DNA of 64,000 nt, from assembly GCA_039033415.1 (NCBI GenBank), contig JBCCCR010000003.1:1-64000 (forward strand), written 5' to 3'. Below are positions 1 to 64,000 of this stretch, piece by piece. The notes below the pieces were generated by a model. That model was given only the letters and a program-made list of their open reading frames with translations. It had not been told where the DNA came from and ran no database searches. A program made the position numbers and the translations under genes. Numbering within the stretch: position 1 is the first letter of the stretch; each line of letters opens with the position of its first letter. The DNA comes from Pseudomonadota bacterium (GTDB lineage: Bacteria; Pseudomonadota; Gammaproteobacteria; Xanthomonadales; SZUA-38).

Positions 1-141
1 CTCAGCATTTAGCGACGCAGTGGCTGTGGCAATACAATAACGAACGACCCAACTCCGCCATCGGCGGCGTACCCCCAAGGCAGCTGTTGTCAGCTGCTTG
101 AATCTCTACTCGTTAACCCGAGTAAAAATGGGGGGATTACA
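1..141 (+). mobile_element. 3' end of an IS3-family insertion sequence
   Basis: The window opens inside an insertion sequence. The last codons of an IS3-type transposase (next entry) are followed by a 40-base non-coding tail ending in GGGGGGATTACA at about 130-141, which fits the right terminal repeat of an IS3-family element. The exact end and the target duplication cannot be fixed because the left end is outside the window. The element marks the left edge of the AT-rich defence region. Confidence 0.6.
3..101 (+). CDS. IS3-family transposase OrfB, C-terminal fragment (partial at window edge)
   Basis: The frame from base 3 reads to a TGA at 99-101 and contains YNNERPNSAIGG, the C-terminal signature of the rve integrase domain of IS3/IS150-type transposases (family consensus Y-N-x-x-R-P-H-S-x-L-G). 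Only about 32 residues lie in the window; the DDE catalytic residues would be upstream. The end of the protein looks natural, so the element may be intact to the left. Family assignment is fairly safe, subgroup is not. Confidence 0.75.
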   Translation, partial: QHLATQWLWQYNNERPNSAIGGVPPRQLLSAA

Positions 142-150
142 ATAGGAATT

Positions 151-552
151 GTGTATTTCAGCGGACGAGCATCAATAACAGCCGGGGGGCTCCGCTTGAC
201 TGCTCATGATGGGCTTCCAAAATATGCGGAGTACCTTTCTGTTGATCCATCAAAGTTTGCATCCGAACGAGTTCTCTTCCTGCTAGACGTTTGTCTTGAC
301 TCTGGTTCGAGTTTTATCTCGGACGATATTCAGAGCAGCGCCTTTGGCTTCGCAAAGTGTGAAAGAGATCGGGGTAGTATTGCTAAGGCTCTGACGGAAA
401 TGGACCCGCCGCAAGTTGATACAGACGACAGCGGCAATGTAGAGGTGAGCGAACTTCTTGTTTTCCTCGCATCAAGAGACGACATCGAGGTGTCAGAGTT
501 CAACTGGTCTCGCCAGGCGCTGGATACTCCGATCATTCAAGTAGAACCTTGA
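151..552 (+). CDS. Hypothetical protein, possibly 5'-truncated by the IS
   Basis: A 133-residue acidic protein with no family I recognise. It has a GTG start only nine bases after the apparent end of the IS3 element, with a short AGGA three bases before it, so the natural N-terminus may have been removed by the insertion. The C-terminal half includes the stretch ALTEMDPPQVDTDDSGN followed by a helix-strand pattern. No signal peptide or membrane segment is visible. It could be the tail of an unidentified island gene, and expression may depend on the IS end. Confidence 0.4.
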   Translation: MYFSGRASITAGGLRLTAHDGLPKYAEYLSVDPSKFASERVLFLLDVCLDSGSSFISDDIQSSAFGFAKCERDRGSIAKALTEMDPPQVDTDDSGNVEVSELLVFLASRDDIEVSEFNWSRQALDTPIIQVEP

Positions 553-676
553 GATAGGCACATTAGCTGAAACGGAAAACTGCAGATGAAAAAATGAGCA
601 ATCTGGATTTCCTTGGACAACGGCGTAACCAACGTTCATTTCTTAGGACATAAAACACGACCCCAAAAAGCATTGT

Positions 677-2473
677 TTAGGCCACCCAAGTTTCGCTTAG
701 ATGATCTACAACGTCTCGGTAGAATGCTCCCGACTTCAGAAGGGTCGGCCAGCTTCGTTCATCTTCAAGCGCAGCACGAGCTGAGATCAATTCCAGCAGT
801 ACCCCCCAAATGATATTAGGATCGCCCCTAAGCTCTGCGACTACCGCCTCCAAATCATTACCAAAAACCGTGACATGTTTCTCGAAAATTAGCGCGGTTC
901 CAAACACTGTAATCTGCGGAATCGCTGAATCCAATTGATCGAACAAAGGCTCCAAAGCTGTTCCGAAAGTCTTAACGTAGGCCGACTTTCGCTCCGCCTC
1001 ATTGGAATGTCGTTTCCGCTTCAACCGTTTGAATAGATCAACTTGTTCAGCGATCAGCCTACTCAGTTCATATGCGTCCCGGAACCGCTCTGCTGTTAAT
1101 TCCGATTGAAGAATCTTCGAGAAACTACCTCCATCATCTGTAAAGATTTTGGATGGGTCCTTCTTTGCTAATTGCGGGTCTCCATAATAGGTTGAAACAT
1201 ACGCTTGCATGCCGTCTTTCAGCGGAATTACCTTATGGGCAAGAGGGCTGCCGAAGGTATTTTCCAACTCAGCTACCTCATCTGGCAACATAGCTTCAAT
1301 TTCGCCGGCTCTTCGTTCCAGGAAGTAGCCAAGAGTTGCAAGTGAATGCAACAGCTGAACAATCCTAGGATCGTTCGAGCGGAGAAACGTATTATCTACT
1401 CGCGTTTGGTTGTTGAGATTGATCGCGACATTGGACGCGAACTCTTTATCTCTTCCAGTGGTTATCACGCGAACGGCGGTGTGAACCTTTGATTGCAAAA
1501 CACCCTGTTTGAAACACCGGTGAAGAATCCGTAGCGTTTGCCCCCCATTTACGACCTGTGGACGCACCAAGCTGATGTGAGTGTTGAAAGGCTGATAGGT
1601 TGCAGAGTCACAGATGATCGATAACCCATTGTTGAAGTGAAAAAAGTCGCTAGCTTCTTGTGGCGTTGATGCGGTTTTCGCAATAGCCAAATTGGTCCCT
1701 TTATCGCCTTCAAACATACGGACGTTCTGCTGCAGGATCGTTTCGCCATGGGTGTCGTAGAGATTTGCAAGATATTCTCCACTGAGATCAAAAAGGTAAG
1801 TTTCATGTTCGCCGATTCTTGTCATGTATGGCTGCCGAGCAAGGGGTATGTCGAGCGTCGCATCTAGCGTTGGTAGATTCACGCTATAAAACTTGTTGTG
1901 AATGTCATTTAGGTTCTGGAAATCCCAGCGAAACAAGTCTTTTGCCGCACCGCTGTTTTTCTGGCAGAAACTGTTAAGTTTGGTTTGAGCTTCATCTGGT
2001 AAACCAGGAAGACTAGAAATCGCAACTACAATACGGTAACCGGAAGGAGTAAATCCATAAATCTCGTCCAGCCGACCGCGTAATTCTTGATTCGCAATTT
2101 TTTCGTGGTTCCGGCCTAGAATTACCTCTAGGCCAGATAGAAGCTTATCAATATCACCTGCAGCAATCGGTTTTTCGACCGACTGAGGGTTCTTAAACTG
2201 GTAGAAAAAGACGACGTCGTCGCGAATTTCAATCGCATCGATACCTAGGTCACCCGCGCCGTCACAGATCTGTTCTTTAGCCTCAATCTCGGTCATGCCT
2301 AAGACATTTCTAAAATACCAGTAAGCAAACCCATAGCCGTCGTCATTGAATTCTTCAGCTTCAACTATTGCTGCAATTTGATTTCCCAGTTGCTCTTTGA
2401 ACAAGTTCAGAATTTCAGGGGCTTCTCCGTTCAATTGCTTACCTCTATTTGGTGAAACCAGACCACCGGCCAA
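677..2473 (-). CDS. AIPR-family abortive-infection protein with N-terminal PD-(D/E)xK-like nuclease
   Basis: 598 residues. The core (about residues 240-560) carries the hallmarks of the AIPR family (abortive infection phage resistance): FHFNNG at 280-285 and PQVVNGGQT at 307-315. The N-terminal part contains DLGIDAI with D79, then YQFK at 91-94, a D...QxK arrangement like Mrr-type PD-(D/E)xK endonucleases; that an active nuclease is present is inference. Such proteins are known in phage-defence loci and are expected to cleave nucleic acid when triggered. The longest frame starts at TTG 2473; a second TTG at 2434, six bases after AGAGGT, has the better ribosome site. It lies 231 bases downstream of the KaiC-like gene on the same strand, so co-transcription is possible but not forced. 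Confidence 0.8.
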   Translation of the reverse strand: MAGGLVSPNRGKQLNGEAPEILNLFKEQLGNQIAAIVEAEEFNDDGYGFAYWYFRNVLGMTEIEAKEQICDGAGDLGIDAIEIRDDVVFFYQFKNPQSVEKPIAAGDIDKLLSGLEVILGRNHEKIANQELRGRLDEIYGFTPSGYRIVVAISSLPGLPDEAQTKLNSFCQKNSGAAKDLFRWDFQNLNDIHNKFYSVNLPTLDATLDIPLARQPYMTRIGEHETYLFDLSGEYLANLYDTHGETILQQNVRMFEGDKGTNLAIAKTASTPQEASDFFHFNNGLSIICDSATYQPFNTHISLVRPQVVNGGQTLRILHRCFKQGVLQSKVHTAVRVITTGRDKEFASNVAINLNNQTRVDNTFLRSNDPRIVQLLHSLATLGYFLERRAGEIEAMLPDEVAELENTFGSPLAHKVIPLKDGMQAYVSTYYGDPQLAKKDPSKIFTDDGGSFSKILQSELTAERFRDAYELSRLIAEQVDLFKRLKRKRHSNEAERKSAYVKTFGTALEPLFDQLDSAIPQITVFGTALIFEKHVTVFGNDLEAVVAELRGDPNIIWGVLLELISARAALEDERSWPTLLKSGAFYRDVVDHLSETWVA

Positions 2474-2704
2474 AAATACCTGCGGCTAGACTCGACTGCG
2501 ATTCGGCTGGTCGCGGTCACGGCTTTGATCAGTCTCAATGAACGCAAAGTCGCACCATATCGGTTGCGGCTATCGCAATATCAGGACTGGCGATAACGTT
2601 GGCGGTTCAGATTTGGACTCAAGAGAAGATATGCAAATACCGAGGGGTTAGAACTAGGTGGCCGGGTTAACCCGAACTGCCAATGATGGCAAGATCTATT
2701 GGAG

Positions 2705-5131
2705 CTACCGCTGCTTTATACCCGGCAGTCTCCTGCGCACTTCGCCAACTGTCGCAGTGGATACAACCTCGGCCAGCAGCCCGTCGCGAAGAACAAACCT
2801 TGCTCGGCGATTTCTCAGGTCAATCCAACGCCCTGAGTCCTTACTTAGCGTTGCTTGATATCCTGACTCCTTCCGTCGCTCGAGTTCGATACAGTAGTCG
2901 GCCCCCGACAATAGAAAATCGAGTGAATCGGTTGACGCTTTTGATTCACCAAAGATGAAAAAACTGGTAATGGGCTCGGTGGTGACTAGTTCGAACAGAG
3001 CTGGCCAAAAGAGAGGATCATTGCCCAACTCTGGGAGGATAAAATCTGCAACCTCGATATGATCGAAAATAACGCGATCTATTGGAGTTCCGGCGCGACG
3101 GGACGCAATAAATGTACCTCGCAACTCAGCTAGGAAATGCTCGGCCCGAAAGTTTCTACCGACTGAGAACCACCTAATCGATTTTGTGGGAAGCTGATCC
3201 CACCTTTTTGCAAGTGACGCACCAAGGTTTCTAATGTATTGAGACTCTGGGATCCTAAAAGTTACCACCAAGACTTTGGTAGGCAGCATTCGGCTTTCAG
3301 TGATGGTGTCAATAGAAGGCTCTGTCGCTAGCTCCATTGCAAGCCAAGGCTTGGCGGTCCCATTGCTTCCTTTGATTAACGTTGAACTCTTCTCACGAAT
3401 GCCAAGCGTATTTACTAGACTGTTTATAGGTTTGGGAAGCGAAATGAATTTCTGCGTACTTGGAATTGACCGCCGCCGCCTCCGCAAGGCACTTATCGTC
3501 GCGTCAGCAGATGGGTATACGCTCACACCTTTCTCACTATTGATTCGAAATGGGTGTTTGCCAGGCTGAAACCTTTGGGCGCGACACTTCTCGATTTCCA
3601 TCCATCGTTGATTTCCGTTATCGATTCCTAGCCGAATTACAGTATCTGCTAGATAAGAAATCTTGGAAAACTCAGGGTCGTCGTCGTCTTCATGAACAGC
3701 TAGCCCCCAGAATCCATTGCGTCTGAGGACGTCAAAAAAACCTCCCAACCACTCCCTACTGTTCTCCGGATCGGCGCCCTTAAGGGCGTTAACACTATCT
3801 ATTGCGACAGCTTTCCAATTACGGTGCCTCAGCCCCCCCGAAAGACGCTCCAGCGCGCCGACCAGGTCTCGTCTCTTGATACCCTTAGGTCGAGCATCAC
3901 TGGCAGGTTCGCAAAAGAATGCCAGCACACCCCGCGAGTCTTCTATCTCAGCAAAAACACCGGTTGCACTTTCATCAGAAAACTCAACCAAATCATAGGC
4001 AGAGGGATCAAGCAGATTCAGCGATACCAGCCTATCAACGAGCATCGAATAACTTTCCTCTAAGGAAAAGTAAATCGCCGCTTTTCCAGCCTTTGCAAAA
4101 TTTGCTAAGAGAGTGAGAGCAAAAGTAGTTTTCCCAGATCCGGCTGTTCCGTCGATCACCCAACCGGGACCAGTATCGGTATTTGGTAGTAACCCACCGC
4201 AAAAAATGAAGTCTAATCCCGGAATATTTGAATAGTGGCCAAAGACTCGCGCCTGTAGATAACTATTATCAAGAACGCGTAAAGGGCTCACCGCACAAAC
4301 GCGAGAAGGTTTCAAGTATTCATCATCCCCCACTCGATATTGAAGCCGTACGCCGTTAACGAGTCGATAGAACAGATAGACACCAAGAGCAACTCGATCG
4401 GGAGTATCGGAAACAGTCTCGTACAAGCTCGAAACTCTTGAAAGCAGAAAACTCAAGCTAACCGTATTGGGCCTATTTGCTCTGACATCCCTTATAGACG
4501 GGTGCGCTTCGCCGTAAAAGATCTCATTCACTCGATTGCAAACGAGATTGAGAGCATATTTCTGCTCAGTATTAAAACGAATCCCGAATTCTCGACGAAT
4601 CCAGTCTTGGATGTGGATTTCCGCGAGAGAATCGGTTTTGCCGTAAGTCTCGATCAAATAGTTCTTTAATACAGCTATAGGATCAACCGATTCACCTATA
4701 TATGTTGCAGCAACCCCCTTGAATTGACGAGCTGCACTCGGGTCGTTTACTGGCTTGATGGTCCAGTGTGGATCGATCGAATCCGAATCGAAAACAATAA
4801 AACCCGCATAGTTGTCCGAGAACAGGTCTGGGAGACGCAAATTAGAACTTGTTTTCCCCGCCGGGGGACGAAGCAGCATGTTTTCTATTGATGAGGCAAT
4901 TGAGTGGGAAGGCGTGAATCCACCTCTTTGAATATGCCTCATAATCGGAGAGGTTTTCGCGACTTCCCATATATCTGCCTTGGCAAAAGTGGCAGCGGCT
5001 TGTCGCGTGATGAGTTTGGGAGCAAGCCCCTGCCCATCGACGCGGTCCATTGCAAACTCGTAATTTAAGAACTCTACAAATGCGAGTACTTGCCTTAACT
5101 CTGATGCAAATTTACGTCCGCCTAACGGCAT
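2705..5131 (-). CDS. Tandem KaiC/RecA-like ATPase, second domain degenerate
   Basis: 808 residues. After a unique N-terminal region (1-300) comes a KaiC-type RecA fold: Walker A GTAGSGKTT at 328-336, the KaiC-typical glutamate pair E358-E359 in SLEES, Walker B around D445 (AIDS), and SYLADTVIRLG near 492-502, the usual KaiC strand. A second copy follows at about 560-790, where the P-loop is broken (GSNGTAKP at 588-595, the Thr after Lys replaced by Pro), so it probably does not hydrolyse ATP. The tandem layout recalls clock KaiC, but the phosphosite region is not evident and the context is a defence-like island. The start codon overlaps the preceding small gene (5122-5131), so translation is coupled and it belongs with the cyclase. 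Likely role: ATP-driven sensor or switch controlled by the cyclase product (inference). Confidence 0.8.
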   Translation of the reverse strand: MPLGGRKFASELRQVLAFVEFLNYEFAMDRVDGQGLAPKLITRQAAATFAKADIWEVAKTSPIMRHIQRGGFTPSHSIASSIENMLLRPPAGKTSSNLRLPDLFSDNYAGFIVFDSDSIDPHWTIKPVNDPSAARQFKGVAATYIGESVDPIAVLKNYLIETYGKTDSLAEIHIQDWIRREFGIRFNTEQKYALNLVCNRVNEIFYGEAHPSIRDVRANRPNTVSLSFLLSRVSSLYETVSDTPDRVALGVYLFYRLVNGVRLQYRVGDDEYLKPSRVCAVSPLRVLDNSYLQARVFGHYSNIPGLDFIFCGGLLPNTDTGPGWVIDGTAGSGKTTFALTLLANFAKAGKAAIYFSLEESYSMLVDRLVSLNLLDPSAYDLVEFSDESATGVFAEIEDSRGVLAFFCEPASDARPKGIKRRDLVGALERLSGGLRHRNWKAVAIDSVNALKGADPENSREWLGGFFDVLRRNGFWGLAVHEDDDDPEFSKISYLADTVIRLGIDNGNQRWMEIEKCRAQRFQPGKHPFRINSEKGVSVYPSADATISALRRRRRSIPSTQKFISLPKPINSLVNTLGIREKSSTLIKGSNGTAKPWLAMELATEPSIDTITESRMLPTKVLVVTFRIPESQYIRNLGASLAKRWDQLPTKSIRWFSVGRNFRAEHFLAELRGTFIASRRAGTPIDRVIFDHIEVADFILPELGNDPLFWPALFELVTTEPITSFFIFGESKASTDSLDFLLSGADYCIELERRKESGYQATLSKDSGRWIDLRNRRARFVLRDGLLAEVVSTATVGEVRRRLPGIKQR

Positions 5132-5607
5132 AACTTGTGAGCAGCGTCAATTTTGTGGGTTGAAGAAGAGCCCGTTTTTATTGAGTACGTGTAGTCGGGT
5201 TCACGCTGGCGATGATGCAGAAGACGCCGCAAGAGCCCGGGTTTTTCAGTAGGTACCGATGTTTCGTTTGAAGCTACAGGCAACGTATAGTCTCGCCAAT
5301 CATTCAAACCAACTTTCGCGCTGCCGGATTCAAAGAGCAAAGTCTCTAGTTCGTCTGGGTATCGACTGCCGGCGGACGTCAGCGTGCCTCTCAATTGGCG
5401 AAACAGACTAATCGCCTTATTATCGGCATTAGTCTTTCGTTCGATTAAGTACATTATCTTTATCAAACGAGTAAGTGAGTCTGCAGCCGCCACTTTCTGC
5501 GCAGAGTCTTTAGCTCTGCTCAAGTCTCGCAACGCGTCCTGCATTTGAGCAAAAAAGACGTCATAGTCGGGCCTGCGAGCCTCCCTATCTTCTTGACTCT
5601 CAGTCAT
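5122..5607 (-). CDS. Small helical protein between cyclase and KaiC-like ATPase
   Basis: 161 residues with no recognised domain. The first 75 residues (Asp/Ala/Leu rich, no Pro) should form helices; the region after 110 is basic and low in order. It overlaps the cyclase gene by 8 bases upstream and the KaiC-like gene by 10 bases downstream, so it is part of a tightly coupled three-gene unit. It could be an adaptor or effector partner for the ATPase. No membrane segment, nuclease motif or TIR-type signature is visible, which separates it from the usual Pycsar effectors. Confidence 0.7.
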   Translation of the reverse strand: MTESQEDREARRPDYDVFFAQMQDALRDLSRAKDSAQKVAAADSLTRLIKIMYLIERKTNADNKAISLFRQLRGTLTSAGSRYPDELETLLFESGSAKVGLNDWRDYTLPVASNETSVPTEKPGLLRRLLHHRQREPDYTYSIKTGSSSTHKIDAAHKLCR

Positions 5608-6943
5608 TTCGATAAAGCCTTCCGGGGACTCTATCTAGGAATGCATAGCGCGATTTCTTCATTACTTCGTTCTCGTCGTTCTGCAGGTGAGCCGAGAATC
5701 TTCGCTTTGCCCTTATCGGTGCGCTGAGACGTCTAAGAATGAAGTCTAATGCCCGGCCCTGAACCACCGTGGTTTGCTTAAGCATCGCTTCAAGTTTCGA
5801 CGAATCAGGAGACACCTTTCTGCGAGGAATCACGTTTACCCAACCCTTGGAGCCGCCAGAAATTTTCCTAAGTTCTTCTTGGAGCTGCGCCAGATCGCTC
5901 GCAAACTTTTGTCCATGCGCTCCTTCCATTGGAAAGGCTTTCATGAAATCGAGTTTCCTCTGTAGAGCTAGATCTTTCGGGTAATTCGTTTCATCGGCAG
6001 ACCTTTTGTATCCAATCAACGCGAATAACCCATCGACCGCACCAACTACAACCTCCGCCTGCAGGCCACGCTCGGAGGATCCTCTTGCATTAATTAGTTT
6101 CTTGAGACCCTTCGAGATCTTTATGAGTTCAAAATAGACCTTAAGGTCTAAGCGAGATATCTCGGCAGTTCGAAACATGGTGGTAATCAGACCTAAGGAT
6201 TCGGTTCGAAAGTCGGAATGAGCTTCGTCTGACTCAACATAATTTTTTACATCCGTTCCTAAAACATATGACGCTCTTTTCACAACCTGTCCGTTGCCAC
6301 CCTGACTTCGAGACGATGTTTCCTCATGCTGTTGGGGAGATTCCTCTTGTTGGCCTGTATGGCCTTCTTTCGCATACAACTCATGCACTATGTGATTTCC
6401 AAATCCTTTCGCAAGCTCTATTTCCCCAAGAGGGCGTATCGACATTTCACCGGAAATATCGGAGCCCTGTCGTTCAAAAAACTCCGTCTTCAACTCGCTA
6501 ACATATTCGTCCGTGGCCCAAATTTGCCCCGGCTCCACCTTCGGTTCGAGCCGTGCAGCAGTGACGATACTTGGACCGTACGGCGTTTCCTCTCTGCCTC
6601 GAAAAGGGTCCAGCGATTTCTCATAGCCACCATAATGCAGTGCGACTCGCATCTTTAGGCCTGGCGGAATAAACCTGGCATCCCCTTTAGGTTCGTGCCG
6701 GTATTCGTTCGAGTTCAGATATTCGTTCATTGTGCGAGCGGCACTGGCTAGAAGTAACGTGCGTTCATGAATCACTATCACACCATCACCCCAAGAGTTC
6801 GTATACTTTGCCCCGTCAACCACAGTAGAGATCCTTTCATATAGGCACTCCATAAGGTATTCGTGGAACGCCCCTGTTTCATGGTAGTCGAGTTTTGAGT
6901 AGCCGCTGATATCAGCAAATAGTATTGCGTGTTTTTCTGCCAT
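5600..6943 (-). CDS. Class III (adenylate/guanylate-type) nucleotide cyclase with C-terminal helical region
   Basis: 447 residues. The N-terminal 190 residues form a class III cyclase catalytic domain: metal-binding D11 in FADISGYS, second metal residue D53 in SWGDGV, the RVALHYG strand near 100-106, and AARLE with the transition-state arginine R131, followed by PGQIWAT. A polar Gln/Glu-rich linker (about 195-220) leads to a helical C-terminal domain that I do not recognise. The base produced (cAMP, cGMP or a cyclic pyrimidine) cannot be told by eye. The ATG at 6943 is chosen over an adjacent TTG at 6946. It is the first gene of the cyclase-helical protein-KaiC operon; stand-alone bacterial cyclases of this type are known as Pycsar immune sensors, but no standard Pycsar effector sits here. 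Confidence 0.82.
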   Translation of the reverse strand: MAEKHAILFADISGYSKLDYHETGAFHEYLMECLYERISTVVDGAKYTNSWGDGVIVIHERTLLLASAARTMNEYLNSNEYRHEPKGDARFIPPGLKMRVALHYGGYEKSLDPFRGREETPYGPSIVTAARLEPKVEPGQIWATDEYVSELKTEFFERQGSDISGEMSIRPLGEIELAKGFGNHIVHELYAKEGHTGQQEESPQQHEETSSRSQGGNGQVVKRASYVLGTDVKNYVESDEAHSDFRTESLGLITTMFRTAEISRLDLKVYFELIKISKGLKKLINARGSSERGLQAEVVVGAVDGLFALIGYKRSADETNYPKDLALQRKLDFMKAFPMEGAHGQKFASDLAQLQEELRKISGGSKGWVNVIPRRKVSPDSSKLEAMLKQTTVVQGRALDFILRRLSAPIRAKRRFSAHLQNDENEVMKKSRYAFLDRVPGRLYRND

Positions 6944-7425
6944 CAATATGGATTTCCAATGTGTTCAAAAGCTGGGAGGCACACGTTTTCTCCGAACCAA
7001 GATCCTTGGTGGCAACCGCTAACGAAGCCGAGTAATACAAGCACCGGGTATCTGGATTTGCCTTCCACTCGATAGAGTAATGTCGCGGTATCGTCGACAT
7101 CGGACGTTCGCCCCCCCTTTAACACCGAACGCGTTTGATTCGTCGGCTACACGGCACTATCAATCCCCTTAAGCCGCGCAGAGTGGCTTCCACGCGATTG
7201 TGCTAAACCTTACACTGGGGTAAACACGTCGGTCAATTTTCCGTATTCAAGAGAACGCCTAGGTTAAGGCTCTACTTGCCCCTTTGTTTCGAGGAGCAAC
7301 AAGCCAGTCAGTGGAAATGGCGAGAGCGGTTGTCAGATCCGATGAAATTGAACGACCCCAGGGTTTTCCGGAGTCCTTTTGGTAAGACCTTTTCGGCACC
7401 TGGTTTCGCTAATTCCGAGCGGGCA
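6944..7425. other. Intergenic region upstream of the cyclase operon
   Basis: No gene is supported here. Short frames on both strands have no recognisable content. The gap separates the GIY-YIG gene from the cyclase operon on the same strand, so the cyclase operon probably has its own promoter inside it. Confidence 0.5.
7207..7236 (-). promoter_or_regulatory. Candidate sigma70-type promoter for the cyclase operon
   Basis: On the minus strand TTGACC (7236-7231) and TAAGGT (7212-7207) are separated by 18 bases, about 260 bases upstream of the cyclase start. This is only a weak consensus match and the 480-base gap holds no other convincing signal. Confidence 0.25.
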
Positions 7426-8775
7426 TCAGCGATCTGAGGGGATTTCAGGCCAATAGCCCCTGCTTTGGAAGAATTCCGTAGACTCCACCTCCTCGCAAAA
7501 TTCGAGGAGATTTCCAACCATAGAGAGCAACACGTCGCGCACCTCGCTCGGCTTAGCGAAGAAGAACTCTTTTCGCGCATTTGCGTGATTGAGCCGCCGG
7601 TCGGAAAAGTGATCATGCAGTTCCTTTTCCAACGTCACGGCGTCTTCTGAGAAAAACAGTGCGTGCACGTCAAACTTGAACGGAACAGATGCGCCCCCTA
7701 GTTCGTTTACTCGGTCAATCGGCTCAAGACGCCGAGTGAGTCCGATCTTGACGACGTTCTTACCAAATGCGCCAAGGTTCGAGATTACGTAGACGTAGCC
7801 TGCCCGAACATTCGCTTGCCGATAGTCGTTTTGCTCGATCGCCTGATCGATCTCCGCAAGCTTCGACTCAAGTACTGAATCAGATTGTCCTGAGCGAGAC
7901 AGCGCCTCAAGAGCCTGAACCAAGTGGGTACGCTCTTTGTCGAGCCGTTCGCGTTCGGCGGCCAACTCGGCCTGAACTCTTTTCTCTTCGCGTAGTCGGG
8001 CTCGCTCCTCCTTTGCCGCCTCCCTTTCTTCCTGTTTCTTCATCTGGAAGTCCGCAGTGAGTTCGATTTCCTGGAGTCGAAGGCCATGGAATTCATTGCT
8101 AACGCGCATTTCCATCATCGAACCAAGTCTCGCGATTGCGTCTCGGGTGCGCTCTACTCGCTTCTTGGCTGCCAGCACATTCCCGGCTCGGAGTGCGCGA
8201 ATACAGGCATCCACCTGAGAGTTGTAGGCGATCAGCATCAGCTTCGAGAAGTCCCGAGTCATCTTCTTACCCTGAGCCAAGGAATTGTCGAAGGTGAACA
8301 TGCTCGAGACTTCTATTGCGGTCCTGGATTTGACCATCGCAGAGATCTTGCTATTCAATTCCTTCAGCTTTGTCTTGTACGCCTCTGCATTTTCTAACGG
8401 GTGGTGATACCGGTAAATCCCAACTTGCTGAAGCACCACTTCATCGTTGAGGCTAGCCAAATCCTCGTCTGATTCACCCGCTTCAGCAAGCTGAGCCCGA
8501 AGCGCTTGGTTCTCAGACTCAAGAAATCGGAGGCGGACGGATGTGTCCGCCGAGGGCTGCTCGATGGTGCCCCTTTCTGGCGTATCTTCGGGTGTCGGCG
8601 TGGAAACCTCCTTGCTTCCCCTACCCTTAGGGGCATTGTCATCAACCCACATCTCCCAACCATCAGGCGGGGCCGGCCAGCTGGGATCGGGAGTCCAACC
8701 TTTTGGTGGCTCCCAGTTATCCGGTGGCTTTGGCCAACCAGGCGGCGGATTAAACTTAAGCGTTTTCTGTGTCAC
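7426..8775 (-). CDS. DUF4041 protein with C-terminal GIY-YIG (T5orf172/MUG113) domain
   Basis: 449 residues in three parts. Residues 9-43 are a Trp/Pro-rich segment with repeated PPGWP/PPDNW/PDPSW units. Residues about 110-300 are helical and match the DUF4041 layout ending in a charged coiled coil. Residues 325-415 are a GIY-YIG nuclease-like fold of the T5orf172 type: YVYVIS (GIY strand), VVKIGLT (YIG strand), the R-V-N-E-L-G helix, E385 region (LEKELHDHF) and RKEFF. Such proteins occur in phages and mobile islands; a nicking role is inferred. The start overlaps the coiled-coil gene upstream by four bases (ATGA), so the two are translationally coupled. Confidence 0.78.
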   Translation of the reverse strand: MTQKTLKFNPPPGWPKPPDNWEPPKGWTPDPSWPAPPDGWEMWVDDNAPKGRGSKEVSTPTPEDTPERGTIEQPSADTSVRLRFLESENQALRAQLAEAGESDEDLASLNDEVVLQQVGIYRYHHPLENAEAYKTKLKELNSKISAMVKSRTAIEVSSMFTFDNSLAQGKKMTRDFSKLMLIAYNSQVDACIRALRAGNVLAAKKRVERTRDAIARLGSMMEMRVSNEFHGLRLQEIELTADFQMKKQEEREAAKEERARLREEKRVQAELAAERERLDKERTHLVQALEALSRSGQSDSVLESKLAEIDQAIEQNDYRQANVRAGYVYVISNLGAFGKNVVKIGLTRRLEPIDRVNELGGASVPFKFDVHALFFSEDAVTLEKELHDHFSDRRLNHANARKEFFFAKPSEVRDVLLSMVGNLLEFCEEVESTEFFQSRGYWPEIPSDR

Positions 8776-10070
8776 GCACTTCTAACGCCTTCCACGTTAA
8801 CGGCGACCAAGCCAAGCGGATTCTTCGACACACTGGCTCCGAGCATCTCGAGCGTGGCGCCCGGCACCACCTTCGCCAAGTTGATTTTTAGGAACTCCTC
8901 ACGCGCGGCAGAAGCTGCGATAAACGGGATATTCGTTTCTTGTCCGGTCGCCGGGTCAGTTGTCGAGGTCCCGACCACGAGCTTTATCGAGTGGATCAGG
9001 CCGCGGCGATCTGCTTCAAAGACCTCATGGAAAGACCGAAGACTGACGCGCTGGACAGCGAGCAGATACCGATCCTTTGACGCCTTCTGAGTCTGATTGG
9101 TCGCCTTAATCTCGTCGGCAGTCTTGTTGTACTTGTAGTGCTTTACCGCGGGAATTTCGTCAGGCGAGGGGATTGAGACCTTGAGGTCTAGCTCAGCCGT
9201 CTTCGAGTCAAAATCAAAATCATGGGAAACAGGAAACGTGTCTGGATAGATCGAATTCGAGAGAACAATCGAAACGTATTCCTGCACGGCTTCCTCGGTG
9301 CCATACCCGAGGTTGGCAATCAGCGTATCAAGGTTCCGATTTTGCTCTTCAACCTTTCTTTCTCGCGCATCGCAGTCCTGCCTATAACGTTTTTTCGCAT
9401 TCGCCAAATCGGTCTTTCTTGCGGCTTCCTTTGTCTTCCAATCCTCTTTAGCTTTTACGAGAGCAACTGCAGCAGCCTTTTTCAGCCTTTTCCAGTCCTC
9501 AATGCTTTCCGTATGGGCCGCTTTCGCTTGCTTCAGCTCGCGCTCAAACTTCTTCTTTCCCAAGATGCTCTTCAAGCCCCGCGGAGCTGGTGGTGGTGCA
9601 AAGATTGGCTTGACGGGGAGCTCAGGTGGTTTGGGCTCAGGGAGCGGGTTCTCCAGCTCAGGGTGTTCGAAAGGAGGGTGTTTGACCGTCCCCCTAAGCG
9701 TTTCCAGATCTACATAGTCATCAACGGCCAGTGTCGCTTCGAGAAGCCCGTCAATTTCGGAATAGGTGGACTCGAGCACTGAATTTTTGTCTTCCGCCTC
9801 GCGTTCCATCGACGCGATGTGCGCAGCTTTTAGTTCCTTTTCAAGACGTTTCTGCTCAGCCGCCAATCGCTTCTTTTCCGCCGCATCAGAGGCGACTTTG
9901 GCAGCGGCGAGTTTTCGCGCGAGCTTTTCCTCCTGACGTCTGGCGGCCTCAAGCTTCCTTGCGGCCGCGAGGCGGTCCTTCTCGCGCTGTCTTATTCGAC
10001 GCTCATTCTCACGCGCGCTTCTCTTCAGTTCTCGATTGATCGCGGCAAGGATGCCAACTCTTCGACCCAC
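8772..10070 (-). CDS. Coiled-coil protein coupled to the DUF4041/GIY-YIG gene
   Basis: 432 residues, GTG start preceded by a strong GGGAGGG. Residues 10-100 and 175-260 are Lys/Glu/Ala-rich coiled coils separated by a Pro-rich spacer (PEPKPPELPVKP, about 143-154). The C-terminal 150 residues look like a compact alpha/beta domain (for example LDLKVSIPSPDE and later SIKLVVGTST) that I cannot assign. No signal peptide. The ATGA overlap with the next gene argues for a two-component system; a structural or sensing partner for the GIY-YIG protein is the simplest guess. Confidence 0.65.
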   Translation of the reverse strand: MGRRVGILAAINRELKRSARENERRIRQREKDRLAAARKLEAARRQEEKLARKLAAAKVASDAAEKKRLAAEQKRLEKELKAAHIASMEREAEDKNSVLESTYSEIDGLLEATLAVDDYVDLETLRGTVKHPPFEHPELENPLPEPKPPELPVKPIFAPPPAPRGLKSILGKKKFERELKQAKAAHTESIEDWKRLKKAAAVALVKAKEDWKTKEAARKTDLANAKKRYRQDCDARERKVEEQNRNLDTLIANLGYGTEEAVQEYVSIVLSNSIYPDTFPVSHDFDFDSKTAELDLKVSIPSPDEIPAVKHYKYNKTADEIKATNQTQKASKDRYLLAVQRVSLRSFHEVFEADRRGLIHSIKLVVGTSTTDPATGQETNIPFIAASAAREEFLKINLAKVVPGATLEMLGASVSKNPLGLVAVNVEGVRSA

Positions 10071-10674
10071 GGTTTCCCTCCCTGTTACTTAAACACCAGT
10101 CGCCCAGAACACCCCCTTACCCAAGAGATTGACACAAAACCTCTCAAGGATAAAATCCTGTCGAATGCTGATGAGTACGCTGGTGTCTTGCTCTCGGGGT
10201 CTGGCAAGAGCCGACAAGAAACTCAGGGGTCAGTACCGGGTGCCATGTCGGATTGGATCTAGGACTTGATCCTGACCCCAGAGTTCGAGCCTTAATCGTC
10301 GCAGCTCAGCGCCCGCAAGCAAGACCGTTAGGATCAATGGGGCCAACGGACCCGAGGACTGGGCGGCTACCGGATCGGGCCGGGTGTCAAAAACAAAGGT
10401 TGCGGTGTCATTCGCTGGATCGGGATCTTCCTGCCCCAAAAAGGGATGCGACACAATCGTTCGTTCTCGAAAGCGAATCACCTTTTTTCTAATTCTTTCT
10501 GTGTCTTTATCCGGTCTCCTCGTTCCATCGGTCAATCCTATGGGAAACCGCTCAGCCAAATTAGGTACCATTACGGGGGTAACGAACACTTCTACATGAA
10601 TCCATTTTGCTTGGCTAATCCGTACTGAAATTTTTCCGCCGTTATTATGCGGCAACACAACTTGAGAACAGAAA
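10071..10674. other. Intergenic region with an inverted GGGGTCAG pair
   Basis: No gene is convincing here. A 142-codon minus frame at 10230-10658 ends inside a repeat-like sequence and has no recognisable domain. A + strand TTGACA (10129-10134), 16 bases, TAAAAT (10151-10156) resembles a promoter but no gene follows closely. Confidence 0.45.
10222..10283. repeat. Imperfect inverted repeat of the GGGGTCAG type
   Basis: CTCAGGGGTCAG at 10222-10233 faces CTGACCCCAGAG at 10272-10283 (11 of 12 pairs match) with 38 bases between. Related GGGGTCAG sequences recur between genes further right, suggesting a dispersed REP-like family. Confidence 0.5.
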
Positions 10675-11085
10675 ATGGCGTTTTACGACAGCTGGCGAAT
10701 ATTCTGGATAGGAGCAAAGGCGGTCTTAGGCCGGTCCTCAGACTTTCCGCGATCGCGAGAAAACGGTCAGCAAATTATCTCTCACCTCTTAGAGATGGAA
10801 AGAACTGAGGTCAACGACTTGCTAGATGCTTTTTCTGTGGAGCATCGCAGCACCTCGTCCAACTCGGAAATGCGAATTGCTAGCAATGAAATTCTGAATT
10901 CACTCGGGGAGGAAATTGAGGAGATAACGGAAGACGACACGCTTTCCGAGAAACAGCAGCTCGATGCATACTCGGTTGGGATCGGAAGTTTAAAGGATCT
11001 ACTTGGCGAGCTAGCTCCCTGGCTTAAGAACACGTTGACCTTGCTTAAGGAAATTTTCGATTTGCTCGGGACGAAACGAAGCTGA
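10675..11085 (+). CDS. Hypothetical small helical protein
   Basis: 136 residues, ATG with a GAGAAC stretch some 9 bases upstream. The sequence is acidic and predicted helical, with a Leu-rich C-terminus (LAPWLKNTLTLLKEIFDLL at about 113-131) that could be amphipathic. No family is recognised. It is the only plus-strand gene in this part of the island and stands alone, so it may be a cargo gene or a small toxin/immunity protein; there is no direct evidence for either. Confidence 0.5.
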   Translation: MAFYDSWRIFWIGAKAVLGRSSDFPRSRENGQQIISHLLEMERTEVNDLLDAFSVEHRSTSSNSEMRIASNEILNSLGEEIEEITEDDTLSEKQQLDAYSVGIGSLKDLLGELAPWLKNTLTLLKEIFDLLGTKRS

Positions 11086-11218
11086 CCAGTTGGCCTGTGG
11101 AGAATCGAGGCTCAGATCTTTCGTCTCCATACATCATGGGACAGGATTTGCTTGACATCACCCGGTGCGGATGAATCGTTAGTTAGAGTTAGGAGCGCCA
11201 ATCCGAAAACCTGTTTCA

Positions 11219-11842
11219 TTATCTTCTCCTCAAAAAGTTCGCGGTGAATGTAATGATTAGCAATACCACGGTGGTAACCGCGACAGGCCCAATCGCAGGA
11301 ACTGCGGTCGGGAGAGGAATACCAAATACGGTCCGCTGCGTGTTGTTGCTATCGTTTGGGTCAGTCATCGGCCCTGTCAGGCCGCCACTAATGTTTCCGA
11401 TAGTCCATGTGATTTCCAACGATCCTTCGAAATCTGCAGAAAGGAAGTAATTGCCACTGCATTGAATCGACTCGCCCGCGGGAAGGAGGTTGATGGTCGA
11501 GACCCCGTAGACGAAAAAAGGCGGGAGTGGCGGCGGACGGCTAAAGTCAGTCACGACGAAAAAGCAGGTATCGTCTCGAAGTCCGACGAAGACTAAGCCC
11601 TCTGGAACTGCACTGGTGCGTACGCCTGGAGTTGCAGGCTCTGGCCCGGCGTTAAACATGGTGATGGTGTACTCACCAACGGTTCCTGCAGCTATAGGCT
11701 CGGGAGGATTGAGTTCGATCTCAAAGGAAAGATCGGCCTCAGGTAGTGGGGTTTGTGCGATCGACGTGCTGCCAATGAGCAAAGCAATGACGAGCAAAGT
11801 TGCCAAGCGGGTCTTCGCGGCAACATGAATACACAGGTCCAT
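11219..11842 (-). CDS. Secreted DUF11-like protein with C-terminal IPTL/PEP-CTERM-like sorting signal
   Basis: 207 residues. Residues about 12-29 form a Sec signal ending near SIAQ. The middle (35-170) resembles a single DUF11/conserved-repeat beta domain (DLSFEIELNPPEP, then a GEYTITMFNAGP strand pair), common in surface proteins. The C-terminus has PAIGPVAV, a hydrophobic helix and RRR, the layout of IPTL/PEP-CTERM-type sorting tails processed by exosortase-like enzymes. Two Cys (CFF, QCSG) could pair in the periplasm. No sortase or exosortase gene is in the window. It lies between the defence genes and the att-like site. Confidence 0.65.
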   Translation of the reverse strand: MDLCIHVAAKTRLATLLVIALLIGSTSIAQTPLPEADLSFEIELNPPEPIAAGTVGEYTITMFNAGPEPATPGVRTSAVPEGLVFVGLRDDTCFFVVTDFSRPPPLPPFFVYGVSTINLLPAGESIQCSGNYFLSADFEGSLEITWTIGNISGGLTGPMTDPNDSNNTQRTVFGIPLPTAVPAIGPVAVTTVVLLIITFTANFLRRR

Positions 11843-12171
11843 ACGGGGGTAAGCCTAGTTGAGTTGAATCATCACGAAAATAGAGGCACCCGATTATCGG
11901 GAGAGATTTGCCCGGGCTCGTTCTTTCAATAAGACTGTTTTGCCCCGAATCACCCCTAGCCCTGCGAGACATTGTTCAAAGCATATTTCAAGGGTTTGCG
12001 CATTCGCGGGCACGAAGGGGGGATAAATGGACTGAAGCTTTTATCTGCTCAACTTGGGCCAAATTTGGGCCAATCGGTAAATGGCCCGGAGTCGTTTTTG
12101 GTCCTTTTCAGTAGCGAATCGATGAGCGGCCGCCGCTAACTTATTGATTAATATGAGTGAAAAATCGGTTA

Positions 12172-12223
12172 GGGCCGTCTTTTAATCCATTGGTCATAGG
12201 TTCGAATCCTATACGGCCCACCA
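12172..12223 (+). pseudogene. tRNA-Lys(UUU)-like fragment lacking the D arm; candidate att site
   Basis: From 12179 the sequence reads as the 3' part of a tRNA: anticodon loop CTTTTAA (UUU at 12181-12183), 3' anticodon stem, variable region, T arm ending with GGTTCGAATCC, acceptor strand ACGGCCC at 12213-12219 and encoded CCA to 12223. Directly before the anticodon loop stands GGGCCGT (12172-12178), a perfect partner of the acceptor strand, but the D arm and the 5' anticodon stem are absent. It cannot fold as a normal tRNA. Such 3' halves are typical att duplications at the far end of islands inserted in a tRNA gene, and the + orientation fits an island lying to the left. Confidence 0.75.
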
Positions 12224-12447
12224 TTTTTCTTCTTAAAAATCAATAATTTACGTCTATTCGAGCTGCAACAACTCGGCACTTACCTGCTATTGTGGGCCAA
12301 ACTTGTGTCGCGAAAGTTTATGGCTCGTGACGCGATACACCATGGAGCCTGGAAAGTGTCCGGCCCTCCATAGCCAAGAGTCTCCAGTCACCATGGCGAT
12401 CGACTCTTTCCGGAACAAGCCAACGCTACGATAGGCATGTCAGTGTG

Positions 12448-12523
12448 CTCGATTGCGCCAAACGCTGGAACTGGCGCCGAGTCTCGGACCCGACCTGACA
12501 CTTGCGTCCTGGCCCCGGCGCTT
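12448..12523 (+). repeat. Diverged 75-base repeat, copy 1
   Basis: This stretch (CTCGATT... GCCGAGTCTCGG ... CCTGGCCCCGGCGCTT) is similar along its length to 15448-15522, with scattered mismatches. It is intergenic and ends about 95 bases beyond the stop codon of the BAAT-like gene. Confidence 0.6.
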
Positions 12524-12617
12524 GACGTACTGCTTTGTCTTGGGCGCGTTTCTCGGCGCGGTCGCCTTCTGATTCGGCCTGATGTCCGTGCTTGAGAAGA
12601 ATCGAGAGGCGCAGTTG

Positions 12618-13973
12618 TCAGTCGGCGTCCGGTCGAAGGTGGCGGGTGAAAAAAGCGTTGAGCGCTGGCCAGGCTGCAGCCTTTGCTCGTGCGTTTTCGG
12701 GGCGGGTAGGATTCTGCGGTGGCCCGCTGAGACCATGGCCCGCATCGGCAAAAACCAGCGTCTCTGTTACCCGGCCGGCATCGGCACGAGTCTTGGCAAT
12801 GTTGACCGCCATGAGACCCGAGTCCCAAACCTGGTCCCGGCCGCCACCCAGGAGAAAAACCGGCGCGTCGATGTCTTCGACCGGAATGCGCGCCGGATCG
12901 ACAGCGTCGGGGTGGGCGAGGCGACCCTCGGCATGCGGCACGCGCATCGCCACCCTCTCGCCATCCGAGGGTGGGCGAAACACGCGGCCCATGTCGAGAT
13001 AGGGCACGAAGGCCATGGGCTCACCACGCCAGGAAAAGCTCGAACTCCGCGCGGCCGTTGTACCAGCGCCCCAACCTTCCCAGATAACGTCGCTGGGAAC
13101 GATCGCCGCGACAGCAGCGAAGCCGTCGATACGGCTGGCGGCGGCGAGCACAAATTCAGCACCTTTCGACACGCCGTACAAACCGATGCGGTCCATCTGC
13201 ACATCGCCGCGCGCGCGCAAGGCATCGCGAACTTCGGCGAGCCGGTCGACGGGGATGTCGGCAAATGCCCGAGGCAAGCCTGGCACTGCTTGCGGCTGGT
13301 CGCCCCATGCCGGCGAATAGTAGGGGTAGCCCACCACGAGATATCCTCGCGCGGCCCACAAGGGCGCGGAATTACGAGCGCCGCTGTCGCCACCCTCCGA
13401 GCCACCAAGCACGATGATCGCGGGCAGCGGCTCGTCGCCCTCAGACCGCAGCACAAACGCACCCGGGAAGCGCTCTCCTAGCGGAGTCTCGACCAGCTCC
13501 TTTGCAGACGCCCGAAGCGTCAGCCGCGCGGCGGCAAGCTCTGTGTCAGCGCTGTCCACAACACGCAGGGCGATCTCCTCCGGTCCGAGCCCCGCCGGTG
13601 TTTGTTCGCCGGTGTTGCTCATCGTCCAGAACAGCCCGTTGGCATCCGGACTGTTCCACTGGCTATCGACCGGCGTATCGGCAGTCAGGTCGATGACGCC
13701 CTGATCGTCAGCCACGAAGCGGACCTTGCTACGATAGAGGTCGTCCGGCACCCAGACGCCGGCCCGCGACGCCTCGATAACAACCTCCTTACCGGCCGGC
13801 AGCGACTCGACCCGGACGTTTACGGTGTCCCCCCTGAGCGACGGATTGGCGGAAAAGACAATCTGAACGTCCGAGACGACATCGGTCGGCTCGGTCGCTG
13901 TTACGTTCGCGCATCCGGCTTGTAGAATGACGCAAGACAGGAAGAGAAAAAACGATAGATCGCGGCCAGGCAT
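12618..13973 (-). CDS. BAAT/acyl-CoA thioesterase-like lipoprotein hydrolase
   Basis: About 451 residues from the ATG at 13973, chosen because it gives a short basic N-terminus, a hydrophobic stretch and a lipobox LQAGC. The N-terminal domain is a beta-sandwich of the thioesterase/BAAT type (VRVESLPAGKEVVIEAS), and the C-terminal domain is an alpha/beta hydrolase: GGSEGG oxyanion region, nucleophile elbow GVSKG and a late ADAGHG with the catalytic His. BAAT-family enzymes act on acyl-CoA or related thioesters; an exported lipoprotein version probably has another ester or thioester substrate. It stands alone; the LytTR regulator upstream is on the same strand with a gap of about 110 bases. Confidence 0.75.
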   Translation of the reverse strand: MPGRDLSFFLFLSCVILQAGCANVTATEPTDVVSDVQIVFSANPSLRGDTVNVRVESLPAGKEVVIEASRAGVWVPDDLYRSKVRFVADDQGVIDLTADTPVDSQWNSPDANGLFWTMSNTGEQTPAGLGPEEIALRVVDSADTELAAARLTLRASAKELVETPLGERFPGAFVLRSEGDEPLPAIIVLGGSEGGDSGARNSAPLWAARGYLVVGYPYYSPAWGDQPQAVPGLPRAFADIPVDRLAEVRDALRARGDVQMDRIGLYGVSKGAEFVLAAASRIDGFAAVAAIVPSDVIWEGWGAGTTAARSSSFSWRGEPMAFVPYLDMGRVFRPPSDGERVAMRVPHAEGRLAHPDAVDPARIPVEDIDAPVFLLGGGRDQVWDSGLMAVNIAKTRADAGRVTETLVFADAGHGLSGPPQNPTRPENARAKAAAWPALNAFFTRHLRPDAD

Positions 13974-14083
13974 AGCGGGTCTCCTAAGGGGCAACAGACC
14001 TAAGGCTGGCATCAAACGCCTTGAACGGACGAGATTTTCCGCGAATGGGCACGCGCGCGCCGCGAGTGGTGGGTGTTATTGAT

Positions 14084-14893
14084 CTAGGCGGCGTGCCTGC
14101 GCAGCGTTTGTGCACCGCTGCGACTAGTGTCGACGCTGCGCCCGCCTCCCAGAAAAACCCGCAGGCGGCCGCCGCCGATCGATTCCACCGACTCGAGCGC
14201 GTCGAGATTGATCAGGTGCGCGCGGTGCACACGGATGAAGCGCCCCTGCGGGAGCTGGCGCTCCAGCTCGGCCAGGCTCTTGCGTGTCAGGTGGCACTGA
14301 CTTGCCGTCACGATCTGCGCGTAGTCACCGGCACGCTCGATGCAGAGGATGTCGCTGACCGGCACCGGGACGAACTCGTCCTCAGACCGCACCAAAAGCC
14401 GGGTGGTCGCGTTGGACGGGTCGGATTTCCGAGCCTGCCGCTGCACCCAGAGCAACTGGATCACGGCCAGCGCCACCACCAGTGCGTAGATCGTCAAGCC
14501 CTGAAAGGTCTGCCAGATAAAGGCAACGCTCGAGAAGGGCCGCACTGAGAACGCGCCGGTAAAATTGCCGTCCCGCCAGCCGAGCAGCACAGTTACCGTG
14601 AAGTACCAGAGAGAGGCGTAGGCAAACGCGCAGATCGGCTGCAGCAAGCCCTGCCACGCCGGGCGTAGCCCCAACAGCAAACGCGTATTCAGCCACCAAG
14701 CAGCTAAGCCCCACAGAGCCAGGGCGCCAACGTTGATCAGGGCGGCCACCACCGCGTCGCCGATCGGCATCCTGCCACCGGAGCTCAACAGGAAGACAAC
14801 CGTGTAACAGACCAAGAGAAGCACCAACAGCGCGGCAAACGCGCGCTGTGCCGGATCGGCGTTGGCGAGTGTATTGGGCCAGGAAACGCTCAA
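14084..14893 (-). CDS. Membrane-bound LytTR-family transcriptional regulator
   Basis: 269 residues. Four hydrophobic segments (about 18-36, 45-66, 82-104, 127-150) are followed by a LytTR DNA-binding domain at about 165-265, with the characteristic ILCIERAGDYAQI strand, LERQLPQGRFIRVHRAHLIN and the following beta strands. Membrane LytTR regulators usually sense an envelope signal and act on few nearby genes, so the adjacent BAAT-like lipoprotein is a plausible target. The start is a TTG at 14893 with no clear ribosome site, so the true N-terminus is uncertain. Confidence 0.8.
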   Translation of the reverse strand: MSVSWPNTLANADPAQRAFAALLVLLLVCYTVVFLLSSGGRMPIGDAVVAALINVGALALWGLAAWWLNTRLLLGLRPAWQGLLQPICAFAYASLWYFTVTVLLGWRDGNFTGAFSVRPFSSVAFIWQTFQGLTIYALVVALAVIQLLWVQRQARKSDPSNATTRLLVRSEDEFVPVPVSDILCIERAGDYAQIVTASQCHLTRKSLAELERQLPQGRFIRVHRAHLINLDALESVESIGGGRLRVFLGGGRSVDTSRSGAQTLRRHAA

Positions 14894-15002
14894 GGTTGAT
14901 TGCCCCAGCCGCTATCGAGGGACGCAAGCCATGTCGACAGAGCGTCGAAGCACCCTTCACAGGCTGGGGTACCAGGAGGCAACTCCTCGTTGACGACGTC
15001 TG

Positions 15003-15260
15003 TCACGCTCTTCCGCATGACATGATTGAATTATCCAGGGAGCCCTGCGTCAGCTGCATTTCGCCGCTTTCCAATGCCTTAGCGCAGAGCTTGCCTGCAG
15101 CCTCCCAGTCAACCTGCGTATCAAGGCGCCCGAGTATCGCCATGACCGGAATCGTCAGCTTACCCAACGCGTTTTCCAGCTTCGGGTACATCACAGCGAG
15201 CTTGGGGTCCTCATCAAACTCGAGAACACCAGGTTGAAAAAGGACTGAATGTTGACCAAC
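15003..15260 (-). pseudogene. Remnant of an alpha/beta hydrolase C-terminal half
   Basis: The minus frame contains LTIPVMAILGRLDTQVDW, a sequence typical of the strand-loop carrying the acid residue in alpha/beta hydrolases (P-V-L-x-x-x-G-x-x-D). The preceding nucleophile region is missing, and the frame upstream runs into a dispersed repeat (15340-15363), so this looks like a decayed gene. No catalytic Ser or His can be placed. Confidence 0.4.
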
Positions 15261-15339
15261 ACCTTTTCGGTCATTTGGAAACCGTTGCTGTTGAAGTAGG
15301 AATCGGCCAGTAAATTCAACATGCCTGCATTGCAGTATC

Positions 15340-15363
15340 GGGGTCAGGTTAACTTTCATGCAG
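15340..15363 (+). repeat. GGGGTCAG-type dispersed repeat, copy A
   Basis: CGGGGTCAGGTTAACTTTCA followed by TGCAG is nearly identical to 22811-22834. A shorter relative (CAGTATCGGGGTGAG) is at 18159-18173, matching CAGTATCGGGGTCAG at 15333-15347. Confidence 0.55.
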
Positions 15364-15760
15364 AACCCAGCGCGATGTTGCTCCGTAGTCCCGCGAACCA
15401 GGAGGATTGCACTTCCAAATCTCTAACCACGACCAAAGGCCAGTTTACTCGATTCTGCCACACGCATGACCTGACGCCGAGTCTCGGGCCCCACCTGGCA
15501 CTTGGTCCTGGCCCCGGCGCTTCCAACCTGGCACTTGACCCTGGCCCCAATTCTTCTGGCCCCAATTCTTCTAGCAAAAGCACGAAGACAAGCATGGATG
15601 CCCCGCCGTCAACTCGACCAACTGTTCGCTGCGCAAAAGCGGCGTTTAACAGATTGCAAGCATGCCGACCAATTCCCGGACTGAACGTACCATTTGAGAT
15701 ATAGTCACGGCGGCGTGGCCGACGGGGCCTAAAGAACAATCAAAAGCAACAGGCGGAGTC
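15360..15760. other. Intergenic region rich in dispersed repeat sequence
   Basis: Apart from the repeat copies, this gap contains a short tandem duplication of TTCTGGCCCCAA at about 15549-15573. Short frames on both strands have no recognisable product. Confidence 0.4.
15448..15522 (+). repeat. Diverged 75-base repeat, copy 2
   Basis: Matches 12448-12523, starting with the same CTCGATT and sharing GCCGAGTCTCGG and CCTGGCCCCGGCGCTT. The copies begin exactly 3,000 bases apart, in the same orientation, on either side of the BAAT-like and LytTR genes. Confidence 0.6.
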
Positions 15761-17998
15761 GTGCCAGGACCCTTTTTCAACGAGCTCAAGAAGCGCAACG
15801 TCTTCAAGGTGGGCGCTGCCTACCTCGTGCTCGCCTGGCTGGTTGCACAAATTGCCGATACTGCCGTTCCAGCCTTACATCTGCCGGACTGGATTGTTAC
15901 CGCGGTTTTTTTCTTCGCGCTGATTGGTTTCCCGTTCGCGCTGTTTTTCGCCTGGGTCTTTGAGATAACTCCTGACGGCATCAGGAAAGAATCTGATATC
16001 GCGCCTGCCGAAGCGGCCAGTGCGCACGCCGGTAACAAGCTGGCACTGGGCGTTATCTGCCTGCTGGTGCTGGTGGCAGGCTACTTCATTTACGAGAGCC
16101 GTTTTGCCCCCAAAACCGAGGCGGCCCCCGAGCCAGCTCCTTCGAAAGAACGGCTGACTGCCGCTGAGTCACAGGCGTCAGCGGACAGCACCGATTACAC
16201 CTCAATTGCCGTGTTGCCCTTCGTCAATATGTCGTCCGACCCGGAGCAGGAGTATTTCTCGGACGGCATTTCAGAGGAGTTGCTCAACCTGCTGACGAAA
16301 ATCCCCAGGCTGCAGGTGGCGGCACGAACGTCGTCGTTTCAGTTCAAAGGCAAGAACCAGGACATTCAGGATATTGCGGCAAGGCTTGGCGTTGAGACCA
16401 TTCTCGAAGGCAGCATCCGCAAGAGCGGCTCGAAGGTGCGCATTACAGCGCAGCTCATCAAAGCCGATGATGGCTTTCATATGTGGTCGGATACCTACGA
16501 CCGGGAACTCGACGATATCTTCGTGATTCAGGATGAGATTTCCGCGGCGATTATTGCATCCCTGAAAGAGACGCTTGGCATTGACCTGGTAAGAACCGCC
16601 ACTGAAATCAGGAGCATCAACCCAGAAGCACATGACCTCTACCTGCAAGGCCTCCGAGACCTCTACATTTATACCTTCGACAGCCTTGAGTCCGCGGTTG
16701 GCGCCTTTCAGTCTGCCATTGAACTGGAACCGGATTTTGCCCTGGCCATAATCAAGCTGGCAGAGACTTACCAGTTTCAAATCCAGACAGGCAGCCGCTT
16801 TGACCGGGAGATTCTCGATACGGCTGATTCGATTCTCACCGGTGTTCTTGCCAGCGACCCCGGCGAGGCACAGGCTCATTTCGTACGCTCCCTGATTGCA
16901 TCCAAGCAGGGCAAGCGCAAGCAGGCCGAAGACTACGTTCGAGCCGCCTACAAGCTCAATCCGCATGACGTTAGCGTGATTAACCGGTATGCATCCTTGC
17001 TGGGTTTCAAGCTGGGCGAGGAAAAAACCCGGGAGCTGTTTGCACAGGCAAGGCGGATTGATCCGCTGAATTTTCGCGTCACCTACTACTTTTACAACTA
17101 TCTCATGCATACGCTGCAGGAGTCCGATGAGGCAGAAGCAGTACTGAACGCGGCAGACAAAGACACCACAGACAGTCTTTACCTGGCCGCGCTGTCGTTA
17201 CACTATTTCGAGATGGGCGAACCGGCTAAAGCACTTCACTACAACAACCTGTCAGCGGCCTACGACCCGCTGGACCCGGAGGGTCCGCTCTTTACTTCCT
17301 TCCTGGAACTGTGCCTGGGTGATGGCGCGAGTGCCCTTCAGTCGGCGGACGCGTCGCTGGCGCTTAACGAATGGCTGGGCGATGCGATCGTTGCAAAAGT
17401 CGATGCACTTGTTCACCTCGGCGACGAGGAGGCCGCCCTTGCGTTGGCGCTGCGTGTTCTGGATGACCCGCAATACTCGTACCGCAGAGTCACGAGGGCC
17501 GACCTCCTGGCAAAGGCGGTTTCCGTTCTCATGAATCGCAATGAGCTGCGGACGGCGGAACAACTGATTCGCCAGCACTATCCAGATGCCGGAGCCCTGG
17601 TAAAGCCAACCGAACCGCAGTCCAAGTCGTCAGATGAAGGCGCCTTGGCAATTGGGTTACTATCGACGGTATTGCGTGCGCTGGGCAATGAAGAAGAAGC
17701 GCAAGCCGTAGCTCGCAGCCTCGACTTGCTGGACGAGGACCACTTTACGCGTAGACAGGCGAAACTCTCGCCGAGAAACCACCTGGCTCTTGCCGAGGTT
17801 AGCGCTATACGAAACAGGGATGATTTGGCGCTGGGTTACCTGGAGTCGTTGCCAAACGGCATTTTTCCGGTCTGGTGGCGATCCCGGGTTTTGCAGTCGC
17901 CGCTGTTCATGCACCTGCAGGACAATTCGCGGTTCAATACTCTCAATGCGCAGTTTGAAAATACGATGACCGAGCAAGCGAGCATGCAGGGTCAGTAA
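15761..17998 (+). CDS. Membrane-anchored TolB-like/TPR protein
   Basis: 745 residues, GTG start. The N-terminus (FFNELKKRNVFKVGAAYLV) with two membrane segments at about 18-38 and 44-66, and a third near 90-107, is a standard head of gammaproteobacterial TolB/TPR proteins. Residues 145-285 form the TolB/FlgO-like domain (IAVLPFVNMSSDPEQEYFSDGI, then TSSFQFKGK), and the rest is tetratricopeptide repeats to the C-terminus. In relatives the head is often fused to a cyclase or winged-helix domain; neither is present here. Role unknown, probably an envelope-associated scaffold or signalling protein. A hairpin follows 8 bases after the stop. Confidence 0.85.
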   Translation: MPGPFFNELKKRNVFKVGAAYLVLAWLVAQIADTAVPALHLPDWIVTAVFFFALIGFPFALFFAWVFEITPDGIRKESDIAPAEAASAHAGNKLALGVICLLVLVAGYFIYESRFAPKTEAAPEPAPSKERLTAAESQASADSTDYTSIAVLPFVNMSSDPEQEYFSDGISEELLNLLTKIPRLQVAARTSSFQFKGKNQDIQDIAARLGVETILEGSIRKSGSKVRITAQLIKADDGFHMWSDTYDRELDDIFVIQDEISAAIIASLKETLGIDLVRTATEIRSINPEAHDLYLQGLRDLYIYTFDSLESAVGAFQSAIELEPDFALAIIKLAETYQFQIQTGSRFDREILDTADSILTGVLASDPGEAQAHFVRSLIASKQGKRKQAEDYVRAAYKLNPHDVSVINRYASLLGFKLGEEKTRELFAQARRIDPLNFRVTYYFYNYLMHTLQESDEAEAVLNAADKDTTDSLYLAALSLHYFEMGEPAKALHYNNLSAAYDPLDPEGPLFTSFLELCLGDGASALQSADASLALNEWLGDAIVAKVDALVHLGDEEAALALALRVLDDPQYSYRRVTRADLLAKAVSVLMNRNELRTAEQLIRQHYPDAGALVKPTEPQSKSSDEGALAIGLLSTVLRALGNEEEAQAVARSLDLLDEDHFTRRQAKLSPRNHLALAEVSAIRNRDDLALGYLESLPNGIFPVWWRSRVLQSPLFMHLQDNSRFNTLNAQFENTMTEQASMQGQ

Positions 17999-18005
17999 TT
18001 GCTAG

Positions 18006-18023
18006 CTCGAGATCATTCTCGAG
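18006..18023 (+). terminator. Hairpin after the TPR gene
   Basis: CTCGAGA-TCAT-TCTCGAG, a perfect 7-base stem with a 4-base loop, 8 bases after the stop codon. There is no T tract, so termination is only suggested by position. Confidence 0.4.
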
Positions 18024-18042
18024 TCGGCGCACATGGTGCCTC

Positions 18043-18150
18043 TTATGCAGCGCGCAACTCCTCCTGCAATCGCGACGGCGCAAACGGCTTGGACAGGGAC
18101 AGCCGATCGCGGACCGGCGGATTGCGCTGACGCCCAGCGGTTGTTCTGGA
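18043..18150 (-). pseudogene. Possible C-terminal remnant of a response-regulator receiver domain
   Basis: The minus frame ending at the TAA at 18045-18043 reads LSLSKPFAPSRLQEELRAA, which matches the end of receiver domains (L-x-K-P-F-x-P-x-x-L, then a helix). No phospho-acceptor Asp can be found upstream in frame. This is a short match only. Confidence 0.3.
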
Positions 18151-18500
18151 GGGAAGAGCAGTATCGGGGTGAGTTTCTGGGGTCGGAGTGAAGGGACAGA
18201 GTAAACCCACATAGCTCAAGTTGACGCCGCGAGGATTAGTTGGCTTTGATATCGCGCTTGTCGAACGTACGTTCGGCGTGTTTATCCTGAGCGCTGTCGC
18301 AGCGAGTCAAGACGCCTTTGCGACGCTTACGGTTCCCTATGGCTTTGCAATCCTTGAAAGAAGTGCATTGAAAGTTCCAGAGTAAGTATGAGGCGGCTTT
18401 TTGCGACGTCGAATAAAGAGGTCATGACCAGGTTGCACCCTGAAGTCAACCAAATTGGGTCCGGCTCGTTGTTAGCTGCACGGACACGTGGAACACAGTG

Positions 18501-19856
18501 ATGCTAACTCGATTCATTCCTTTTCTTCTCCTTCTGCTGCCAAGCCTGGCTGGCGGAACGATGTTGCCTGCTGATGAAGCTACCTATGCGGTCCGCGTGA
18601 CCGGCGCTATCACCTACGGCTCGGGTACCAGCCAGGGTGGTACAGCCACCAAAGACCTGCTGCTTGACCTGTATGAGCCGGTCCTGGAGGACAACAGCGT
18701 CGGGCCGCTGCCGGTAGTCATCTTGATCCACGGCGGCGGCTATACCGGCGGCTCCAGACTCGACGACCGACTGGTAACTATGGCGGAAGATTTTGCGTCG
18801 CGCGGGTGGATCGCCGCGTCGATCGACTATCGACTGGTTGGAGACGAGCCGATTCCCTCTGAGCGCTACCAGGTGATGGTCGACGAAACGCTTGCGGGGC
18901 TCGGTCGGGGGGTCAGCAGCGATGAGGAGACGACGCTGAACACGATTGTTTCAGCCGCAGAGGACGCGGCCACGGCAACGGATTGGATCATCGCCAATGC
19001 GCCAGACATCAACGCCGATGCGGCGCGAATCGGGCTGCTCGGGTCGTCGGCGGGAGCCTTTATCTCCATCAACGCCGCCTATACGGTTGATGAGTACGAC
19101 ATCGCCGGGTACGACTACAGTTTTGTCGTTGATCTGTGGGGCGGAAGCAGTCTGCCACCGGAAGACGATCTTGCCGCAGCAACTGTGATTGATGGCAATG
19201 AGCCGCCGCTATTTATTGTCCACGGAACGGCGGATGCAACGGTGAGCTTCGCGAAATCCGAAGTGCTGGTCGATCGCGCGCAGGCTGTTGGCCTGGAGTA
19301 TGAGTTCTACCCGGTTGAGGGGGCGGGACATGGCTACGGGTCCACAGGCTTCCTTGACGCTGCTGTGACCGGCGAGGGGACGCTGTTTGACCGGGCCCTG
19401 GCCTGGACCGCTGATCTGGCGCGAGCCAAGGCAACGGTGTTCATCAATCCGGCCATGGAGGGCGCCTGGTACAACCCGGAGACTGACGGGCAGGGCATCT
19501 TCATTGATCTGGACCCGCAGGCGGGCACGGTGTTTGTCGGCTGGTTCACCTTCGATACGGTCGACGGCAACAGCCCCGGAAATCTGATCGGCGCAAACCA
19601 GCGCTGGTTTACCGCGTTTGGCCAATTCGTCGGCAACCGAGCAACGCTCGAGGTGTTTGAGACCACCGGCGGGCGGTTCAACGATCCGTCATTGGTCACG
19701 ACGGCACCCGTTGGGACCGCCAGCCTGGTGTTCAGTGACTGTTTATCGGGCACCTTTCAGTTCGAGCTGCCCGGTTATGCGCTTGAAGACACCGTTCCCT
19801 TGCTGCGAAACCTGTCTGACAGCCGATGCGAAACCCTCGGGGCGAGTCCGCGCTAG
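18501..19856 (+). CDS. Secreted carboxylesterase-like alpha/beta hydrolase with C-terminal W-x-N-P domain
   Basis: 451 residues. Signal peptide (LIPLL-type, about 1-20) then an esterase/lipase fold of the BD-FAE type: HGGGYTGG oxyanion motif, a second D-Y-R-L region, nucleophile elbow GSSAGA, D in VHGTADATV and H in GAGHGYG. The last 150 residues are a separate domain beginning GAWYNPETDGQG with IFIDL and GWFTFD strands; a related domain sits at the N-terminus of the YHYH protein at 21242-22678. A secreted esterase with a surface or carbohydrate-related accessory domain is likely. The ATG at 18501 is preferred over an adjacent GTG. Confidence 0.8.
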   Translation: MLTRFIPFLLLLLPSLAGGTMLPADEATYAVRVTGAITYGSGTSQGGTATKDLLLDLYEPVLEDNSVGPLPVVILIHGGGYTGGSRLDDRLVTMAEDFASRGWIAASIDYRLVGDEPIPSERYQVMVDETLAGLGRGVSSDEETTLNTIVSAAEDAATATDWIIANAPDINADAARIGLLGSSAGAFISINAAYTVDEYDIAGYDYSFVVDLWGGSSLPPEDDLAAATVIDGNEPPLFIVHGTADATVSFAKSEVLVDRAQAVGLEYEFYPVEGAGHGYGSTGFLDAAVTGEGTLFDRALAWTADLARAKATVFINPAMEGAWYNPETDGQGIFIDLDPQAGTVFVGWFTFDTVDGNSPGNLIGANQRWFTAFGQFVGNRATLEVFETTGGRFNDPSLVTTAPVGTASLVFSDCLSGTFQFELPGYALEDTVPLLRNLSDSRCETLGASPR

Positions 19857-20015
19857 GCGCGGGCTACGTCCCGCCCGCAATGTAGGCCGCTGGGAAATTC
19901 AGGGGTCTTGAATTGCGACAATTTCGCGCCGTTGAGTTTGGCATGTTGCACCGCAAGTTCTGACCCCGCTTCTTGACTCCGCGCCTTAGTTGCCTGTGCT
20001 ATCTGTGATGTGCCG

Positions 20016-20660
20016 CTACTCTTGGAGCAAGAGGTTTATGTCCGTAGTCAAGTCCACGATCGCAGTCTCAGAAAGGCCATTGTAGACCCCGCGAATACGC
20101 TTGTTTTTGTCGATCAACAGCAGCTTCTCGGTGTGCAAAAAATCGCCATCTCCCTTCGCCTCACCCATGTCTTCGCTGGCGAAGTAGGCTTGCTTGGCGA
20201 TACTGTAGATCGCCGCCTTGGGCCCGGTGACCAGATCCCACTTTTCGCTGCGAATCTTGTGTCTGTCGGCATAGCGGTGCAGCACCGGGACCTGATCCAC
20301 TTCCGGCATCGCTGAGTGTGAAAGAATGCGGACGTTATCGTTGGCTAGAAATGTCTTTTGGATAACAGACAGTCTTGTAACCAGTGTCGGGCAAATGCCA
20401 GGACAGCTGGTGAAGAAAAAGGAAGCAACGTAGACCTTGCCGTCGAAGTCTTGGTTGGTGACCGCTTCCCCGTCCTGATTGGTAAAGCTGAAATCCGGGA
20501 TGCGGTGAAAGCCTTGCAGTTCTTCTGCATCATCTTCCAACCAGTGCGGGGTAAAATTTTCGGCGTTGTAATACGGCAGAGCTGACGTCTCAGCAGCAGC
20601 AGACAGCTGGCATTGAGCGAGAATCACAAAGGTGAAGCACCCGACCAGGAGAGCCTTCAC
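20016..20660 (-). CDS. SCO1/SenC-family copper-binding thioredoxin-fold protein
   Basis: 214 residues with a Sec signal (cleavage near SAAAE). The SCO motif CPGIC gives C86 and C90, and H176 in FLHTEK is the third copper ligand. SCO proteins deliver copper to cytochrome oxidase CuA or act as thiol/copper redox proteins. No oxidase gene is nearby; instead it is the third gene of an operon with a MORN-like protein (overlap of four bases) and a YHYH protein, suggesting a copper-related or redox role for that set. Confidence 0.9.
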   Translation of the reverse strand: MKALLVGCFTFVILAQCQLSAAAETSALPYYNAENFTPHWLEDDAEELQGFHRIPDFSFTNQDGEAVTNQDFDGKVYVASFFFTSCPGICPTLVTRLSVIQKTFLANDNVRILSHSAMPEVDQVPVLHRYADRHKIRSEKWDLVTGPKAAIYSIAKQAYFASEDMGEAKGDGDFLHTEKLLLIDKNKRIRGVYNGLSETAIVDLTTDINLLLQE

Positions 20661-21223
20661 GATGACTCCTCATCAACGATTTCTACGCAGAGGTCAGCAT
20701 TATTGAGCCCATATAGCCGACCGTTACGTATCTCAAAATTCCGGAAAAGCTTGCCGTTTTTTCGCCAGGCTTGTTGTAGCCCCGTCGGCTCACCCATTTG
20801 ATAACGGGCCAACTTAAATTTTTTGCCATCCGGGTACCAGCCCCAAGACTCACCGTGAGGCAAATCGTTTACATAAAGCGAACTGGATCGCAGCGTTCCG
20901 TTGGCCCACCAGGTCCTCGACCCGCCGTGCCGCTTCCCGTCAACAAACCACACCTCGTAACCCAGGCGACCGTCAGGAAAAAAATTGCGTGAAAACCCGT
21001 GGCGCTTGCCGTCCACAAAACGATCCGCCGTTGCGACTTCGCCATTGTGGTAGTACCCGTAAACCTCCCCAGTAAACGGCTCATTGTTTTTCATGCGCAG
21101 TCCGTCGCGCGGGTTGATACGAATTTGTTCGGCCGTCACAGCCCCTTTGCCCGCATCGGCGTCAGGTACATTGCCAGTGAGCATGGCCACCGTGAGAGGC
21201 ATCATTACGAGTGAAATCCACAT
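20657..21223 (-). CDS. Exported MORN-variant (YwqK-like) repeat protein
   Basis: About 188 residues from the ATG at 21223, chosen because GGAG lies nine bases before it and it opens a signal peptide; a TTG 15 bases upstream is also open. It carries five or more repeats of the form G-x-x-x-x-W-Y/F-x-x-G-K (for example YHNGEV, FFPDGRL, WWANGTL, WYPDGKK, WRKNGKL), the MORN_2/YwqK pattern. Function is unknown; such repeats usually mediate protein or membrane contacts. It sits between the YHYH and SCO1 genes and overlaps the latter by four bases. Confidence 0.8.
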   Translation of the reverse strand: MWISLVMMPLTVAMLTGNVPDADAGKGAVTAEQIRINPRDGLRMKNNEPFTGEVYGYYHNGEVATADRFVDGKRHGFSRNFFPDGRLGYEVWFVDGKRHGGSRTWWANGTLRSSSLYVNDLPHGESWGWYPDGKKFKLARYQMGEPTGLQQAWRKNGKLFRNFEIRNGRLYGLNNADLCVEIVDEESS

Positions 21224-21241
21224 GACAACAGTCTCCAATTC

Positions 21242-22678
21242 TCAGTTCGTAATGGGGTTCGGCGTACCTTGATAGGCGTCGTCAAACAACACGTAGGCAT
21301 CCTTGCCGTTCACCGTTGCGTAGATCTGGTTTTTGATGTGGTAGTGATAGACCGGGGTATCCGGAGAGTATTGGGTGAGCCCAACATGTCCGCCGGACGC
21401 ATCGAGGTCAGTGGGATGTTCATTACTGGGCCAGTCTCGGCGGCCGTAAAGGAAAAACCCGTCTCGTAAAATTGCGAACAGCTCGTAGTCATCGTTGGTG
21501 ATTGGAGTCGGCTCCAGATGGTAGTGATAGACCTGCGGGCCTGTGTGCGCACCATAGTCGTCAAAGCCGGAAATTACGCCTTGGTTCAGGCTGTCGGCTG
21601 GGCCTTCCTGGTCGTTAAAAATGGGTGCGCCTGTGATTGCGATGCCGATCGGCCCCAGCGTGGTGCTGGTTGGTGAGTCGGCCAGCGCGGGGTTGATCGG
21701 CACGGTGAGAAAATAGCGATTGGTGTAGCTCTCAATGAAGCCCGGCGACATCCTGCTGACGGTCGTTTCCGGCCCCGCCTCGACATATAGTCCGCTGTCG
21801 CCATCGGGATCCCAATAGGGGGACGGATGATCGGGCCGGCCAGCAGCTTCCAGCGTCACCGTCCCGTCTTCGATGTTGCCGACAACAGTCACGTTGCTGC
21901 CAAAAGCAGAAAAGGTAAGCGGCAGCTCGCTGGCGGTTTCGCTTGCGGTATCCAGGGGCACATCGTCTACGCGGGTGGCGACAACCTGGGTTGAGTCTGC
22001 GCTGCTCTCACCGGCATAGAATCGGTTGGTCTCCGGCATTTTGATAGGAAGTGCTATATCGTCCTGTGCAAAGGTAAGGCTCAGCCCGGTGTCGCTGGAG
22101 GAAATGCTGCCGATGCTCTCCCCGCTTGCCAGGCTGCTGACCGTACTGCTGGTCCCGCTGTCTGTTTCGATCTGCACCAGCTGCATGCTGCCGATGCCGC
22201 TGTCCAGGGTCGACAAGGCCCATTGGCCGGACAGCTGCTCCAGGGTTCCGCCAAAGGCCCAAAAGGTACGCTCGATAGGAATGGTCTCACCTTCCCAGGC
22301 GAGGGTACCGGCCTGATTGCTGGTGAAGTTGATGACGGCGACACCCTGGGCGGAATCGCTCGTTGTGGGGGCATTAAAGGCACAGGCGATGCACTGTCCG
22401 TTCAGGCTTTCGAAGGTATCGCCAACAAAGGTTCCGATTTCGGTTGTGGAGGTCTCGTCCGGACTATAAATCCCCTGGATTGTGAGCCATTCGGGGAGCC
22501 CGTCCGCGGCGTAGTGAAAAGAGGCGATGAACATGATGTTGTTCTGTCGCTCGATCAGGTAGCCACGCCCCGGCTCGTTTGGATTCCACCACCACCCGTC
22601 TTCCGGATATTCCGCGGCCAGGGCGGAACAGGAGAACGCCATGAACACGGTAAAAACCGAAGCTCGAATTCTGAACAT
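21242..22678 (-). CDS. Secreted YHYH-domain protein with N-terminal W-x-N-P domain
   Basis: 478 residues with a Sec signal (cleavage near ALAAE). Residues about 24-150 form the GWWWNPNEPGRGY domain also seen in the esterase at 18501-19856. The C-terminal half (from about 290) is a YHYH domain: VYHYHLEP and a second PVYHYHIK, plus a G-R-R-D-W segment. YHYH proteins are extracellular and of unclear function; the paired Tyr-His motifs suggest metal binding. It is the first gene of the YHYH-MORN-SCO1 operon with a 15-20 base gap to the next gene. Confidence 0.82.
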   Translation of the reverse strand: MFRIRASVFTVFMAFSCSALAAEYPEDGWWWNPNEPGRGYLIERQNNIMFIASFHYAADGLPEWLTIQGIYSPDETSTTEIGTFVGDTFESLNGQCIACAFNAPTTSDSAQGVAVINFTSNQAGTLAWEGETIPIERTFWAFGGTLEQLSGQWALSTLDSGIGSMQLVQIETDSGTSSTVSSLASGESIGSISSSDTGLSLTFAQDDIALPIKMPETNRFYAGESSADSTQVVATRVDDVPLDTASETASELPLTFSAFGSNVTVVGNIEDGTVTLEAAGRPDHPSPYWDPDGDSGLYVEAGPETTVSRMSPGFIESYTNRYFLTVPINPALADSPTSTTLGPIGIAITGAPIFNDQEGPADSLNQGVISGFDDYGAHTGPQVYHYHLEPTPITNDDYELFAILRDGFFLYGRRDWPSNEHPTDLDASGGHVGLTQYSPDTPVYHYHIKNQIYATVNGKDAYVLFDDAYQGTPNPITN

Positions 22679-22810
22679 TTTGGAAGACTCCGCTCTATGG
22701 ATGGGTGAAGCCTAGGTATCAATTGTGCGGAGAATAAGGAGAAACTGTGGAGTCTTGGCTCTTACCACGCGGGATGTTGAGTGTGCACCTGTGTGAAACG
22801 GAGTCTGAAA

Positions 22811-22834
22811 CGGGGTCAGGTTAATTTTCTTTCA
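22811..22834 (+). repeat. GGGGTCAG-type dispersed repeat, copy B
   Basis: CGGGGTCAGGTTAATTTTCT then TTCAG, nearly the same as 15340-15363. It lies in the gap between the YHYH gene and the next plus-strand gene, where I see no other feature. Confidence 0.55.
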
Positions 22835-22993
22835 GGGTATTCCTTCAAACTCTAGGGACAAGAAGCTCAGGGGGCGTCCGGGGCAAGGAATTCAGGGGCA
22901 TCAGCCACTTCGGGTATCGACACGGAGCCGAAATCCGTGCTTCGGATCATGCTTGCTATAGTGGCGCTCCAACAGAGTAAGGAATGGGCGAAG

Positions 22994-23449
22994 ATGGAAA
23001 CGGAGTTGTTGCCCTTGGGCGCGCCCGAACTGGGGATGACAAGAGGGGAGATGTTGGAGCACATCGACTTTCTCTGGAACTACATACATTCGCAAATTGA
23101 ATTTACGATCCAGATCGTCTTCGCATGGCTGATCGCGATGTTCTTCACCGCGAAGCAGTTAAAAATGTCGCAATTCATCGCAGCGCACGTTTTTTATCTG
23201 ATGTTCCTGACTCGACAGTACTTTGGCATCGCGGACAGTCAAGCCGCTTTGGGAGTGTGGTACGACAGAATCGCGCTCCCCAACATTGACAGTGTCAAGG
23301 CGGAAGATCCGCTTCTCGTTTTTTTTAATAGTTTTTCCGGGTACTTTGAACAGTTCCTTTTTGTGGCAGTCGTGGCTGGTACGATTTGGTGGTCCTTCAG
23401 TTGCAGAACGGAAAGGTCCCGGACGATAATCGCCAGCTCGCCAGATTGA
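22994..23449 (+). CDS. Hypothetical membrane protein
   Basis: About 151 residues from the ATG at 22994 (an upstream ATG at 22937 would add 19 residues with no benefit). Hydrophobic segments at about 40-58, 64-80 and 120-137 suggest three membrane helices; an N-terminal acidic part with LDFLWNYIHSQI should be periplasmic or cytoplasmic helix. No family recognised. It converges with the SGNH-hydrolase gene, so it is a single transcription unit. Confidence 0.6.
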   Translation: METELLPLGAPELGMTRGEMLEHIDFLWNYIHSQIEFTIQIVFAWLIAMFFTAKQLKMSQFIAAHVFYLMFLTRQYFGIADSQAALGVWYDRIALPNIDSVKAEDPLLVFFNSFSGYFEQFLFVAVVAGTIWWSFSCRTERSRTIIASSPD

Positions 23450-23464
23450 TTGCTACTGGGAATC

Positions 23465-24616
23465 TCAGAGCTCAGCATCAAAGGGGTCTCGCTCCTCGAT
23501 CCACTGGCGGAGCACCTCTGCCACCACACGATGTCCCGCCGGCGTCCAGTGCCCGTCATTTTCGAAGTACGTGCGCTCGCCTGTTCGCTCGGCGGCGCGG
23601 AGTGCCTGCGTCGGGTCGAGCACCGGAATAGATTCCGAATCCCCCCACGCTGCCAGGGCAGCGGCCAGCGGATCGTCGTTGGCGGCTCGCTGGGCGCATA
23701 GCTCCGCCTCGTATTGACACAGACGCGGGTACTGCCCGATGAGCGTCGCAAAAGGCACATAAAGCAGGACCACATTACTGCCCCGTTTACGAGCCCGGCG
23801 TGCCAGGTCGCGAACGTGCCCGAGCGCTCGCTGCGCGCTGAAATCGAGCGCTCCTCGATCGAGGGGCTCCAGCTCCGACGGCAGGACAGGAGTAGCGTTG
23901 TTCCGACGGAGGTTCGCCAGCACCAGGCGGCCCGTCCACGATTGCGCCAGCAACCGACCAACCCCTTGCAGCCGCGGCACAAAAGGCCGGGCTGGTGAGT
24001 CGAAATAGCCCTCGGCGTTGACCATCAGGCTGCGGCTGCCGAGACCGATCCATTGTTCGCGCTCGTCGTACCAATAGATAACGTCCTGTTGATCCGCACC
24101 GAGATCGTTCCAGGCGAACAGCTGAACCACCAAGAGTTCCTTTGGCAGGTATTGCGGATTTTGCTTGAGGAAAAAATCGTAGTATGGGGGGCTATGCCCA
24201 TTGGGGTACGCCAGCGGTTCCACTCTTCGGTTCACCAACAGTTTTTCCAGCTGGGCGCCATACCGCTCCTCAACCTCTACCGCCCAACCGAAGGCGAAGG
24301 AGTCTCCCACGATAGTCACGTCGGGCTGGGCCAGGACCTTTCGATCAGACCGAAAACCCTGGGCATTTGTCCTTACCTGAGTGCAAAACTCATCGCGGCA
24401 AAAACGCCTTTCGTGATGGGGCTTGGGCGCATAGAAAATACCCGTCAGCTGAGGAACAAAGCCGCCGAGCCACACCTGATTGGCCGGGTAAAGATGGAGA
24501 TTGGCCGGTCGCGTGGCGCTGACCCAGGACCAGACCGCTAGCTCACTCAGACCGCCAGCCAATACGGCGGTGATCAAAACCAGAGCGCCCCAGAACATCC
24601 CCTCGCGCCCCGTCAT
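23465..24616 (-). CDS. Membrane-anchored SGNH/GDSL-type hydrolase
   Basis: 383 residues with an N-terminal membrane segment (about 8-30). Block I is GDSFAFGW with the nucleophilic Ser, an Asn-rich block II/III is around FAWNDLGAD, and block V NDGHWTPAGH supplies the Asp-His pair. The fold matches SGNH O-acyltransferase/esterase-like proteins facing the periplasm (AlgX/DltD-like in style). The natural substrate may be a cell-envelope glycan acetyl group. It is not linked to an acyltransferase gene here, so the role is open. Confidence 0.75.
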   Translation of the reverse strand: MTGREGMFWGALVLITAVLAGGLSELAVWSWVSATRPANLHLYPANQVWLGGFVPQLTGIFYAPKPHHERRFCRDEFCTQVRTNAQGFRSDRKVLAQPDVTIVGDSFAFGWAVEVEERYGAQLEKLLVNRRVEPLAYPNGHSPPYYDFFLKQNPQYLPKELLVVQLFAWNDLGADQQDVIYWYDEREQWIGLGSRSLMVNAEGYFDSPARPFVPRLQGVGRLLAQSWTGRLVLANLRRNNATPVLPSELEPLDRGALDFSAQRALGHVRDLARRARKRGSNVVLLYVPFATLIGQYPRLCQYEAELCAQRAANDDPLAAALAAWGDSESIPVLDPTQALRAAERTGERTYFENDGHWTPAGHRVVAEVLRQWIEERDPFDAEL

Positions 24617-24784
24617 GCCGGTTAGCCTGCCATTCCTTGAAAAGCTCGCCTAAACCACACAACCCCAATCCCCAAGCGCTGAATGAAGCTAGGCTAGGAC
24701 ACATTCACTGAAAGTCCGCTGAACAACCTCGAAACCTGTCGATACTTCTGAGCTTGGGTGGGCACCCCATGTCACAATGACGCC

Positions 24785-25111
24785 ATGAGCAAGCGCGTTT
24801 TTGATGCCCGGTCAGCGCCGGAGGAAGAGATCCAGGGCGTAAAGGAAACGTTGGATGGGGCCGGCATTCAATACTATGAAACCAAAACCGGGACCTGGGG
24901 CTTCGGCAGCGCGGGGCTCTGGCTCTATGACGATGCTGACCATCGGCGAGCCCGCGAGCTCATCGACGAGTTTCAGACGCGCTGGGTTGAGCAAGCACGC
25001 TCTCAGGGCGAACGCCCCTCCATGCGCTGGTCGATGCTTCCGCTACTGGCAGGTTTTGTGGGCCTTCTCATCTGGGCGTTCTGGAGCTTGCTCAAGTCCC
25101 TGGGAAGCTGA
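24785..25111 (+). CDS. DUF6164-like small membrane protein
   Basis: 108 residues from the ATG at 24785. The N-terminal 70 residues have the ferredoxin-like pattern of DUF2007/DUF6164 proteins (EEEIQGVKETLDGAGIQYY, then ARELIDEFQ), followed by a single C-terminal membrane helix (about 86-104). Function unknown in the family. It is monocistronic and converges with the next gene, 25 bases away. Confidence 0.7.
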   Translation: MSKRVFDARSAPEEEIQGVKETLDGAGIQYYETKTGTWGFGSAGLWLYDDADHRRARELIDEFQTRWVEQARSQGERPSMRWSMLPLLAGFVGLLIWAFWSLLKSLGS

Positions 25112-25136
25112 GCTTGTTTCCTCAACCACTGCCATT

Positions 25137-26177
25137 CTAGGGCGGCGGGCTTTGCCAAGGGCCGGCTGGGGGTTTCCTGAGGTAGGGCTGCGTTTCACTT
25201 GTCGGCTTGATGTAGCAGGACGTAATCATCCATATCAGGTTAAGGCCGACACTCGTTTCTTCGGGCGCACCCCAAGAGTAGGTCAGGTTGCGGTCTTTGC
25301 CGCCTGAGCGTTCTACGACATACATGACAAACACATCGTTGGTGAAACCCGTGGCGACGTTGTTCATGGCCCAGTCGACGTTGCGCAAACGGATACCAAT
25401 CTGCCGGTCTGGTTTTTCGTCTGTTGGCTGAGGCACGAAGTATTCGCCGCCCTGGTCATGCATTCGAATATCGCCAAAGTTGCCTGATGTTCCCTCGCCA
25501 GAAAATCCCATGTTGCAGGTGAACCAGCGGGCGCGCAGCTGCTTGTGGAGCACTTCCGGCTCGGAGTTGACTTGAACATCATCGGCCAAGCGTCGGACCA
25601 CGTCGCCTTTCCATAACGCTCGGTCGTCCAGCATCATCTGATAATCGGCGTAGACGGTCTCTCCTCCCTCTTCATACACGCAGGCCTTCTCTTTCATAAC
25701 ACCGTGATAGCCATGAACAATCGGCTTCCAGAACAGGTCGCATTCCGGGAGGTGGGTAAGGTCATCAAGCGACAGGCTGTTCAGCAACGACAAATCATCA
25801 ATAGCGTTGCGGTACGGCTCTCCATCAATACCGATAAACATATGGAGCTTCATGCGGATGGCGTTTTCCTCTTCATCCCGATGAAAGGAATAGATCCGAG
25901 GGTGCCACCGATCTTGCTCGTACCAGTAGTCGAGGATGAAGAACGCATGTTCGCCGAACCTGTCGCTGGGGATACGCCTTACCCCTGACGATACGCGCTC
26001 GTGCCGGACGTCATCTGACAGGTTCAGTCGATTATCGAAATAGACCTGCTCGTTGTTGTCGTAAGACCCGGGGAACAAGTGGGCAATAATCTGCAGGTCC
26101 CGCTGAAGTGGATGCTGATCCTGTGCTGCGGCGGCCGTGCTGATGAGCGCCAACACGGTAAATAGTCTGATGAACAT
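25137..26177 (-). CDS. CpcT/CpeT chromophore-lyase-like secreted protein
   Basis: 346 residues from the ATG at 26177, chosen because it begins a clear signal peptide (FIRLFTVLALISTAAAAQ). Residues about 30-230 follow the CpcT/CpeT beta-barrel pattern: HLFPGSYDNNEQV, HAFFILDYW and PRIYSF strands, then CDLFW and the ACVYEEG region. In cyanobacteria the family attaches bilins; bacteria without phycobilisomes use the fold for unknown purposes, so no lyase function is claimed. The C-terminal 100 residues are an extra domain with Cys pairs. Confidence 0.7.
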   Translation of the reverse strand: MFIRLFTVLALISTAAAAQDQHPLQRDLQIIAHLFPGSYDNNEQVYFDNRLNLSDDVRHERVSSGVRRIPSDRFGEHAFFILDYWYEQDRWHPRIYSFHRDEEENAIRMKLHMFIGIDGEPYRNAIDDLSLLNSLSLDDLTHLPECDLFWKPIVHGYHGVMKEKACVYEEGGETVYADYQMMLDDRALWKGDVVRRLADDVQVNSEPEVLHKQLRARWFTCNMGFSGEGTSGNFGDIRMHDQGGEYFVPQPTDEKPDRQIGIRLRNVDWAMNNVATGFTNDVFVMYVVERSGGKDRNLTYSWGAPEETSVGLNLIWMITSCYIKPTSETQPYLRKPPAGPWQSPPP

Positions 26178-26380
26178 GGTGGTTTCCCCGGGTTCTACCC
26201 CATCAATTTGGACGGTTGGGAATAGAGTGACTTCTGCTGTATTCAAGCTCCATCCTACGCGGCTGCCGCGGATTAACCAGAGTCTTTCCTTGGGAGACCT
26301 TTGTCGATCCGCGTCTTTACGATTTGAGGCCGGTATCGCTGACACCAGCTTACGACGTCCATCCAAACCAAGTTGTATTT

Positions 26381-26428
26381 AATTAGACATATGGCTAATA
26401 TGAGAATTAATTAGCCATATGTCTAATT
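26381..26428. promoter_or_regulatory. Two inverted operator boxes upstream of the PhyH gene
   Basis: AATTAGACATATGGCTAAT (26381-26399) and its exact reverse complement (26410-26428) are separated by ten bases. Each arm is itself a near-palindrome of the form TAGNCATATGNCTA, with centres 28 bases apart, as expected for two dimer sites of a TetR-type repressor. The TetR gene at 27433 is the obvious candidate. Confidence 0.75.
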
Positions 26429-26450
26429 TATCTTTCTGGAGCGAAGGAAT

Positions 26451-27374
26451 ATGTCAGCTGAACCGTTAGCCGCAGGCCAAATTAGGGCGGTCACACAAGA
26501 AGAAATTGCGCATTATGAGAAGCACGGTGTTGTGCACTTGCCCGGTATTCTCGATCTCGGGCTGGTCAATCGAATGGAGAGTGTCTTCATGGAAGTCATG
26601 GATACTCAGTCCGAGGGAATGGCGAGTTCAGATTTTGAGGAACTCGCGAAAGGGCTGGAGGCACAGGGGCTGGAAATTTTGAACGAAAAGAAAGACCCGA
26701 GCGATACATCCGCCAAGCACCGGGGCAAGTTCAAAGCGGGCAGTTTCAACTGCTATAACTACCCATCGCTCAACAGCCTTGGACAAAAGGCTCCATTTGG
26801 CCAAATCGCAGCCGATCTCATGGGCTCCAGCAAAATCTGCTTTTATGGTGATCAGCTCTTTTGGAAGCAGCCAAACTCACTGCAACGCACGGCCTTTCAT
26901 CAGGACGCCACCTACTTCCATCATGAGGGCGAGCAATGCTGCACGTTCTGGATGCCGATGGACAAAGTGGATGAAGAAAACGGCATGATGGGCTACGCGA
27001 GAAGCTCCCATCGGGGCGCACTCTACAAGCCCAACCTGTTTGTCAGCCAGGCATCTTTTCCGGGGTCCGAGGGCCAACCGCTGCCTGACGTAGAGGGCAA
27101 TGAAGATGAGTTTGATGTGGTGTACTACCCGGCGGAACCCGGGGACATTATTGTTCACCACGTCAAAACCTGGCACGGATCAACCGGCAACGTCAGCCCC
27201 ACCCGCCACCGCCGGGCACTGACGCTGCGCTACCTGGGTGATGACGTCCGCTATCTGGAGCGCCCGGGGACGCCTCCCGACTCCCCGAAAAGTGCTAGCC
27301 TGAAAAACGGAGACCCGATCGAGTGTGATGAGTTTCCCCTGATGTGGACCCGCACACAGGGCTTCCTTTCTTGA
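26451..27374 (+). CDS. Phytanoyl-CoA dioxygenase (PhyH) family protein
   Basis: 307 residues, the usual length. It has the iron facial triad H150-x-D152 (FHQDATYFH) and H242 (TWHGS), with R254 and R255 nearby for 2-oxoglutarate binding. These enzymes are Fe(II)/2-oxoglutarate hydroxylases; the substrate is not predictable. GCGAAGGAAT precedes the ATG. The gene follows the paired operator boxes and is followed after 58 bases by a TetR gene, so the three form one regulatory unit at the head of the catabolic cluster. Confidence 0.88.
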   Translation: MSAEPLAAGQIRAVTQEEIAHYEKHGVVHLPGILDLGLVNRMESVFMEVMDTQSEGMASSDFEELAKGLEAQGLEILNEKKDPSDTSAKHRGKFKAGSFNCYNYPSLNSLGQKAPFGQIAADLMGSSKICFYGDQLFWKQPNSLQRTAFHQDATYFHHEGEQCCTFWMPMDKVDEENGMMGYARSSHRGALYKPNLFVSQASFPGSEGQPLPDVEGNEDEFDVVYYPAEPGDIIVHHVKTWHGSTGNVSPTRHRRALTLRYLGDDVRYLERPGTPPDSPKSASLKNGDPIECDEFPLMWTRTQGFLS

Positions 27375-27432
27375 GCCGTTTTGGGTGGAATCTTAGCCTT
27401 CGTCTAAAACCACAAAGCAATCAGAGGCAAGG

Positions 27433-28095
27433 TTGAAACCCCAGCAAGCACGCCGACGACGGGGACGTCCTCAAACCCATGAGGGCGCTGTATCCCGCGA
27501 CCAGATCCTAAACGTCGCCATAAGTGCATTTGCCGCTTCGGGATTCGAAGCCATGTCCATCCGCGCACTGACTCGAGAACTGAACGTAAGCCACGGCCTG
27601 ATTCACCATTACTTCGGCTCCAAACGCCAACTCTGGGAGGCCTGCGTCGACGTTTATTTCCGCGCCCTCCGCGATAAGATGATTGCCCTTGCACCCGTCC
27701 CGGAGAAGTCCATACCGCCGGCAGAAGCCGCGCGGGAATTCATCCGCGTTTCGGTGAAGCTCTCGGCACGATTTCCCGGCTGCGTCCGCATACTGCTGGA
27801 TGAAGGCGCGCAAGGGGGTGAGCGTCTTGACTACCTGCTGTCCGAATATCTCGACCCCATCGGTAAGGCATGGGTGGAAGCCATAGCGCAACTTGACGAA
27901 AGTGCCGGCATTCAGCCCCCCGATGCTCGGACATTATTTTTCCTCATCACCTTTGGCGGTTCTATTCCGTTCTGTGCGCCGGCACTATCCGCACATTTCG
28001 AAGGTGAGCCATTGGAGTCCGACCCGGCGATTGAGCGCCATGCCGATTTGGTGGCCAATCTGCTTGTCGACGGAATTCGATCGCGGCCTGAGTAA
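27433..28095 (+). CDS. TetR/AcrR-family repressor
   Basis: 220 residues, TTG start with GAGGCAAGG before it. Residues about 18-65 are a typical TetR HTH (RDQILNVAISAFAASGFEAMSIR, then LIHHYFGSKRQLW). The C-terminal ligand domain is divergent. It directly follows the PhyH gene and is the likely binder of the boxes at 26381-26428. A hairpin with a T run follows the gene. Confidence 0.9.
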   Translation: MKPQQARRRRGRPQTHEGAVSRDQILNVAISAFAASGFEAMSIRALTRELNVSHGLIHHYFGSKRQLWEACVDVYFRALRDKMIALAPVPEKSIPPAEAAREFIRVSVKLSARFPGCVRILLDEGAQGGERLDYLLSEYLDPIGKAWVEAIAQLDESAGIQPPDARTLFFLITFGGSIPFCAPALSAHFEGEPLESDPAIERHADLVANLLVDGIRSRPE

Positions 28096-28110
28096 GGCAT
28101 CAGCAGCGAC

Positions 28111-28142
28111 AACAAGGCTGTTTCGAAGTCACAGCTTGTTTT
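28111..28142. terminator. Probable bidirectional terminator
   Basis: AACAAGGCTGT and ACAGCTTGTTTT form a 9-pair stem with one bulge and a 9-base loop, with A and T runs on its flanks, between the converging TetR and extradiol dioxygenase genes. Confidence 0.6.
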
Positions 28143-28217
28143 GAACCTAGCGGTGTAAAGAGTCCGTTTAACCCTCTTAGGGATTCCGTCTCAGTGTTCT
28201 CGTCCGATTAGGCCGGC

Positions 28218-29297
28218 TCATTCTTCGAAAGCTTTCAGTAGGTCAACCACCGCCGGGTGCTCTTTCCTCCAGGCATCCACCATTTCGTTGGGAATACTGA
28301 GATTGAAGGTGCTTGGTGGCAGGGGACCGTACTGGCCCAAAGCGAAGCTCCGCGCCGGCACGTCGGCAGGCGGCCGGGAAGCGTCAACCAGATCACCGTC
28401 GGTCCAGTGCTCAAGGGTGAACCCAGCCGGGTCTCGCCAATAGTCGTAGATCTGGCTGCCCAGCAAGTGCCTGCCGATTCCCCACTCGTGGAGATATTGA
28501 CCTTGCGTTTTCATCCGATAGTGACCGGCTAACAGGTCGTCGATACTGCCGCTAAGCTCAAAACCGCCGTGGCCAAAGGTACCAACGTGCCCTTCCCTGC
28601 CTTTCCGCGGCCCGACGATGTTGACAATGTGATGGTCTACCAGCGTGTCCCCGCGATTGGCCCGCATGAACGCGCCGGAGCGTTTTCCGTCGAGCATCAC
28701 AAGATTGTCGGTCACCAGAAGCCCAAGGGTATTGGCATACCATTCGATGGACGTGTCCGCGTCCGTCACGTTGATGGCGTAGTGCCCGACGCGCAGAACC
28801 CGCGACGCGAGGTTGTAGCGCCATTTGTCGTCTCGTAAAGACCACTCTCCCGCGTCCCGCCCGATGCGTTGCAGCACGTTGACGCGTGACTTTTGGGTGC
28901 CGGAGTTTAGTGCCGGAGCCGGCCGTGTATCAGGCTCGGCAAAATCAACACCGTAATACACCTCTACGCCGAGCCCGTCGGGGTCGGCAATCTTGACGGC
29001 CTGTCCGCCGCCGGGTTCCTGGCTCTCGACAATAGGGGCATCAAATGCGTTTGCCAGCGACTGGAGTTCGTCCGGGGAATCGACGTAATAGCCTGCTCCC
29101 AGAAAGCGGTTATCGGCGCCTCGGCGTGCGCAATAGCAAAACGGCGCCAGGCCGGAACCTCGAAAGTAGATCGCGTCGTCACTTTCCCGGATGAGTTCTA
29201 GACCAAAATGATCCAGATACTCCTTTTGCGCTTCAAAATCGGTGAGCTGAAAGCGTAGAAACAACAGGTCGGCAATGCGGCAAATCGGCTTACTCAT
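28218..29297 (-). CDS. Type I extradiol dioxygenase-like VOC protein
   Basis: 359 residues with two VOC modules (about 8-115 and 168-300). The second carries the Fe/Mn triad of BphC/HsaC-type enzymes: H in VGHYAIN, H in GRHLLGSQ and E in LEHWTDGD. These enzymes cut catechols next to the hydroxyls. It overlaps the CoA-transferase gene by four bases and is a clear paralogue of the protein at 48860-49816, suggesting that the cluster opens two different ring substrates. Substrate not predictable by eye. Confidence 0.85.
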
Positions 29298-30640
29298 AGG
29301 TTGGCCACCCGGTAGGTTGCGGTCGTGTTGGCGGCAACGTCCTCAAGGGTTGCGCCCGGCAGCAGGCGCTCGAGGACCATGCCGGACTCATCAAAGCGAA
29401 AGACCCCGAGATCGGTGATCAGCAGGTCGACGACTCCGCTGGCCGTGAGCGGAAGATTGCAGCGATCCACCACTTTGCTTGTGCCATCGCGGGCGCAGTG
29501 GGTCATGGTGACAATGAGCTTCCGGGCGCCGCCTGCCAGGTCCATTGCGCCGCCGACTCCCAGCAGCGGCTTGCCGGGTACCGCCCAGTTCGCCAGGTTG
29601 CCGTGTTCATCCACCTGCAGGCCGCCCATGATGGCGACATCCACATGCCCCCCGCGGATCATGGCGAAGGAGGTGGCGCTGTCGAAATAGCTCGCCCCGG
29701 GGAGCGCCGTTACCGGGACCTTACCGGCGTTGACCGGGTGTTCCAGCGCGCCGCCGCTTTCCGGCTCAGGGCCCACACCCAGCAGTCCATTTTCCGTATG
29801 GAGGATGATGCCGTCCTCGGGCCCGATGAGATCGGCCACCAGGGTCGGTATGCCGATCCCAAGGTTGACGATGTCGCCCGTAGACAACTCCATCAGCGCC
29901 GCCCGGGCCATGTTCTCGCGCTGCTCGTCCGTTCGCTTTTCGCTTGCCGAGACTGACGCTGAGGTGCCCAACTGTTCAAGGCCAATGCTCGCCTGCACCA
30001 GATAGTCGACAAAACAGCACGGTGTGTGGACGTGTTCTGGCTCCAGCTTGCCCACCGGCACGATGTGCTCGACCTCTGCGATAACCAGATCGGCGGCGGT
30101 CGCTGCGGCATTGTTAAAATTACTTTCCGTCAGTCGATACTGAAGGTTGCCTGCGGTGTCCGCTTTCCAAGCTCGCACCAAGGCAACGTTTGCGCGAAGC
30201 GCGGGGACAAACACCATTTCCGTACCGTCGAAATCCCGCGTTTCCCGACCTTCAGCCAGCGGCGTACCAGCCGCGGTCGGCGTATAAAACCCACCGATGC
30301 CTGCACCGCCAGCCCGCAGGGCCTCCGCCAGCGTGCCCTGAGGCAGCAGCTCCACTTCCATACTCCCTTCCTGGGCGGCCTGCACCGCTTCGCGATTGGA
30401 AGTGAAGTAAGAACCGACGGCTTTGCGGATTTTGCCGCGGCGCAGCAACCGCCCGCCGCCCAGCCCAGGCTCCCCCACGTTGTTACCGATGTAGGTCAGC
30501 TCGTTGACCGGCGTTTCGGCCAACGCGTGCAGCAGATTCACAGGATGGCCCGTCATGCCGAAGCCGCCGGCGATGATCGTATCGCCAGCTTTCACGTGGC
30601 TCACGGCCTGCTCTGCTGTGACCTGGGGAACGGCTTTCAT
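29294..30640 (-). CDS. Fused A/B-subunit CoA-transferase (SCOT/PcaIJ-like)
   Basis: 448 residues from the ATG at 30640, which has GAGGT a few bases upstream. The first half is a CoA-transferase subunit A ([18 protein letters not shown]) and the second half subunit B, with the catalytic Glu in LHTENGLLG and GIGIPTL before it. SCOT-type enzymes move CoA from succinyl-CoA to a 3-oxoacid such as 3-oxoadipate. Separate subunits are usual in bacteria, so the fusion is somewhat unusual. The gene is transcribed away from the MFS gene. Confidence 0.88.
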
Positions 30641-30713
30641 GAAGACCTCACTGCGGATCGACGAGCCGTCGCGGCAGGTCTGCCGCCCGTGATCGCCAAG
30701 TTGCCACAAAATT

Positions 30714-30772
30714 CTTTAACTTTGAACGCAGGCGAATATAATATTTTTAAAATTGCACTTTAACAACTTTAA
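30714..30772. promoter_or_regulatory. AT-rich divergent promoter region with CTTTAA repeats
   Basis: Between the CoA-transferase and MFS genes, CTTTAAC occurs at 30714-30720 and 30758-30764 and CTTTAA again at 30767-30772, in an AT-rich stretch. Possible regulator sites for both genes. Confidence 0.3.
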
Positions 30773-30792
30773 TTTCCCGCCGGAGAAAGCCA

Positions 30793-32028
30793 ATGAATAA
30801 TGAGAACGAAGCCGGCTGGGATAAGGCCTACGAGCTCAAAGCGGTGACTCTGCTGGCGCTGAGCTTCGGCCTCGTGGGGCTTGACCGATTCATCATTCTG
30901 CCGCTGTTTCCCCTTATATCGGAGGACCTGGGCCTCAACTACCAGGACCTCGGACTGATTGCGGGTGTCCTCGCCCTGACCTGGGGGCTGGCGGCGGTGA
31001 TCACCGGCAGCCTGTCCGACCGGTTTGGCTATCGCCGCGTGCTGGTGACCACAACAATTGCGTTTTCGGTTCTGGTTGCCGCTAGCGGGCTTGCCACCGG
31101 GTTGCTCACCCTGCTGCTCCTCCGCGGGCTGATGGGGTTTGCCGAGGGCGGCTTTCTCCCGGCCAGCATCGTGGCAACGCTTCGCGCGGCAAAACCCAGC
31201 CGCAGCGGGCTGATGGTGGGTCTTCAGCAGATGTCTGCGCCGCTGGTCGGTCTGTTTCTGGGGCCAATTATCGCCATCGGGCTGCTGCGGGTTCTCCCAG
31301 GCTGGGAGTGGGTGTTTGCCATGGTCGCCATTCCGGGTTTTATCGTCGCTTTCTTGCTGTGGCGCGTGATCCGGGACACGGTGCCCGGAAGCCCATCGAA
31401 TGAGACTCCGCTAAACACCAGTCCCAAGGCCTCTTTTGGAACCGCCATCAAAAACCGCAACGTGATTTTCTGCGCGCTGGCGATGCTCGGATTCCTTTCC
31501 AGCCTGCATACGCTGTCTGCGTTTATGCCCAATTACCTGACGGACCACATCGGTATGTCGATCGACCGCATGGGATTTGTGTTGTCCTCGCTTGGAGCGG
31601 GTGGTGTGCTCGGAATGATCTTGATACCGGCGCTATCCGATCGTGCCGGCCGCAAACGGGTGATGGTGATCGCGCTGATCTTTGCCGTGCTGGCGCTGTT
31701 CGCGCTGACCCGCCTCAGCTCTGGAGCCCTGGCGATCTCGGCCTGCCTCTTTGTCGTGAGCGCATCGATCTCGGGCGTGGTCGCAATCACCGTCGGGCCG
31801 TTCATCAACGGGTCAGTGCCGCCGACCATCACGGCGACGGCAACGGGCATTGTCAGCGGCGCCGGCGAGATGGTTGGGGGCGCTTTCGCCCCGGCCATCG
31901 CGGGCGGGATCGCTCAGGAAAATGGTATCGCGGTGATCCCTTACATTTCACTGATCGCGGCGGTGTTTGCGATCATTGTGGTGATCTTCGGGCTCAAAGA
32001 GCCGGCCCGGGAAGTCGTACCCGCCTAG
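30793..32028 (+). CDS. MFS transporter, probably for an aromatic acid or metabolite
   Basis: 411 residues with 12 hydrophobic segments. The motif A loop between helices 2 and 3 is GSLSDRFGYRR, and a second copy-like loop between helices 8 and 9 is SDRAGRKR. The position between the CoA-transferase and FAH operons argues for import of the pathway substrate (AAHS-like role), but the family covers many substrates. A GGAG precedes the ATG. The end overlaps the CMD gene tail to tail. Confidence 0.85.
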   Translation: MNNENEAGWDKAYELKAVTLLALSFGLVGLDRFIILPLFPLISEDLGLNYQDLGLIAGVLALTWGLAAVITGSLSDRFGYRRVLVTTTIAFSVLVAASGLATGLLTLLLLRGLMGFAEGGFLPASIVATLRAAKPSRSGLMVGLQQMSAPLVGLFLGPIIAIGLLRVLPGWEWVFAMVAIPGFIVAFLLWRVIRDTVPGSPSNETPLNTSPKASFGTAIKNRNVIFCALAMLGFLSSLHTLSAFMPNYLTDHIGMSIDRMGFVLSSLGAGGVLGMILIPALSDRAGRKRVMVIALIFAVLALFALTRLSSGALAISACLFVVSASISGVVAITVGPFINGSVPPTITATATGIVSGAGEMVGGAFAPAIAGGIAQENGIAVIPYISLIAAVFAIIVVIFGLKEPAREVVPA

Positions 32029-32393
32029 TCTTCGCCGAGAGGCCACACTTCATCCAGGACGCGCATTGCGCTCACGCCCGCTGGCCAGCCGGCGTAGTGA
32101 GCGATGTGGATGATCATGTCCTCCAGCTTTTTACGAGGGATTCCCAAGTTGCGGGCACCTTTGAAGTGGGCACGTTGCTCAGCTTCCTTGCCCAAAGCAA
32201 CAAGGGCGGTGCAGGTAATCAGAGAACGCTCCTGCATCTCCAGCGAGCCACGCTGCCAGACGTCACCAAATAGGTGAGAAATGGTGTATTCGGTTAACCG
32301 CTCCGGCCACGGAAGCTCACTGGGGTGACGGCCGAATAGGGTCGCTAACAGTTCGGTTCCCCGGCGCTCGCGCTCGTCTTGTTTGTCGCTCAC
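32025..32393 (-). CDS. Carboxymuconolactone decarboxylase-family protein
   Basis: 122 residues from a GTG at 32393 with AGGGG upstream (a TTG at 32414 with GAGGT is the alternative). It has the gamma-CMD pattern: ERSLITCTALVALGK, HFKGARNLG and HIAHYAGWPAG, in the length of classic PcaC. No CxxC pair, so it is not the peroxidase type. One of three CMD/AhpD-fold proteins in the cluster, divergent from the FAH operon. Confidence 0.85.
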   Translation of the reverse strand: MSDKQDERERRGTELLATLFGRHPSELPWPERLTEYTISHLFGDVWQRGSLEMQERSLITCTALVALGKEAEQRAHFKGARNLGIPRKKLEDMIIHIAHYAGWPAGVSAMRVLDEVWPLGED

Positions 32394-32433
32394 TACAATC
32401 CCCTGGGAGGCCAAATTGACCTCATTATTATGC

Positions 32434-32478
32434 GCACGAAAGCATACTAAAGAACTTTATTTTTGCACGCAAGCATAT
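32434..32478. promoter_or_regulatory. Direct-repeat operator candidate between CMD and FAH genes
   Basis: GCACGAAAGCATAC (32434-32447) and GCACGCAAGCATAT (32465-32478) match at 12 of 14 positions and are 31 bases apart, about three helical turns. They lie in the divergent gap before the large catabolic operon. Confidence 0.45.
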
Positions 32479-32541
32479 ATAATCGAGCGGACGGCAGTCC
32501 CTAATTCGAACTATTTCGCCGCAATTCAAAGGAAAATTCAC

Positions 32542-33441
32542 ATGAGGCTACTGACCTTTACCCACAACGGCGCAACGCGCACGGGGGCGCTGCGCGGCGA
32601 CCATATCGTAGACCTGAACGCCACCGACGCCGGTATTCCAGACGAGATGGTAGCCCTGCTTCAAGGCGGCGACGCCATGCTCGATCGGGCCCGCGCCGCG
32701 GCGGATACGGGCGACCCGGCAATCGCGCTGGCCGACGTCCATTTGGAGAGCCCCATTCTAGTCCCGCCAAGGATCCTGGCGATCGGACTCAACTATGAAT
32801 CACATTTCAACGAGATTCCGGAAGAGATCAAGAAAAAGCGAAGCCTCGGACTGCCGAAGACGCCCATGATGTTCAACAAGCAGAACACCTCGATTACCGG
32901 CCCCTATGACGACGTCATGCTGCCGCCGGAATCACCGGAACTGGACTGGGAGGCCGAACTGGGGGTCATAATCGGGAAGACCGCACGACGCGTAAGCAAA
33001 GCAGACGCATTTGAGGTGGTCGCCGGGTATACCGTCATCAACGACGTCTCCGTCCGTGACTGGCAGCGCGCCGCCATGACGATGACGATGGGCAAGTCCT
33101 GGGATACCCACTGTCCGATGGGCCCAACCATTGTTACCAAAGACGAGATGCCCGAACCCGAGACCCTCAATGCCCGCACGATTGTGGATGGTGAGGTGAA
33201 GCAGGATTTCAACACCGGCGACATGCTGTTCGACGTGGCCTCCATTATTGAGTATCTGTCGACGGCATTCACACTTCAGCCTGGGGACGTGATCGCCACC
33301 GGGACCGCCGCCGGCGTAGCGCTGTTTGCTGAGGGCCAACCGTGGCTCAAGGAGGGACAGCGGGTACGGGTAGAGATCGAAGGGCTCGGCCACATTGAAA
33401 ACCTGGTCGTCAAAGACAAGGGCGTGAGCTTCATCCGATGA
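32542..33441 (+). CDS. Fumarylacetoacetate hydrolase-family enzyme
   Basis: 299 residues from the ATG at 32542, preceded by AAAGGAAAA; a longer frame upstream runs through the operator region and is not used. The FAH core is clear: KTPMMFNKQNTSI, metal ligand E in DWEAELGVIIG, then VINDVSVRDWQ and TGTAAGV. FAH-superfamily proteins cleave C-C bonds of ring-fission products or hydrate/decarboxylate them. It starts a ten-gene operon (to 42528) and overlaps the cytochrome b561 gene by four bases. Confidence 0.88.
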   Translation: MRLLTFTHNGATRTGALRGDHIVDLNATDAGIPDEMVALLQGGDAMLDRARAAADTGDPAIALADVHLESPILVPPRILAIGLNYESHFNEIPEEIKKKRSLGLPKTPMMFNKQNTSITGPYDDVMLPPESPELDWEAELGVIIGKTARRVSKADAFEVVAGYTVINDVSVRDWQRAAMTMTMGKSWDTHCPMGPTIVTKDEMPEPETLNARTIVDGEVKQDFNTGDMLFDVASIIEYLSTAFTLQPGDVIATGTAAGVALFAEGQPWLKEGQRVRVEIEGLGHIENLVVKDKGVSFIR

Positions 33442-34427
33442 AGTCGTGGTCATTGGCGCGCGCCACCGCAGCATTACTGCTGACGGCAGCACTGGGGTAT
33501 GCCTTGCCAGGTATGGCGGCGGAAACGGCTGCCGGCGTCCCAAACCTCGAGGAGTACCACCGGCTACCAGGCCACATCGACAGCTGGATCGCGCTCGCCA
33601 TTGTGGTGACATCCCTGCTGATTGCCGCGGGTCTCAACAGCGCCGCGCCGGCGGTGCGCACCGCCGGAACAGTTTTAGCAGCTCTCGGCTGCCTGTCGGT
33701 GTGCGGCTGGTTCCTGATGGTGAAAGGTACGGGCATCTTCGAGGCCCCGCGCGAGGCCTTGTTTCCCAGCGATGCGATTAAACCCAAAGTCCTGACCGTA
33801 CTGGCTGCGGCAAGCCTGATCTCAGGCCTCTTTTTGCTCCGGGTGGCGGCTTGGCAGAACAAGCGCACCGACGAGCTTCAGCTGCCCGCCAGCAATACGC
33901 CGGAGCGCTACGGCCGCTTTTCCCGCGTGCTGCATTGGTCCACCGCCATCATGTTCATCTCGCTGATACCCATGGGATTTTTCACCTCGATGATTCCCTA
34001 CGACGTTGCCTGGCGGCAGGGGTACTACGTGGTGCATAAGACCATCGGATTCATGGTGCTGTTGCTGGTGTTTGTCCGTATCGTCTGGCATCTCAAGAGT
34101 AAGCCCCCTGGGCTGGACGCCGGGCTCAGATGGTGGGAACGGGCGTCAGCAAAGTCGGCCCATATTCTGCTCTACTTCATGATGATTGCCCTGCCCGTTT
34201 CCGGTTTCGTCATGTCCACCTATGGCGGCAAGTGGTCACATTTCTTTATCTGGGATCTGCCTTTGTGGTGGGGAGAGGATCTTGAGGCCATCAAGCCGTT
34301 CGGCCTGATGCACAAGGTGGTACTGCCATACCTGTGCATGATCATCATCGGCGCCCACGTTATCGGCGCGCTGAAACACCATTTCATCGATAAGCATCGC
34401 GACAGCATTCATCGCATGGTCTCTTAA
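33438..34427 (+). CDS. Cytochrome b561-domain membrane protein with N-terminal membrane extension
   Basis: 329 residues. A signal-like or first membrane segment (about 8-26) and three more hydrophobic segments lead to a C-terminal cytochrome b561 domain (about 155-325): RVLHWSTAIMF, YYVVHKTIG, SAHILLYFMMI and GLMHKVVLP place the four heme histidines. It should pass electrons at the inner membrane. Its position inside a catabolic operon, coupled to the FAH gene by an ATGA overlap, suggests a role in reoxidising a dehydrogenase or supporting an oxygenase. Confidence 0.8.
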   Translation: MKSWSLARATAALLLTAALGYALPGMAAETAAGVPNLEEYHRLPGHIDSWIALAIVVTSLLIAAGLNSAAPAVRTAGTVLAALGCLSVCGWFLMVKGTGIFEAPREALFPSDAIKPKVLTVLAAASLISGLFLLRVAAWQNKRTDELQLPASNTPERYGRFSRVLHWSTAIMFISLIPMGFFTSMIPYDVAWRQGYYVVHKTIGFMVLLLVFVRIVWHLKSKPPGLDAGLRWWERASAKSAHILLYFMMIALPVSGFVMSTYGGKWSHFFIWDLPLWWGEDLEAIKPFGLMHKVVLPYLCMIIIGAHVIGALKHHFIDKHRDSIHRMVS

Positions 34428-34441
34428 CCAGTCTAAGCGGC

Positions 34442-34771
34442 ATGAGTCTTCCCAACGTACTACGAATTGTCGGCGGATTGATCGTGTTGATGGTGATCGG
34501 CGAGTACGTCGTTCTCAAGCAACTCATGCTGCCGCCCCTGGTGGTGGTGGCGGTCTTGCTTGGCTTGTCGTTTGCGTATGGTCGCTGGCCGAAGCCGGTC
34601 GCATGGATAGCCGTGGTGCTGAGCATTCTCACGCCGGTAGCCGCCCTAAACGGCTATCTGCAGGGCAAACTGCCTCTTATTGTGCCCATCTTTGATGCGG
34701 TCATTTTTGCCTGGGTACTGTGGACGGCAGTTGCGGCGCTGCGCTCCCGGCCAAACGCGCAGGCTGCGTAG
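34442..34771 (+). CDS. Small four-helix membrane protein of unknown function
   Basis: 109 residues, mostly hydrophobic, with segments at about 7-24, 28-46, 52-70 and 79-97. No family recognised. It sits 14 bases after the b561 gene and 15 before the hydroxylase gene, so it is part of the operon. It could assist the cytochrome or act in substrate entry. Confidence 0.65.
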   Translation: MSLPNVLRIVGGLIVLMVIGEYVVLKQLMLPPLVVVAVLLGLSFAYGRWPKPVAWIAVVLSILTPVAALNGYLQGKLPLIVPIFDAVIFAWVLWTAVAALRSRPNAQAA

Positions 34772-34786
34772 CACAGGTCGCTAAAG

Positions 34787-36364
34787 ATGCCGGGCAACCC
34801 TGACGTCGTCATCATTGGGCTTGGGCCAGTTGGCGGTGTGCTGGCGGCACTGTGCGCCCAGTCCGGGCTGTCGGTCACGGTGATTGAACGGGACACGGAG
34901 GTCTATCGACTGCCGCGCGCGGTGGCGATGGATCACGAGGTATTGCGGCAGGTCAATCTGATTGGCGTGGCTCAAGACGTGTTGGCTGCCAGCAACCCCT
35001 CGGAAGGCTACGAATTCGTCAATAGCCGGCGGGAGATTTTGGTCGCCCGGTATCAAACCGGTCTGATGCCCACCGGATACCCTTTTGCCAACATGTTCCA
35101 TCAGCCTTCATTTGAGGCTGCTGTGCGCCGTCGGCTGGCGGAGCTTAACAACGTTCAAATCCTGCTGGGTAGCGAACTGGTTGCGCTGGAGCAAAGCGAC
35201 GACGAGGTGAGGGCATCGATTAAAACGCCCGGCGGCATCGACTCACTCTCTTCCCGTTACCTCATCGGCTGTGACGGCGGCCGCAGCTTTGTGCGACGCT
35301 GGCTCGAGACCCCGATGGAGGATCTCGAGTTTGACGAACCGTGGCTTGTTGTCGACGTTAGACTGCCCGATGGCGTGGAAACCATCTCCACCAAGGGCAT
35401 GCAGCTGTGCGACCCGGACCGACCGACAACCAGCACCCAATCGGGCCCCGGGCGCCACCGGTGGGAATTCATGCTTATGCCCGGTGAGGCAACGGACGAA
35501 GTGACAGATCACGAGGCCATTCGCCAACGGCTGGCGGACTGGGTCGATCCTGAGGCCGTCACCATCGAACGTTCCGCCGTCTACCGATTTCACGGGCTGG
35601 TGGCGGAAAACTGGCGTGCTAACCGGATCATGATCGTTGGGGATGCCGCCCACCAGATGCCACCGTTTCTTGGCCAGGGTTTGTGCTCTGGCGTGCGGGA
35701 CGCGCTCAACCTGGGCTGGAAGCTCGCGGCCGTAGCGGCAGGGAACGCCAGCGACGCCTTACTGGATACGGTGGCATTCGAACGCGCGCCTCACGTGAAA
35801 GCCATCACGGCTGCAGCCATTGAGCTTGGAAGACTCGTCTGCGTCACCGACCCCACCGAGGCTGCGGAGCGGGACCGGCAGTTCAAGGCCGATCAGGCGG
35901 CCGGCCGGCCACCACCATTTCCCCCGATGCCGGAGATTCATAACGGCGTACTCAGCGACGCCACAGCTGGCAAGGTGTTTCCTGAGCCGTTTGTTCCAAG
36001 CCGTGGTGCGCCGCCCGCGCGGCTCGATGATGTTGCCGGCTACGTGCCGCTGTTGATCGTCGGCAAAGACTTTGAACGCTCCTCAGAAACTGAGGTGGCG
36101 CTGAAGAAAATCCTCGCCGCTTCGCCGGACCTGCGTATCTGTAAGCTCGGCTCCGAAGATCCGGAATTCCTCACAATCCAGGATCCGGACAACCATGTGC
36201 AAGAAATGCTTGCCGACCAGCAAGCGCTGCTGGTGAAACCCGACCGGATTGTTTTTGGCGGCGGTCCGCTGGCGCTGCTGGCACAACACTGGGAAGACTA
36301 CATCAACGGCGTTAGCACCCTTCGGGCCAAACCCGTCGCCTCGTCCGACGCGAGAGTTGCATGA
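34787..36364 (+). CDS. FAD-dependent aromatic hydroxylase (MhpA-like)
   Basis: 525 residues. N-terminal Rossmann dinucleotide site GLGPVGG (about 10-16), the DG motif CDGGRSFVRRWL and the second FAD motif VGDAAHQMPPFLGQG, in the order of class A flavin monooxygenases. Overall length and the start of the FAD region resemble the 3-(3-hydroxyphenyl)propionate hydroxylase MhpA group. It would add a hydroxyl ortho to a phenolic OH to feed an extradiol dioxygenase. It overlaps the acyl-CoA ligase gene by four bases. The substrate is inferred only at class level. Confidence 0.88.
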   Translation: MPGNPDVVIIGLGPVGGVLAALCAQSGLSVTVIERDTEVYRLPRAVAMDHEVLRQVNLIGVAQDVLAASNPSEGYEFVNSRREILVARYQTGLMPTGYPFANMFHQPSFEAAVRRRLAELNNVQILLGSELVALEQSDDEVRASIKTPGGIDSLSSRYLIGCDGGRSFVRRWLETPMEDLEFDEPWLVVDVRLPDGVETISTKGMQLCDPDRPTTSTQSGPGRHRWEFMLMPGEATDEVTDHEAIRQRLADWVDPEAVTIERSAVYRFHGLVAENWRANRIMIVGDAAHQMPPFLGQGLCSGVRDALNLGWKLAAVAAGNASDALLDTVAFERAPHVKAITAAAIELGRLVCVTDPTEAAERDRQFKADQAAGRPPPFPPMPEIHNGVLSDATAGKVFPEPFVPSRGAPPARLDDVAGYVPLLIVGKDFERSSETEVALKKILAASPDLRICKLGSEDPEFLTIQDPDNHVQEMLADQQALLVKPDRIVFGGGPLALLAQHWEDYINGVSTLRAKPVASSDARVA

Positions 36365-38274
36365 CCGGCGCGGTCAAAATCACCTCGCTTGCCGACATCG
36401 AGGCCTATGAGGAAACGCCCTGCGAGGAACGCTGGCGCGGGAACAGCACTTACAACCTGATTCGGCGCACCGCCGACCTTCATCCGGAACGGCCAGCGAT
36501 GAAGTTTCAGTTTTCTGTCGCTGTGGACGAAGCGCCGCTCGTCTATTCTTACGCGGAGCTTCTGCGTCGAATACACCAGAGCGCCAACAGTCTTTTCGCA
36601 GCGGGCCTGGCTCCGGGAGGGATTGCGTCAATCATTCTTCCCAACATCGCCGAACACCACTTCGCCAACTGGGGCGCCCAGACGCTGGGGATCGCCGGCC
36701 CCATCAATTACATGCTGGAATCCAACGCTCTGCGCGACATCATGCTCGCGTCGGGCACCGAGGCGGTGTTTGTGCTGAGCCCTCACCCGGATTACACCAT
36801 CTGGGAAAAGACTCTGGCGATTGTCGACGAGGTCCCATCACTAAAGGCCATATTTCAGGTTGCCATTCCCGGCTCGCAGCCCGTCCAGGAAACCCGGTCC
36901 ACGGGGGGAATTCCAATCGTGGATTTTGCGGCCGCGCTCAACGCCGCTGACGGCGCCCGGCTCAGTTTCGAGCGGGAAATTGATAAAGAAGAAGTCGGGA
37001 TCTACTTTCATACCGGCGGTACCACCGGGACCCCTAAGATTGCCCAGATCAGCCATCGGAACCAGGTCCACGTCGCTTCCACCAAGGCAGAACTCTTTAA
37101 TCTCACCACAAGCAGTGTGGGAATCTGTGCGCTACCGCTGTTTCACGTCAACGCCGTTTTCAATACGGGGCTCAATTTTTTCGCCGCGGGCGGACACGTC
37201 GTATACCTCACACCGCAGGGCTTTCGCACCCGAGGGCTCATTGACCATTTCTGGCAGCTGATCGCCCGCTATCGCGGCACGATGTTTAACACCGTACCCA
37301 CCGTGGTTTCCGCCTTGCTGGAACGGCCGCTTAACCATATCGACATCAGCTCCCTGGATTTCGTCAGCTGCGGGGCAGCGCCGATTTCCCGGGAAGTCTT
37401 CCGTCAGTTTCAGGAAGCGACGGGGGCCAACATTCTTGAGGGCTATGGGCTGACCGAAGGCACCCTGTCGAGCAGCAGCAATCCTAAGGACGGCGAGAAA
37501 CGACTGGGCTCCATTGGGCTGCGCTACCCGTACCAGCAGATGAAGTGTGTGGTTCTCAATGAGAACAACGAGTGGGTGCGAGACTGCGATGTGGACGAGG
37601 TCGGCGTGATTGTGATTCGCGGACCAAATGTATTCATGGGCTACAAACAAGCCGAAGCCAATGTCGGCCAGTTTATGGATGATTGGTTCATCACCGGCGA
37701 TCTCGCGCGCCAGGATGCCGATGGGTATTTCTATCTGGTCGGGCGGGCCAAGGACCTGATCATTCGCGGCGGCAACAATATTGATCCGAAGGGCATTGAA
37801 GATACGCTCATGACTCATCCGGCGGTGGCGCTGGCCGCGGCCGTGGGACAACCCGACGCCTATGCTGGCGAGCTCCCCTGCGCCTACGTGACGATCAGCG
37901 AGGATTTCGACGGTGATCTGGCGGCCCTGCCGCAGGCGCTGCGCGATTTCGCTAAACAACACATCAGTGAGCGAGCGGCCGCACCCGTGCACGTTGAGGT
38001 CGTTGACGCCATGCCGATGACCGCCGTCGGCAAGATCTTCAAGCCCGACCTCCAGATGCTCGCGATCCAGCGAGTCCTCGGAGCAGCTTTGCACGAGGTC
38101 CATCCCGAGATCCGAATTTCCGTCAGCAAAGACGACCAGCGCGGCATGCTGGCCGCCGTTACGCTTCCTCCGGACGCGACAGTTGCGACCACGCAGAATG
38201 CGGGCAAGGCCCTCGATCAGTTCACCATTGTCTACGACATATCAAACCAGGAATCAGCAAATGACCAGCAATGA
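36361..38274 (+). CDS. AMP-forming acyl-CoA synthetase
   Basis: 637 residues. The P-loop-like A3 motif is HTGGTTGTPK, A5 is GYGLTEG, A8 is GRAKDLIIRGGNNI and the catalytic lysine of A10 is in AVGKIFKPDL. The length and the long C-terminal extension (after about 595) are typical of fatty-acyl or aromatic-acid CoA ligases. It should activate a side-chain acid to its CoA thioester for beta-oxidation by the FadB-like and thiolase enzymes. The stop overlaps the next gene by 14 bases. Confidence 0.9.
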   Translation: MTGAVKITSLADIEAYEETPCEERWRGNSTYNLIRRTADLHPERPAMKFQFSVAVDEAPLVYSYAELLRRIHQSANSLFAAGLAPGGIASIILPNIAEHHFANWGAQTLGIAGPINYMLESNALRDIMLASGTEAVFVLSPHPDYTIWEKTLAIVDEVPSLKAIFQVAIPGSQPVQETRSTGGIPIVDFAAALNAADGARLSFEREIDKEEVGIYFHTGGTTGTPKIAQISHRNQVHVASTKAELFNLTTSSVGICALPLFHVNAVFNTGLNFFAAGGHVVYLTPQGFRTRGLIDHFWQLIARYRGTMFNTVPTVVSALLERPLNHIDISSLDFVSCGAAPISREVFRQFQEATGANILEGYGLTEGTLSSSSNPKDGEKRLGSIGLRYPYQQMKCVVLNENNEWVRDCDVDEVGVIVIRGPNVFMGYKQAEANVGQFMDDWFITGDLARQDADGYFYLVGRAKDLIIRGGNNIDPKGIEDTLMTHPAVALAAAVGQPDAYAGELPCAYVTISEDFDGDLAALPQALRDFAKQHISERAAAPVHVEVVDAMPMTAVGKIFKPDLQMLAIQRVLGAALHEVHPEIRISVSKDDQRGMLAAVTLPPDATVATTQNAGKALDQFTIVYDISNQESANDQQ

Positions 38275-39301
38275 GCAAAACCAGCGGGTGGTTCTGGCCT
38301 CCCGCCCGGATGGCGCCGCCAAAGCCGAAAACCTGCGCTTTGAAACAGCGGAAAAACCCACCGCCGGAGACGGCGAAATCCTGCTGCGCAGCATCTTTCT
38401 TTCGCTCGACCCCTATATGTTCGGCCGCATGAGCGCATCAAAAAACTACGCCGCATCGGTCGACATAGACGGCGTGATGGTGGGTTCATCGGTATGCCAG
38501 GTCGAAGCCTCCAACCACGACGGCTACCAGGTTGGCGAGTGGGTAGTGGCACCCACAGGCTGGCAAAGCTATTCGATTTCCAACGGCGAAGGTCTGCGGA
38601 AGCTCGGTGCAGAACCGGAGATGCCGTCCTATGCGCTGGGCATTTTGGGAATGCCTGGATTTACCGGCTACATCGGCCTGACCCAGATCGGCAAACCCAA
38701 TCCCGGCGACACGCTGGTCGTGGCAGCGGCAACCGGCCCGGTCGGATCAACCGTGGGCCAGGTGGCCAAGATCAAGGGATGCCGCGTAGTCGGTATCGCA
38801 GGCGGTGAGGAGAAGTGTCGGCACGGCAAAGAAGTTCTTGGCTTCGACGACTGCATTGATCACCGCGCGGAGGACTTTGCCGAGCAGCTGGCCGCTGCTT
38901 GTCCCGACGGCGTCGACATCTATTTTGAGAACATCGGCGGGAAGGTATTTGATGCCGTCGAACCGCTGCTGAATACCGGCGCCCGCATACCGGTGTGTGG
39001 CCTGATGGCCTTCTATGGATCCCCCGCCGCAGCCGATGGGCCAGACCGCATACCGCAGTTTATGCGCACGGTGCTGGTGAAGCAGCTCCAGATCCAGGGG
39101 TTTGTTGCCCTGCAAAACTTCCCCGAGCATATGAATGAGTTTCGCGAACAGATGGCGCAATGGCTCGCTGAAGGCAAGATCCAATATCGCGAGAGTCGAG
39201 TTGATGGGCTTGAGAATGCGCCGGAAGCGTTTATCGGGCTCCTGCACGGATCAAACTTTGGCAAAGTCGTTGTCAACGTCAGCGAACCCATCCAGGCATG
39301 A
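38261..39301 (+). CDS. NADP-dependent MDR oxidoreductase (CurA/prostaglandin-reductase type)
   Basis: 346 residues from the ATG at 38261, inside the end of the ligase gene; an upstream ATG at 38183 would lengthen the overlap with no gain. LSLDPYMFGRMS near the N-terminus and the Rossmann site AATGPVGSTVGQ are typical of zinc-free MDR double-bond reductases. It may reduce an enone or enoyl intermediate from ring or side-chain breakdown. It overlaps the next gene by four bases. Confidence 0.88.
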   Translation: MTSNEQNQRVVLASRPDGAAKAENLRFETAEKPTAGDGEILLRSIFLSLDPYMFGRMSASKNYAASVDIDGVMVGSSVCQVEASNHDGYQVGEWVVAPTGWQSYSISNGEGLRKLGAEPEMPSYALGILGMPGFTGYIGLTQIGKPNPGDTLVVAAATGPVGSTVGQVAKIKGCRVVGIAGGEEKCRHGKEVLGFDDCIDHRAEDFAEQLAAACPDGVDIYFENIGGKVFDAVEPLLNTGARIPVCGLMAFYGSPAAADGPDRIPQFMRTVLVKQLQIQGFVALQNFPEHMNEFREQMAQWLAEGKIQYRESRVDGLENAPEAFIGLLHGSNFGKVVVNVSEPIQA

Positions 39302-39858
39302 AACGTCTGCCCATGCCGGCGGCGGACTCGCTGACGCCGGACCAACAGACGGTTTATGACAAGGTGGTGGCCGGTCCGCGTGGGCGGATCGCCGGAGCGC
39401 TGCAGTTCTGGCTGCACCGCCCGGAGCTGGCGGATCGGGCCCAGGAACTGGGCGTGTATCTTCGCTACAACACCGCTCTGCCCGCCAGGCTGTCGGAACT
39501 GGCCATTTTGGTCACGGTACGTCACTGGGGTGCTGAGTTTGAATGGATCCATGCGCCGCTAGCGATCAAGGCCGGCGTACCTGAAGCTGCGGTGGAGGCA
39601 CTGAAGCAGGGCCAAACGCCCGAGTTCCGCGAGGCCGACGAGCAGCTCGTCTATGAGATCACGCGCGACATTCTGCTAAACCGTCATTTGTCCGATGACC
39701 TTTATGCCAGAGGTGTCGACGAACTGGGCCAGGACGCTTTGGTCGACCTGAACGGCATTCTGGGCTACTACACGCTGATCTCCTTTACGCTGAATACGTT
39801 TCACGTGCTGCCTGAGCCTCGCGAACCCGGGTGGGTCAAAGAGGTGGGTATCAATTGA
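39298..39858 (+). CDS. Carboxymuconolactone decarboxylase-family protein
   Basis: 186 residues in CMD layout: LSELAILVTVRHWGAEFEW with following IKAGV helix, and a C-terminal helical hairpin (GYYTLISFTLNTF). There is no CxxC pair, so it is not of the peroxidase type. This is one of the longer CMD proteins often found beside hydroxylase genes. It is coupled by ATGA overlap to the oxidoreductase and lies one base before the hydratase gene. Confidence 0.82.
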   Translation: MKRLPMPAADSLTPDQQTVYDKVVAGPRGRIAGALQFWLHRPELADRAQELGVYLRYNTALPARLSELAILVTVRHWGAEFEWIHAPLAIKAGVPEAAVEALKQGQTPEFREADEQLVYEITRDILLNRHLSDDLYARGVDELGQDALVDLNGILGYYTLISFTLNTFHVLPEPREPGWVKEVGIN

Positions 39859-39859
39859 T

Positions 39860-40672
39860 ATGAACGCCGATGAAATCTCCGGCATCGCCGACGCATTTGT
39901 GCATGCGCGGCGGACGGCATGCATACTCGATGCCTACCCCGGGAAGATTCCGGAATCGCTCGACGATGGGTATCGCATCCAGGACGCCGCCATCGCGCTT
40001 TGGCAGGACACGATCGGCGGCTGGAAGGTCGGACAGATCCGGGTTGAGCATCGAGCAAGGTTTGGCTCCGATCGAATTCTCGGTCCACTTTTTCGCCAGC
40101 ATATCTTTGAGTGTACGGATTCAAGCGGACCCGAGATGCCGTTGTTTGAAGGCGGGTTTGCCGTGATCGAGGCGGAATACATTGCGGTCCTTGGTGACAA
40201 TGTGCCGCCCGGCAAAGCTGAGTGGACCCTCGACGAATCCATGGACGCCATCGCAGACCTGCGCCTCGGAATCGAGACCGCGGGCAGCCCGCTGCCGGCC
40301 CTCAACAAGCGCGGCGCTGCGGCCGTTGTTTCCGATTTTGGGGCGCACGGCGGCCTGGTGGTCGGCGGGTCCATCGACGGGTGGAGAGAGAGAGATTTGG
40401 ACAGCCTCGAGTGCGAGGCCTTTATCAACGAAAAATCCGTCGGCCGGGGCGGACCGCGCAATCTGAATGATGGCGTGGCCCGCTCGGTGCAGGCGATCCT
40501 TCAGGCCACCCACCAACGTGGCCACCCTCTCACGCCAGGTTCCCTGATTACGACGGGCGCCACAACGGGGGTGCATGCGGCCAGACCGGGAGACCAGATT
40601 CGTGTGGACTTTGGAGGTGATGGCAGCGTGGCCTGCACCATTACCGCGGCCACACCGGAGGAGGAAGGATGA
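39860..40672 (+). CDS. 2-keto-4-pentenoate hydratase (MhpD-like)
   Basis: 270 residues. Typical N-terminal signature A-Y-x-I-Q appears as DGYRIQDA, with GGWKVG, the metal-binding E-x-E in VIEAEYI and the terminal TTGATTGVHAARPGDQ. The enzyme hydrates 2-hydroxypenta-2,4-dienoates formed after meta-cleavage, upstream of an aldolase. No matching MhpE/MhpF genes are visible in the window, so the later steps must be elsewhere. It overlaps the GST gene by four bases. Confidence 0.88.
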   Translation: MNADEISGIADAFVHARRTACILDAYPGKIPESLDDGYRIQDAAIALWQDTIGGWKVGQIRVEHRARFGSDRILGPLFRQHIFECTDSSGPEMPLFEGGFAVIEAEYIAVLGDNVPPGKAEWTLDESMDAIADLRLGIETAGSPLPALNKRGAAAVVSDFGAHGGLVVGGSIDGWRERDLDSLECEAFINEKSVGRGGPRNLNDGVARSVQAILQATHQRGHPLTPGSLITTGATTGVHAARPGDQIRVDFGGDGSVACTITAATPEEEG

Positions 40673-41682
40673 GCGGTATTCTCCTCAGCTGCGCAATATT
40701 TATTGCTGCGCTCGTGCTGATCTGGTTTTTTGAGAACCGAAGGCGCGATCCGCATCCAGTGCCAGACGGACACCGGCCCGAGATCAGCCTGCCGTACGAG
40801 CAGGAGTTTGAGCTTTACCACAACGCGCTCTCGGTGTGCTCCATGAAGGTACGGGTGTGCATGGCCGAGCTACAGATTCCGTACAAAAGCCATCATATCG
40901 ACCTGATTGAAACCGGCGCCTACGAAACGACCCGGGCCAGTTTCCGACGCATCAATCCCGCGGGGACGGTGCCGGTACTGGTACACAATGGCCATCCCAT
41001 CTACCAGTCTCACGAGCAAATCCGCTACGCGGCGCAGTACTGTCCGGCCGGCGTGGAGCCTCTGGTTCCAGCGGACCCGCAGCTGCGAGCCTTAATGGAA
41101 GAATGGGTTGACCGCTCATCCCTCACCGTCGATCCGCTAAGCAACATGGCGGCCAGCGCCGGCAATTCCGTACCCGGGCAGACCCTGCCACTGTTTGCCA
41201 CGATGATCGAGAAAATCGCATTCTGGCGGATTGTTGAGGGTCTGCTGTTTCACCACAAAAGGCGCATGCCGATGTTGTTTGTGGCGCTGAAGCTGAGGGG
41301 ATTGGCCATCTTCGCCGGTGACGAGATGCCTGCGAAGCTCCTGGCCGACTCTCGGGAGCATATGCACACGCACCTGGATGCGTTAGAGCAGCAGCTAAAG
41401 GCAAGCGATGGCCCCTGGATTGTCGGCAAAGACTACACGCTGGCGGATGTATCCTGGCTGGTGATTTTTGAGCGACTGCTTCAGGCGGCAGTGCTAGAGG
41501 TGTTCGTCAGCGAAGACCAGCGGCCGGAATGCACAGCCTACTGGCAGCGGTTGCGCGAGCGACCGGCGTACCGTCAGGCCATCATCGACCACAAACACCC
41601 CATCGTGGTTTACGGCACGGAGCGCCTGCGGGACAGCAAAGCTCAGGATCCCAACCTGCGCGGTGTACTCGAGGGCGCGTAG
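40669..41682 (+). CDS. Membrane-anchored glutathione S-transferase-family protein
   Basis: 337 residues with an N-terminal membrane segment (about 3-21), which is unusual for a GST. The thioredoxin-like domain begins near 46 and has the active-site pair C57-S58 in LSVCSMKVR, matching the Cys-Ser of LinD-like proteins rather than Tyr or Ser GSTs; NPAGTVPVL holds the cis-Pro. The C-terminal helical domain ends near 320. In this operon it may open or isomerise a ring-fission product or remove a group from an aromatic with glutathione (inference). Confidence 0.85.
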   Translation: MSGILLSCAIFIAALVLIWFFENRRRDPHPVPDGHRPEISLPYEQEFELYHNALSVCSMKVRVCMAELQIPYKSHHIDLIETGAYETTRASFRRINPAGTVPVLVHNGHPIYQSHEQIRYAAQYCPAGVEPLVPADPQLRALMEEWVDRSSLTVDPLSNMAASAGNSVPGQTLPLFATMIEKIAFWRIVEGLLFHHKRRMPMLFVALKLRGLAIFAGDEMPAKLLADSREHMHTHLDALEQQLKASDGPWIVGKDYTLADVSWLVIFERLLQAAVLEVFVSEDQRPECTAYWQRLRERPAYRQAIIDHKHPIVVYGTERLRDSKAQDPNLRGVLEGA

Positions 41683-42528
41683 GTGCCGGTCGTCCAGACC
41701 TTCGCAGCCCATCACACCCTCGAAGGCGCCGGCTTTGAGGTCAAACGACCACTGCCGCTATCCGCTCTGCCCTCCCTCGGTCCGTTTATCCTGCTTGACC
41801 ACATTGGCCCCACTGAAGTGGCGCCGGGAAAAGCCGTAGGCGCCCCGACCCATCCTCATGCCGGCATCGAAACGCTGTCCTATTTTCTGGAAGGCAGCGG
41901 GTTGCACTATGACAGCCTCGGCAATCGTGCCATCACCGGGCCGGGCGAAGCCCAGTGGATGCGCGCCGGTCGCGGCATCATTCACGATGAGGGACCGGAC
42001 GAGGAGATGCGGCGTCACGGTGGCCGAAGCCACATGGTACAGCTTTGGATCAATATGCCGGGGGACCGGAAAGGGGAACCGCCGGCTTACCAAACGCTAG
42101 CCCGAGATGCGATTCCCACCGTCGACTTTGCCGGTGGAGCTCGCTTTCGATTAGTCCTGGGTCACCTGCCGACGTCGCGCGCGCCCCTTGAGACCTGGGG
42201 CAACCCGTTGCTGCTGCATGGTTCACTTCGGGCGGGACAATCCAGCCTGGTTACGCTACCCCCACAGGAGGAGTTGGGCCTATTTGTGCTGACCGGCACG
42301 GTCAAAGTTGACGGCGCTGCCGTCAACGCGGACGAACTCGCGATCCTGGATCCCACCAGCGACCTCCAGCTGGCACCAGAAAAGAACGCCGAGGTGCTTG
42401 TGTTGGGGGGCGACCGGGTCCCAGACCAGATGGTTCGCCACGGCCCGTTTGTCGCCAACAGCCCGGCGGAAATGCATGAAACCATCCGCGCCTATCAAAG
42501 CGGTGCGTTTGGAACGCTGACGAAATAG
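41683..42528 (+). CDS. Pirin-family bicupin
   Basis: 281 residues, GTG start placed immediately after the GST stop codon. Pirin signature: GPFILLDHIGP, THPHAGIETLSYF with the metal histidines, and the GRGIIHDE strand near 100. Pirins are metal-binding cupins, some with quercetinase activity; a ring-cleavage or regulatory role is possible. It is the last gene of the ten-gene operon and converges with the AhpD-like gene. Confidence 0.88.
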   Translation: MPVVQTFAAHHTLEGAGFEVKRPLPLSALPSLGPFILLDHIGPTEVAPGKAVGAPTHPHAGIETLSYFLEGSGLHYDSLGNRAITGPGEAQWMRAGRGIIHDEGPDEEMRRHGGRSHMVQLWINMPGDRKGEPPAYQTLARDAIPTVDFAGGARFRLVLGHLPTSRAPLETWGNPLLLHGSLRAGQSSLVTLPPQEELGLFVLTGTVKVDGAAVNADELAILDPTSDLQLAPEKNAEVLVLGGDRVPDQMVRHGPFVANSPAEMHETIRAYQSGAFGTLTK

Positions 42529-42548
42529 GTTACCGGACCCATAGACCA

Positions 42549-43229
42549 CTAGGACGCGTGCCGGCCGACGCTCCACTCCACCTGGCTCAGGTGGTCATTT
42601 GAGTAATCCAGCGGCGATTTTTCAAGCGTCGTGGCAAAGGTGTCATTCCACCGGTTCAGAAACCCCATGTAGGCGATGGCAGCGACGATATCGATGATCT
42701 GCGCATCGCTGAAGTGTTTTTTCAGCTCATCAAAATGCTGGCTGGTCGTGGCGTTGGGCACCTGACCGGCCGCAAACGCGATGCTGACGGCAGCCCGTTC
42801 CGCGGGACTGTAGTGCTCGCTGGTTTCGTAGTTCAGGATATCGTCGACCTTCTCGCGGCTTGCATCGTGGTGAGCACAAAGCATGGCGCTGTGGGCCTGA
42901 CAATAGCGGCAGCCGGACGATAAGCTAACGGCAAAAAACACGAGACTGCGCAGTTCCTGGGTAATGGGTTCCGGGGTCGGATCCTTCCGGTGGTTAAACT
43001 TGTAGCGAATGCTGGCAAGGATGGCCTTGAGGGGCTTGGTCTTGGATTCGCTGGCACCGCGAAACACGGCCTCGGACAACATGCCAAAGCCCTGCATGAG
43101 TTCTATGTGATGAGACATAATAAACATTGAGTTGGGCACAAAACCGCCCATCACCTGCTCAATCGTTTTCCATACAGGTTCAAATTCCGGCAGATCTTCG
43201 CGCCGGCGTCCGGTGAGTCGTTGTGTCAT
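42549..43229 (-). CDS. AhpD/CMD-family protein with CxxC
   Basis: 226 residues. The motif CRYCQAHS gives the Cys pair and following His of the AhpD peroxidase-type active site, the only one among the three CMD proteins here to have it. It is probably a thiol-dependent peroxidase or redox protein. It is the last gene of the Rieske-TonB-TPR operon, overlapping the TPR gene by four bases. Confidence 0.85.
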   Translation of the reverse strand: MTQRLTGRRREDLPEFEPVWKTIEQVMGGFVPNSMFIMSHHIELMQGFGMLSEAVFRGASESKTKPLKAILASIRYKFNHRKDPTPEPITQELRSLVFFAVSLSSGCRYCQAHSAMLCAHHDASREKVDDILNYETSEHYSPAERAAVSIAFAAGQVPNATTSQHFDELKKHFSDAQIIDIVAAIAYMGFLNRWNDTFATTLEKSPLDYSNDHLSQVEWSVGRHAS

Positions 43230-44716
43230 GGTATCTCCCGATCGAGGCGTTTAAGACCCGCTAGCGTGCGCGCCCTGCCCACCGAATAAAGCTGAGTCAG
43301 CTCAAAAAATTTTCTGGCGTTTACCCGGTCACCCAGCGTTAGGTAGGTAGCGGCCAGCAGTTCCGCCATCGGCTGAACCGGTTTGATGGGGCCCGCCTCT
43401 GCGGGCCAGTCTAGGTCAATTTCCGTCGCCCTGTGCAAAAGCGCTAGGGCGCGTTCTTTGTTCCCTTTGGCAAGCGCCAGCTGCGCCTCCAGCGCCATCT
43501 TCAGCAGCGCTGCGCCCATGACCGTGCGCGGACCCGTGTCAGGCAAGATGGGGGCGCCCATCTGGGCAAAGTACTGACCCGCCGTTTCGACATCCGCCAG
43601 CTTCAAGGCCGCAAGACCACGCACATAATGGTCCGTGACTACCCAGTAATCTGGTAACCCGGTTAGGTCCACCTGGACCTTTAGCAAATCGCTGTCCCAG
43701 TCGAGTGTATCAACGATGTAGGACGCCCGCGCTTCCACAAACACCTGCCGCGCCATGGGATGAACGTGCCCATACTTCTCCGCCTGCCGGGCGATTTTCG
43801 CTAGATATTGACGTGCCTTGTCGTGCTCGCCGGTCTGCTGAAACCCATAGGGAATCCAGTGCAGCGAGTGAAAGGTCTCGGGGTGGTAGGGCGAATCGGG
43901 GTCTTTCATTCGCGAGACCGCTTCCTCAAAGGAATCGATGTTGCGTTCAAGGCCCAGCTGCCAGCGACCCGTGGCGTAGTAGATATGCGCGCCCATGTGT
44001 AGCGCATGAACCGCCGACGGCGCCACCTTGTAGTAGTCGCGCGCCGCACGAAGGCCTAGCGGGGCATGGATCGTGTCGTCGTAGCTGTGAATGTTGTAGT
44101 GCAGTGCGCCAGGGTGAAGTGGGTTGCGGTCGAGTATTTCCTCCGTGATGGCGCCGGCCTGCATGTAGTAGTGGTAATTGCGGCCGTTGGATTTCGCCAG
44201 AATCGACATCGCGTAGAAGGCAGCGGCGTCCAGATCATCCGGGTAGGTTTCATGTAGGGCCTGGAGCGCATCGGAGTATCCGTTTCGCCGAGTCTGAAGA
44301 TCCCCCTCGGCAAACAGGACTTCGATGCTTGCAAGATAGCCACGTTCCCGTTCGGTGCGCCCGAGAGCGACGCGCGATGCCGAATCCGGACCCATTTGCT
44401 TGAGCACCGCACGCGCCGAATCCAGGTCCGTTGACGGCCACAGCGGGTGCCACCAGGTTAACGCTTCGCCCCACCAGGCCATGGTGAAATCGGGATCAAG
44501 AGAACGGACTTCCCTGAAGGAGCCCCGGGCGTCAGCGTATTCAAAGTTGTGCAGCTGCAGCAGTCCGCGCAGAAACACCGCGTGGGCCTCACCCGACCCG
44601 GTGGCTTCAAACCGGGTACTGCCATAGTTTTCTTCCGCAGTGCTGAACGAAGGTGCGCCGAGCAGCAGAATGCCCAGCGCACCCAAAGCGACGATCAAAG
44701 GGCGCATCATCGCCAA
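43226..44716 (-). CDS. Exported TPR-repeat protein
   Basis: 496 residues with a signal peptide (cleaved near FSTAEE). The rest is TPR-type helical repeats (for example LQLHNFEYADARGSFREV near 53-70 and a run up to 470). Such proteins are often found next to TonB-dependent receptors or outer-membrane uptake systems. Here it sits 18 bases after the TonB receptor gene and overlaps the AhpD-like gene, so it likely works with the receptor. No enzymatic motif is seen. Confidence 0.75.
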   Translation of the reverse strand: MAMMRPLIVALGALGILLLGAPSFSTAEENYGSTRFEATGSGEAHAVFLRGLLQLHNFEYADARGSFREVRSLDPDFTMAWWGEALTWWHPLWPSTDLDSARAVLKQMGPDSASRVALGRTERERGYLASIEVLFAEGDLQTRRNGYSDALQALHETYPDDLDAAAFYAMSILAKSNGRNYHYYMQAGAITEEILDRNPLHPGALHYNIHSYDDTIHAPLGLRAARDYYKVAPSAVHALHMGAHIYYATGRWQLGLERNIDSFEEAVSRMKDPDSPYHPETFHSLHWIPYGFQQTGEHDKARQYLAKIARQAEKYGHVHPMARQVFVEARASYIVDTLDWDSDLLKVQVDLTGLPDYWVVTDHYVRGLAALKLADVETAGQYFAQMGAPILPDTGPRTVMGAALLKMALEAQLALAKGNKERALALLHRATEIDLDWPAEAGPIKPVQPMAELLAATYLTLGDRVNARKFFELTQLYSVGRARTLAGLKRLDREIP

Positions 44717-44734
44717 TTCCTTTCCGGTCGCGCG

Positions 44735-47128
44735 TTAGAAGTTATATCGCATCCGCACACCGTAGGTACGAGGTGGCGTGGGGCTGTAACCCACCAGCTG
44801 GTAGATCTGGGTGTGATTCAAACCGGCGGTAAAGGTCGCGTCCTCGTCGATGTTATTGATATACGCCACAACCGAGAACCGGTCGTCGGCTGGTCGGTAC
44901 GTGAGACTGGCGTTAAAGACCGTCAGATCCGGGACCCGCTGCTCAGCCAGGAACAGGGCGGTCGTCCAGACCTGGTCTCGATAGGAGGCGTTGATGTTGG
45001 CGTCGATGGTTCCGCCGGAATCAAGATTGAAGGTGTGAGTGTAATCCGCGTTAGCCGTCCAGCGCGGCGACCGGGTGGCTTCAAAACCGCTGCAATCGAT
45101 GAGCAGCTCGGGCGTTGGCCCAAACGGCGGTGGCAATGGCAGAGTTACGCCGGTCGGTGCTATGGGGCACGACACGTTGGGTGGTGTAAACGGTGCCGCC
45201 TGCGTATAGCTGAAGGAATCATATTCCGCGTCCAGAAACTCTGCGCCAAAGCGAATCAGGTCGTTCTCGGTTGCGGCAAACAGCAGATCAAAACTCGCCC
45301 CCTGAATCGTCGTTTCACCGGCATTGATGGTGTCCTGGCCGATGATGCCCAGCTCATCCGGCCCGACCACATTTTCCTGCCGGTTCGTGTAGTCCCAGAA
45401 AAAGATATCGCCATTCAGCTGCAGGCGGCCATCCAGAAAGAGATTGCGGAAACCAATTTCGAATGCGTCCAGCTCTTCCGGCTCGAATGCTTCCCCGACA
45501 ACTGCCGACAACCCACCGGCTTTGTAGCCCGTGGAGAAAGTGACAAACACCATGTTGTCCGGGGTCAGGTCATGCTCGATACCAATCTTAAAATCGGTGC
45601 TGTCGAAGCTGACCTTCTGCGTATCGGGGCCGGACACCAGGCACGCCGCAACGCCATTGATAACCTGTCGGTTTGGCGCCACGGGCGGACAGTCAAACGC
45701 CTGATCGATCGACCAGCGACGGAAATCGGGTTTAACCTGCTCGTCGTCACTGTAGCGCAGGCCGGTGATCAACCGGGTGCTGTCGGTGAACGAGTACGTC
45801 GATTCGGCAAAGATCCCGAAACCTTCATTTTCGAATCGGTTTTCGACGAAGATGGTTTGAACCGGCCCCTGATTGACTCGGGTGGGACCGTATTGGTCTT
45901 CGTCAAAGAGAAACAGCCCGGCCACCCAGTCAAACCGTTCTGTGCTGTTGGCCAGGCGCGCCTCAAAGACGGTTGCTTCGGAGGTTTCCGGCTCGCCGGT
46001 AAACGGGTCGCCGATCTGGAACTGGGGGCCAGGCGTATTCAGGAAGAACGACTCGATTTCCTGATACGAAGGCACAACCGTTAAGGTGCCAAAATCCAAA
46101 TCCACCTCGAGCGTGGCGCTGATATCCCAAGTCTGCATGTCCTGGGTTGCGGTGTCACCGATCAGCCGAACCCCTGAAATAAAGCTGGTATCGGGGGGGA
46201 ACGGAGGCGACGGTGCGGGGCCTAGATTCAGCGCGTCAGTAACCCAAGGGAAAGCAAAGTCCGGGAAGGCAAAACCGTTACCAAAAACGTTAGCCAGAAT
46301 GACGTCGTTCCCACCGGGAAAGATCGACTCCCAGGGGTCGGAAGCACCGGCGTAGGTAAATCCACCGAGACCGCGCCCGCCAAAGTCGGCGTATTGTGCC
46401 TGCGCCCGCAGTGAAACCCGTTCGTTCGGCTCCCACAGGGTCTGCACGCGCAGGGCCCAGTGGTCATCGTCCATGGTGTCGTCAGACATGAAGCCATCGC
46501 GGTCGATGCTCAGCGCTGAGATTCTGGTGGCAAAGGTATCCCCAATCGGGATGTTGATGGCGCCGTCAACCTGGATCTTGCCGAAGTTGCCGAAGTCGCC
46601 GGAGATGTAGCCCTCCTGCTCGCCGAGCGTCGGCCCACGAGTAATCAGGTTGACCGCGCCGCCGGTTGCGTTGCGGCCATAAAGCGTGCCCTGGGGCCCC
46701 TTCAACACCTCGATCCGCTCAAGATCAAAAAACGCCGCGTGCACCGACTGGGTGCGGGCCAGGTAGGCGCCGTCTTTACTGAGGGCAATTGCCGGACTGC
46801 CAACAACCGTCGCGTTCGGCGTTCCGACCCCGCGGATAAACATCTGCAGCTGCGGCCCCGCCAACCCAATCTGCAGCGCCGGCACCTGGGTGGATACATC
46901 GACGATCGTGTTCAAACCTCGTTCGAAGATGGTGTCTGCATCAAAAGCTTCAATGATCAGGGACGAATCCTGAATGCTTTCAGCTTTGCGTGCGGCAGTG
47001 ACGATGATTTCTTCGAGCGCCGCGTCGGAGCCCTGGGCCAGTGCGATCCTCGGCATCGAGGTCGCGACGACGCTACAGAGCATGGCTATGACGACAAAGC
47101 CGCCGGTCAGCTTGGATGTTTTTCTCAT
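44735..47128 (-). CDS. TonB-dependent outer-membrane receptor
   Basis: 797 residues. A signal peptide (ending near ALAQ) is followed by the plug domain, with EEIIVTAARKAESIQDSSLII near its start and the GPQGTLYGRNATGG segment. The rest is a beta-barrel ending in the outer-membrane signature phenylalanine (RMRYNF). It would import a substrate too large or rare for porins. The gene is sandwiched between a Rieske oxygenase (31 bases upstream) and the TPR gene, so the pathway substrate is the best guess. Confidence 0.92.
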   Translation of the reverse strand: MRKTSKLTGGFVVIAMLCSVVATSMPRIALAQGSDAALEEIIVTAARKAESIQDSSLIIEAFDADTIFERGLNTIVDVSTQVPALQIGLAGPQLQMFIRGVGTPNATVVGSPAIALSKDGAYLARTQSVHAAFFDLERIEVLKGPQGTLYGRNATGGAVNLITRGPTLGEQEGYISGDFGNFGKIQVDGAINIPIGDTFATRISALSIDRDGFMSDDTMDDDHWALRVQTLWEPNERVSLRAQAQYADFGGRGLGGFTYAGASDPWESIFPGGNDVILANVFGNGFAFPDFAFPWVTDALNLGPAPSPPFPPDTSFISGVRLIGDTATQDMQTWDISATLEVDLDFGTLTVVPSYQEIESFFLNTPGPQFQIGDPFTGEPETSEATVFEARLANSTERFDWVAGLFLFDEDQYGPTRVNQGPVQTIFVENRFENEGFGIFAESTYSFTDSTRLITGLRYSDDEQVKPDFRRWSIDQAFDCPPVAPNRQVINGVAACLVSGPDTQKVSFDSTDFKIGIEHDLTPDNMVFVTFSTGYKAGGLSAVVGEAFEPEELDAFEIGFRNLFLDGRLQLNGDIFFWDYTNRQENVVGPDELGIIGQDTINAGETTIQGASFDLLFAATENDLIRFGAEFLDAEYDSFSYTQAAPFTPPNVSCPIAPTGVTLPLPPPFGPTPELLIDCSGFEATRSPRWTANADYTHTFNLDSGGTIDANINASYRDQVWTTALFLAEQRVPDLTVFNASLTYRPADDRFSVVAYINNIDEDATFTAGLNHTQIYQLVGYSPTPPRTYGVRMRYNF

Positions 47129-47159
47129 CTGGATCGCCTCGCTGTGGTCAGATTGTTTT

Positions 47160-48233
47160 TCATTCGGAGTACTCTTGCTGCACCCAGTCGAGCATCACCC
47201 GCCTAAAAAGCAGGCCCGCCTGGTCGCCGGCAATTTTCATTTCGTTGTAATCAATGTGGTCGTTGTCGAGCAGGGTCTGCATGTGGTTGCAGGCCCAGCG
47301 GTCTTCTGCGAAACCTTCGGCCAGATGAGACTTCAGGCCCGCGTAGTACGCCTCGTTGTCCAAGGCAAAGTCGTTGGACATCGACCACCAGTAATGGGTG
47401 GATGACCGGGTTTCCGGGGTCAGGTAGTGCATGATGTGCTGTTTGAACACTTCCCGGTCGGGCGCGTCTGGCTCGCCCACATATATCGGCGCATAACCCT
47501 TAAAAACGCCTGGCGACACGAACATGCCGCCGTCCCACCGTTCAACGGGCCTATCCTTTATCCGCTCCTGAATGTCTGGCGGCAAGATGCCGATGGACCT
47601 GGGATCCTTATCGATGCGGTTGCACCATACGCGGCCATCGACCTTTTTTACCTCGGTGGGTAATTCGAAGAAAAAATCCCCGAAGTAGAACGTATCCTTG
47701 TGAAGGTACGCAAAATGGGTCAGGTCATTCAGGTTTTCCTGCATGAGCATGTAGCTGCCCTGGTAGTCTGCCGAGTCAAAGACGGTTCGAAAACCTGGAT
47801 CGGAGAGAAACGGCAGGTCCGGCAGCGTACTTTCATCGGGCTGTTCCGGATCGCCCATCCAGATGAACACGAATGGGCCCATTTCACGCAATGGGTACTT
47901 ATGCAGGCGTCGTTTTGACGTCTTTTCCTGGCATGGAATTCGCGCGATTGACCCGTCCGGGGCGTAGCGCAGCCCGTGGTATCGGCAAACCAGGTTGTCG
48001 CCTTCCAGATAGCCTTTCGCCAGCGGAAAAGACCGGTGCAGGCAACGATTCTGAAACGCCACCGGTTCACCTGCCTCGGTTCGATAAAAGACAATCGAAC
48101 GTTCGAGCAGCGTCTTGGCGCGAGGCTCGCGGGTAAACTCCTCCGCCAGTCCAGCGACGTACCAATGGTTATAAACCAACGGCAGGCGAATGTAGCTTTT
48201 GACGCTCTTGATGTGGTCCGCGTAATCCATCAA
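47160..48233 (-). CDS. Rieske non-heme iron oxygenase (VanA-like)
   Basis: 357 residues. N-terminal Rieske domain: C-x-H in CLHRS (about 63-65) and C-x-x-H in CRYHG (about 83-86) bind 2Fe-2S. The catalytic domain has the mononuclear iron site in ENLNDLTHFAYLH. The size and the missing small subunit match the one-component alpha-type group that includes vanillate O-demethylase oxygenase. A reductase gene is not visible in the window. First gene of the Rieske-TonB-TPR-AhpD operon. Confidence 0.9.
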   Translation of the reverse strand: MMDYADHIKSVKSYIRLPLVYNHWYVAGLAEEFTREPRAKTLLERSIVFYRTEAGEPVAFQNRCLHRSFPLAKGYLEGDNLVCRYHGLRYAPDGSIARIPCQEKTSKRRLHKYPLREMGPFVFIWMGDPEQPDESTLPDLPFLSDPGFRTVFDSADYQGSYMLMQENLNDLTHFAYLHKDTFYFGDFFFELPTEVKKVDGRVWCNRIDKDPRSIGILPPDIQERIKDRPVERWDGGMFVSPGVFKGYAPIYVGEPDAPDREVFKQHIMHYLTPETRSSTHYWWSMSNDFALDNEAYYAGLKSHLAEGFAEDRWACNHMQTLLDNDHIDYNEMKIAGDQAGLLFRRVMLDWVQQEYSE

Positions 48234-48290
48234 AGAACTCCATTCGGAACGACGTGCGTAGGCTGACGTCCCACCTGACAGGCCCGATTA

Positions 48291-48485
48291 CTAGGCAATG
48301 CTGATGCTCTCCAAAGATTCGACCGTGACAGCGGCAATCAAATCGGGCGCAGCCTGAAGCGACCGCACGCGTTTCTGCGCAGTCATCACAATTTCTTCGA
48401 GCATTAGCCCCATTTTTGGTGTCGTAGCCGACACGGCGAAGGCATCAGAATTGACAAACCAAGCAATATTTCCGGAAGGGATCAT
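48291..48485 (-). pseudogene. Remnant of a TonB-dependent receptor N-terminus
   Basis: The short frame contains LEEIVMTAQKRVRSLQAAPDL, very similar to the start of TonB-receptor plug domains (EEIVVTAQKRxxSLQDVP), but lacks a signal peptide and stops after 64 residues. It suggests an earlier second receptor gene here that decayed. The flanks to 48859 show no other part of it. Confidence 0.5.
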
Positions 48486-48859
48486 CGACAGCGCCGCGCA
48501 GTGATCTCAAATATTCCGAACATGTGATTCCCCTCACCGTAAGGATGTTTTGCTAGCCCCAATCCGCGGGCGACGACTGCAACCCTGCGGATAGATCCTT
48601 TATGATCTTGCTGCGGTCCAGGTCGTCTAATGACACCGAAGCGAAGCTCCAAAATCCGGAAGAACGCCATTAACGCGTATCGTCCTTATGCCTGTTTCGG
48701 CGGCTTTGGTGTGGCGAGAGACCTTGGGCCGGCGCCCGGCTAGAATTAGTCAGCTAGCGCAAACAATTTACTTGTTTTTTGAATTGGTTCAAAATATAGG
48801 CCAACCATGCGTGCTGGTCAACATATTTTGCGGCCAGAATTTCGATAAGTGGAGTAAAC
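48486..48859. other. Intergenic region upstream of the second dioxygenase operon
   Basis: No gene is supported. It is the promoter-side gap of the VOC/hydroxylase operon, with the palindrome listed next as its only clear feature. Confidence 0.45.
48777..48794. promoter_or_regulatory. Palindrome TTTTGAA-TTGG-TTCAAAA
   Basis: A perfect dyad with 7-base arms and a 4-base spacer, 66 bases upstream of the dioxygenase start in an AT-rich stretch. The shape suits a repressor or activator dimer. Confidence 0.5.
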
Positions 48860-49816
48860 ATGAACACTCCGGTCTCCGGTCCCAAAGCATCCGATCTCTC
48901 CTACCTTCGCTTCAGCGCCCCGGATTTGGATGTAATGCATACGTTTCTCAAAGACTTCGGCCTAAAGGTCACTCGGGGAGAAACCTCGGATGGAACGCCG
49001 GCCCTGTTCAGCCGGGGCACCGACGCCGACCCCTTTATCCACTCAGTTGAAGAGGGTGAACCGCGTTTTCTTGGCCTGGGTTTTGTGATGTCTGCGGCCA
49101 ACGATCTGGAATTGCTTGCCGGCTTGCCAGGTGCATCGCCAATCGAAGCCATGGAAACGCCCGGCGGTGGCCATCGCGTTCGATTTGAGGATCCTCAGGG
49201 ATTTGTCGTTGACGGGTTTTTCGGCTGGGAAGGCACCGCTCTAGCATGTCCGGAGCAACGGGTGCCGGTCAATTCTGGCGAAAACCGCGCCCGGCGAGGT
49301 GCACCGGTACGCCTGAAGGCAGGCCCCGCTCACGTGAAGCGGCTGGGCCACGTGGTGCTTTTTGTCAACCACTTTCGCGACAGCGAGGCCTGGTACAAGG
49401 AACGCTTCGGGTTCGTCACGTCGGACGAAATCTGGGTCGAAGACGAGTCCAACGTTCTCGGCGCCTTCCTACGCTGCGATCGCGGCCCGATACCCACGGA
49501 TCACCACAGCATCTTTTTGATCGGCAACCCCGACGCTGCGCCGGCGCTGCAGCATGCAGCTTTTGAGGTCAACGATTGGGACGACGTGATGCTAGGCCAC
49601 GATTATTTGATCGATAAGAACTACAAACCTCAGTGGGGCATCGGCAAGCATATCCTGGGCAGCCAGGTGTTTGATTACTGGCACGACCCCTACGGACATA
49701 TCCTCGAGCACTTTTCTGATGGCGACGTCTTCGACGCAGACCATCCGCCAGGCTTCCACTCGGTCGACGTGCTCCGCGGTACTCAGTGGGGACAGAGGTT
49801 TCCTCATCATGATTGA
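48860..49816 (+). CDS. Second type I extradiol dioxygenase-like VOC protein
   Basis: 318 residues, paralogue of the protein at 28218-29297. The C-terminal VOC module holds the triad H in LGHVVLF, H in GKHILGSQVFDYW and E in LEHFSDGD. The N-terminal module lacks one of the usual histidines, as expected for two-domain extradiol enzymes. It is followed by a hydroxylase gene that begins within its last codons, so the two form a ring-hydroxylation and cleavage pair. Confidence 0.87.
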   Translation: MNTPVSGPKASDLSYLRFSAPDLDVMHTFLKDFGLKVTRGETSDGTPALFSRGTDADPFIHSVEEGEPRFLGLGFVMSAANDLELLAGLPGASPIEAMETPGGGHRVRFEDPQGFVVDGFFGWEGTALACPEQRVPVNSGENRARRGAPVRLKAGPAHVKRLGHVVLFVNHFRDSEAWYKERFGFVTSDEIWVEDESNVLGAFLRCDRGPIPTDHHSIFLIGNPDAAPALQHAAFEVNDWDDVMLGHDYLIDKNYKPQWGIGKHILGSQVFDYWHDPYGHILEHFSDGDVFDADHPPGFHSVDVLRGTQWGQRFPHHD

Positions 49817-51509
49817 GACACCGATACTCATTGCCGGCGGCGGGCCGGTTGGGCTTGTGCTGGCTCACGAACTCAATCGGCTGGGTGTCGATGCCATTTT
49901 GCTGGAGCGAAATCCAACAACCACGCGACACCCGAAGATGGACATCACCAACGGGCGCAGCATGGAGATTTTTCGCCGGCTAGGTCTGGTGGATGCTCTG
50001 CGCGCCGTCGCAGTTCCGGAAGACCATCCCGTTTCCGTGATCTGGTGCGATGACATGGTAGGAACGGAACTGGCGCGGTTCGATTATCCAAGCGTGCAGG
50101 AGATGCGAAAGCTTCTGGCCGAGAAAAATGATGGGACCATGGCACTGGAGCCGGGCATGCGGGTTTCCCAGGTGCTGCTTGAGCCGGTCTTGAAGCAACA
50201 CCTTGATGACCACAGCCAACACATCACGCTCATGTTTGGCTGGAGCCTTGAGTCGCTGACGCAGGATGAAGAGGGCGTCACCGCAACCATTCGATCCACC
50301 GAAACTGGCGAGACCCAGCAGGTTCGCAGCCAATACCTGGCCGGTTGTGACGGCGCGGGCAGCGTGGCGCGGAAAACTCTGGGCATTCCTGTCAATACGA
50401 TTACGCCACTCGATTTTGTCGCTGACGACGACCGAACCAACTACCGCGACGTGGCCCGGGGCGAACCGCCAGCTGACGCCCCACGCGTCGACCCCATGTT
50501 CATGATCCACTGGGAATCGAATGATCTGGACGTCTTCGAGCGGTACGGTATCGCCTGGCACCTGCAGTCGCCTTTACGCTGGAGCATTATTTCCCAGAAC
50601 GACAAAGATACCTGGACCATCCACGTGCCGGTTCCCCTTTATCCTGAAGTGGAGCAAATGGACCCAAAGGAGTTTCTGTTTAAGCTCCTGGGATGTGAGT
50701 TCGATTGCCGGGTGCTCGTCGCCAACCCCTGGTATCCGCGCCTCGGCCTGGCGGATGCCTATGGCTCGGGCCGAGTATGGCTGGCGGGTGATTCGGTACA
50801 CCAGGTGATCCCCACGGGCGGCTACGGCATGAACACCGGCGTCGGAGACGCGACGGCGCTGGGCTGGGTGCTGGCGGCCAACGTCAATGGCTGGGGAGGC
50901 GAGAAGCTCTTTCAGGCTTACGAGAACGAGCGCCGCCATGTCGGTGCGCGCAATCGCCTGGCGTCTGCCCGTCACTCCGCAATCCGTTACCACATCAATC
51001 GAAATACGCCGGAAGACTTTCGCGCCGAGGGGTCCGCCGGAGAGCAAGCCCGGCATGAGATTGGCGCGTATATCCAGGACGCAGGCAACCTGGAAAACGA
51101 CGCCTGGGGCATCGAGTGGGGTTATCGCTATGACGATTCACCCGTCATCTGCCACGAAGACGGCCCGGCGCCGGCCTATGAATGGGAATATTACGACCCA
51201 TCGTCCTGGCCCGGTGGCCGCCCTCCCAACGTATTTCTTGAAGACGGCCAACCGCTATTCGATCGCTTCGGCACCGGTTTTACGCTGTTAAATTTTGCAG
51301 GTCTTGATTGCGCCACGCTGGTGGCAGCGGCGGAGGCGGCCTCGATACCGCTTGATGTGGTTGAGATTCGCGACGAGCATGCGGCCAGGCTCTACGACCG
51401 CAATCTGGTATTGATTCGCCCGGACCAGCACGTCGCCTGGCGCGGCAACGCGGCCCCGGCAGACCTTCACGCGGCGGGGGAAATTATGGATCGGGTACGC
51501 GGAGTCTGA
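49809..51509 (+). CDS. FAD-dependent aromatic monooxygenase (PheA/TfdB-like)
   Basis: 566 residues from the ATG at 49809, which overlaps the dioxygenase stop; the longer frame from 49671 is rejected as it runs inside that gene. FAD motif GGGPVGL (about 8-14), CDGAGSVARKTLG and GDSVHQVIPTGGYGMNTG fit class A phenol hydroxylases. The sequence is only distantly similar to the hydroxylase at 34787. It probably makes a catechol for the neighbouring extradiol dioxygenase. Stop at 51507-51509. Confidence 0.88.
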   Translation: MIETPILIAGGGPVGLVLAHELNRLGVDAILLERNPTTTRHPKMDITNGRSMEIFRRLGLVDALRAVAVPEDHPVSVIWCDDMVGTELARFDYPSVQEMRKLLAEKNDGTMALEPGMRVSQVLLEPVLKQHLDDHSQHITLMFGWSLESLTQDEEGVTATIRSTETGETQQVRSQYLAGCDGAGSVARKTLGIPVNTITPLDFVADDDRTNYRDVARGEPPADAPRVDPMFMIHWESNDLDVFERYGIAWHLQSPLRWSIISQNDKDTWTIHVPVPLYPEVEQMDPKEFLFKLLGCEFDCRVLVANPWYPRLGLADAYGSGRVWLAGDSVHQVIPTGGYGMNTGVGDATALGWVLAANVNGWGGEKLFQAYENERRHVGARNRLASARHSAIRYHINRNTPEDFRAEGSAGEQARHEIGAYIQDAGNLENDAWGIEWGYRYDDSPVICHEDGPAPAYEWEYYDPSSWPGGRPPNVFLEDGQPLFDRFGTGFTLLNFAGLDCATLVAAAEAASIPLDVVEIRDEHAARLYDRNLVLIRPDQHVAWRGNAAPADLHAAGEIMDRVRGV

Positions 51510-51566
51510 CCGACCCAGCAGCCAGTCTCTGGGCGAACACAGTCCCCGGTGCGACGGATGGCTAAC

Positions 51567-53549
51567 CTACAGACCTTCTTCTTCCGCGTACCACATAGGA
51601 CCTCCACGGTAGCGAGGAAATCCATAGCCGTTTAGCCAGATCACATCGATATCGCTGGCTCGCTGCACGATCCCCTCGGCAAGAACCGCCCTGCCCTCGT
51701 CCACAATGGCCGACACCAGCCGCCGGCAGATCTCGTCAGCGGAAAACTTCCTTTGCTCAATGCCCAGTCGGGCCGCCGTTTCGCGAATCAGGGTGATGGC
51801 ACCGTCGTCCACCAGGCGTTGGCCGTCTTCGTATCGGTAAAACCCGGCACCGGACTTCTGCCCGATTCGGCCCTCTTCCACAAATACCGTGGACAGCGCA
51901 AAGTAAGTGGGATCGTCAGGCAGATTCGGCTGGTGTTTGCGGGCCTTATAACCAATTTCCAGGCCGGTGAGATCAACCACCTGCAGCGGACCCATGGCCA
52001 TCCCCCAGTCGCGGAACGCCGAGTCAACCTGGTCCGGCGTCGCCCCTTCCAGCAACAGGTTCTGCGCCTCTGCACCGTAGCGCGCATAAATACGATTGCC
52101 GGCGAATCCGTAGCAAACCCGGACGGTAACGGGAATCTTTTGCAATCGCTTGCCCAATGCAACGATCGTCAACAGCACCTCGTCTGACGTATCAGCCGCC
52201 CGAACCACCTCGAGTAATTTCATGATGTGGGCGGGGCTGAAAAAATGCATGCCCACCACCTGCTCCGGGCGACGGGTCACCTGCGCGATCTGATCGATAT
52301 CCAGGTAGGACGTGTTGCTGGCCAAAATCGCATCAGGCTTACAGACCGCGTCCAGTTCCGTGAAGATGATGGTCTTGACGTCCAGGCTCTCAAACGCCGC
52401 CTCGACAACCAGATCGACATCAGCCAGGGCGCTATATTCTGTAGTCCCGGCTACGAGATCGCATCGCCTGGCAAGCTCAGCTTCCTCCATCCGACCGCGG
52501 CTGACCTGACGTTCGTAGTTACTCCGGATCTTGTCGAGACCCGCGTCCACCTTGGTCTGATCAAGCTCCAGCAGCACAACCGGGATTCCGGCGTTGGCAA
52601 AGCAGATCGCAATCCCGACGCCCATGAGACCGGCACCAATAACGGCCACCTGCTCAACCGACCTAGGCTGCGCCGACTCGTTAACGTCTTCAATCTTCGC
52701 GCAGCGCCGCTCGGCAAAAAAAGCGTGGCGCATGGCACGCGACTGGGACGATTCTCGACAGGCCTGGAACAGCCGCCGTTCCTCGATGATCGCTTGATCA
52801 AAGGGCAGCTGTACGGCGTTTTCAATCGAGTCGATGCCGTACTGAACCGCCAGCTGACCGCGTTTCTTTTTCGCCATCCTGTCCCGCCACTGTGCGAACA
52901 GGCTGGCGTACTGAGTGTCTTGTTCGAGCACCACATCGGCTAGGCGCCGGATTGCGGCCCCACTATCGATAAGGCGTCGGCCTGCGTTAAGCGCAGCGTC
53001 TAACAGCGCGTCATGGCTCTCCGTATCGACCACCTCGTCCACAAGCTGGCGACCCAGTTCTGAGCGCACCTTCACCTGCCGACCGGAGGTGATCAGATCC
53101 AGCGCAACCGGAATACCGGCGAGCCTGGGCAGCAGCTGGGTACCGCCGGCCCCGGGCAGCAGGCCGAGCGTCACCTCCGGAAAGCCAACTCTGGTCCCGG
53201 GATGGGCAATGCGGTAGTGGCACGCGAGAGCCGTCTCAAATCCACCGCCAAGCACCGTTCCATGCAGGGCAGCGATGATCGGCTTTTGACTCCGAGCAAT
53301 GGTAAGCATCAAATCCGGTGTGATCGGGTCCACTGGCGGCTTGCCGAACTCGGTAATGTCTGCCCCGGCAATAAACGTGCGGCCGGCGCAGATCAGGACG
53401 GCGGCCTTGAGCGCAACATCCTGGTTCAGACGGCCAACCGCGTCATCAATCCCCTGTCGCACCGTCAGCGACAGCGCGTTGACCGGCGGATAATCAATGG
53501 TCACGACGGCGATATCGCCGTGGGTGGTGAAGGTTACAGGTTCGCTCAT
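51567..53549 (-). CDS. FadB-like enoyl-CoA hydratase/3-hydroxyacyl-CoA dehydrogenase
   Basis: 660 residues from the ATG at 53549 (a longer frame from 53627 has no clear ribosome site). N-terminal crotonase domain (about 1-190: PPVNALSLTV, GADITEFG, LGLLPGAGGTQ) and a central NAD-binding domain starting VAVIGAGLMGVGIA with the catalytic HFFSPAH, then two C-terminal helical parts. The domain order is that of the fatty-acid beta-oxidation multifunctional protein. It should degrade the CoA-activated side chain with the thiolase at 60493. Third gene after two GSTs. Confidence 0.9.
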   Translation of the reverse strand: MSEPVTFTTHGDIAVVTIDYPPVNALSLTVRQGIDDAVGRLNQDVALKAAVLICAGRTFIAGADITEFGKPPVDPITPDLMLTIARSQKPIIAALHGTVLGGGFETALACHYRIAHPGTRVGFPEVTLGLLPGAGGTQLLPRLAGIPVALDLITSGRQVKVRSELGRQLVDEVVDTESHDALLDAALNAGRRLIDSGAAIRRLADVVLEQDTQYASLFAQWRDRMAKKKRGQLAVQYGIDSIENAVQLPFDQAIIEERRLFQACRESSQSRAMRHAFFAERRCAKIEDVNESAQPRSVEQVAVIGAGLMGVGIAICFANAGIPVVLLELDQTKVDAGLDKIRSNYERQVSRGRMEEAELARRCDLVAGTTEYSALADVDLVVEAAFESLDVKTIIFTELDAVCKPDAILASNTSYLDIDQIAQVTRRPEQVVGMHFFSPAHIMKLLEVVRAADTSDEVLLTIVALGKRLQKIPVTVRVCYGFAGNRIYARYGAEAQNLLLEGATPDQVDSAFRDWGMAMGPLQVVDLTGLEIGYKARKHQPNLPDDPTYFALSTVFVEEGRIGQKSGAGFYRYEDGQRLVDDGAITLIRETAARLGIEQRKFSADEICRRLVSAIVDEGRAVLAEGIVQRASDIDVIWLNGYGFPRYRGGPMWYAEEEGL

Positions 53550-53587
53550 GAGCGGGTTCCTTGTGAGACGGCGGAGGTTAAGCCAGG

Positions 53588-54601
53588 TCAGGCTCCATCG
53601 TTCAGGGCCAGCAAAGGCTGCAAACAACCGGCGTCACCAAGGATCGGATCGAGCGCCTGCCGGTCCACCAGGCCGTTGAACTTCTGCTGCAGTGCTGCCA
53701 GAGATTTCGCGTGATATTTCTGCGGCCTCTGAGTCCAGGTGTGCCCCGCAAGTTCGACGCTGAATGACTCCGCGCCCGACTTCAGTGCTTCCCGGTTGGC
53801 CAGCGACCACGGCAGAAATCGCGCACCCACCTGGCTGGCCAGAAAAGGGGTGAGCGTCGGCGCCAGCTCATCCAAGGACTCGAAGTCTCCCTCAACCCGT
53901 GGCCACATCATGCGCTGCAGCCACGCCAGGACGTGATTAAACCTTGCGAGGATCAAGGCGCCCGGCGAGGGATCGGTGGCCGCGCTCTGGATCTGCGGCG
54001 CCAGTCCAAAGTCGGCAAACGCCGGCCGATCTCCCAGCAGATAAGCCCGGGACGCCAGATGTGCGTCGAGCAAAGACAGGGCTTCGCTGAACCCGTTTTC
54101 AATGTGCCGTGCATTGTGTTCGTTGGATCCGACGAACCATACGCGCCCGGTCATTCGCTCGATGACCGCGTCCGCCGCCGAGGTGAGGGCATCGATTTCC
54201 ACGTCCGGCTCACGCATGGCGGCAATTCGAAGCGCCGCGCTCCGCTGGTCCACCGGGCGCGCCCAGCGAAAGTGGAACATCCACTTATTAGCCCATTCGT
54301 CTCCGAATTCCTCAAGCAGGCAGGAGACAAATCGCAACGCGGGATCCGCGGGATCCATAGTCGGACCGTCGCTGACCGACTCAAGCTTCTCGATGATGGG
54401 GGTTGAGTCCTGCATCCCGGTGCCGTTCGGCGTGATTACGACGGGGATCACCGGGATTCGGAAGTGCTCCTGGAACTCGGTTCGAGCTGCTGCGCTGGCA
54501 ACAATCCATTCGTGATCGATACCTTTGAATCGAAACCAGGATCGGATCTTGACCGAAAACGGAGACAGCTCTGACCCGATAATTCGGTAGAGGCTTGACA
54601 C
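53588..54601 (-). CDS. Glutathione S-transferase-family protein
   Basis: 337 residues, GTG start. The N-terminal thioredoxin-like domain shows SELSPFSVKIR (S-P-F-S type active site near 10-17) and the cis-Pro in VIPVVIT, followed by a long helical C-terminal domain, larger than standard GSTs. It lies 15 bases after the LinD-like gene and 38 bases before the FadB-like gene. Substrate unknown. Confidence 0.8.
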   Translation of the reverse strand: MSSLYRIIGSELSPFSVKIRSWFRFKGIDHEWIVASAAARTEFQEHFRIPVIPVVITPNGTGMQDSTPIIEKLESVSDGPTMDPADPALRFVSCLLEEFGDEWANKWMFHFRWARPVDQRSAALRIAAMREPDVEIDALTSAADAVIERMTGRVWFVGSNEHNARHIENGFSEALSLLDAHLASRAYLLGDRPAFADFGLAPQIQSAATDPSPGALILARFNHVLAWLQRMMWPRVEGDFESLDELAPTLTPFLASQVGARFLPWSLANREALKSGAESFSVELAGHTWTQRPQKYHAKSLAALQQKFNGLVDRQALDPILGDAGCLQPLLALNDGA

Positions 54602-54616
54602 GCGGGCGTTGCTGAA

Positions 54617-55699
54617 TCAGCCGAACAGCGCTTCGCGCCAGCTGCGCCGCCCGATCATGGTCGCGAGGAATTTCATCTTGAAGCCAAAACTGTCCATTTC
54701 CGGCACGTGCGGCGATGGCGAGTAGCCGAAGGGCCAATTGACAACCGCGAATTCAAACGACGGCCGCGAAAACGCCCGCGCCACATATTCTTCGACGCGC
54801 GGCCGGCCCGCGGCACCTTTCAGCGAGTCCCCCAGACCCAGCCAGTAGAGGCGGTATAGGCTGACCGTCCACATCACGTCGGCCATGGTGAAATCGGCAC
54901 CGAAGGTCCATGGGCCAGAGTGGGTCTTCAGTTGGGCCTCGAGGTCATCAGCGTGGTTAGCCATCTCGGCGTAGGCGTGGCGCATGCTGTCAGCGTCGTG
55001 GACAAACTTGTCGCTGCCGGATTCCTTGGAAATCTTCGCCTTGTAGGCCTCAATCAGCGGGTCTCCCGGATGCAGTTCAGCAGCCATCGCGTTGAGTGCT
55101 CGGATCTTGCGATCCTGAACACCCTCGATATTGGAGGCGAGACCGGGGGGCCTGCGGTCACCGTCCGGATTAGCGCCATAGAGAATCGCCACGTGCGGCG
55201 CCCGATCCACAATGTCGCCCTGTTCAGCAATGGCTTCCGCCAGGCCTTCCGGCACCAGCCGAGTACCGGTGTCAACTTCGCCCTCGAGATACTCACAGAT
55301 GGCAGAGGAGTCAACGACGACGTGCTCCTTCTGGTGATCGACCAGGGTCGGCACCACGCACGGATCAAGCCCCTGCTGACTGACCGAGGACTCGCCGGTG
55401 TAGCCCGTGGCATAACCTTCGTTGTGCTGCCCGAGCAGCCGCATGCGCACGTAGGTGGGACGGTAGTTCTCCGGGATCGCCTTGCCGTCCGGCATGATGT
55501 TCATATCGTGAGACCGGTAGGTAATCTCCTTTTCCGCCATCACGGTGCGCACCTTGTGTGAACAGAGCGACGGGCCGGCGTGATAAAGCTCAAACCGGAT
55601 GTTGCTGCCGGCTGACCCCCCGATTATCCGATTTCGGTTGTTGGTGCCAAGCTGGCGATTTGCTGCGGAGACGATGGATCTGAAGTCGGCTGAGGTCAT
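54617..55699 (-). CDS. GST-type reductive dehalogenase-like protein (LinD/PcpC group)
   Basis: 360 residues. The region RFELYHAGPSLCSHKVR with C46-S47, then ENYRPTYVRMRLLG, DPCVVPTLVDH and ILYGANPDGDRRP, follows closely my memory of the LinD (2,5-dichlorohydroquinone reductive dehalogenase) sequence, which has VCSQKVR, PQYVRLRLR and LLYGADPDGDRRP. PcpC has an equivalent Cys-Ser pair. Known members use two glutathiones to remove chlorine from hydroquinones. The match is by recall only, so activity here could instead be ether cleavage or isomerisation. The gene heads the GST-GST-FadB operon and faces the sulfatase gene. Confidence 0.8.
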   Translation of the reverse strand: MTSADFRSIVSAANRQLGTNNRNRIIGGSAGSNIRFELYHAGPSLCSHKVRTVMAEKEITYRSHDMNIMPDGKAIPENYRPTYVRMRLLGQHNEGYATGYTGESSVSQQGLDPCVVPTLVDHQKEHVVVDSSAICEYLEGEVDTGTRLVPEGLAEAIAEQGDIVDRAPHVAILYGANPDGDRRPPGLASNIEGVQDRKIRALNAMAAELHPGDPLIEAYKAKISKESGSDKFVHDADSMRHAYAEMANHADDLEAQLKTHSGPWTFGADFTMADVMWTVSLYRLYWLGLGDSLKGAAGRPRVEEYVARAFSRPSFEFAVVNWPFGYSPSPHVPEMDSFGFKMKFLATMIGRRSWREALFG

Positions 55700-55721
55700 T
55701 TTTCGCCTACATTTTTTGTGT

Positions 55722-55759
55722 TGCTAGACATATTTTATTCGATTATATTTTGCCTAGCA
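55722..55759. promoter_or_regulatory. Inverted repeat in the GST/sulfatase divergent gap
   Basis: TGCTAGACA (55722-55730) and TGCCTAGCA (55751-55759) form an 8-of-9 dyad. The left arm shares TAGACATAT (55725-55733) with both boxes before the PhyH gene, hinting at one shared regulator. Confidence 0.5.
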
Positions 55760-55774
55760 TCAAATAATAAGTAA

Positions 55775-57556
55775 ATGGCCGTGATCGGACCCTTCCCCGT
55801 TCCATATCTCCCCAGTCCCCGGCAGTCGATCAAGATGCTGGGCCTAATCGCACTGTTTCTGTCAGGAATTGCGCTCGCGCAGGACACCGACGAAGCCCCA
55901 AAAAAACGACCTAACTTTCTCGTTATTGTGGCCGACGATATGGGCTGGTCCGACGTTGGCGCGTTGGGCGGGGAAATTCGCACGCCGACGCTGAACGAAT
56001 TGGCCCGGCGCGGCACGCTGATGACCGACTATTACGTTGCGCCTACCTGCGCCCCCACGCGCTCCATGCTCATTACGGGCGTCGACAACCACCAGGCAGG
56101 GCTCGGCGTTCAGTCCGGCCTGCGCGCCGCCAATCAGGTGGGCATCAACTACGAAGGCCAGCTACACGACGGCGTTGTCACGGTGGCCGAAGTGCTTTCA
56201 TCCAAGCGCTACCAGACCTTCATGGCCGGCAAGTGGCACCTGTCCTACGACACGGCCCAGGAGCCGCAGAATCGGGGCTTTGACCAGTCTTTTGCTCTGA
56301 TCCCGGGCGGCGCCAGCCATTTTGGCGACCAGCTGTCGATTAGCCCGATGGAAGTCGCCCATTACGTGGAAAATGGGCAGACGATCAAAACGCTGCCTGC
56401 CGACTGGTACTCGAGCATCGGGTACACCGACAAGATCCTGGAATACCTTGACGCCCGGGAACGGGAGACTCCGTTTTTTGCCTATCTGGCCTTCACTGCG
56501 CCTCACGACCCTCTGCAGGTCCCGGATGAATGGCTGGACCGCTACGATGGCCACTACGACATCGGCCCGGTCGCCACGCGTGAGGCCCGAGCGAAACGCC
56601 AGGTCGAACTGGGCCTGATCTCCGCCGAGGCGGGCCTTTGGCCGTATGCCAGATTTCCCGGTTGGTTTCCGAATCACGCCGAGCCCTGGAACGAGCGAAG
56701 CGCAGCCGAGCGGGACGTCGACTCCCGGCCGATGGAGATCTATGCCTCGATGGTCGAGCTGATGGATCAGCAGATTGGTCGCGTAATCGCCTATTTGACG
56801 GCGCAGGGAGAGCTTGAGAACACCTATATCGTATTCTTTTCCGACAATGGCGCCGGGAGAACCGGCCCATTTGTCTATCCGGGCGTGACCAAAGATTGGC
56901 TCGAAGAGAACTGGGACAAAACCTGGGTGACGCCGGGCAAGCCGCGCAGCTTCACCTCCATGGGTCGCGAATGGGCCAGCGCGGCCGGGACTCCCTGGAA
57001 GATGTTTAAGAACACGGTGGCCGAAGGCGGCATTCGCTCGCCGCTGATTGTGAGCGGTCCGGGGGTGGCTGCGAACACATTCAATAAGGCCTTGGCCCAC
57101 GTCACCGATATAGCCCCAACCATTTACGAACTCGTCGGCGTTAGCCCAGAGGACGATGATCTGTTCAAAGGAAAGGTTGCACCGCAAGGCGCTTCCCTAA
57201 TGCCGGCGCTGGCCGGGAAGACTGAAACCGTTCGAGCGTCCTTCGGCGTGCACCTGTTTGGCAACCGCGGACTTCGCAAAGGTGAGTGGAAAATCAGCAA
57301 CATCGGCCCACCCCTGGGCTCCGGCCAGTGGCAGCTGTTTAACCTGGCTAACGACCCGGGCGAGGTTCGGGACCTAGCGTCGGCGATGCCGGAAAAGCTC
57401 CAAGAACTCCTCAGCGAATACGATAACTATCTCGCCGCCAATGAAGTTATCCTGCCCGCCGAGTCACCGCTGAAAGCCGAACTTCGCGCGCTTTACCCCG
57501 GCGAATGCAGCTGGTGGTGTGAAACAAAATTCAAAGTAATCGGATGGCTCAATTAG
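55775..57556 (+). CDS. Periplasmic arylsulfatase
   Basis: 593 residues. Signal peptide ends near IALAQD; the ATG at 55835 (residue 21) is a possible alternative start. Metal residues D54-D55 in VADDMGWSD and the sulfatase motif CAPTRS with C92 (to be converted to formylglycine) give a type I sulfatase. Later motifs such as MAGKWHL and FFSDNGAG are typical. It should remove sulfate from an aryl or alkyl sulfate before uptake. No formylglycine-generating enzyme gene is in the window. Start of the operon with a GST and an alpha/beta hydrolase. Confidence 0.92.
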   Translation: MAVIGPFPVPYLPSPRQSIKMLGLIALFLSGIALAQDTDEAPKKRPNFLVIVADDMGWSDVGALGGEIRTPTLNELARRGTLMTDYYVAPTCAPTRSMLITGVDNHQAGLGVQSGLRAANQVGINYEGQLHDGVVTVAEVLSSKRYQTFMAGKWHLSYDTAQEPQNRGFDQSFALIPGGASHFGDQLSISPMEVAHYVENGQTIKTLPADWYSSIGYTDKILEYLDARERETPFFAYLAFTAPHDPLQVPDEWLDRYDGHYDIGPVATREARAKRQVELGLISAEAGLWPYARFPGWFPNHAEPWNERSAAERDVDSRPMEIYASMVELMDQQIGRVIAYLTAQGELENTYIVFFSDNGAGRTGPFVYPGVTKDWLEENWDKTWVTPGKPRSFTSMGREWASAAGTPWKMFKNTVAEGGIRSPLIVSGPGVAANTFNKALAHVTDIAPTIYELVGVSPEDDDLFKGKVAPQGASLMPALAGKTETVRASFGVHLFGNRGLRKGEWKISNIGPPLGSGQWQLFNLANDPGEVRDLASAMPEKLQELLSEYDNYLAANEVILPAESPLKAELRALYPGECSWWCETKFKVIGWLN

Positions 57557-57585
57557 GCCCGCCAAACCCAGCTTGAGATAGAACT

Positions 57586-58449
57586 ATGCCAATACTCAGA
57601 GACGATGACATTCGGACCCGCGAAGTGCTCGATTGGGAAGGCATCCACCTGCTTCATTTCATGGGCTCTTCCTGTTCGCAGAAGACCCGCATCTTTCTGC
57701 ACCTGAAAGGGATCAAGTGGGAATCCCATCACGTCAATCTCCCGGAGCGCGAGAACTACACCGAGTGGTTTATGGGGATCAATCCGCGTGGACTGGTACC
57801 GGTGCTGGTTGACGACGGCAAGGTCATTATCGAAAGCAACGACATCCTGAACTATCTGGAAAACAAGTTTCCGGAGCCGCCGCTGATTCCCGCCGACGGC
57901 AACGCTGAGGCGCAGGAGCTTCTCGATACTGAAGATGCCTTACACCATGATCTGCGGGCCATCTCATTCCGCTATTTTTTCCCCGGCGTGCCGCCGCGTC
58001 CCGAAGAGCTGGATCAGCAATATGTGAAGCTCGGCTCCGGCACCGTCGGCGGTGAGGCGGATTCACATAAGGAACAGGAGCTTCGGTTTCATCGCGAGAT
58101 GCGCGAGCATGGGGGTATATCGGACGACCGAGTTCGCGAGGCCGTCGCCAATTTTAAGGCGGCATTTGACAACCTGGAACATCGCCTCGAAACCTCACCC
58201 TACCTGCTCGGTGACGACGTTTCCTTAGTGGATATTGCTTGGTTCATCTACTGCGTACGTCTCCACGGCTCGGGTTATCCGCTGGAGGGCATGCACCCAA
58301 ACCTGTATCGCTGGTTTGCCGCGCTGAAGGCTCGGCCGGAACTGGCAAAAGAAGTGATGGAGCCGCCGAAAATCGTCGAGCTGCGGACCGCCATGCACCA
58401 TCAGCAGAGGTCGGACAACACAACGCTCGCTAACGTTGCCGGATTGTAG
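57586..58449 (+). CDS. Glutathione S-transferase-family protein with Cys-Ser active site
   Basis: 287 residues. The active site is C30-S31 in GSSCSQKTR, with cis-Pro in GLVPVLVDDGK and SNDILNYLE following. This is again a Cys-type GST (beta-etherase/LinD/maleylacetoacetate-isomerase-like range). It follows the sulfatase gene by 29 bases and precedes the alpha/beta hydrolase gene by 5 bases. It could handle an ether, halide or cis-trans isomer in the pathway. Confidence 0.85.
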   Translation: MPILRDDDIRTREVLDWEGIHLLHFMGSSCSQKTRIFLHLKGIKWESHHVNLPERENYTEWFMGINPRGLVPVLVDDGKVIIESNDILNYLENKFPEPPLIPADGNAEAQELLDTEDALHHDLRAISFRYFFPGVPPRPEELDQQYVKLGSGTVGGEADSHKEQELRFHREMREHGGISDDRVREAVANFKAAFDNLEHRLETSPYLLGDDVSLVDIAWFIYCVRLHGSGYPLEGMHPNLYRWFAALKARPELAKEVMEPPKIVELRTAMHHQQRSDNTTLANVAGL

Positions 58450-58454
58450 CGATC

Positions 58455-59528
58455 GTGACGACGTTATTGCTGGTTCTGATCATGCTGGTGTTGATCTACC
58501 AGTTCATGGGCACCCGGCGTCCCCCGCCACCGCCTTACCACCTCGTGAACGCCATTCAGGGCGTCATCTGGCCGGACTCACACACCGGCCAGCCCACCGT
58601 GGGCCCACAAGTTGCGGACGATCTGCGCTATCCAGCGACGCCACCGCCGCCAAATACGGCCAATCTCCACGGCGAGATCGAGATTCTGCAGGACGGCACG
58701 CCCGCCACCCACTGGTATGCCGAGGCCGCCGGCGTTATCTGGCATTTTGTCACCGCCGGAGATCCGCAGAACACGCCCATTGTGATGCTGCACGGATTGC
58801 CGGAGTCCTGGTGGGCGTTTCATCACCAGATTTCGAACCTTTCCAGGGACTACTATGTGGTGGCGCTCGACTGCAAAGGGTACGGCCAGAGCGACAAACG
58901 GCTGGACCTTGACTACAGCGCAGCAGGGATGGCCAAAGAAACCGCCACGCTGATCGACCAACTTGGCATCGATGCCTTCATCCTGATCGCCCACGATCGG
59001 GGTGCCGTGATCGCCGACCACATGACCAGTATCGAGTCGCTCAAGGGACGCATCACCCGCTACGTACGCATGCAGCAGTCATTTAACGAACCGCACGGCG
59101 AACCGCGTCCGCCCCATGAAATGTTTGCAACCCGGCTGGGTGAAGGCAACTTTGCCTACAAAAACGTCATCAACGTTATCTATGACAAGGTGATGTCGGC
59201 GGGCCTGAGCCCAAGCACCATTAAGCGCCTCAACTACGAATTCAAATTCGAGGGTGTCGCAAAGGCCGTACGTCGCTACTTTCAGTCCAACAACTTCGAC
59301 ATCGAACACAAGGACCGACATGGTTTTCTGTTTGGCCACATGTCGATGCCTATCCTCATTCTGCAGGGGCGTTACGACGCCGGGCAGCACCCCGAGGAAT
59401 ACGCCAAGTCGGCGGACTTTGTCAAAGATCTACGCGTCGAATTCGTCGATGCCAATCATTTCTCGCACATCGAAAATCCCCAGGCCGTCAACGGCGCGAT
59501 CCGGAGGTTCCTGGATGATGCCTCATAA
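58455..59528 (+). CDS. Epoxide hydrolase/haloacetate dehalogenase-like alpha/beta hydrolase
   Basis: 357 residues, GTG start. An N-terminal membrane segment (about 3-18) is unusual for the family. Oxyanion motif HGLPE at 113-117, and the nucleophile is Asp (D181 in AHDRGA), as in epoxide hydrolases and haloalkane/fluoroacetate dehalogenases rather than Ser esterases. Late acid and His are in GRYDAGQ and NHFSHIE. Together with the LinD-like GST this suggests handling of halides or epoxides, which remains inference. Confidence 0.83.
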   Translation: MTTLLLVLIMLVLIYQFMGTRRPPPPPYHLVNAIQGVIWPDSHTGQPTVGPQVADDLRYPATPPPPNTANLHGEIEILQDGTPATHWYAEAAGVIWHFVTAGDPQNTPIVMLHGLPESWWAFHHQISNLSRDYYVVALDCKGYGQSDKRLDLDYSAAGMAKETATLIDQLGIDAFILIAHDRGAVIADHMTSIESLKGRITRYVRMQQSFNEPHGEPRPPHEMFATRLGEGNFAYKNVINVIYDKVMSAGLSPSTIKRLNYEFKFEGVAKAVRRYFQSNNFDIEHKDRHGFLFGHMSMPILILQGRYDAGQHPEEYAKSADFVKDLRVEFVDANHFSHIENPQAVNGAIRRFLDDAS

Positions 59529-59719
59529 AGATGTCCTGGAACTCTATCGTCATCCCGACTAACTGTGCTCACGAAAATTACGCGGGAGGTTCGCCGAGTC
59601 TGGCCTGCCGTTCCAGGCTGCAGGAAGGATACCCGATGGCGGTGGACGTCACGCCAGAACTTGACGCGGCAGCAGCTTTGCTGAGGAACTCAATAACCCG
59701 TAATTTTGCTTACCGACAA

Positions 59720-59735
59720 ATATATACGTATATAT
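59720..59735. promoter_or_regulatory. 16-base AT-rich palindrome before the TetR gene
   Basis: ATATATACGTATATAT is a perfect palindrome 63 bases upstream of the TetR start at 59798, in a 269-base gap without another gene. It may be the autoregulatory site or part of a promoter. Confidence 0.45.
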
Positions 59736-59797
59736 ACTTGAATTCTCCACGCAGCGGCTCCGCTATATTATTGGGCTTTCGTCGCCGCGGACAACAC

Positions 59798-60451
59798 ATG
59801 GGAAAAGACAGCTTGGCAGCAAGCTCACCAATCACTCGCAAGCGTCGACCCCAAGAGCGCGCTGAGACCACCAAGCGCAAACTGCTTGACGTGGCGATTA
59901 AAAAATTCACGCGACATGATTTTGATGCGGTGGCCGTCCGCGATATCGAGGTCGAGGCCGGCGTTCAGCGAAACCTTCTTAAGTATCATTTCGGCAGTAA
60001 AGACGACATCTGGAAAGCTGCGGCCCAGGAGATTTTCGAGGGCCTGGACGCCTTTATGGCTTCGCGGCAGGAACTCATGCGCGACTTGCCCCCGCGCGAA
60101 CGCGTGGCTTATATCATCCGAAGTTTCTCGAGATACTCGGCGAGCAACCCCGAGCTGCATCGGCTGATGATCCAGGAAGGCAAGCAGGAAAGCTGGCGGC
60201 TGCGCTGGATCGTCGACAACTTCGTTCGAGAGAACGCCAAAGAGCTGCGCGCCATGCTGGGGCGGGATGTCGGCCTGGACGACGCAGATTTTGTGCACTG
60301 GTATTACCTCTTCGCCGGCGGCGTTCCGGTGATGTTTTCCATGGCGCCGGAAGCCCAATTACTGTTTGGCATTGACGTCTGTGCGGACGATATCGTCAGC
60401 CGGCATGCCGACATGATGGTAGACCTGTTGCTAACCCGACTGGATAACTAG
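59798..60451 (+). CDS. TetR-family regulator, paralogue 1
   Basis: 217 residues from the ATG at 59798; the longer frame upstream runs through the palindrome and is not used. The HTH (about 30-78) is RDIEVEAGVQRNLLKYHFGSKDDIW. It is clearly homologous to the regulator at 61678-62316, sharing VAYxIRSxxRxxAxNPExxRLMIQEGK and the MFSMAPEA segment. The two flank the thiolase gene, suggesting that the pair arose by duplication. Confidence 0.92.
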   Translation: MGKDSLAASSPITRKRRPQERAETTKRKLLDVAIKKFTRHDFDAVAVRDIEVEAGVQRNLLKYHFGSKDDIWKAAAQEIFEGLDAFMASRQELMRDLPPRERVAYIIRSFSRYSASNPELHRLMIQEGKQESWRLRWIVDNFVRENAKELRAMLGRDVGLDDADFVHWYYLFAGGVPVMFSMAPEAQLLFGIDVCADDIVSRHADMMVDLLLTRLDN

Positions 60452-60492
60452 GTCACTCCACCCAACTGAACAACCCGGAGAAGCTGGATCCC

Positions 60493-61677
60493 ATGAGAGA
60501 AGCTGTTGTTGTATCCACCGCCCGAACCGGCATTGGCAAAGCCTACCGCGGATCGCTCAATAACATAAAGTCTCCGACTTTGCTCGGTCACGTGATCCGC
60601 CATGCGGTGGAACGTGCAGGCGTGGACGGCAAGGAGATTGAAGACGCCGTCATGGGCAGCGCTTTGACGGGCGGCACCGCCGGGAGCAATGTCGCCCGAC
60701 ACGCGGTCCTGGCGGCAGGTTTGCCGGCAGAAGTTTCAGGCCAGACGATGAATCGTCAATGCGCTTCGGGCCTCATGGCTATCGCCACAGCCGCCAAGCA
60801 GGTGATTGTCGACGGCCAGGATGTGGCCCTGGCGGGAGGACAGGAGAACATCACCGCCGTGCAAAACCAATATTTCGAATGGTCGCGCTCGGTAACCGAC
60901 GAAAACTCGATAGCCAACCAACCCCACGCCTACATGCCCATGCTGCATACCGCAGAACACGTCGCCAAGGTATACAACGTGAGCCGCGATGCGCAGGACG
61001 AATACGCCCTGCAGTCGCAGCAGCGAACGGCTGCCGCCCAGGCGGCGGGCAAGTTTGACGACGAAATCGTTCCGATTACCGCAACGAAGGCGATCAAAGA
61101 CAAAGAAACCGGGGAGGTCAGCTACGAGCAGGTGACGCTCGACCGGGATGAGGGAAATCGGCCAGGAACGACACTGGAAGGATTGCAGGGGTTGAACCCC
61201 GTAGTTGAGGGAGGCTGTATCACCGCCGGCAACGCCAGCCAGCTTTCCGACGGGGCATCAGCCTGCGTACTGATGGAGGGCAGCCTCGCCGAAAAACGCG
61301 GGCTCGAACCGCTCGGAATTTACCGTGGCATGGCGGTTGCTGGCACCTTGCCTGAAGAAATGGGCATTGGGCCAATTTACGCGGTGCCGAAGCTGCTTAA
61401 GCAAGCCGGTCTCACCGTCGATGACATTGGCCTATGGGAGCTCAATGAGGCGTTTGCCGTGCAATGCCTTTACTGCCGGGATCACCTAGGCATCGATCCC
61501 GACATCTACAACGTTAACGGCGGCAGCATTTCGATCGGTCATCCTTACGGCATGACCGGCTCACGCTTGACCGGCCATGCGCTGATTGAAGGCAAACGCC
61601 GCGGCGTCAAATATGTTGTTGTCTCCATGTGCGTCGGTGGCGGCATGGGAGCTGCTGGCCTGTTTGAGATCGCCTAG
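60493..61677 (+). CDS. Acetyl-CoA acetyltransferase (thiolase)
   Basis: 394 residues, the standard length. Active-site C90 in NRQCASGL, H350 in IGHPYGMTG and C380 in SMCVGGGMG are present. It should split 3-ketoacyl-CoA formed by the FadB-like enzyme or a 3-oxoadipyl-CoA. Ribosome site GGAG precedes the ATG. The next TetR gene starts on the base after its stop codon. Confidence 0.92.
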   Translation: MREAVVVSTARTGIGKAYRGSLNNIKSPTLLGHVIRHAVERAGVDGKEIEDAVMGSALTGGTAGSNVARHAVLAAGLPAEVSGQTMNRQCASGLMAIATAAKQVIVDGQDVALAGGQENITAVQNQYFEWSRSVTDENSIANQPHAYMPMLHTAEHVAKVYNVSRDAQDEYALQSQQRTAAAQAAGKFDDEIVPITATKAIKDKETGEVSYEQVTLDRDEGNRPGTTLEGLQGLNPVVEGGCITAGNASQLSDGASACVLMEGSLAEKRGLEPLGIYRGMAVAGTLPEEMGIGPIYAVPKLLKQAGLTVDDIGLWELNEAFAVQCLYCRDHLGIDPDIYNVNGGSISIGHPYGMTGSRLTGHALIEGKRRGVKYVVVSMCVGGGMGAAGLFEIA

Positions 61678-62316
61678 GTGGAAGCCACCAGCACAAAAAC
61701 CCGCCAGCGCCGACCGCAGGAACGAGCGGAAAAAACCAAGAAACAACTCCTCGATACGGCTATCCACGAGTTTTCCGAGCGTGGTTTTGACGCCGTAACC
61801 GTGCGCGACATCGAGATTCGCGCGGGCGTGCAGCGCAATCTGCTCAACTATCATTTCGGGAATAAGGACGGTATCTGGGAGGCCGCCGCCCGCCACCTGA
61901 TCGAAAAACTTCGTGGGTTCATGAGTCCCCGGGAAGAACTCGTTCGCGACCTGTCTGCGCACGAGCGGGTCGCCTACTCGATTCGCAGCTACGTGCGGTT
62001 TGCCGCCGCCAACCCGGAATTCAATCGGCTGATGATCCAGGAAGGCAAACACGACAGCTGGCGAATGCACTGGCTGGTCGACAACTTCCTGCAGTCCGAC
62101 ACCATTGGGCTTCGCGTGCAGCTCAAAGAGGATCTCGGCCTGACCGACGAGGAGTTTATCCACTGGCACTACATCTTTGCCGGTGGAGGCGCGCTAATTT
62201 TCTCTATGGCACCCGAAGCCGCGCGGCTGTTCGATGTCGACGTCAGCAGTGAGGAAATCATCGATCGACATGCCCAGATGATGGTCGACCTGTTGCTATC
62301 CCGTTCCAGTGACTGA
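61678..62316 (+). CDS. TetR-family regulator, paralogue 2
   Basis: 212 residues with a GTG start on the base after the thiolase stop. HTH RDIEIRAGVQRNLLNYHFGNKDGIW. Similar over the whole length to the regulator at 59798. It lies five bases before the fumarylacetoacetase gene. Two related regulators around one thiolase could answer different CoA or ring-fission metabolites. Confidence 0.92.
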   Translation: MEATSTKTRQRRPQERAEKTKKQLLDTAIHEFSERGFDAVTVRDIEIRAGVQRNLLNYHFGNKDGIWEAAARHLIEKLRGFMSPREELVRDLSAHERVAYSIRSYVRFAAANPEFNRLMIQEGKHDSWRMHWLVDNFLQSDTIGLRVQLKEDLGLTDEEFIHWHYIFAGGGALIFSMAPEAARLFDVDVSSEEIIDRHAQMMVDLLLSRSSD

Positions 62317-62321
62317 GCGCA

Positions 62322-63635
62322 ATGGCGGGGCTTAACGAGACCCATGACCCCGCGTTAACCAGTTGGGTTGAATCAGCGAACGAACCCCGTTCGAACTTTC
62401 CGATTCAGAATCTGCCTTTTGGGGTCTTTCGTCGCCGCGACCTGCAGGAATCCTTTAGAGGCGGTGTCGCGATTGGCGATCAGGTCGTTGATCTCAGGGC
62501 AGCGGCGGAGGCTGGCCTGTTCGACGCCCAGGACCCGAAGGCGGTTCGCACGGTCACTCAGTCATCGTTGAATGGGTTCATGGCCCTCGGGCAACCAACC
62601 TGGACCGCGGTGCGCCGTCACCTTTCGCGAGAACTGCGCGCCGGAGCAGCGCGGGAAGTCCCCTGGCGGGCCTGCCTCGTACCGCAGGCAGAAATCGATC
62701 ACGCGTTGCCTTGCACGATTGGGGATTACACAGATTTTTTTGCCTCGATCCACCACGCAACCAAAGCGGGTAGCGTCTACCGTCCTGACAATCCCCTGCC
62801 CCCTAATTACTCGTGGATCCCAATTTGTTATCACGGCCGGTCATCCAGCATCGGTTTATCCGGCGAGACGGTGCATCGGCCCCTGGGGCAGCTTCGGCGC
62901 GATCGCGAGTCACCGCCGGTCCTCGCGCCCACCGAACGACTCGACCACGAGCTGGAGCTGGGCTTCTATGTGGGCACGGGCAACGCCCGAGGCGAACCGG
63001 TCACCATCGAGCAGGCGGAAGACTGTGTGTTTGGCGTGGGTTTGCTGAATGACTGGTCAGCGCGGGACATCCAGGCCTGGGAAGCGCGCCCGCTGGGACC
63101 CTTCCTGGGAAAGAACTTTGCAACCACCGTTTCGCCCTGGATCGTCACGCTGGAGGCGCTGGCGCCGTATCGCGCGCCCTTTTCCCGCGCGCCCGAGGAT
63201 CCCCAGCCTCTCGGGTATCTGACCAGTGATGACAATACGTCGCACGGCGCCGTCGATATGCATCTGGAAGTGCTGCTGCAGACGTCTTCCATGCGCCGCG
63301 AAGGCCAGCCAGCAGAGCGTATTGGCCACTCAAACTTTGCCGATTGCTACTGGACCATGGCCCAGATGGTGACACACCACACCGTCAGTGGCTGCAACCT
63401 GCGGCCGGGCGATCTGCTGGGAAGCGGCACCCAGTCGGGACCCGAGCTGGACCAGAGTGGCTGTCTCCTGGAGTTGACCAGCGGGGGGCGAAATCCGCTC
63501 ACCCTGAGCAATGGAGAAACCCGCGGCTTTCTCGACGATGGCGATACCGTTGTGCTTCGAGGCTGGTGTGAACGGGATGGTGCTCCGCGCATCGGGCTTG
63601 GCGAGGTGCGTAACACGGTCGTTAAAACACCCTGA
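62322..63635 (+). CDS. Fumarylacetoacetase
   Basis: 437 residues, the usual length. The N-terminal domain has FPIQNLPFGVF, and the core has FFASIHHATKAG, PICYHGRSSSI, ELELGFYVGTGN and LNDWSARDIQAWE, the catalytic and metal residues of the homogentisate-pathway enzyme (hydrolysis of 4-fumarylacetoacetate to fumarate and acetoacetate). No homogentisate dioxygenase is seen, so it may serve another ring-cleavage product. The GST genes could supply the isomerase step. Overlaps the next gene by one base. Confidence 0.93.
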   Translation: MAGLNETHDPALTSWVESANEPRSNFPIQNLPFGVFRRRDLQESFRGGVAIGDQVVDLRAAAEAGLFDAQDPKAVRTVTQSSLNGFMALGQPTWTAVRRHLSRELRAGAAREVPWRACLVPQAEIDHALPCTIGDYTDFFASIHHATKAGSVYRPDNPLPPNYSWIPICYHGRSSSIGLSGETVHRPLGQLRRDRESPPVLAPTERLDHELELGFYVGTGNARGEPVTIEQAEDCVFGVGLLNDWSARDIQAWEARPLGPFLGKNFATTVSPWIVTLEALAPYRAPFSRAPEDPQPLGYLTSDDNTSHGAVDMHLEVLLQTSSMRREGQPAERIGHSNFADCYWTMAQMVTHHTVSGCNLRPGDLLGSGTQSGPELDQSGCLLELTSGGRNPLTLSNGETRGFLDDGDTVVLRGWCERDGAPRIGLGEVRNTVVKTP

Positions 63636-64000
63636 TGACGAAAATTCTCATCGCCGGTGGCACCGGATTTGTGGGCATCAATGCAGCCCGCGCTTTTGCC
63701 GACCGCGGCATTCCCGTGGTCATCACAAGCCGCAAGCGTCACGACGACGCCGGCGAAACGCTGGCGGGAAAGAACGAACTCATCTCGATCGAATATGTCG
63801 ACTTAAGCCAGTCCGCCGCAGTTTTTGACCTTTACGCACGGCACCAGTTTTCCGGGGTGGTGATGCTCGCCCACGCCCACCAGTATGCGCGAACGCGGGC
63901 CGCCAGCAATGCCATCTATCCGATGACGCTGAACTGCCTGGACGGCGCTCAGTCCACCGGGGTTGAACGGGTTGTCCTCGCCAGTTCGGTGGCGATTTAC
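63635..64000 (+). CDS. NAD-dependent epimerase/dehydratase, partial (cut by window end)
   Basis: The first 122 residues show a Rossmann fold: GGTGFVG near residues 8-14, a following D/R region, and ASSVAIY at the window end, where the SDR active site would continue. Members reduce or rearrange sugars, flavonoids or steroid-like substrates. It shares the ATGA overlap with the fumarylacetoacetase gene, so it belongs to the operon. The rest lies outside the window. Confidence 0.8.
   Translation, partial: MTKILIAGGTGFVGINAARAFADRGIPVVITSRKRHDDAGETLAGKNELISIEYVDLSQSAAVFDLYARHQFSGVVMLAHAHQYARTRAASNAIYPMTLNCLDGAQSTGVERVVLASSVAIY

Follow-up and report, generated by a model that had tools for sequence, protein, structure and literature searches.

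The tRNA-Lys(UUU) sequence at positions 12179 to 12223 of the window is very probably the right attachment junction (attR) of an island inserted at tRNA-Lys(UUU) by a tyrosine integrase, with the crossover in the anticodon loop. This assignment follows from a 51-bp repeat, an intact tRNA gene with its neighboring integrase on a second contig (C49), the adjacency of the two contigs, and the gene order of a sister genome. The window, the whole 64,000-nucleotide stretch analyzed here, comprises bases 1 to 64000 of contig C3 of G000, a Lysobacterales metagenome-assembled genome (MAG) of 62 contigs. The element is an ordinary tRNA-site island that arose by a well-known kind of event and stands in a row of probably two insertions.

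A tRNA-Lys 3' fragment is repeated in an intact tRNA gene beside an integrase

The fragment extends from nucleotide 32 of tRNA-Lys(UUU) to CCA (CTTTTAATCC...ACGGCCCACCA) and is preceded by GGGCCGT at 12172 to 12178, so that the full sequence of 12172 to 12223 reads GGGCCGT followed by CTTTTAATCCATTGGTCATAGGTTCGAATCCTATACGGCCCACCA. The D arm and the 5' strand of the anticodon stem are missing from it. Neither ARAGORN nor Rfam recognized a tRNA gene in the window (0 matches each), and the fragment thus does not qualify as a functional gene. The initial annotation had described it as intact from the anticodon loop to CCA, which is borne out both by the letters and by a perfect copy on C49: positions 12179 to 12229 match C49:2404-2454 (minus strand) over 51 bp with 100% identity (E = 3.8e-20), the only other match reported for the fragment in the genome. 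Given this match, the fragment is not a chance resemblance. The repeat constitutes the att core (12179 to 12229, plus strand) and consists of the tRNA-Lys portion plus TTTTTC, with identity between the window and C49 beginning precisely with the first anticodon-loop base and closing 6 bases past CCA. The att core at tRNA genes usually extends from the anticodon loop to slightly past CCA. The intact tRNA-Lys of the sister genome G001 (contig C96) is also 100% identical to this core.

An intact tRNA-Lys gene had been predicted to lie left of the window, beyond an insertion sequence (IS), and it was found there: C49:2410-2485 (minus strand) encodes intact tRNA-Lys(UUU) and contains the copy of the fragment. 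The suggested search to the left for an integrase and for the same fragment was likewise productive, since a tyrosine-type integrase gene (C49:1288-2394, plus strand; PF00589, 3.7e-26) adjoins the tRNA-Lys that carries the 51-bp repeat. This gene is convergent to tRNA-Lys and stops 15 bp from its 3' end. The arrangement is that of a tRNA-integrated island, with an intact tRNA-Lys and an adjoining integrase gene at one end (attL, on C49) and, at the opposite end in the window, an exact repeat of the tRNA 3' part. In the reading direction of tRNA-Lys, the element begins at C49:2403 and extends to C49:1.

Contigs C49 and C3 adjoin through an IS3-like element

C49 terminates in the first 141 bp of an IS3-like element (C49:1-141), and C3 opens with its last 141 bp (positions 1 to 141, plus strand; the end of orfB and the terminal repeat); the two ends share the terminal repeat TGTAATCCCCCC. 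The tetranucleotide ATAG, a 4-bp target duplication, is present on both sides of the IS and begins the 3' part of an IS-split open reading frame (ORF) at 142 to 552 (plus strand). When the C49 and C3 flanks were joined without the IS and one ATAG, solely to show frame continuity, they formed an uninterrupted frame of 370 codons. The IS end on C3 has a second identical copy in the genome (G000:C8:217404), which explains why the assembly breaks between C49 and C3.

The order of the sister genome, a Lysobacterales MAG of the same genus (G001; record JANQOZ010000085.1), independently agrees with this join. There, one contig carries sequence matching C49 (82-92% identity), the same tRNA-Lys, an integrase 95% identical to that of C49, and then matches to window positions 18166 to 18418 and 23487 to 25112. 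Based on the joined IS ends and ORF and on this order, C49 and C3 are neighbors that flank one chromosomal tRNA-Lys. Neither contig contains the interior of the IS; adjacency rests on the IS ends, the split ORF, and the G001 order, and the split IS, its 4-bp duplication, the split ORF, and that order together describe one continuous insertion whose IS interior is unseen. Without the IS, the island measures ~14.4 kb.

These arrangements are best explained by a model in which an element whose attP included a duplicate of the tRNA-Lys 3' part crossed over with the tRNA-Lys(UUU) gene of the chromosome within the anticodon loop. This duplicate would have restored tRNA-Lys at the left end (attL, C49:2410-2485, with the integrase adjacent), and the original 3' part would have been displaced to the right end (attR, window 12179 to 12229). 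One IS would have inserted later into the ~14.4-kb element with its likely anti-phage genes, and a decayed element of the same kind most likely begins to the right of the fragment, producing a tandem array. We infer the recombination, the order of these events, and any present mobility of the element from the arrangement of its parts. The analysis establishes the borders and direction of a defense-type island in an uncultured lineage and joins two assembly contigs.

The island carries genes with a likely role in phage defense

Reading from the IS toward the fragment, the island encodes an AIPR/AbiU-like protein that likely acts in phage defense (677 to 2473, minus strand; Pfam AIPR, 7.5e-31; PADLOC AbiU, 3.5e-33), a KaiC/RecA-like ATPase (2705 to 5131, minus; Pfam ATPase [KaiC], 6.4e-24, with a weak PADLOC mad8 match, 6.5e-8), an ORF with no family match in the Pfam scan (5122 to 5607, minus), and a nucleotide-cyclase-like protein (5600 to 6946, minus; Pfam Guanylate_cyc, 2.1e-4, slightly below the curated cutoff). 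These are followed by a PD-Lambda-1-like protein, likely also defensive (7426 to 8775, minus; PADLOC PD-Lambda-1, 4.8e-101; Pfam DUF4041 and T5orf172, the latter of GIY-YIG type), a match to a type IV restriction model (8772 to 10070, minus; PADLOC mREase_IV, 1.5e-27), and further ORFs at 10230 to 10658 (minus), 10675 to 11085 (plus), and 11219 to 11842 (minus; DUF11). Based on these family matches, the cargo likely functions in phage defense.

Genomic islands and integrative mobilizable elements (IMEs) that use tyrosine integrases to enter tRNA genes have been reviewed (PMC5704250). Like them, the present element has an intact tRNA and integrase at attL and a partial 3' tRNA at attR, bears accessory cargo (here defense-like), and belongs to a set clustering at tRNA genes. 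In contrast to IMEs, no relaxase, transfer, or conjugation gene was recognized among the element ORFs scanned with Pfam, so that IME or ICE status is unproven.

In G001, C96:44484-76812 consists of tRNA-Lys and two segments in tandem, 22.5 and 9.7 kb long, whose cargo is unlike that of the window island despite the 95% identical integrase. A 72-bp stretch of the island (10215 to 10286) matches DNA of the second of these segments (84% identity); the remaining cargo differs.

Elements at several tRNA genes share one attP arm

The sister genome carries two tRNA-Lys 3' fragments, at C96:67061 and C96:76762, which lie 22.5 and 32 kb downstream of its tRNA-Lys. The ~100 bp to the left of the fragment are alike in the window and at both of these sites, with 81-87% identity over the arm plus the fragment. 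In the window, this right (P') attP arm spans 12053 to 12150 (plus strand) and contains a direct repeat, TTGGGCCA-N3-TTGGGCCA, at 12054 to 12072 and GAGCGGCCGCCGCTAA at 12124 to 12139; both elements or near variants of them are common to the three arms, with the repeat halved in the middle G001 copy. The same arm stands before a tRNA-Met fragment and a tRNA-Thr fragment in a third genome, G003. We read the conserved arm as the P' arm, which the integrase would bind.

When 398 genomes were searched at the DNA level with the arm plus tRNA, ordinary tRNA-Lys genes dominated the matches, and an arm-only profile built from five arms was used instead. It detected 18 copies among 396 genomes of the order (G000, 8; G001, 7; G003, 3), and the three arm-bearing genomes all belong to one family. 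Most copies precede, by ~35 bp, the 3' fragment of a tRNA, which starts at the anticodon loop; the tRNAs concerned are Lys, Thr, Met, Leu, and Arg. Shared attP arms can locate the right ends of elements even where the tRNA fragment has decayed and no integrase is present. That elements targeting several tRNA genes have one attP arm in common is the sole feature of this system that might merit more work.

The fragment probably lies within a tandem array

Elements integrated at tRNA genes carry TCARNNNYTTACG shortly past the tRNA CCA, and the window has a single match to this left-end motif, TCAATAATTTACG at 12240 to 12252 (plus strand), 16 bp after the CCA of the fragment. A composite pattern (T-loop, CCA, gap, motif) run on 151 genomes gave 26 matches in 15 of them and 0 in the reversed control. 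Seven matches were in G000, five of them beside an integrase match (C1, C4, two on C12, and C43); the other two were on C40, without an integrase, and at 12200 to 12252 of the window. The integrase-bearing element itself has merely a variant of the motif, TCAGTGCTTTAGC. Beyond the motif, a left-arm direct repeat of the putative second element, GTGGGCCA-AAC-TTGTGTCG, is present at 12292 to 12310 (plus strand) with 2 mismatches, a match that is weak alone given that 2.7 chance matches per window are expected at ≤2 mismatches. Positions 12287 to 12337 align with the flank to the right of the middle G001 fragment.

At the G001 locus, blastn found no counterpart of the DNA at 12230 to 18165, which has ORFs at 12618 to 14015, 14084 to 14893, and 15761 to 17998; the protein encoded by 12618 to 14015 had no match in G001 or G003. 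Synteny starts only at 18166 to 18418 (G001:C96:78318-78569, 90% identity), with the next anchor at 23487 to 25112 (84%). Given the left-end motif to the right of the fragment and the unmatched DNA behind it, we infer that 12230 to 18165 is probably the relic of a second, integrase-less, decayed element and that the fragment separates two members of a tandem array. None of the ORFs listed for the corresponding second segment of G001 resembles an integrase; no distal att was found for the second window segment. The claim that the fragment marks the right border of an island therefore stood for the integrase-bearing island, although the fragment is probably not the border between island and chromosome, and window DNA up to ~18.2 kb should probably be treated as accessory too.

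We stop at "probably" for the tandem array because its far end is unseen and the search for a clean empty site found none. The tRNA-Lys site is occupied in G001, and G003 has no similarity to the window or G001 flank downstream of tRNA-Lys. The best homologues, in relatives, of the adenosine deaminase gene that adjoins the C49 tRNA-Lys had no tRNA within 1.5 kb (15 loci); at the G001 locus, the tRNA lies just outside the 1.5 kb scanned.

Arrays of this general kind have precedents. In its treatment of CIME accretion, the same review (PMC5704250, citing Pavlovic 2004 and Bellanger 2011) describes incoming elements that insert at the gene end belonging to an element already in place. The arrays described there resemble the probable one here in that tandem elements are divided by partial ends of the target gene and some lack an integrase; they differ from it in that here several tRNA genes per genome are targeted by elements with one attP arm sequence and the putative second element of the window has no recognizable right end. 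The ssrA islands of Dehalococcoides (PMC3146451) are also multiple and tandem, bounded there by ssrA 3' repeats, with conserved bases beside each repeat and some members lacking integration genes, but they depend on a serine recombinase at tmRNA, whereas the window island has a tyrosine integrase and a crossover in a tRNA anticodon loop. A literature search on integrase-less tRNA islands found nothing.

The motif TCARNNNYTTACG, shortly past the tRNA CCA, is shared by several families of the order, at 12240 to 12252 of the window and at 25 other tRNA sites in 15 genomes, and may mark the left end generally for integrases that target tRNA genes.

Alternative explanations of the fragment

The fragment could instead bound the entire island on its right, in which case the DNA from 12230 onward would be ordinary chromosomal sequence since lost by the sister genome. 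G+C content climbs at the fragment, from 50.0% (1 to 12171) to 59.3% (12230 to 18165) and 59.1% (23487 to 64000), and the window holds no further tRNA-Lys fragment to the right of 12223 (up to 3 mismatches), nor did the arm profile find another copy on C3. The shift in base composition noted in the initial annotation is thus roughly where it was placed, but it does not define a border, since G+C content drops again to 56% between 15 and 23.5 kb and composition alone cannot fix one. In addition, the right flank, with TCAATAATTTACG and the weak arm-type repeat, resembles that of the middle G001 fragment, and the next gene is absent from both G001 and G003, which makes an outer border unlikely relative to an internal junction. 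That the fragment ends a decayed prophage or phage satellite, rather than a defense island, is far less probable still: the integrase has phage relatives (42% identity to phage Aaphi23), but the Pfam scan of the element's main ORFs detected no phage structural or packaging families, the cargo fits defense families, and the arm pattern had 0 matches in viral contigs.

The seven bases before the fragment had also raised the idea of an internally deleted tRNA-Lys gene, in which a 5' acceptor strand, GGGCCGT, would be fused to the 3' half and perhaps yield a small tRNA-like RNA. GGGCCGT pairs at 7/7 positions with the acceptor strand ACGGCCC, a match reached by ~0.07% of shuffled arms and once among 172 mismatched pairs, and a G003 tRNA-Thr attR reaches 6/7, a few bases off. 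However, GGGCCGT (12172 to 12178, plus strand) is element-side sequence directly left of the crossover, and AGGGCCG(T/C) occupies the same place in both G001 tRNA-Lys attRs, where the acceptor match is 5/7 and 6/7; GGGCCG(T/C) is therefore kept in three related attRs, with full pairing in only one. Other tRNA targets score 2-6/7, and most of the 14 att sites score 3-5/7. Acceptor-strand pairing as a functional feature was rejected when these 14 sites were compared with off-diagonal pairs (172 values) and shuffles. Since the sites amount to only about ten independent ones, the 7/7 pairing is a mild oddity and no evidence for a deleted or functional tRNA. Identity to the intact tRNA-Lys begins at nucleotide 32, as in att sites, and the fragment matched no ARAGORN or Rfam tRNA model. 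Given that GGGCCGT belongs to the element attP and is conserved without conserved pairing, we consider a deleted tRNA gene extremely improbable, and the attR assignment is preferred.

Other tRNA-site elements in the genome

G000 has 13 phage-integrase-family matches, at least 6 of which lie beside intact tRNA genes (Lys, Met, Thr, Arg, Phe, and Asn) and one near tmRNA, so that tRNA-site elements are unusually many for one genome. Two G000 integrases other than that of C49, ~59% identical to it, adjoin intact tRNA-Met and tRNA-Thr genes, and the same arm-type repeat as in the window adjoins or lies in the 3' ends of those genes. It is conceivable, if rather doubtful, that within this family some integrase-less elements retain both attP arms, the left-end motif and the ~100-bp P' arm, and are mobilized in trans by the genome's few related integrases, as one system serving several tRNA genes.

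The 52-kb contig C40 carries three right arms with tRNA-Met 3' fragments (positions 1498, 12641, and 43440), which delimit segments of 11 and 31 kb, and no PF00589 match was found on it. At C21:64784-64935, a right attP arm abuts an inverted 5' half of tRNA-Thr(UGU), nucleotides 1-38, with its end falling precisely at the anticodon loop. The search of G000 matched no intact tRNA-Thr(UGU); the G001 gene is at C67:23797, with three 3' fragments downstream. Candidate explanations for the C21 arrangement are an inversion between att sites, a population variant, or a misassembly.
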